Virus record (IMG/VR): IMGVR_UViG_3300030102_002424
Location: 1 to 26,565 of that record
Direction: 5' to 3' (one strand)
From: a virus
Length of the DNA: 26,565 bases
Shown: piece after piece, positions 1 to 26,565 of the stretch
How the letters are laid out: each line of letters begins with the position of its first letter
Position numbering within the stretch: the first letter of the stretch is position 1
Program-made: the position numbers and the translations under genes
The notes under the pieces: model-generated
Database searches by the model: none
Told to the model about the DNA's origin: nothing
The model's input: only the letters and a program-made list of their open reading frames with translations

Positions 1-3000
1 TGTTCGTACTGAAATATTTGACCTAACGCGTCCTCTCCGTATTTGTTAACTAAAGCTTCAAAGTTGCTAGGTATATTTGTTACGTAGGCTCCTCTCCTTA
101 GTGGAGCATCCATAGAAGATCCTAAAGACATAACTAGTAAACCAAAATCAGCGGCGTCAAAGCTATCATTCTTGTCCTGAACTCTTTCCCAAGCAGCCTC
201 TGCAATTCTTTGAACTTCTTCTCTAGCTTCTAAAGACTTTTGTTTTCTAGTTTTAAATATATCTGCTAAGCTTTTCTTTTTAGTTTCTGTGTTAAATCCT
301 TTTGTAGATTCAGCAGGCATTGAAACATCTAGCTTCTTACTAGTTCCATCAGGACCTTTTAATATGTATGTTCCTTTTTTAGGTGAAGTAACTTCAAAGC
401 CAGGCTCTAAACCTTTGTTTACTAAAGCTAAGAAATCGTTTTTACCTGTTGTAGACTGCTGTCTATTTGTTTTTTCTATTTTATTTCCTTTTTTGTCAAG
501 CTTAAAAGATCCATCTTTATTTCTCTTCCACTTGTTTCCATTTTCACCTTCCCAGTTAGGGTCTTTTATAAGTTGACCGCCTGGTTCTTTGTCTATGTTT
601 CTACCGTCACCAGCTTTAGAAGCGCCAGCATACATAGGCATTAATTGGCTAATAGCTATAGTAGCGGCGGCTTCAGATCCTTTTTGCTCAGCTAATCTAG
701 CTGTCATGTTTGTTAAAAAATCTCTTTGCTTTTGCGCGCCTTCTATTTCGTTAGCTCTAGTTCCAGGGTCTATTGTTTTACCATCTTTATTTTTAGGCAT
801 TAGCTCTTGCAGAGCTTTTTTAATTTGAGTGTTTGTTGTTATTTGTTCTGAAAGCTTTGTTCTAATAAAGTCTGCTACATCTCCATCGGCAACTGAAGTC
901 CAACCTCCTAAATCTTTTAGCCCACTGTCAAGCTCTACAAACTCATTGTTTACTTTTTTAATTTTCTTTTTTAAGTCTTTAATTTCTTTGCTTTGCTTTT
1001 TGCCAAACAGAGTGTCAAATATATTGTCTACAGTTTCTGAAGATCTATCAGAAACAGCTACAGTTTCAACAACCTCGTTGAAGTTATCAAGAACTTCACT
1101 AGAGGCTTTGCTAAACGCTAGTACGCTTTTTCCATCACCAAGTTTTGCAGCTACAGCTTCTGTAGTAGTACCGTTAGTTAAAGCATTTAATCTCATTTCT
1201 TGATTAGCAGCTAGCTGAGCCATTTGAACTACTAAAGCTCTTATAGCTCCATCAGCACTCTTGTTAGGTCTAAATGTACCGTCTTCATTAATACCAAACT
1301 TATCTAAAAAATCTTTTCTAGTAACTCTAGTTTTTTTATTTTGCTCAAACTTTTGACCTAGCTTTTTAGCAGCGCCTTCAGACACTCTAACTCTTTCACC
1401 TTTAGTATAAAAATCACCTAATACTGTATTAGCTACACCTGTAGCTTCACCGCTTCTTGTTTCACCTTCTGGTAGCAGTTTAAATAGTATGTCGTTAAAA
1501 CTACCGTCTGCATTTGTAGATAAATCTAATATTTTATCTTGAGCTATTCTACGTTGATTAGCATCTAAATCTTGATTAGCTAACACTCTAGCTGGATCAA
1601 CACCAAACTCTGATGCTGTTATCTCTAATACATTGTACAGCGCGCCAACAGGAACAACATCAGATTCTTTTGTAGGTGGTTTTAACTTACCGTTTTTGTC
1701 TACCTTCATTGACTCAACCATGAGCTTTTTAAGGCCTTTATATGTTAAACCATCTAATGGTATGTTAGCTTCAGCTACAACGTCTCTAATGGCGTCTTTC
1801 GCGTCCTGAGAAAGTTTTAACGCGTCTTTAGCTATAACTTCGTTTACGATTTCTTGTACAGCTTTTCTTCTACCTACGCTTAAGTCTTGATCTTCTAAAA
1901 ATTCTAATGCAGAACTATCGTCGGCTATAACATCAGCTACTGTACCAGACTCACCTATAGGAGCGTCTGTAGAAACAGTGTCAGCTTGCTGCTCTGCCTT
2001 GTATTGATTCATTACATCACCTTTAGCTCTATATATAATTGACATACCAGCACCACCTGATACTCCAGTTAACCAACCAAATAAGCTGTTGTTTTTATCT
2101 AAGCTATAGTTAGTTAAAAATCTTCTACCTAACTCTTCTTTTACTTTTCTAGTAAACTCACGTAAAGCTTCAGGTGGTAAACCTTTAGCTGTCATGCCTT
2201 GTTGTATTAAAGCATCTAGCGATCTACCTTCTACCATAGCAAAATAAGCTTCAGTAAAGTCAGGGCTTACAGAAAAGTCTTCTTGAGTTTCATATTTTTT
2301 AGTTCCATCAGGATTCTGCACATGTTTGTCAAACGTTTGCTTTAAATCAGGGTTATTTTTCAGATTAGCATCTAAAGCTTTAGAATACATCATCTGATCT
2401 TTTCTTTCCTGTGGAGTTCTAGCGTCTTTAAACAGCTTACCGTTAGCTCCTTTCTCCATCATTTTTATGATAGCTGGACTAGGCTTATTGTTTTGTATTG
2501 AAACGTCGTAATCTTTTATAAAGTTTAAAATGTCTTGGCTAGTATCTAGCTTAATATCTCTACCTAAATAGTTTTGAGCAAAGCGTCTAAACATACTTTT
2601 TATTTTTTGAAGACCAGACTCTTTTATCTTAGCTTTATTACCTCTAATAAACTCTGTTAAAAACGCTAGCTTTTCTTCGCCTTTAACATTACCTTCGTAC
2701 ATGTTTATTTTCTTGTCAAAAGCTTCTTTTTGGCCAGGCAAGAACTCAATACCACCGGTATCTATAATATCATCAACAACATTACCCATTGTTTCTTGAG
2801 CAACAGGATCAGCTTTTAACGTATTGTAAAAAGCAGCATGCACAAATTCGTGAGAAGGAACATTAAACTGACCATCTGTTAAAGCTGTGCTTTTGTTAAT
2901 GTTCATTTGTAATCCAACAAGATTTCCTTTATCATCAAACCTAGGAGCCATAGCCCCATAGTTACGAGCATTACCAGCTATAAAATCTAGCATACCAACA

Positions 3001-5927
3001 CCAGCCATAGTTTGATCACTTTGAAACTCTAAAGCTTCTCTAGCTTCTTGCTTTTCTGCTTCTGTAGAATTTGGATCGTCTATAATTTCTTGCATCGCAA
3101 CAGCTGTTCCACCAGCTTCCATAGTAAAATCTTCAAGCTCTGCTTTACTTCTAAGTTGATTACCAGTTTGATCTTGAGCTATCATGTCCTCAAACTCTTG
3201 TTTGGTTCTTTCAGCAAAATCTATCTCAACAACCCCTCGATCTTTTATTTTCTTCTCGTAGGCTTTCATAGCCTCAACCTCTTGTGCGTACCGAGCGTTA
3301 GCAACATCGTCTGTTATTGAACCTATGATTTCTCTTTTTCTTTTAGCACCTTCGCCGTATTGTTTTTCAAGCTTTTTTATTTCAGCTTCTTTTTGCTCAG
3401 GCGTGAGTGTATCGCTAGAATATATTTTTTGCGCTTTACTTTTTATTTTTTGATTAGCTCGCTCGATGTTTATTAGCTCTGCTTTTTCAGCATCAGTCAT
3501 AGCATCTACTCGCTTTACATCTTGTTCAATAGCTTTGTTAGTTTGCTCTACTATATTAGCGTATTCTTTTTCAAGCTCATCTCTCTTATCTGCTAATTCT
3601 TGACCTTCGTATGCATCAGGAAGCTTAGCCATCTCTACAGCTATTTCATTTAACCTCGCGGCTCCTTGCTGAAGAGTTAAATTAGTAGCTTCACTTTTAA
3701 ACGGCGCTGTCATAGCTTTATAAAGCCTAGGGCTTTGTATGCCTGCGCTTATAACAGTTCCACTAATAAAGCTTTCAGGAACATCATCAAAAATGCCTAC
3801 ATCTTTATTGCCAAAGTATATGTCAGCTAGATTTCCACCTATTGTAGCAAATACTTCACTAGTACCTTCTTCAAAAAGTTCTTTACCTGTAGCTTTAGTA
3901 TTTTGCCAAGTAAAAACGTTTTTTCTTAAATAAGCTCCATAACCTATATCTCTAACAGTATTATCAATACCGCCTAATATATTTTTAGTTTTCTTAATAG
4001 CACCAAGAGTAACTCTTTCAGATAAAGCTTCTACAGCACCTGTAAAGCTAGAGTTTAAAGCCATAGTTCCAAAACTGTGGTCTCTACCATATATTCCACC
4101 TGTATCGTAGAATAATTGTTTTTCATCTTGTAGTTGATAAAACTTATTACCAGCAGCGCTCACACCCATAACATATAATGAAGAACCACCAGTCACAGTC
4201 ATCAATGCTAACTGTGGAGCTTGAGTAGCAAACAAGTTTGCGCCCCACTCTACAGCATCATAACCATTTTCTATTTCATCAAACTGAACAGGTTTTCTAA
4301 TTTGAGAAGTTATATTGTCTTCTTGCCAATCATCTATTCTGTCATTAAGTTTTCCAAGTTTTGTTTTTCTAGGTGGAGCAACGGTCCGAAAGCCCTTTAT
4401 AGCATTGCTTTTTATTTGTTCGTAAATTCCTTCTGGTAGTTGGTACAACATGTCAACAGTTCCTGATATTCCTTGTGCTAAATCTATAGCTGAGTTAGCT
4501 AAGTTACCACCTAGAGCGGTTATATAATTAGGATCTCTAGTAACAGCTTTTAAATATGTTTCTATTTCAGAAGCTCTTTCTGTTAATGGCCCTAGCTCAT
4601 CATTTATTGTATTAAATTTTACTTCATACACTTTAGCAGATCGCTTAAGCTGATCGTACATTTCAACATTTTTATTGTACTCAGTTATTTGATCTTGACT
4701 AGTGTATTCATCTACGTTTTGTGTAGCAAACCAACCGGCTAATTGTGACATAGATTCGTAAACTTTAACCATGTTAGACTCTATGACCGCTAGTTCTCCT
4801 GTTTTTTCTCTCAAAGGTTTACTAAGCTTTTCATAAGCTGCTTTACCTTCAGTTTCTAACTGTGATCTTTTTTTCTCTCTGTCAGTTTCATCTACCAGTT
4901 CGTATATATCATACAAAAATTGAAAACCCCCTCTATCTTTATCTTCAGATTCAAGTTCTTCAAATATTCTATCTTCTAAAAGAAGTTCTGACTTAGTGTC
5001 TACAAACGAGTTGTTAACTTGCTCGACTTGCTCTTGAGTTTGCTCTTCACTAAGAGTATAGGTACTTTCAAATTCTTTATATTCAGCTGAGTTTAAAATT
5101 TCAGCAGTTTTTTCTTGCTTTTCTTTTTCTGATAAACCTGCTAATCTAATATTTTTTTTATTCATATAAGCTCCTAGAGCTTGGTTTTGAAAATAACTTT
5201 TTTTAGCAGTATGCCTAAGTTCAACATCTTCTTTAATGCTTTTTTTATACTCTTTATAAAACTCATTTTTCTCGTAATTATTAGGCCTATTCTCAGAGCC
5301 CCAAAAACCAGCCTCACGAAGTCTTTCTACCTCCGCCTCGTGCGCTAAATCTCTAAAGTCTGACATAGCGACTTCATCGTCTCTATCTAGTACTCTTTGA
5401 TATGCATCTGATATATATTTTTCAGTAGCTCCTTCATGTAAGTTTAAAGCTACTCTAAGAGCCTCTAGCTTTTGTGCTTGATCATTTCTAGTATTAGATA
5501 TATTAGTTTGATCTTCAGTAGTTACTTGAGCAGCATCTAAGTATTTATCAAAATCACCTGTTAAATCTACTTTACCACCAGAGCTTTTAACGTAGTTTAC
5601 AACTTCTTCGTTTTTAACTTCACCAGCTTGTATTGCTGAAGAAAGATCACCTGCATTAGGATATTTGTCTATTATAGCTCTAGCTTCTGGGCTTAATTGA
5701 AATACCGCAGAAGTATCTACCGAAGTGGATGCCGTACCTTCTTCCGTCACAGTGGCATCCTCCTGTGTTTCGGCTTCCTTTGCTTCAGCTTCTTCTGCTT
5801 TTCTTTGTTCTTCAGCTCGAGCATCTATACTAGCTTTAGCTTGTTTAACAAATTTTTCTATATCTTTTGGATCTTCGTTGTTGTCAATCATTAATTGAAC
5901 AACTTCCCTAACTTTATCTTGAGTCAT
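1..5927 (-). CDS. Giant virion protein with HExxH metalloprotease motif, C-terminus cut off
   Basis: The frame opens at the ATG at 5927, two bases after the previous stop, and runs to base 1 without a stop: at least 1,975 residues, with the C-terminus outside. The N-terminal 450 residues are charged and helical. Residues about 460-610 include hydrophobic and small-residue stretches (around ATQAPQLALMTVTGGSSLYV). Residues about 770-865 look coiled-coil. A zinc-protease signature follows: VPSHEFVHAAF, with His1026, Glu1027 and His1030, then Glu1085-Lys-Leu-Ala1088, so HExxH with ExxA 54 residues later, the gluzincin pattern. Metallopeptidase domains of this kind are described in large multi-domain ('polyvalent') phage proteins. 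Further on, RRFLTNYSLDKNNSLFGWL (about 1265-1283) and GLTYKGLKKLM (about 1391) are blocks I recall from other phage giant proteins. The place after two small internal-type proteins suggests an ejected protein like T7 gp16. Confidence 0.88.
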   Translation of the reverse strand, partial: MTQDKVREVVQLMIDNNEDPKDIEKFVKQAKASIDARAEEQRKAEEAEAKEAETQEDATVTEEGTASTSVDTSAVFQLSPEARAIIDKYPNAGDLSSAIQAGEVKNEEVVNYVKSSGGKVDLTGDFDKYLDAAQVTTEDQTNISNTRNDQAQKLEALRVALNLHEGATEKYISDAYQRVLDRDDEVAMSDFRDLAHEAEVERLREAGFWGSENRPNNYEKNEFYKEYKKSIKEDVELRHTAKKSYFQNQALGAYMNKKNIRLAGLSEKEKQEKTAEILNSAEYKEFESTYTLSEEQTQEQVEQVNNSFVDTKSELLLEDRIFEELESEDKDRGGFQFLYDIYELVDETDREKKRSQLETEGKAAYEKLSKPLREKTGELAVIESNMVKVYESMSQLAGWFATQNVDEYTSQDQITEYNKNVEMYDQLKRSAKVYEVKFNTINDELGPLTERASEIETYLKAVTRDPNYITALGGNLANSAIDLAQGISGTVDMLYQLPEGIYEQIKSNAIKGFRTVAPPRKTKLGKLNDRIDDWQEDNITSQIRKPVQFDEIENGYDAVEWGANLFATQAPQLALMTVTGGSSLYVMGVSAAGNKFYQLQDEKQLFYDTGGIYGRDHSFGTMALNSSFTGAVEALSERVTLGAIKKTKNILGGIDNTVRDIGYGAYLRKNVFTWQNTKATGKELFEEGTSEVFATIGGNLADIYFGNKDVGIFDDVPESFISGTVISAGIQSPRLYKAMTAPFKSEATNLTLQQGAARLNEIAVEMAKLPDAYEGQELADKRDELEKEYANIVEQTNKAIEQDVKRVDAMTDAEKAELINIERANQKIKSKAQKIYSSDTLTPEQKEAEIKKLEKQYGEGAKRKREIIGSITDDVANARYAQEVEAMKAYEKKIKDRGVVEIDFAERTKQEFEDMIAQDQTGNQLRSKAELEDFTMEAGGTAVAMQEIIDDPNSTEAEKQEAREALEFQSDQTMAGVGMLDFIAGNARNYGAMAPRFDDKGNLVGLQMNINKSTALTDGQFNVPSHEFVHAAFYNTLKADPVAQETMGNVVDDIIDTGGIEFLPGQKEAFDKKINMYEGNVKGEEKLAFLTEFIRGNKAKIKESGLQKIKSMFRRFAQNYLGRDIKLDTSQDILNFIKDYDVSIQNNKPSPAIIKMMEKGANGKLFKDARTPQERKDQMMYSKALDANLKNNPDLKQTFDKHVQNPDGTKKYETQEDFSVSPDFTEAYFAMVEGRSLDALIQQGMTAKGLPPEALREFTRKVKEELGRRFLTNYSLDKNNSLFGWLTGVSGGAGMSIIYRAKGDVMNQYKAEQQADTVSTDAPIGESGTVADVIADDSSALEFLEDQDLSVGRRKAVQEIVNEVIAKDALKLSQDAKDAIRDVVAEANIPLDGLTYKGLKKLMVESMKVDKNGKLKPPTKESDVVPVGALYNVLEITASEFGVDPARVLANQDLDANQRRIAQDKILDLSTNADGSFNDILFKLLPEGETRSGEATGVANTVLGDFYTKGERVRVSEGAAKKLGQKFEQNKKTRVTRKDFLDKFGINEDGTFRPNKSADGAIRALVVQMAQLAANQEMRLNALTNGTTTEAVAAKLGDGKSVLAFSKASSEVLDNFNEVVETVAVSDRSSETVDNIFDTLFGKKQSKEIKDLKKKIKKVNNEFVELDSGLKDLGGWTSVADGDVADFIRTKLSEQITTNTQIKKALQELMPKNKDGKTIDPGTRANEIEGAQKQRDFLTNMTARLAEQKGSEAAATIAISQLMPMYAGASKAGDGRNIDKEPGGQLIKDPNWEGENGNKWKRNKDGSFKLDKKGNKIEKTNRQQSTTGKNDFLALVNKGLEPGFEVTSPKKGTYILKGPDGTSKKLDVSMPAESTKGFNTETKKKSLADIFKTRKQKSLEAREEVQRIAEAAWERVQDKNDSFDAADFGLLVMSLGSSMDAPLRRGAYVTNIPSNFEALVNKYGEDALGQIFQYE

Positions 5928-5929
5928 AT

Positions 5930-7123
5930 TTATTCGCCTTCAAATATTTTCATGTAAGAATCTACGTCGCCAGATGGATTATAACCTAGCTTTTTTAACT
6001 TTTCTGACTTAGCAATTTGTTGAATCGCAGATGATTCACCTTTTTCAGTAGGCACTGAAACCATTTTTCTTTCTCGCTCTTTAATACCTTTCTGGTTGTT
6101 TATCATTATGTGATTTGAAAAGTAACCTGACAAAGCATTTTTAGTTTGTTCAAAGTCATAGTTGTCATCGTTAGGATCAGTAAACATATTTAATATCATA
6201 AGCTTGTCATCTTCACTTATATTTTGATACCAAAACTTTTCACCTTCTTCTTTTTTAATTTCAACATCTGGTGCAAACTCCATAGCAAACTGTTGATAAG
6301 TCGTGTCGTCAAATCTTTTTAGCATGTCTTCTTTAAAAGAAGTCCCACCAAACATAGGATCGTTTATTAAAGAGCCTACGTTTTCTTCGGTTATACCAGC
6401 TTTAACTTCTCCTTCCATAGCTTCTTGGTCGAAAAAATTATCATCACCTCCAGCTGTGTAAGCGTTTAAAGCTCTTTTTTTAATATCTTCTCTAAAATCT
6501 ACATCTACAACTTCCTGCATTTCTGTTATTTCATCTAACGTGTGCATACCAAAAGATCCGTCTTTGTTGTTTATTTTATATTTAACACTGCCATCAGGTT
6601 GAACTATTCTTTCAAAGTTTTCTTTTTGAAACTCAGTTAAAGTGTGTAGATTTTCTTCAGGCATATTTTTACTAAATACTTCTGGATCTGTATTAGCAAT
6701 ACTATTTTTACCTGCTTTAACAGCTTCTGTTTCTACTTTTAATTCATTAAGTCTTCTGTATACATCAGCTCTTTGTTCTTCAGTTCTAGCTGCAACTAAA
6801 TCACCTCTAAGACCATCTATTTCTGTTTTGTAAGAATCATAATAACCTTTGCCAAGACTTCCAGCCATAGCTGAAACATCTTTATTAGCATTATTAAACT
6901 CTTTAAACAGCTCATTTTTTCTATCAGTTTCTGCTTTTACTACGTTAACCGCTGTGTTTTTAACTGTATCTAAAGCTTTGTCTAAACCTGTGCTAGCGTA
7001 TTGACCAACGCCAGCCTCTGCTTTTGACGCTTCACCTAAAGCTTTCATTGTGCTAGCGCTAAGTCCTCCTTGTAACCTAGGAGCGCCAGCCGCATAATCT
7101 ATTGTACCTGCACCTTTTGCCAT
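5930..7123 (-). CDS. Medium internal virion protein, possible ejection protein
   Basis: This 397-residue soluble protein is rich in charged helices. The first 60 residues are Ala/Gly/Lys-rich (AKGAGTIDYAAGAPRLQGGL), followed by coiled-coil-like sequence to about residue 145. A mixed region then contains a short beta-like segment, IVQPDGSVKYKINNKDGSFG (about 171-190). The C-terminal half is acidic and helical, with FWYQNISEDDKLMILNMF, and ends in a Lys-rich linker. No enzyme motif was seen. It sits between the small hydrophobic protein and the giant protein with gaps of six and two bases, so the three are almost surely made together. I infer a T7 gp15-like role, forming part of the channel or cargo that leaves the head, but no homology is visible by eye. 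Confidence 0.7.
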   Translation of the reverse strand: MAKGAGTIDYAAGAPRLQGGLSASTMKALGEASKAEAGVGQYASTGLDKALDTVKNTAVNVVKAETDRKNELFKEFNNANKDVSAMAGSLGKGYYDSYKTEIDGLRGDLVAARTEEQRADVYRRLNELKVETEAVKAGKNSIANTDPEVFSKNMPEENLHTLTEFQKENFERIVQPDGSVKYKINNKDGSFGMHTLDEITEMQEVVDVDFREDIKKRALNAYTAGGDDNFFDQEAMEGEVKAGITEENVGSLINDPMFGGTSFKEDMLKRFDDTTYQQFAMEFAPDVEIKKEEGEKFWYQNISEDDKLMILNMFTDPNDDNYDFEQTKNALSGYFSNHIMINNQKGIKERERKMVSVPTEKGESSAIQQIAKSEKLKKLGYNPSGDVDSYMKIFEGE

Positions 7124-7129
7124 ATCTTA

Positions 7130-7795
7130 TTACATTTGTAACATCTGTTGAGCCATTTGAGGACTCATTGTAAATTTATCTCCTAGTATACCAGATCCAC
7201 CTACACCGCCTGCTATACCGCCTGCAGCAGAAGTTATACCTGACCACATTTTTTCGTCAGCAGCGGCTTGAGCTTGTCTAGCTGAAGCTACATCTTGAGC
7301 AGCCATACCCATCAACGCTTGAACTTGTTGTTGTTTCATATTTCTAGACATAATCTCACCTTGACGTTCAGCTTTTTGTATTGAAGCCGCTTGATTTCTT
7401 TCTGCCATTTGATTAGCTTGCTCTTGCTTACCTATAGATATAGCTGCTTTACGAGCGTTTTCAGATCCTTGATTAGCTAGCGTTTGAGCTAGTGCTGCAA
7501 TACCAGATCCGCCGGCAGCACCTCTAAGCTCAGATAATATATTAGCTTGAGACTGAGCTTGTTTTTCAGCAACAAACTGAGCTTCTTCTTGGTTGACCGT
7601 AAGGTCTTCCATTGTGTTTTCAAGATTTAAAAATGGATTACTAGTGTCTAGTCCTTTGAATGCAGCTTTCTGCGCTTCAAGCTCTGCTTGAGCTTTAGCC
7701 GCTTCAGCTTTTGCTTTTTTCTTTTGTACACCGCCTGATATTGCTTTTGCTACACCGGCGCCTGCTACAACTGCTCCTGCTATTAAAAAACTCAT
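7130..7795 (-). CDS. Small internal virion (ejection) protein, T7 gp14-like in build
   Basis: This 221-residue Ala/Gln/Gly-rich protein has a hydrophobic N-terminus, MSFLIAGAVVAGAGVAKAIS, a long middle of helical, coiled-coil-prone sequence (about 25-180, with runs of Ala, Gln, Lys and Glu), and a second small-residue hydrophobic stretch near the end (SGITSAAGGIAGGVGGSGIL, about 184-203). Size, build and place resemble the T7 gp14 class of internal proteins, which enter the outer membrane during ejection. No sequence match to T7 gp14 is claimed. It is followed after six bases by a 397-residue protein and then the giant protein, the same small-medium-giant order as T7 genes 14, 15 and 16. The N-terminal hydrophobic stretch has no clear signal-peptidase site, which argues against export by the host. 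Confidence 0.75.
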   Translation of the reverse strand: MSFLIAGAVVAGAGVAKAISGGVQKKKAKAEAAKAQAELEAQKAAFKGLDTSNPFLNLENTMEDLTVNQEEAQFVAEKQAQSQANILSELRGAAGGSGIAALAQTLANQGSENARKAAISIGKQEQANQMAERNQAASIQKAERQGEIMSRNMKQQQVQALMGMAAQDVASARQAQAAADEKMWSGITSAAGGIAGGVGGSGILGDKFTMSPQMAQQMLQM

Positions 7796-8266
7796 TTACT
7801 TATTTTTAATATATTCGTTATACTCTTCCCACGTATCACAAACTATTTGTTTGTCTAACGTGTCTATATCTTGCGTGTTGTCAGGATTTTTATGTACATT
7901 AACAAATACTGAATCAACATTTGCAAAGATTACTCTTTTACTACCGGGTTTTGATACTGTATAACATGGAGCGATAAACTCTTCGACTGAGTCTTCTGTT
8001 ACGACCGTGATATGGCCGCTAAGTAAAAACCAAACATGTTCATGCTTGTGTATTGCTCCAACAAGAAAAGAGTTCTGCTGCATTGACATTTGTCTTACGT
8101 ATACATTATCTGCAAATGTATGCTTGAGTGGAAACAAATCCGTAACTCTTCCTTTTACAATATTTACCCCATCGGCTTTATCTACTAGATATTGCTGAAG
8201 TTCTAATATTATTTCTCGATGCGTAGACACATTGTGTTCTTTACGCTTTTCGATTTTATTGTTCAT
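7796..8266 (-). CDS. Cupin-fold phage protein
   Basis: This 156-residue protein has a cupin (double-stranded beta-helix) core at about residues 65-130. The first cupin motif is seen as GAIHKHEHVWFLLSG, with His73, His75 and Gly84. The usual Glu a few residues after the second His is replaced by the Trp-Phe pair at 79-80. The second motif offers His125 in FVNVHKN. In between lies IAPCYTVSKPGSKRVIF, a turn typical of cupins. Small cupins like this are common among structural genes of marine phages, but no reaction is known for them. Metal binding through His73, His75 and His125 is possible. It could be an enzyme modifying surface sugars or a purely structural sandwich. The stop abuts the next start directly (TAAATG). 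I chose the ATG at 8266 because it gives the full N-terminal helix. Confidence 0.82.
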   Translation of the reverse strand: MNNKIEKRKEHNVSTHREIILELQQYLVDKADGVNIVKGRVTDLFPLKHTFADNVYVRQMSMQQNSFLVGAIHKHEHVWFLLSGHITVVTEDSVEEFIAPCYTVSKPGSKRVIFANVDSVFVNVHKNPDNTQDIDTLDKQIVCDTWEEYNEYIKNK

Positions 8267-8277
8267 TTAATTACATT

Positions 8278-8296
8278 TAACTATTTACTATAGTTA
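8278..8296. repeat. Short AT-rich inverted repeat between genes
   Basis: Two perfect 7-base arms (TAACTAT and ATAGTTA) flank a 5-base centre in the 43-base gap before the cupin gene. The arms are nearly all A and T, so the hairpin would be weak, and no T-run follows. It could be an operator-like site or chance in AT-rich DNA. Confidence 0.25.
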
Positions 8297-8309
8297 CATT
8301 TTAAGCGCT

Positions 8310-8660
8310 TTATTTACTACTTTCAAACGCATCGACAGTGACAGCGAACAACTCTGCTCTGTCTGTAGTTGTATTTTTAAATTTAAACAAAGAATAATAA
8401 CCTAACATACTAGCTAGCTCTTGACAATTGTTTTTACTAAACAAAATAAATACTTGACCGTCAGGTAATACAGGTAAAATAGACTCGCAAGTTATAGTGT
8501 TAGCACTTCTGTCTATAGCTGTTATCTCACCTATTTCTGTTACATTACTACTGTTTATATCAAAACCTCCAAGCTCAGAAGTGTTAACGTAATATGCTGT
8601 ATCTCCAACAGATGCTGAAGTTTGTACAGGAAAACTAAATTGTATTGTTGTTTGTGGCAT
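8310..8660 (-). CDS. Small conserved virion-associated protein
   Basis: This 116-residue beta-rich protein starts PQTTIQFSFPVQTSASVGDT and has AYYVNTSELGGFDI, EIGEITAIDR, GQVFILFSKNN and SMLGYYSLFKFKN, ending with AELFAVTVDAFESS. I recall this order of motifs from small proteins next to tail genes in marine and crAss-like phages, where the function is not named. The fold looks like a small beta barrel with a C-terminal strand pair. It lies after the 270-residue gene (one-base overlap) and 43 bases before the cupin gene. A tail adaptor or fibre-attachment piece is possible. It is too short to carry a fibre alone. Confidence 0.83.
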   Translation of the reverse strand: MPQTTIQFSFPVQTSASVGDTAYYVNTSELGGFDINSSNVTEIGEITAIDRSANTITCESILPVLPDGQVFILFSKNNCQELASMLGYYSLFKFKNTTTDRAELFAVTVDAFESSK

Positions 8661-9472
8661 TATGAAGCAGTTATTATTTGATCTAAATCTACTGTAAAAA
8701 TTAATCTAGTGCCATCTAAAAATGGCGCTTTACTTACAAGTATACTATAATTTATATGAACATCTTTAGTAGCGTTGTCTGTGTTTAAAAGACTTGCTGA
8801 AAAACTAACATCATCTTCTGCAAAAATAGCGTCATCTGATCTTATAGGTATACTTTCTCCTGAATCACTAACTATATTAATAGTTACAAGATTATCGTGC
8901 ATAGTAAAGTTTTTAACACTACTAAGAACATTGTTACTAGCGTGGCTAACAACTATAGTTCCTTCTAAAAGTCCTTGACCATTAATAGCTTTGTAAGATC
9001 TTCCAGGTATAACAAATATGTTAGTATCATCTTGGCTAACGTTCACACCAGCGACAGTACAATTAAAATCGTGACCTATTAATTTTTTACCAAAAAACTT
9101 TTTTTGTATTGGATTGTTTTGATCTGCAACACCTTGGCTCAGCATAGTTCCTTCGTGAGGCTCTACATAAAAACTGTATGTTTCATTAAAATTACTAAAA
9201 GGTATAGTAACCATACAATATTTTCTAAAAGTATTAAGCGTTGATGGTTCACCTGTAACGTTTGCGCGGCTCCAACCAGGTTCTTTTGAATAGTTTAAAT
9301 CTACACCGTAATAGTTACCATTAGTGTCTTTAGCTACAATTCTATATTTAGCGCCTATAGAGCCTCCAATAATAAGAGTAACTTGAGAGCTAGTACCATG
9401 TACTAAGTTTTTAGGCGTAACTAAAAATGAAGTTATCTTCTTTACGTTTGTTATGTTTTTTCTTTTTGTCAT
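8660..9472 (-). CDS. Beta-rich virion protein of unknown function
   Basis: This 270-residue protein is not recognised. A basic N-terminus (TKRKNITNVKKITS) is followed by what looks like a chain of beta strands throughout: QVTLIIGGSIGAKYRIVAKD near residues 30-50, later strands around CMVTIPFSNF, then DTNIFVIPGRSY, and a C-terminal ILVSKAPFLDGTRLIFTVDL. This is compatible with one or two Ig-like or other beta-sandwich domains. No signal peptide, membrane helix or catalytic motif was seen. Its start overlaps the stop of the 2,287-residue tail gene (ATGA), and its own stop overlaps the next start (TAATG), so it is translated with tail genes. By position it could be a tail fibre, a cap at the tail tip, or an adaptor for one; this is inference. 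Confidence 0.82.
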   Translation of the reverse strand: MTKRKNITNVKKITSFLVTPKNLVHGTSSQVTLIIGGSIGAKYRIVAKDTNGNYYGVDLNYSKEPGWSRANVTGEPSTLNTFRKYCMVTIPFSNFNETYSFYVEPHEGTMLSQGVADQNNPIQKKFFGKKLIGHDFNCTVAGVNVSQDDTNIFVIPGRSYKAINGQGLLEGTIVVSHASNNVLSSVKNFTMHDNLVTINIVSDSGESIPIRSDDAIFAEDDVSFSASLLNTDNATKDVHINYSILVSKAPFLDGTRLIFTVDLDQIITAS

Positions 9473-12400
9473 AATATATTTACAAGCTCATCTAGACATA
9501 TTGTTCCACAGCCTGGGTGGCAACTATCAACAGGCGGAATGTCAGTTATACAAACTTGGTATCTTCCTTTAGCTAAAGCAAATGGATTAGCAACATTACC
9601 GTTTTCGTCAGTAATTGTAAGGTCATAAGTTCCTGAGCCAAAGAAACCTGTAGCTTGAATCATACCATCTGCAGCACCACCGCCACTTGTGTGTTGTACT
9701 TCTAAAAGCTCAATTTTGTAAAGCTCGCAAGAATGTACACATGAACCATCATCAACTGTAGCGTTTGGATTATAGTTATCAGCGCTAGCACAAGTGCAAC
9801 CTTCAATATCTTCATTAGATGGCTCAGGATCTGGATCAACTGGTGGCTCAACAACATCACCACCTAGCGTGGCCATGCCTATACCTTGAACTTGAAACTC
9901 GTGTTCATCTAAATTATTTATATTAGTACACTCTCCAAATATATTGTTAAACCATTTACCTTCTTTGTTTATAAACTCAGGAACTTTTCCTTCAGCTAAA
10001 TCAGTGTAAGCTTCTTCAACATACCAACCAGCTTTACCGGTAAGGTTGTAATAGTTTTTATCTGTATATTCTACACCACCAATATTAACAGTAGTAAACT
10101 GATTTATTCTAGCTTGTGTGCCTTCGTATTTTATTGTTTGAAAGTTTTTAACAGAGCTTGGTAAATCGTTAAATAATATTGAAACACAAGAGTATTCGTT
10201 ATCTCCAGGCATTACATCATAAAACATATTTCTAGTTGGATTAGTGTGGTGTTGCCACATATCTCCATTTTTAAATGTGTAGTATTGATTATTTATACTA
10301 ACACCAGACTCTGGTATAAAAGACTTAAAACTTACCCAGCCATTAACAGCGCTACTATAAGTAACTGTTACAGGCTCAAATGTACTAAAGCTTTTGCTAG
10401 GCTTTTCGCTTATAGTTATATTGTATTCATCTTTTCTTTTATCAAAAGTACCTAGCATTCTAGAGTTATTTATTATGCTAGGATCTGTCATTATATCTGT
10501 AAAGTAATCTTTCATACCTATGTCAGATATTGGATCAATACCGTTTTTAGATAATCTACAAACAGCTCCTCGTTGTTGATCAGTAAAATAAGCTCTATAA
10601 GATTCAGAAGCAAAAGATTCTGGATTTTTAGATATACCATATTCACCTTCAAAAGGAGTAACAGCACCTAATACTCTAGCTGTAGCTGTAACATTTGCGT
10701 TACCATCTGCGTTAAATAAAGCATCTTTGTCAGACAATATCTTTACAACTTTATCTTCACAGAACGTTACTAAGTTAGTTTGTCTTTGGAAAAGTTTTTG
10801 TATAGTACCTAAATCTGGATTAAGATCTTTAGTTATTTTTTCACCTTGTATAAATTGATTTAATCTATTGACACCAGTTCTTGTGTTATATATACCTGAG
10901 TAGATTAAACCAGATCCTCTTCTTTCTTCTTTGTATTGCTCTGCTATTGTTGTAGAAGCTTTAACACCGTTTTGTATTGTAGGCTGATTGAAGTCGTCTC
11001 TAATTCTGTCAGACTCAACACCATTGCCAAATGAATAACAGTTAAACCAAGGTAAAGTATATGTTAAATTATTTTGTGCTACTGTTTTGTTAATAGGTAC
11101 AATAGTTTGATTTATAACAGTAACAGCAACTTCAACTTGAACACGACCGTCCCAAGCATCGTTTATAGTTAATATATCACCAGCGTTTACTGTAACAGGA
11201 TTACTTAATTCAATGTTACATATATCAGCTCCAGCTTGATTAAATATATGATATTCTACTAGTCTTGTAAAGTCAGGAACACCAGCACCAGTAACAACAT
11301 CACCAAGCAGAGCTTCTGTTTCATCGTTATTCTTTTCAAGAACTATAGGGTATGCTCTACCTATTTCATAATAAATATCTAGCTCTATGTTTTCTTTTGG
11401 AAGAGTTTCAAACACAGCAGGGTTGTCAGTTTCAACTCCTTGATCAGAAATGTAAGGAGCCATAAACTCTATTGTTACAGCGCCGTCCATACTCATGTCG
11501 TGAGACATTACAGATCTTGGATCCCAATACTGAGTAATGTCTTTATCTAAAGCTATAGAAAACTTATTACGTTTATTATTAGCTGTTAATCTTTTTACAT
11601 CTTCAGTGAATAAACCACACCCGTCAATATTCATGTTTAGAATACCGCTATGCTCTCTATAAGCTTTAACAGTATATAAGTTATCTTCTTTATCTGGATC
11701 TTGTCTAAACCTAAATACAACGCCTGGCGTTATTATTTTGTCTATAAAGTTTTTAGTGTCTGTTACAGATGCGTTACCAGTTTCTTTATCAGCATAACCT
11801 AACCATCTTGCTGGCCACCAACCAGGCTTTCTTTCATCTTTGTGATCCCAACTGTGACCAGGTAAAGGACCTTGTTCATCTGAGTTATTTGCAGCACCTG
11901 CCATGCTACCAGATCCAGGTCTAATACCAACAACGCTAACATCCATCATGCCTACGCCATTAACAGAGTATATACCCATTGAACCTGTTCGCCAAATGTA
12001 ATCATTTACATTTGCAGATCCCCTTAGCTCGTCTCCAGGCTGCGAAAGATCTTCATGTCTTGCTCTTGCCGCAAAGTTAGAAGTATCTTGTACTCCACCG
12101 CTACTTCCGTCGTTTATTCCAGTGTTTACTTTTTGTCCGTGCCAGTTGTCACCACCACCGCTACCAGTAACCCAAGGAGGCATTGAGCCTGCGTCTTCTA
12201 CAGGTGTATACCATTGTTTTGCCCAAGCTTCATCTAAAAATGCTCTAACTCTATTTTCGTTAGTTTGATCTCCATCATTACCGCCTTCATTTCCACACCA
12301 ATGCCAAAAGCCTATACCAGAAACACTTTCTACAGGGCCAACATTTTGTCCAAAAGCGTCTATATGAGGAATAATACCTAATGACTGACCGTTAGTTCTC

Positions 12401-15400
12401 CAGTCTCTAATAGCTCTTTTAGCTGCATTGCTTTGATTTCTATAAAAATCAGATCTTACTTTGTCACCTGGAAAACCATTATCTCCCCAAGTGTAGCTAG
12501 CGTTATAAGGGTTTGTAGCTGGCGCTATATTACCAGTGTTAAAAGCGGCTAAAGCACTACTACCTCCAGTGTCGTTCATTACAGTATTTTCGTAATGAGG
12601 TCCTCTGTCTGCATTAAGAAAGCCAGGAATCTTTAGACCAGTGTCGTAAACAGGAGTTCCAGTAGCAGGATCTACATCGTAGCTAAACAAATAAGGTAGT
12701 CCATAAGAAGCTTCTACAGTGTAATCTTCTGGTTTTGTAACTAAAACATAGGTCTCTAACGTAATATCTTTATATATTTTAACAAAAAACTTACCATCAA
12801 ACTCCGGTAAATTTTTACTTTCTTTTTTAAAGAAAACTACAGATAACCCGCCTATTCTTGTCTGCCATGTGTCATCTGTTGAACAGAAGTTAACATCAGG
12901 CCCTAAAGGTTTTTCTAATTTTATTTTATATTGCCCACCAGGTCCAGATTGATCTATACCTACTATGTTGTAAACTTCGCTTCTCTCTGTAGTAGGACCA
13001 ACTATTCTAACGCAGTGTGTGCTAGGGCTAGATGTAACGCCATCGCCTATATTATTATCGTACTCAGTTTCATCTACAGAAATAAAAGTAAAGTCAGCAA
13101 AAGGAAAACCTCCTCCAACACTACCTATAAAACTGTTAGATGAATTGTTAGTTACTCTTCCTACTTCGCTTCTAGTAATTCTAATATCTTCAGGCGCTTC
13201 GTTTTCTATAGCTACAACTTTATATCTAGCTCTTTCTTCTACAGCTTCATCTGAGTCATGTGCTTTTTTAAGCTCTAAAAACGTTTCAATATCTAGTTTG
13301 TTTCTATCAGATGAATTAAACGAAAGCCATACGTTTCCATCTTCAGCATTATACCATTTAGACAATGCTAAGTTATAGTATTCTGCTGATGTTTCTTTTA
13401 TGAAATACTTAAAAGACTTAGCCCAAGTAGGATGCGGTGACGTTATTCTAGCTTCTAAATAGTTTATGTCATTGCAAAACTCTTTGTCTACAGTAACAGA
13501 TCCTTTTTCTTTATCTGCTAACACAGGCGTTTCTCTACCTAAAAAGTCTTTGTATATAATACCTACTTGATATGTTCTTATAGATTTTAAAGATTTTTGA
13601 GCTGATAAATCTTCAGGGTGTAAATTACTACCAAAGCTTAAGTTTATTTCTGGAGTAATTAAGTCGTTGTTTGTAGCTCTTAAATCATAGTTGTGCAAGT
13701 AGTTTCCATAAACAAGTCTATTACCTGTAACTTCTTGAGCTAAAGCTTTTCTAGGTACATTGTCCCAAGGTCTTATAAGTTGATTAGATGGAACTAAAGC
13801 ATGTATCATTTCTGATACGACTCTAAACGAACCTCTTAAATTTGTTTCATGATACTGTACATCTGTAGGCCAAAGCGGGCTTCCATCATTAGGTTTAATT
13901 GTTTTAACAGTATATACAGATGTAGATTTTTCTTCTTTAAATAATATATCTATTTCAGCAATGTCTTTACATCTGTTCCAGTTTAATGGAGCATAGTTTT
14001 CTACAGACAAAGATCGTAGTTGGTTGGCCATAGCTAAGTTCCAGCCTCTTTTAGGCTCATAATCGTAGCTGCCAGGTAAGAAAGCTATTTCAGAAAATGG
14101 TGAAAACGCAGAGTATTCACCGTCGTTGTATTTGTATCTATAAGCGAAACGTGGAAAAGTAAACTCAAAAAGAGAAGGCTCTTGTTCTAGTCTAACATAA
14201 AAGTCATTAGCATCATCTCCAGGAGCAAGATTTCCGTCAACAGATAAAACTATAGCAGTAAACACTCCATTAAATATGTTGTCACTGTCAGCTCCAGCTG
14301 GTACACCTGTAATTTCTAATCTAACTTGAACATCTGCAAAAGATACTGGCGATTGATCTAAATCATTAGTTAAAAGTATTATATCTCCAACTCTATAATC
14401 TACCGCTGTATCAAAAACTAAACCTAAAGTAGTTCCTGTTTCTGTAATTACACCGTCTGGAGATACAAACCCATCATAGTTAGTTAGTGTAGTTGTAATA
14501 GGATTATCTGTACATTGATCAAAGAATTGAGTTTCAGAGTCTATAACTACAGCTTGTTGAGGTTGAGCATCTTGTGACGTTGCATTGCTTTCTGTTTCTA
14601 CATTTTCTTCTTCTACTATTTCTGTTTGACCTAGTATACCTGTTCCTTGATAAATAGTACGAAAGCCAGAGCTATTTGTCCACACTGCATCTACTACAAA
14701 GTTTGGATTATAGTCTGGTGAGTCGGGATTTAATACTTGTTGTGGGTAAGGATTGTTTTGATCATACTCAGGAGGACATATATTGTATTCTAAAGTTCCA
14801 AGAAGCTGGTATGTCATTGATATATAAGCACCGCTTCCTGGCTGCAGCCTACCTTGAAAAGCTATAGTTCCATCTGGAAAAACCCAATACACTGGACCTC
14901 TTGAAGTTTCTTCATAACCACCGTTTATATATTCTGTACCAGTAGCATTGAAGTTTTGATTTATCGCCGCAGTATAAAAGTTAGGGCCCATTAAGTCAGA
15001 AAAAGTATCTTGAAACCACGCTTGAAAAGGAGGTAGTGGCAACATCACGCCAGTTCCACCAGTAATAGCGTTTGGAACAATAGGATTTTGCGATTGATAA
15101 CTTCCAGAAGTTCCGTCAGGCCACATAGCGTCTACAATGTTTTGTGGTATGTTAAACGGAGCTTCTAAAGCTTCTTCAGGCGTTAAAACATTTCTACAAG
15201 CTGTTCTTAAAGTACACTCACCTTCTAGCGATTGACATTTTATTTTTATTTCATCTGACTCAATGTCTTCTACTACAACTGGAGGTTGCTCAACGGTGTT
15301 TGTTGTTAATTCAAAAGAGCACCTGTCTGTTATAGACATTCTAAGTGTAGGTGGAGTTAATGGATCTCTTTTCTTTACAGTTATATAATCTTCTTCAACG

Positions 15401-16332
15401 TACTGTGGTTCTTCGTTTAACACTTGACCAACAGGTATAGTAGGAAATATATAATCAGCTCTTTTAACTTCTAGACCTGCTAAATCACCTACACCAGCAA
15501 AACTACCATCATCTCTTCTTGATACAACTCTAGTAGAATATCTTGCGTTGTTAGCTAGCCCGACTATAGCAAAAGTGTTAGCTCCAGTTCCTAAATAAGA
15601 TCTTTTTATGTTTACTTTTTTAGGCTCTGTATGGTCATCTGTCCACATTATGAAATCGTCGACAATGTTTATACCTGTTATTAACCTACTCTTACTATAA
15701 TTTAATACTTTTGGAGCAAAAAAGTAAGCATAATCTCCAACATTTAAGCTTGTTACATCGGCAAAAGGCGCTATAACAACTTGATTGTTTGTTACAACAC
15801 CTGTGTTTGTATTAGTCACACTAGTTACAAGACCAGTTCTTCCTGCTCCTAAGCTTACTTTCATGCCAGGCTTAACACCTTCATTGTTTGATAGTGTGAT
15901 TACAGAGCCTATTTCGTTGCCGTCATTTCCAATTAAACCTTGTTGTACGTTTACTATTTCTTTAGTAGCTTGATATATATCTACAAACACATAAGTAAGT
16001 TGACCTGAGTCTACGTCATACTTAATAATATAATCTTTGTTGTAAAGCTCTTCTTGAGCATCGTTCATTTGGTTTACCTTACCTGCTACTAAATAGTATA
16101 TGCAGTTTTCTTCACCATTTGTTATTGATCCAACAACATAACCACCTTTAGCTTCGCTATCTAACGTTACGTTTGTGTTTCCTAATAGATTTTCTAAAGC
16201 ACCTACATTACTACCTTCAGACGTAGATACTTCTATATTCATAGCATCTACATACTGACCTTTTGGAACAAGCCTTTCATCAAGGTCTTTGTTCATTTTA
16301 CCTTGTGCAAAATTTCTATTAAACTCTGGCAT
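9469..16332 (-). CDS. Giant tail nozzle/muzzle-type protein with SprB-like end
   Basis: This 2,287-residue protein is probably the main tail component, comparable in place to T7 gp12 (794 residues) or the muzzle protein of crAss-like phages. Its start, with GKMNKDLDERLVPKGQY and then a MNIEVSTSEGSNVGALENLL segment, is a pattern I know from tail proteins of marine phages. Further conserved blocks are the stretch around residue 726 (RFAYRYKYNDGEYSAFSPFS) and residues about 1840-1950 (IQKLFQRQTNLVTFCEDKV, GEYGISKNPESFA, YFTDQQRGAVCRLS). Long less-conserved insertions lie at about 361-600 (Cys- and Pro-rich, then acidic) and about 1340-1515 (Trp/Gly/Asn/Asp-rich). The end carries GCTCASADNYNPNATVDDG (2178-2196) followed by Ser-Cys, and a repeat-like domain (about 2213-2262) like the SprB repeat of flavobacterial adhesins. 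It starts two bases after the previous stop. Receptor contact by the insertions or the end is inferred. Confidence 0.85.
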   Translation of the reverse strand: MPEFNRNFAQGKMNKDLDERLVPKGQYVDAMNIEVSTSEGSNVGALENLLGNTNVTLDSEAKGGYVVGSITNGEENCIYYLVAGKVNQMNDAQEELYNKDYIIKYDVDSGQLTYVFVDIYQATKEIVNVQQGLIGNDGNEIGSVITLSNNEGVKPGMKVSLGAGRTGLVTSVTNTNTGVVTNNQVVIAPFADVTSLNVGDYAYFFAPKVLNYSKSRLITGINIVDDFIMWTDDHTEPKKVNIKRSYLGTGANTFAIVGLANNARYSTRVVSRRDDGSFAGVGDLAGLEVKRADYIFPTIPVGQVLNEEPQYVEEDYITVKKRDPLTPPTLRMSITDRCSFELTTNTVEQPPVVVEDIESDEIKIKCQSLEGECTLRTACRNVLTPEEALEAPFNIPQNIVDAMWPDGTSGSYQSQNPIVPNAITGGTGVMLPLPPFQAWFQDTFSDLMGPNFYTAAINQNFNATGTEYINGGYEETSRGPVYWVFPDGTIAFQGRLQPGSGAYISMTYQLLGTLEYNICPPEYDQNNPYPQQVLNPDSPDYNPNFVVDAVWTNSSGFRTIYQGTGILGQTEIVEEENVETESNATSQDAQPQQAVVIDSETQFFDQCTDNPITTTLTNYDGFVSPDGVITETGTTLGLVFDTAVDYRVGDIILLTNDLDQSPVSFADVQVRLEITGVPAGADSDNIFNGVFTAIVLSVDGNLAPGDDANDFYVRLEQEPSLFEFTFPRFAYRYKYNDGEYSAFSPFSEIAFLPGSYDYEPKRGWNLAMANQLRSLSVENYAPLNWNRCKDIAEIDILFKEEKSTSVYTVKTIKPNDGSPLWPTDVQYHETNLRGSFRVVSEMIHALVPSNQLIRPWDNVPRKALAQEVTGNRLVYGNYLHNYDLRATNNDLITPEINLSFGSNLHPEDLSAQKSLKSIRTYQVGIIYKDFLGRETPVLADKEKGSVTVDKEFCNDINYLEARITSPHPTWAKSFKYFIKETSAEYYNLALSKWYNAEDGNVWLSFNSSDRNKLDIETFLELKKAHDSDEAVEERARYKVVAIENEAPEDIRITRSEVGRVTNNSSNSFIGSVGGGFPFADFTFISVDETEYDNNIGDGVTSSPSTHCVRIVGPTTERSEVYNIVGIDQSGPGGQYKIKLEKPLGPDVNFCSTDDTWQTRIGGLSVVFFKKESKNLPEFDGKFFVKIYKDITLETYVLVTKPEDYTVEASYGLPYLFSYDVDPATGTPVYDTGLKIPGFLNADRGPHYENTVMNDTGGSSALAAFNTGNIAPATNPYNASYTWGDNGFPGDKVRSDFYRNQSNAAKRAIRDWRTNGQSLGIIPHIDAFGQNVGPVESVSGIGFWHWCGNEGGNDGDQTNENRVRAFLDEAWAKQWYTPVEDAGSMPPWVTGSGGGDNWHGQKVNTGINDGSSGGVQDTSNFAARARHEDLSQPGDELRGSANVNDYIWRTGSMGIYSVNGVGMMDVSVVGIRPGSGSMAGAANNSDEQGPLPGHSWDHKDERKPGWWPARWLGYADKETGNASVTDTKNFIDKIITPGVVFRFRQDPDKEDNLYTVKAYREHSGILNMNIDGCGLFTEDVKRLTANNKRNKFSIALDKDITQYWDPRSVMSHDMSMDGAVTIEFMAPYISDQGVETDNPAVFETLPKENIELDIYYEIGRAYPIVLEKNNDETEALLGDVVTGAGVPDFTRLVEYHIFNQAGADICNIELSNPVTVNAGDILTINDAWDGRVQVEVAVTVINQTIVPINKTVAQNNLTYTLPWFNCYSFGNGVESDRIRDDFNQPTIQNGVKASTTIAEQYKEERRGSGLIYSGIYNTRTGVNRLNQFIQGEKITKDLNPDLGTIQKLFQRQTNLVTFCEDKVVKILSDKDALFNADGNANVTATARVLGAVTPFEGEYGISKNPESFASESYRAYFTDQQRGAVCRLSKNGIDPISDIGMKDYFTDIMTDPSIINNSRMLGTFDKRKDEYNITISEKPSKSFSTFEPVTVTYSSAVNGWVSFKSFIPESGVSINNQYYTFKNGDMWQHHTNPTRNMFYDVMPGDNEYSCVSILFNDLPSSVKNFQTIKYEGTQARINQFTTVNIGGVEYTDKNYYNLTGKAGWYVEEAYTDLAEGKVPEFINKEGKWFNNIFGECTNINNLDEHEFQVQGIGMATLGGDVVEPPVDPDPEPSNEDIEGCTCASADNYNPNATVDDGSCVHSCELYKIELLEVQHTSGGGAADGMIQATGFFGSGTYDLTITDENGNVANPFALAKGRYQVCITDIPPVDSCHPGCGTICLDELVNIL

Positions 16333-16334
16333 AC

Positions 16335-18473
16335 TTAACGTTTAATCCATTGCGCTTTGTTTCTCATTATCTGAGCAAACTCTTGCGATTTAAAGTTAGA
16401 CAATCTTATTTTTGCTTTTCTTGTTTCAGCAAACCTTTCTTTTTTCAACATTTGAACTGTTGCAGGACTGTAATTAGATCCTGTTGAAGCTATAGCGTAA
16501 GCTACATGTTTGTAAAAAGCTTCTTCAGCAAACTTATGTATCATCATGTTTCCACTAGCATCTATACCATCTGATAAGTAATCTAATACTACTGTTTGTC
16601 CTATTAAGCTTGGATTAAAAAATATACAACCATTTTTATAATCCATAAAGTAAGAGCCGTTTACTTGAGCGTGCTCTGGAACTATACCGTATCTTTGACC
16701 TAGTGATACATTACCATACGAGTGATCATAGTCTTGATCTACAACTAACGGCTCGCCAAAGTCGCCTGTCATAAACTCTTGCTGAGTAACACCGCCGTAG
16801 CTTCCGGCAACACTACCATCATCATTAATCTGCCAATAGTTTTGCCCGCTAGTTTCTACGTTTATAACCTCGTAAGTGTTGTTAATTATTTCTTGCTCTA
16901 CACTTCCAGCGACAAAATCGTTTAAGTCTTGTTCAAAATCAGCTATTGTTAAAGGACCTCCATTTACGTTAGTTCCAAAGCCAAATTGATCTAGTCCACC
17001 ATATTGAGGATTCATAGCGTTCCAATATGGGTTTGGGTTTGGATTAGCTACGTCATAACCACCTAATGGAGGTGTAGCTTCTAGTATAGTTAGAGACACA
17101 TCATTACCCGCAGTACCATGAGGAAACGCATCAAAAGTTGGGCTAGTTCCAGTTTGCCAAGTTCCGTCAGGAACATCTTGATTACCACTACTAATAGCAG
17201 CTAAAGCGTGTGGAATAAATTGTATACGTTGGTCTCCTAATACTGGGTTAGCTCCATCTTGAAGTTGCTCTCTTGGATAAAGAAACGCATTATAGTTTCC
17301 AGTGTGATCGTTGTAGTTTGATTTAAACTCTTCATAGTCTTGTTTCCAAATACTAGTTGGTTGATCTTGAGCAAGAGCTATGTTGCCTATAAAATTAGGA
17401 TCGCCCTGGTTGACATGATTAAACGTAGTTGATGATCCTTCTCCATGATAAGCTGCTTGTGATTCATCTGCAAAAATTATTACTAATACGTTATCGTTAG
17501 AAGATATTTGCGGAGGAGCTCCTTTCATTACAACATCACCATCCGCGCTGGTTATAGTTTGTCCAACTTCTACACCCAAGCCACTACCAGCTGGATTAGC
17601 TACGTCATAAAATTGATTACCGCCTGTTGCATTTCCAGCTTGAGCAGACCAATAACTAACTCTTAAAGCAAGAGAATTTACAGGTAGGTCTATTTGATTA
17701 TTGATATGATCGAGATGACCGCCTGTTACCATTGGATAATTATATACGGCATCGTTAACTACTTGATCGGTAAAACTATTATTAGTGTTACCAGTTTTAA
17801 TTTGTCTATTGTTAAACTTGCCTGTCATTGGAACAGACGCCCAATCTAGCCATCTTTCTCCTGCTACAGTAGTATGAAACGTGTTGTGATTAGCTTTAGT
17901 GCTATCTTCTTGTCTAGTAAATCCATCTATTCCATCAAGCCACGAAGTAACAGCTTGATAAGATAGTTCAGTTTGCGCTAAACCCATTGAAGTACCATCG
18001 TAAAACACGTAAACTTTAGTATCTGAAGGTATTTCGTTTTCTATTATTTGTGGCTCTGTTATTGTTTCAGTTGTAATAGTTTGAGTAAACGGCTCATCAG
18101 TTGCTGTTGGTCTAAAAGGATTTTGAGTTAACCTTGTTGGGTACAAAGGTCTTTTTACACCACCAGGACTACTCCAGTAAACATTTGTATATCCTACAAA
18201 GTTATGAGGAAAAACTGTTTTCGCACTGTTAGGCACATCAAACTCCCAAGTTTCTTTTGATCTAAGAGTATCGTAGCTTAATTCTTGAGCAGCTCTTCTA
18301 GCAAAAAATGCTACATCTTCTTTATTAGCTTTAGGTATTATTTTATTTTCACCAACATAGTAAGCCATGAAGGTAGCTATCAATTGATCTAATTCTTGAT
18401 ATTGATAACTTCCGTGAGTGCTTCCGTTGTAATAATCAGCCTCGCTATTTAAATCCCAATAACCTGTACTCAT
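16335..18473 (-). CDS. Connector-type virion protein with large inserted domain
   Basis: This 712-residue protein seems to be a connector-type protein split by a long insertion. Residues 1-130 contain YQYQELDQLIATFMAYYVGE and then KEDVAFFARRAAQELSYDTL, a helical start typical of structural proteins in many marine phages. The end (about 585-712) resumes with YGIVPEHAQVNGSYFMDYKN, VVLDYLSDG and a helical tail, HKFAEEAFYKHVAYAIAS. Between them, residues about 150-575 form an inserted region. It opens with a hydrophobic strand and the loop KVYVFYDGTSMG (153-164), a likely helix (169-181), and later a strand VLVIIFADES (329-338). This order recalls a von Willebrand A fold, though the metal site is imperfect (Asp159 and Thr161 are present, but Met163 stands where Ser is usual). 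The rest of the insert is rich in Asn, Gly, Pro and Tyr, like a surface domain. It overlaps its upstream neighbour by one base. Confidence 0.8.
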   Translation of the reverse strand: MSTGYWDLNSEADYYNGSTHGSYQYQELDQLIATFMAYYVGENKIIPKANKEDVAFFARRAAQELSYDTLRSKETWEFDVPNSAKTVFPHNFVGYTNVYWSSPGGVKRPLYPTRLTQNPFRPTATDEPFTQTITTETITEPQIIENEIPSDTKVYVFYDGTSMGLAQTELSYQAVTSWLDGIDGFTRQEDSTKANHNTFHTTVAGERWLDWASVPMTGKFNNRQIKTGNTNNSFTDQVVNDAVYNYPMVTGGHLDHINNQIDLPVNSLALRVSYWSAQAGNATGGNQFYDVANPAGSGLGVEVGQTITSADGDVVMKGAPPQISSNDNVLVIIFADESQAAYHGEGSSTTFNHVNQGDPNFIGNIALAQDQPTSIWKQDYEEFKSNYNDHTGNYNAFLYPREQLQDGANPVLGDQRIQFIPHALAAISSGNQDVPDGTWQTGTSPTFDAFPHGTAGNDVSLTILEATPPLGGYDVANPNPNPYWNAMNPQYGGLDQFGFGTNVNGGPLTIADFEQDLNDFVAGSVEQEIINNTYEVINVETSGQNYWQINDDGSVAGSYGGVTQQEFMTGDFGEPLVVDQDYDHSYGNVSLGQRYGIVPEHAQVNGSYFMDYKNGCIFFNPSLIGQTVVLDYLSDGIDASGNMMIHKFAEEAFYKHVAYAIASTGSNYSPATVQMLKKERFAETRKAKIRLSNFKSQEFAQIMRNKAQWIKR

Positions 18474-19216
18474 TATGATTTACGTTTATTTTCAGCTTCT
18501 ACCTTTTCACCTTTACCGTAACTAGATAGACCTGGCTTATTAATAATTATACCAGCTAACTCTAATATTTTATAAACTAAAGATGTTTCTTCAGCTGGAT
18601 GCAGTTCAAAGTTTGAAGCACCGTTAGCGTTATACAAAGCTTTTTCATTAACAACTACATAATCCCACTCTACTCTATTTGGCTTTCTAATGTAGTCACA
18701 TCTTACGTTGTTAAAAATATTAGCAAAACCGCCAGCAGCGTTTAAATGAAAAACTTGTATAGCGTTATTTTGTCTAATGTAAGCTGGATGCTCTAACAAA
18801 GGCTGTCCTGCAAAAACAGTTTTCTTCATTAAATGCAGCTTTTTAGGCGTAACTTGCCCGCATATATTTTCGTTATGTCTAACCTCTTCAAGTCTAAACA
18901 TGTCACTAGTGCCAACTGGATAGCCAATTGTAGAATCTATAGGCAACAAAATATCGTTACCACTAGTCACTGTTAAAGGAAAGTTGTAAACTTGAAATAT
19001 ACTGATCTTATCTTCAATGTCATCTACAGAATCTCCAGCAGCTGTAGAGTTGCCAGGGTTTCTGTGAAACTGATTTAGATCATAAAAATATTGCTCGAAT
19101 ATCTGTGTTTGAGCTTGATTAGCTAGTAAGTTAAACTCTTGCGGAGTTATGTAGCCTCTTTGTTCTTTATTTGCTAATGCTAGTACACGTTGATATACCG
19201 TATCTATACTTACCAT
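18473..19216 (-). CDS. Head-tail connector/ring-type structural protein
   Basis: This 247-residue protein begins SIDTVYQRVLALANKEQRGY and continues TPQEFNLLANQAQTQIFEQY. That pattern is one I recognise from a structural protein common in crAss-like and marine Bacteroidota phages, placed between capsid and tail genes. The N-terminal 60 residues are helical. The middle is beta-rich, with a MFRLEEVRH stretch and a VRCDYIRKPNRVEWDY stretch. The last 50 residues are helical, ending in a basic tail rich in Lys and Glu. I infer a connector or ring protein that sits under the portal. The stop codon shares a base with the start of the next gene (TAATG), so the two are probably translated in a coupled way. 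An exact match to a named ring protein of a solved crAss-like virion would need a structure search. Confidence 0.8.
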   Translation of the reverse strand: MVSIDTVYQRVLALANKEQRGYITPQEFNLLANQAQTQIFEQYFYDLNQFHRNPGNSTAAGDSVDDIEDKISIFQVYNFPLTVTSGNDILLPIDSTIGYPVGTSDMFRLEEVRHNENICGQVTPKKLHLMKKTVFAGQPLLEHPAYIRQNNAIQVFHLNAAGGFANIFNNVRCDYIRKPNRVEWDYVVVNEKALYNANGASNFELHPAEETSLVYKILELAGIIINKPGLSSYGKGEKVEAENKRKS

Positions 19217-19236
19217 TTAATTATCTTTTATAGTTA

Positions 19237-19262
19237 AGTAACCACCCCGAAGAGTGGTTACT
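19237..19262 (-). terminator. Strong UUCG hairpin between genes, no U-tract
   Basis: The minus strand reads as an 11-pair stem (ten Watson-Crick pairs and one G-T wobble) closed by a TTCG loop, in the 60-base gap between the 278- and 247-residue genes. The sequence after the stem (TAACTATAAAAG) lacks a run of T, so it may act as a partial terminator, an RNA-processing or stability element, or an end-protecting structure. The hairpin itself is clear; its job is inferred. Confidence 0.6.
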
Positions 19263-19276
19263 CTTCTATAAAGTAA

Positions 19277-20113
19277 TTACACGTTTAGTCTCTTTTCTAT
19301 ATTGTTATAGACTTCTAGACCTTCGTCTGTTTTGAACCATTGAGCTAACGCTGAATATGGATGCTCGTCAAAAGGAACTGTCATAAGTTTTCTACCAGTA
19401 GAACCCCAAGTAAACGTTCTTTGATCAGAGCTTAATTGTATAATTCCATCTTCAACAGCGACTATACCAAAGTTTCTAAGCTCTACGTTTTCATCATTAA
19501 CTAAATCTAAGAACAAAACAGGATTTTTTCTTGCGAATATTAAGCAATCTCGTTTTAACTCCTTAGAGCTCATCGTAGATACCTTAGAGCCTAATTCTAC
19601 TCGCATAATAGCTTCCATCTTTGTTATATCTAATGTTCTAGCTAATACTAAAGCGTCAGCTTCTAATTCTAAGAAGTCTAACTCTGTAGCTGCTTGCTCA
19701 ACAGGTTTCCACTCTTCGTATATGTGGTTTACCATAGGGTGATATAACGACAAAAGCTTTTGAAGTGTAGTTTTATTTTTAGGAACTGTTAAAGCCCCGT
19801 TTCTAAACACTATATGTTCTAATCTTTGATCTCCTTTCATTTCATCTACAAACGGAGTGCTTTGATTTGAACAGTATTTTAACTCTCTTTCGTACCCTTT
19901 TTCTTCGTCAAAGTAATATATACCTGAAGATCTTATAGAATAACTTATAGGACTTTTGTTTCCTTTTAAGTAATAAGTTCTATCTTTTATTTCCCAGTGT
20001 GTTTTTTTATCAACTGGTTTGGTAGTTGGCTTTTCAATAACCACTTCTACCATTTCATTTGTAGCTTCTATTTTTGGTTCAGCTACTTTTTTAGTTGTTT
20101 GTTTTTTTGCCAT
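19277..20113 (-). CDS. Conserved phage protein of unknown function
   Basis: This 278-residue protein has no enzymatic motif I recognise. The first 35 residues are Lys/Glu/Thr-rich and probably disordered. Residues about 38-130 form a beta-rich domain with RTYYLKGNKSPISYSIRSSG, a YYFDEEKGYERELKYC segment and a FVDEMKGDQRLEHIVF segment. The middle (about 130-215) is helical. The C-terminal part from about 195 has LKRDCLIFARKNPVLFLDLV, then a GIVAVEDGIIQLSSDQRTFTWG segment and PYSALAQWFKTDEGLEVYNN. I associate this two-part pattern with proteins found near capsid genes of many marine phages, where it is usually left unnamed. It is isolated between two UUCG hairpins, so its transcript may be controlled separately from the capsid and connector genes. 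Candidate roles are capsid decoration, head completion or a DNA-binding internal protein; none is shown. Confidence 0.9.
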   Translation of the reverse strand: MAKKQTTKKVAEPKIEATNEMVEVVIEKPTTKPVDKKTHWEIKDRTYYLKGNKSPISYSIRSSGIYYFDEEKGYERELKYCSNQSTPFVDEMKGDQRLEHIVFRNGALTVPKNKTTLQKLLSLYHPMVNHIYEEWKPVEQAATELDFLELEADALVLARTLDITKMEAIMRVELGSKVSTMSSKELKRDCLIFARKNPVLFLDLVNDENVELRNFGIVAVEDGIIQLSSDQRTFTWGSTGRKLMTVPFDEHPYSALAQWFKTDEGLEVYNNIEKRLNV

Positions 20114-20134
20114 GATATAATATAATAAAAAATT

Positions 20135-20162
20135 AAAAAAGATCGGGGCCGAAGCCCCGACC
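20135..20162 (-). terminator. Intrinsic terminator after the capsid gene, UUCG tetraloop
   Basis: Read on the minus strand this is a stem of about seven pairs plus a wobble, capped by TTCG closed by C-G (the very stable cUUCGg loop), followed after one base by six T residues (20140-20135). It starts 9 bases after the capsid stop codon and ends 21 bases before the next start. Stem, loop and U-tract all fit a rho-independent terminator. Because the operon continues in the same direction, it is probably leaky, letting a fraction of transcripts reach the tail genes, or a promoter lies beyond it. Confidence 0.9.
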
Positions 20163-20170
20163 TAATATGA

Positions 20171-21658
20171 TTACTTCAATAACATGAAGTTGTTAGCACC
20201 TTGAGTAACTAAACATCTTTCAGATAAGAAGTGAACTTGCATTGCATCAATTGAGTCAGTGATGTTTCCACCTACAGAACCAGTGATAAATGATTTCATT
20301 TTTCTATCTTCCATTTGTGAAGCACGGTAACGTACATGTAAGAATGGACGCTTAAGGTTTTTACCTAAAGACTGATCGTAAACAGTTGATACACCAGCAG
20401 GAACAATAACCCCACGGATAGCACCAGCTACGTCTCTGTCGTTAATGCTACCACGAGTAGCTTTATCGTTTAAGTAACGGAAGTCAGACTTATAAAAGTC
20501 GTAAGATCCTCTACGGAAACCAGAGAAGCCTAAGTTTAACGCCATATCTTCAGAGTTGTTGAATACACCGAAAGATGTACCACCAGCTCCGTAAGAGTTC
20601 ATAGAAGCTAACATATCATCAAAAGCAAGAGCAGTAGCTCTGTTTACAAATAACATATTTTCTTCAATAGCACCTTGACGATCAAACTCAGATAAGATTA
20701 AGTCAAATTCAGCTAAATCAACTGGACCACTAATACCAGTTACACCAGTAGTGATGTTACCTCTAGTTTCAATAGCGTCAAATAAACCTTGCGTACCAGT
20801 TAATCTTTCAGCAGCAACGCCAATTGTACCAAGACCTAAAGCATCTTCAACTTGGTCAACAGCTTGGTTACCTTGAATAGACTCTAACATAGACATTTCT
20901 AAGTAGTCAGCAAAACGTGAACGTGTGTCACCTTCAGCTTTCAAGTACCAGTAGTAGCCATTTTGTCCGTCTTCACCAGTAACTTCTACCCAACCAATTT
21001 GAGACGCATCAGATCCAGAGATCTCGTAGTAGTCTTTTAAAATAATTGGCTTATTAGTGAAAGTTTGGAAAGCTGGAGCGTTAGCAGAGCCACGACCAGC
21101 AGATCCTTTTGAAAATTCAGATCCATATACTAATACTGTCATAGCAACGCCATCAGCACCTAAGCTAGATAAGTCAGCTAAACCAAAAGCAGAAACTTCA
21201 ACAGTGTTTGCTCCAGCGTCTACAGCGTGAACAATACATCTTGCAGTTCCAGTAGCAGTAGAAACTAACAATAAATCGTTAACTCTAATACCGTGAGTAC
21301 CTGCAGCAACAGCAGTTCCGTCAATATCGTTTTGGATAGTGATTTCTGCAGGAGCATTGTTAGTACCACCGTGACCAGTAACATCTGAGATATTACCAGT
21401 ATAAGATAAGTGTAAGCGTCCCATTTCTGACCAAATAACTTGATCAGCAGACATAGCTTCTTCTGCACCAACCTGAGAAAGGAAACCAGAAATTGTTCTT
21501 GAACCGAACACTTCAGCTTCACCTTCCATTAAGTCTGGCAGGTATTGTTGTGCCCAACCTTGCGTTGTAGCACTTGTAAAATCGATGTAGTTTGTAACTA
21601 GTGTTTGTTGCGATGCAGCAGCCACAGAGTTTAAACTACCTCCAGGAATTAAAGGCAT
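20171..21658 (-). CDS. Major capsid protein (HK97-fold expected)
   Basis: This 495-residue protein would form the icosahedral shell. It follows the scaffold-like gene and is followed at once by a strong terminator, as expected for the most abundant virion protein. The N-terminus (FTSATTQGWAQQYLPDLMEG, then FGSRTISGFLSQVGAEEAMS and a WSEMGRLHL segment) and the C-terminus (a VRYRAS segment, then CLVTQGANNFMLLK) match my memory of capsid proteins from marine Bacteroidota and crAss-like phages. A central stretch around residues 335-375, MLFVNRATALAFDDMLASM, looks like the peripheral-domain helix of HK97-fold shells. Base composition is higher in G+C than its neighbours, and about half of its arginines (12 of 22 by my count) use CGT/CGC, whereas neighbours mostly use AGA. 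This suggests selection for high expression. The start at 21658 has no Shine-Dalgarno sequence. Confidence 0.94.
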   Translation of the reverse strand: MPLIPGGSLNSVAAASQQTLVTNYIDFTSATTQGWAQQYLPDLMEGEAEVFGSRTISGFLSQVGAEEAMSADQVIWSEMGRLHLSYTGNISDVTGHGGTNNAPAEITIQNDIDGTAVAAGTHGIRVNDLLLVSTATGTARCIVHAVDAGANTVEVSAFGLADLSSLGADGVAMTVLVYGSEFSKGSAGRGSANAPAFQTFTNKPIILKDYYEISGSDASQIGWVEVTGEDGQNGYYWYLKAEGDTRSRFADYLEMSMLESIQGNQAVDQVEDALGLGTIGVAAERLTGTQGLFDAIETRGNITTGVTGISGPVDLAEFDLILSEFDRQGAIEENMLFVNRATALAFDDMLASMNSYGAGGTSFGVFNNSEDMALNLGFSGFRRGSYDFYKSDFRYLNDKATRGSINDRDVAGAIRGVIVPAGVSTVYDQSLGKNLKRPFLHVRYRASQMEDRKMKSFITGSVGGNITDSIDAMQVHFLSERCLVTQGANNFMLLK

Positions 21659-21680
21659 AATTCTAAAATTTAAAGGTTAA

Positions 21681-22838
21681 TTATTTTTTTATTTTAAACT
21701 TAAAATCTGATTTAGAGTCACCACTTAAAACCCTGAACTTTGTTCCGCCAACTTCAACATCTTTGTTTGTTTGTCTAGTGCCCATTGAAATGTTTTTAGA
21801 CTTTTCAATAGACTCTTTTAAACCGTCAGCTTTACCTTGCTCGTAGAAATGTTTTGCTACAGCATCAGCATTCATAGCGGTGTACAAGCCTTTATGATAA
21901 CCAGCAGCGTCTTCCATTATACCATCTTTATTCAAAAACTTTTTGACAAAGTTGTTAATATCACTTTGATTACTTTTAACTGAGTCAGCGTCTTTAACTC
22001 CAAACCTAAATCTTTTTTCACCTAAATTAAATTCAAAACCTTTGAACTCTTGCGAAAATAAACTTTCAGTTTTGTTATCAAACACTTCCTTAGCTTGATT
22101 AAACTTGTTTTGTCTTTCCTCAGACTCTTTGTTATATCGATTAAAGAAGTCTATAGCTTTTTGCTGTTCTGCAGTTAGCTTTGAGCCTGCTTTAATCTCT
22201 TCGTAATATTTAGACTTTTGCCCGTCTAAGTAGGCTTTAGCCTCTGCAACTTGCTCTTTTAAGGCTATTTTCTTTTTTCTAATATCTTTTTCTTCGTCAA
22301 CCTCTTCGTCGTACTTGAAGGTTTCGTCCATTAAGAACTGTCTTTCTTCAGCGTCTAAATGAGGCTTTGTTTGTTTGTAATACTCGTTAAGAGCCGTTAG
22401 ATTATCCATTTTACTAAAGTCTTGGTTTAATCTAACATAGTCGTTAATATCACCACCTGTTTCTTCAATAAACTTAACTAGCTTATCTACATTTTCTGGC
22501 ATTGATACTTTTTCAACTTCAGCTACTTTCTTTTCAGCGGGTGTCTCATCTTGAACGTTGTCGGTACTTTCTCCGGTAATTTCTTCAATTGTTGTTTCGA
22601 CGTTTTCTTGCTGAACTTCTTCGCTAACTTCGGGTTCGTCGCGTACAGGAACCTCATCTGTGCTTTGCTCTGAAACGGCATCTTCTTCTTTTTTACTTAA
22701 ATCTATTTTGACAACATCTTCTGTAGGTTTATTAAATTTTTTCATTTTAACTTTTAAACCTTCAACCTTGTCGTCTACTACAGGTTCTTCTTTTTGAATA
22801 ACCTCTTCAACTAAGTTTTCTTTTTTTTCTTCTTCCAT
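21681..22838 (-). CDS. Acidic scaffold-like head assembly protein
   Basis: This 385-residue protein sits between portal and major capsid protein, the usual place for a scaffolding protein. The first 120 or so residues are very rich in Glu, Asp, Val and Lys with repeated EE and EV runs, so they are probably disordered. Residues about 125-270 contain long charged helices, including one around RKKKIALKEQVAEAKAYLDG, consistent with coiled-coil assembly. The C-terminal 40 residues are basic and beta-like, ending DFKFKIKK. A basic C-terminal tail that touches the capsid protein is known from P22 and other scaffolds, but here this is only an analogy. No protease motif was seen. Gaps to neighbours are 17 bases (portal) and 22 bases (capsid). 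The role is inferred from place and composition; a minor internal head protein is the alternative. Confidence 0.65.
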   Translation of the reverse strand: MEEEKKENLVEEVIQKEEPVVDDKVEGLKVKMKKFNKPTEDVVKIDLSKKEEDAVSEQSTDEVPVRDEPEVSEEVQQENVETTIEEITGESTDNVQDETPAEKKVAEVEKVSMPENVDKLVKFIEETGGDINDYVRLNQDFSKMDNLTALNEYYKQTKPHLDAEERQFLMDETFKYDEEVDEEKDIRKKKIALKEQVAEAKAYLDGQKSKYYEEIKAGSKLTAEQQKAIDFFNRYNKESEERQNKFNQAKEVFDNKTESLFSQEFKGFEFNLGEKRFRFGVKDADSVKSNQSDINNFVKKFLNKDGIMEDAAGYHKGLYTAMNADAVAKHFYEQGKADGLKESIEKSKNISMGTRQTNKDVEVGGTKFRVLSGDSKSDFKFKIKK

Positions 22839-22855
22839 AATATAAAATATAATAA

Positions 22856-25207
22856 TTAAAACTCATTCATATTCAAACCAGTCCCTAATTCATCATTACC
22901 TGCTGACTCGAATTTTTTACTCGCTGTCTCTTGTCTTTTATCTTCTATTAAGTTTTTAGACTCAGACTCTAAAGCTTTGATCTTCATGTTGTACTGAAAC
23001 TCTAATTCCATAAGCTCTTTTTTAATTTTAGCTTCTTGATCTAGATTTTTAGCTTTAAATTCTGCTTTCGCTTGCTCTAGCTGTATATTGCTTTGTGTTA
23101 AAGCTTGTTGTTTTTGCGTTTCAGCTTGCGCTTGAGCTTGAGCGGTTTGTTGTTGCGCTTGTTGCTGCGCTTGTATGTTTTGTTGTTGCTTAGCTTGATC
23201 GTCTGCTACTTTTTTCTTTTCTTTTATTTTAAGCATTTGATTAGCAAGCTTAATGTTGTTTATGCTTCTTAAATCTATAGCGTCAGATAAGTTTATTAAC
23301 TTTTGTTGTAAAGCCATCTGAATATTATTTTCAAGCATTTGTTTTTCTTCTTCATCTGGAGCTAACTCTATAAATATACCAAAATCATATAAGTGTAGCT
23401 CTGACATTTCCTCTAGCGTAGCTACATTGTGTGTACCTATTTGCTGTAAGAAAGCGTCTCTTGTTGGCGAATATTCTATAACATCAGATATACGTAGCGA
23501 TATTTGCTCAGCTGCATCTGCAGTTAAATATAAACCAGCTTGAAGTATATGTCTTGTTGCTGTATTACTGTTAGCGGCAGCTAGCTTTTGTACTCCAACT
23601 AAAGCGTGTCTATCAGGCGTGCTACCATCACTAGCTTCATTAAGACCGGTTACATCACGTATCATTTGTAAATAGTAATTGTAGTTACCAATCAACGTTT
23701 GTATTTTACCGCCACCATTACCGCTAGCTATTTCTTGTATAGGTATTTTACCAGGATTTGGATCACCGTCCATCGTGTATGATCTACCAATAATACTACC
23801 AGTTTGGAAGAACATGTTTAAAGCTTCTTGCGGATTATAGTTTGTGCCGTTACCAAGATCAACCTCAGCTAAACCATCAGCGTCTAAATAAACACCGTCA
23901 GGTACCATACGAGCTAACACTTGTTGTATTTTTAAATGCGTTAACTGTATCATGTCTGCAAAACCTGTTATACGGCTTACTAAACTTTCTATTCTACCTT
24001 GATACATACGTGGAGCAACAATAGAGTAGTTTGTTTTAACTTTAGTCATATCGCTTTTTGGACGCATCATGTTTTCTGCTAGCTGCCAGTTTAAAAGCTT
24101 TTCAGCACCTAGTATTTTAGCTCCTTCAAACAAAACTTCTACTTGTCTAGAAACCTTAGCATATCCACCTTGCATATCAGCTGGAGGATTAAATGTATCG
24201 TCTTTTTCTATAAGTCTTTCACCACCTGTTGCCGTTTCTTTTAGCTTGTAAACTTCATTCATATATGTTTTATAGTTAAAATATAAAACATCTATTTGGT
24301 TTAAGTCTTTAGATTTTCTAGCTCTATTGTATTCAAACTTCGAAGAGTTAGCAGCTTCTTGTATTTCTTTTAAATCTGATTCTGATAAATGAGGAAACTC
24401 TCTTACAAGCTCGTTTATTGGTATTGTTTTTACTTCACCTACATAATATATATCGTCAAAATAAGGTGATTCACTATAAGAATAAACAAGCATATCAGGA
24501 TCAACATACTGTACTTTAACACCTGTTGATTCATCAAAAGTAGTTTTTATAGCTGCTATACCTAAAACAGCTAAGTCATAATAAACTCTTTTTCTTATTA
24601 AATCATAGTTACTACCTTTTAACAAAACGTTTATAGCTTGCTCTTCAGCTAGTTCAGTTGCTTGCTTATAAGTAAGCTGCATGTGAAGTTCTAGCTCTTC
24701 TTCTGTTTCAGGTAAAGTATCAGGATCGTTTTCTCTCATGTCCATGTTAAAGTTCTTTTGAACTTCATCATCAAACTCTTTTGCTTTCATGTCTCTAAGC
24801 ATACTTTCCATATACTCAGTTCTTTTAGCGACGCCAAAGGGATCTTGAGAATAAACTTTAATATCGTAGTTTCTTTCAGACATACCGTTAACTACAATAT
24901 CTACAAACTTAGGTATAATTGGAACTGGCTTCCAGTCTAAGTTTAAGTAGCTTAAGTCACCATTTATTGATAACTCGTCTTTATATTTTTGAACAGACTG
25001 TTCGCCTCTAGCGTAAAGTCTTAATCTGTGAAAATCATTTCTGTTAGCGTAAAATCTAGAGCCAGCCCTGTGGTGCTCTCCTCTTTCGCTTCTGTCAAAC
25101 CATTCGTGTTCTATGGCTTTTGCTATTTCTAAACCGTAATCATAGCTTAACTTTTCTGCATCAGGTACTACCTGACTTGGAAAACTAGTGTTAGATGAAT
25201 AACTCAT
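22856..25207 (-). CDS. Portal protein
   Basis: This 783-residue protein is the likely portal, the dodecameric ring at one capsid vertex through which DNA enters and leaves. The call rests on size (P22 portal is 725 residues), position directly after terminase and before scaffold and capsid genes, and family-like content. The N-terminal third is a mixed alpha/beta region with many aromatics. Around residues 505-545 there is a portal-typical stretch, MIRDVTGLNEASDGS, followed by VGVQKLAAANSNTATRHI. The C-terminal part, from about residue 640, is a long charged helix with a Gln/Ala-rich segment at about 664-702, which would suit a barrel or coiled-coil extension into the head. The start is the ATG at 25207, in an AT-only leader without a Shine-Dalgarno sequence. 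No catalytic motif is expected or seen. Confidence 0.92.
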   Translation of the reverse strand: MSYSSNTSFPSQVVPDAEKLSYDYGLEIAKAIEHEWFDRSERGEHHRAGSRFYANRNDFHRLRLYARGEQSVQKYKDELSINGDLSYLNLDWKPVPIIPKFVDIVVNGMSERNYDIKVYSQDPFGVAKRTEYMESMLRDMKAKEFDDEVQKNFNMDMRENDPDTLPETEEELELHMQLTYKQATELAEEQAINVLLKGSNYDLIRKRVYYDLAVLGIAAIKTTFDESTGVKVQYVDPDMLVYSYSESPYFDDIYYVGEVKTIPINELVREFPHLSESDLKEIQEAANSSKFEYNRARKSKDLNQIDVLYFNYKTYMNEVYKLKETATGGERLIEKDDTFNPPADMQGGYAKVSRQVEVLFEGAKILGAEKLLNWQLAENMMRPKSDMTKVKTNYSIVAPRMYQGRIESLVSRITGFADMIQLTHLKIQQVLARMVPDGVYLDADGLAEVDLGNGTNYNPQEALNMFFQTGSIIGRSYTMDGDPNPGKIPIQEIASGNGGGKIQTLIGNYNYYLQMIRDVTGLNEASDGSTPDRHALVGVQKLAAANSNTATRHILQAGLYLTADAAEQISLRISDVIEYSPTRDAFLQQIGTHNVATLEEMSELHLYDFGIFIELAPDEEEKQMLENNIQMALQQKLINLSDAIDLRSINNIKLANQMLKIKEKKKVADDQAKQQQNIQAQQQAQQQTAQAQAQAETQKQQALTQSNIQLEQAKAEFKAKNLDQEAKIKKELMELEFQYNMKIKALESESKNLIEDKRQETASKKFESAGNDELGTGLNMNEF

Positions 25208-25209
25208 AT

Positions 25210-26565
25210 TTAATTTTTAATTATTCTTGATGTTGTTCCGTGGTTAGAATACTTTGCAAAATTAACATTCAAAGCAGTTCTTTGTCTTTCTTTATTTGGT
25301 TTATACAAGTGCCTGTTGCAAGCCATTATAGCTAGTCCAGAACTAATAGCGGCGTCAAACTTAGTACGTCTATTTATATCAAACTTAGCCCAATCATTTA
25401 AAGTCTCTGTAAAATACATTGACCCGTAGCTACCGTCTTGAAGTAATCCAACATGATCGTTAATATACATTTCAATAGCAGCAGCATGAGCTTGCTTAAT
25501 ATCTTCACTAGAGTTTGGTATACCTCCAACTTCTTTTTCAGTTACAGATAATTTATTCCAAATCTTGTCTGGTCTGTTCATACTAAAACCTCTGTAGCCT
25601 CTACGCCTTAAATAGTATAGTAATCTTGGTTTGTTATTTTCTGCAAGTAGTGGCATACCGTAAAATACAAGAGCCATCAATACATCTTCAAAAAACATTT
25701 CTGCGGTTTGTGGTCTAGCTATATATTCTAAAAAGAACGTATTAGCTGGAGCGTCTTCCATTGAAAACTTTGTTAATCCATGAAGAGATCCGTTGGATCC
25801 TCTACCATCAACAGTACCGCTAATATCATAACTATCGCAGCCAAAAGCGCCCATGTGTTCGTTTCCAGGATATTTAACTCCATTTTTTATTATCACTCTA
25901 TTTTGAAGATTTGTATTAGGTACCCAACTAACTTTAAATCTTCCGTTTGTATCTGGATTAAAAATAACTTTAGTATCTTTAATCCCATTAACCCATTGAA
26001 AACTGCCTTGAGTAACAACGGCAGAGTTTCTTATTCCTTCATTGTAGTCTATTTGCTCGTATATTTTAGCTAAATTAAATAAACTATTTTTTGTTTCATC
26101 TCTAAAAGCGTGCTCTTCAGTTCTTGGAAACTGTCTGTAAAATTCATTTAAAGCGTCTTGATCAGATTTTAAACCTTCAGCTTCATTTTCCCAATGTGAT
26201 ATAACACCTATATCTATTAGTTCACCGTGAGGTCCATAACAGTCTTGTCTTGGAGTATCAAACACGGGTCGTCCATACTCATCAATAAATCCTTCATAGT
26301 TCCATTCCATTGGGATAAACAGAGAATATAAACCAGAGCGTGTTTGACCATTTCTATTTCTTTGTGTTACATCACTATCGTAATACAACTTTTTAAAGTT
26401 ATCACCACCTTTGTCTAATGAGTTGCTAGTTGAACCCATCATACACTTACCTATAATTCTACTACCTAAACGTAAACAAGTTTTTGTTACACGCCAGTTG
26501 TTTAGAATATTATCAGGCCTTTCCCATTTACCACTTTCGTCATGTACTAACAAGTTAAGTTTTTC
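25210..26565 (-). CDS. terL: Terminase large subunit, N-terminus cut by window edge
   Basis: This is the packaging motor: an ATPase that drives DNA through the portal and a nuclease that cuts genome ends. About 451 codons are visible, and the frame is open through base 26565, so the true start and the Walker A loop lie outside. The visible part begins in the Walker B strand, LNLLVHDE, with Asp at 26539-26541 and Glu at 26536-26538. A coupling motif, MMGSTSNS, follows. The C-terminal half is an RNase H-fold nuclease: GCDSYD (first acidic residue at 25834-25836), then ARPQTAEMFFED and the acidic AENNK stretch, and finally KFDAAISSGLA (Asp at 25354-25356). All expected acidic positions are present, so the nuclease looks intact. 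The stop lies two bases before the portal start, the classic terL-portal order. The nuclease pattern resembles crAss-like and marine Bacteroidota phage terminases as I remember them. Confidence 0.95.
   Translation of the reverse strand, partial: EKLNLLVHDESGKWERPDNILNNWRVTKTCLRLGSRIIGKCMMGSTSNSLDKGGDNFKKLYYDSDVTQRNRNGQTRSGLYSLFIPMEWNYEGFIDEYGRPVFDTPRQDCYGPHGELIDIGVISHWENEAEGLKSDQDALNEFYRQFPRTEEHAFRDETKNSLFNLAKIYEQIDYNEGIRNSAVVTQGSFQWVNGIKDTKVIFNPDTNGRFKVSWVPNTNLQNRVIIKNGVKYPGNEHMGAFGCDSYDISGTVDGRGSNGSLHGLTKFSMEDAPANTFFLEYIARPQTAEMFFEDVLMALVFYGMPLLAENNKPRLLYYLRRRGYRGFSMNRPDKIWNKLSVTEKEVGGIPNSSEDIKQAHAAAIEMYINDHVGLLQDGSYGSMYFTETLNDWAKFDINRRTKFDAAISSGLAIMACNRHLYKPNKERQRTALNVNFAKYSNHGTTSRIIKN

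Follow-up and report, generated by a model that had tools for sequence, protein, structure and literature searches.

Results

A giant gene and two neighbours in a flavobacterial phage genome

We analysed the complete virus record IMGVR_UViG_3300030102_002424, which is 26,565 bases long and is referred to here as the window. It comes from an uncultured phage whose relatives infect marine flavobacteria. The portal, the terminase and a structural protein match those of Cellulophaga phage phi38:1 (Pervagoviridae), Flavobacterium Elemovirus, Maribacter phage Panino and the metagenomic phage ctfjg026, at less than 60% identity in every case. Membership of Crassvirales, a first guess from gene sizes, was dropped; the portal had matched Pervagoviridae and Elemovirus. 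As portal and terminase genes are present in the window, the giant protein encoded at its start belongs to a phage that packages by portal and terminase. Three adjacent genes of the structural block (small, medium and giant) and one module of the giant concern us first:

3-5927, minus strand: gene of the giant protein; 1975 codons are present and the C-terminal end is missing at the record end
3324-4301, minus strand: shared N-terminal module of the giant (residues 543-868), also present in the phi38:1, Panino and Elemovirus giants, which differ in payload
5930-7123, minus strand: 397-aa cassette protein without cysteine, in the position of N4 gp51, T7 gp15 and phi38:1 gp100
7130-7795, minus strand: 221-aa cassette protein without cysteine, with an N-terminal hydrophobic helix, in the position of N4 gp52, T7 gp14 and phi38:1 gp99

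Complete relatives of the giant have about 2900-3900 residues. In phi38:1, Elemovirus, Panino and ctfjg026 the gene order ends as in the window: a protein of about 200-300 aa is followed by one of 450-650 aa and then by the giant, which measures 1691-3859 aa. The giants of phi38:1 and Elemovirus, with their cassette counterparts, are annotated as structural proteins. In a search of 7 sequences the 221-aa protein matches its Panino counterpart (E 9e-5), and the equivalence of the 397-aa protein is drawn from position, its pairwise similarity being unconvincing. The N-terminal module is glycine-rich, with residues 573-592 as its sole hydrophobic stretch. The giants of phi38:1 (gp101, 1691 aa) and Panino (CDS0069, 1829 aa) have this module and the same cassette position, sharing part of residues 543-868.

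The same small-medium-giant order is seen in phage N4 (gp52, 150 aa; gp51, 644 aa; gp50, 3500 aa), where gp52-gp51-gp50 is known as the ejection cassette (PMC12633501). No significant pairwise match to N4 gp50, gp51 or gp52 was found, and the window cassette looks like the N4 type in position and composition, a likeness rather than a demonstrated membership. T7 gp16 occupies the same cassette position and differs in carrying a lytic transglycosylase instead of a peptidase (PMC8954989), as the sequence-only reading had said.

Ejection-cassette proteins are nearly free of cysteine

The 221-aa, 397-aa and giant proteins together contain no cysteine in 2593 residues, compared with 45 in 6180 residues for the eleven other genes of the window, 27 of them in one protein; the window portal also has none. 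The pattern recurs in 20 relatives (L007-L059). Their giants have 4 cysteines in 60,324 residues, a count that leaves out the last 110 residues of full-length giants, and the two frames nearest upstream have 2 in 12,341; genes farther upstream have 152 in 28,063 (0.54%). Nearly all cysteines of the full giants fall within this 110-residue end, where they usually form two C-C-C-H clusters. Cysteine is absent from the cassettes of phi38:1, Panino and Elemovirus, from N4 gp50, gp51 and gp52 (0 in 4294), all three products of a cassette of like order, and from T7 gp15 and gp16 (0 in 2065); the ctfjg026 cassette has one in 4805 residues and T7 gp14 has one, at position 2.

The 27-cysteine protein of the window is the 2287-aa structural protein (9469-16332), cysteine-rich for this genome and in this unlike the ejection proteins; its ctfjg026 counterpart likewise has 27, in 1551 residues. 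The C-terminal tail with the C-C-C-H clusters (16121-16318 in relative L011, and counterparts) weakly matches DUF5763.

Because the gene order matches that of phi38:1, Elemovirus and N4 and the proteins are nearly cysteine-free, the assignment of the giant as an ejected protein is supported by analogy, and this particular giant is probably ejected too. We infer that the near-absence of cysteine marks proteins that are threaded unfolded through the tail and the periplasm. Unfolding is proposed in the N4 paper, which does not mention cysteine (PMC12633501), and our literature search found no paper tying cysteine avoidance to ejected proteins. That cysteine exclusion might be a general rule for proteins that podoviruses eject through the tail is a tentative proposal, both in its reach beyond these phages and in its reason.

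An HExxH...E site in the giant is under strong constraint

The middle of the giant contains HEFVH and, with exactly 54 residues between H1030 and E1085, the sequence E1085-K-L-A1088 within EEKLAFLTE (residues 1084-1092), where the sequence-only reading had placed them:

2436-3110, minus strand: zincin-like domain with flanks (residues 940-1164), covered by the 32-sequence alignment A5 and a low-confidence predicted structure
2838-2852, minus strand: HEFVH (residues 1026-1030), two predicted zinc ligands and the predicted general base E1027; invariant in 33 of 33 sequences
2673-2675, minus strand: E1085, predicted third zinc ligand; invariant in 33 of 33
2676-2678, minus strand: E1084; E or D among relatives
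2664-2666, minus strand: A1088; A or T among relatives
2652-2654, minus strand: E1092; E or D among relatives
2895-2897, minus strand: N1011, an invariant Asn closing the second predicted strand, 15 residues ahead of HExxH
2697-2699, minus strand: Y1077, an invariant Tyr 8 residues ahead of E1085

Among shuffled copies of the giant, 0.24% contained HExxH and 0.18% contained it together with a downstream ExxA. Six relatives came from an initial search with the domain, and wider profiles gave more. Because the patterns used in these scans included or adjoined the motif, the search was repeated with the N-terminal module (residues ~540-770), about 250 residues from the motif. This motif-independent scan reached 33 loci. 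The zincin profile was present in 27, all with HExxH; of the remaining six, L064 is a truncated fragment and the five loci L065-L069 are distant relatives. A deeper profile built from 32 sequences also matches two of the five, L069, with HELLH where its sequence is cut, and L067, whose HETFH lies in a separate frame downstream; the giants L065 (2359 aa) and L066 (2693 aa) are without a match. In L067 the N-terminal module (8462-11647) and the zincin part (12130-19236) occupy two separate open frames, which may reflect either a split gene or an error in the sequence. Relatives with the surroundings of the motif intact and HExxH lost, named beforehand as counterevidence, were sought with this motif-free query and none was found. 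No relative of the domain was confirmed in bacterial genomes.

Across 33 aligned distinct domain sequences, down to 17% identity to the window, H1026, E1027, H1030 and E1085 are invariant, as are N1011, Y1077 and F1136, and 49 to 63 residues separate the last His from the conserved Glu. Neighbouring positions vary: 1084 is E in 30 and D in 3, 1088 is A in 20 and T in 13, and 1092 is E in 29 and D in 4. Twenty-three of the 33 sequences come from contigs that the N-terminal scan also reached; in these, 9 of 225 positions are invariant and include all four catalytic residues (P 1.2e-6), and for the 12 sequences first seen in that scan the corresponding P is 4.8e-6, both values being optimistic in that related sequences are counted as independent.

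These data support a gluzincin-like HExxH...E site under strong constraint. Since E1085 is invariant and E1084 and E1092 are not, E1085 is the likely third zinc ligand. E1092, which had been pointed out as a second acidic candidate, was ruled out, being E or D in relatives and G in Elemovirus in a by-eye alignment. The ExxA arrangement originally described holds for its Glu, and its Ala is not fixed, so that the motif is really Exx[A/T]. The broader claim, of a gluzincin signature in a giant and probably ejected protein, gains from the constraint on the site and from the order and composition of the cassette, and the zinc site itself stands as a prediction.

The predicted secondary structure, at low confidence, fits a zincin

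AlphaFold2 was run on the domain with 6 and with 32 sequences (mean pLDDT 68-70, pTM 0.54-0.57). Both low-confidence models contain a helix, two strands, the HExxH helix and a helix carrying E1085; HExxH and this Glu, present in 33 of 33 sequences, are thus predicted to lie on successive conserved helices, and the stretch ahead of and into the HExxH helix has pLDDT values of mostly 44-64. The predicted order of elements fits that expected of a zincin; the zincin-like MPTase of Iyer et al. has a three-stranded sheet, one N-terminal and two C-terminal helices and ligands around one zinc (PMC5512222). From these low-confidence models, Foldseek returned no significant match, and no solved zincin, in the PDB or BFVD. 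Ranked first in its viral library was a 1218-residue protein without a name (probability 0.94, E 0.12), and an Elemovirus structural protein came third (E 0.25); both fall short of significance.

The domain probably belongs with the zincins of polyvalent proteins

No zincin model of Pfam or PHROG matched the giant or the domain, and tblastn of the giant, the domain and the C-terminal domain against named phages gave nothing significant. PF18818 (MPTase-PolyVal) stayed below its curated cut-off in the window giant, the domain set and the relatives; it also misses the N4 domain, so its miss says little beyond the Pfam label. Two PDB hits were set aside: a sub-threshold profile match of HEFVHAA to phage chain 23sg_S gp10 (E 0.27 with alignment A1, 1.9 with A5) and a spurious one to the synthetic repeat protein 9kfx.

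A cultured relative of the domain is in gp18 of Flavobacterium phage elemo (Elemovirus), annotated as a structural protein, which has HEIFH with NEEKLSEL (hhalign probability 83%; hmmsearch E 4.5e-9 in a 15-sequence set). The domain spans roughly residues 1480-1660 of gp18, with E1544 as the counterpart of the general base. Elemovirus shares the homologous zincin domain, the N-terminal module and the cassette order, its host, Flavobacterium sp. BAL314, is cultured, and it differs in other modules, for example a DUF3293 domain. The ctfjg026 giant (L004, P0004) has two HEFGH motifs, at residues 1615 and 2500, the second of which aligns weakly with the window family.

Among the domains of polyvalent proteins from phages and plasmids, zincin-like peptidases are the most frequent; the N4 virion RNA polymerase is named as one such protein, and self-processing and host-protein roles have already been proposed for them (Iyer et al. 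2017, PMC5512222). The N4 structure paper notes the HExxH as well (PMC12633501). Protease use in such a protein, which the sequence-only reading had thought undescribed, is therefore already on record. Like the MPTase domains of Iyer et al., the domain of the window family combines an HExxH helix with a Glu in a later helix, sits mid-way in a giant multi-module protein encoded with portal-terminase head genes, and is likely packaged, accessory and mobile between architectures. It differs in having no PF18818 match (N4 likewise) and an invariant Asn near the strand end, where one phage clade has His; Iyer et al. distinguish 12 clades. The best reading is that it is a further member of the polyvalent-protein zincin class.

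The C1 domain of N4 gp50 (PMC12633501; PDB 9pnr) offers a parallel in a giant ejected protein of 3500 aa, with HELVH and NEFMA, and nine N4-like phages keep these motifs as H-E-x-x-H and E-F-x-A; the N4 giant differs in being built around an RNA polymerase. In a profile comparison only the HExxH helix of the N4-type and window domains aligned (probability 45%), and homology to N4 gp50 is not established. The N4-type zincin profile also matches PDB chain 9sfn_G, an 'internal virion protein' of solved structure (E 8.6e-7), and weakly 8vb2_A, a tetrameric ejection protein gp48 (E 0.4). By the first of these matches, zincin-like domains are present in further internal virion proteins as well.

Domains of related giants beyond the record end

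Two further domains lie downstream of the zincin in relatives:

13391-14038 in L011, and counterparts: HAD phosphatase-like domain with conserved signature residues DxDET, TAR, K and DD
14126-15988 in L011, and counterparts: 620-aa C-terminal domain with 63% mean column identity

The first has conserved motifs FDFDET, LTAR, AKA and DDA and is matched by DUF2608 (best E 4.5e-6, 12 of 13 members), which we take to belong with HAD. About 200 extra residues occur in this region in five giants (L021, L022, L024, L027 and L031). The second domain has no match in named phages, the PDB or, within the full protein, Pfam; Elemovirus and other named phage records are without it. The words 'phosphatase' and 'haloacid' are absent from the main text of Iyer et al. 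(PMC5512222).

Discussion

The explanation that we consider probable as a whole is that the giant is a polyvalent protein carrying a zincin peptidase as payload, delivered unfolded and then cutting. The giant would be a lengthy multi-module chain that is stored in the head and ejected in unfolded form by way of a channel made of its 221-aa and 397-aa neighbours. Residues ~960-1120 would form a zincin-type metallopeptidase module, with zinc held by H1026, H1030 and E1085 and water activated by E1027. The module would be an accessory payload outside the delivery machine, since it is absent from cultured relatives that share the N-terminal module and the cassette: the short phi38:1 and Panino giants lack HExxH and a zincin profile match, and giants with a zincin have about 2900-3900 aa. 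The peptidase is therefore not needed for assembly or ejection as such. After delivery the chain would refold, and the peptidase may then cut the giant itself between modules, releasing for example the HAD phosphatase-like part. We favour this self-cutting, tentatively, over a host target and that over a cut before packaging, the same target options set out by Iyer et al. (PMC5512222).

An effector role, in which the domain attacks a host protein such as a defence protein or a cell-envelope component once inside, is somewhat unlikely. It is an option on the list of Iyer et al. (PMC5512222), and an accessory module with downstream architecture that varies between relatives is what a payload would be expected to show, but nothing in the sequence points to a substrate. 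We think it unlikely that a true zincin peptidase processes the giant, or the 221-aa and 397-aa proteins, during head assembly. Phage P1 DdrB has a zincin domain and is cut before packaging (PMC5512222), and the module is a feature of the long giants that the short ones lack; however, the N4 virion RNA polymerase is packaged uncut although it contains a domain of this kind (PMC5512222), assembly of phi38:1 and Panino proceeds without the module, and L065 and L066 are likewise without a profile match.

A degenerate, structural zinc site that aids folding after ejection and has no peptidase activity is less probable again. In the available text of the N4 paper, no protease activity is reported for the like N4 domain and the C-terminal domain is reported to inhibit transcription (PMC12633501), but E1027 is not needed to bind zinc and is nonetheless invariant in all 33 sequences; invariance of the general base makes a purely structural site less likely. 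A chance match in a coiled structural protein, with which the blank library-model and fold searches would agree, is very improbable given its frequency of about 0.2% in shuffles and the invariance, E1085 included, across a diverse family.

The initial observation was thus sound, and its main line of reading is partly supported. The class is already described; what is new here is the family, its constraint, its cultured relative and the cysteine pattern. The work adds to the polyvalent-protein class a delimited, unnamed zincin family of about 30 virus contigs and the cultured Elemovirus group, and Elemovirus provides a cultured host-phage pair in which the question of own-giant versus host cutting becomes approachable. 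Cysteine exclusion provides a separate line of evidence, drawn from sequence, for telling ejected virion proteins from others. If the rule is true, the whole giant would be threaded and refolded without disulfide trapping, and ejected proteins, including those that bear a zincin, would be findable by sequence alone.
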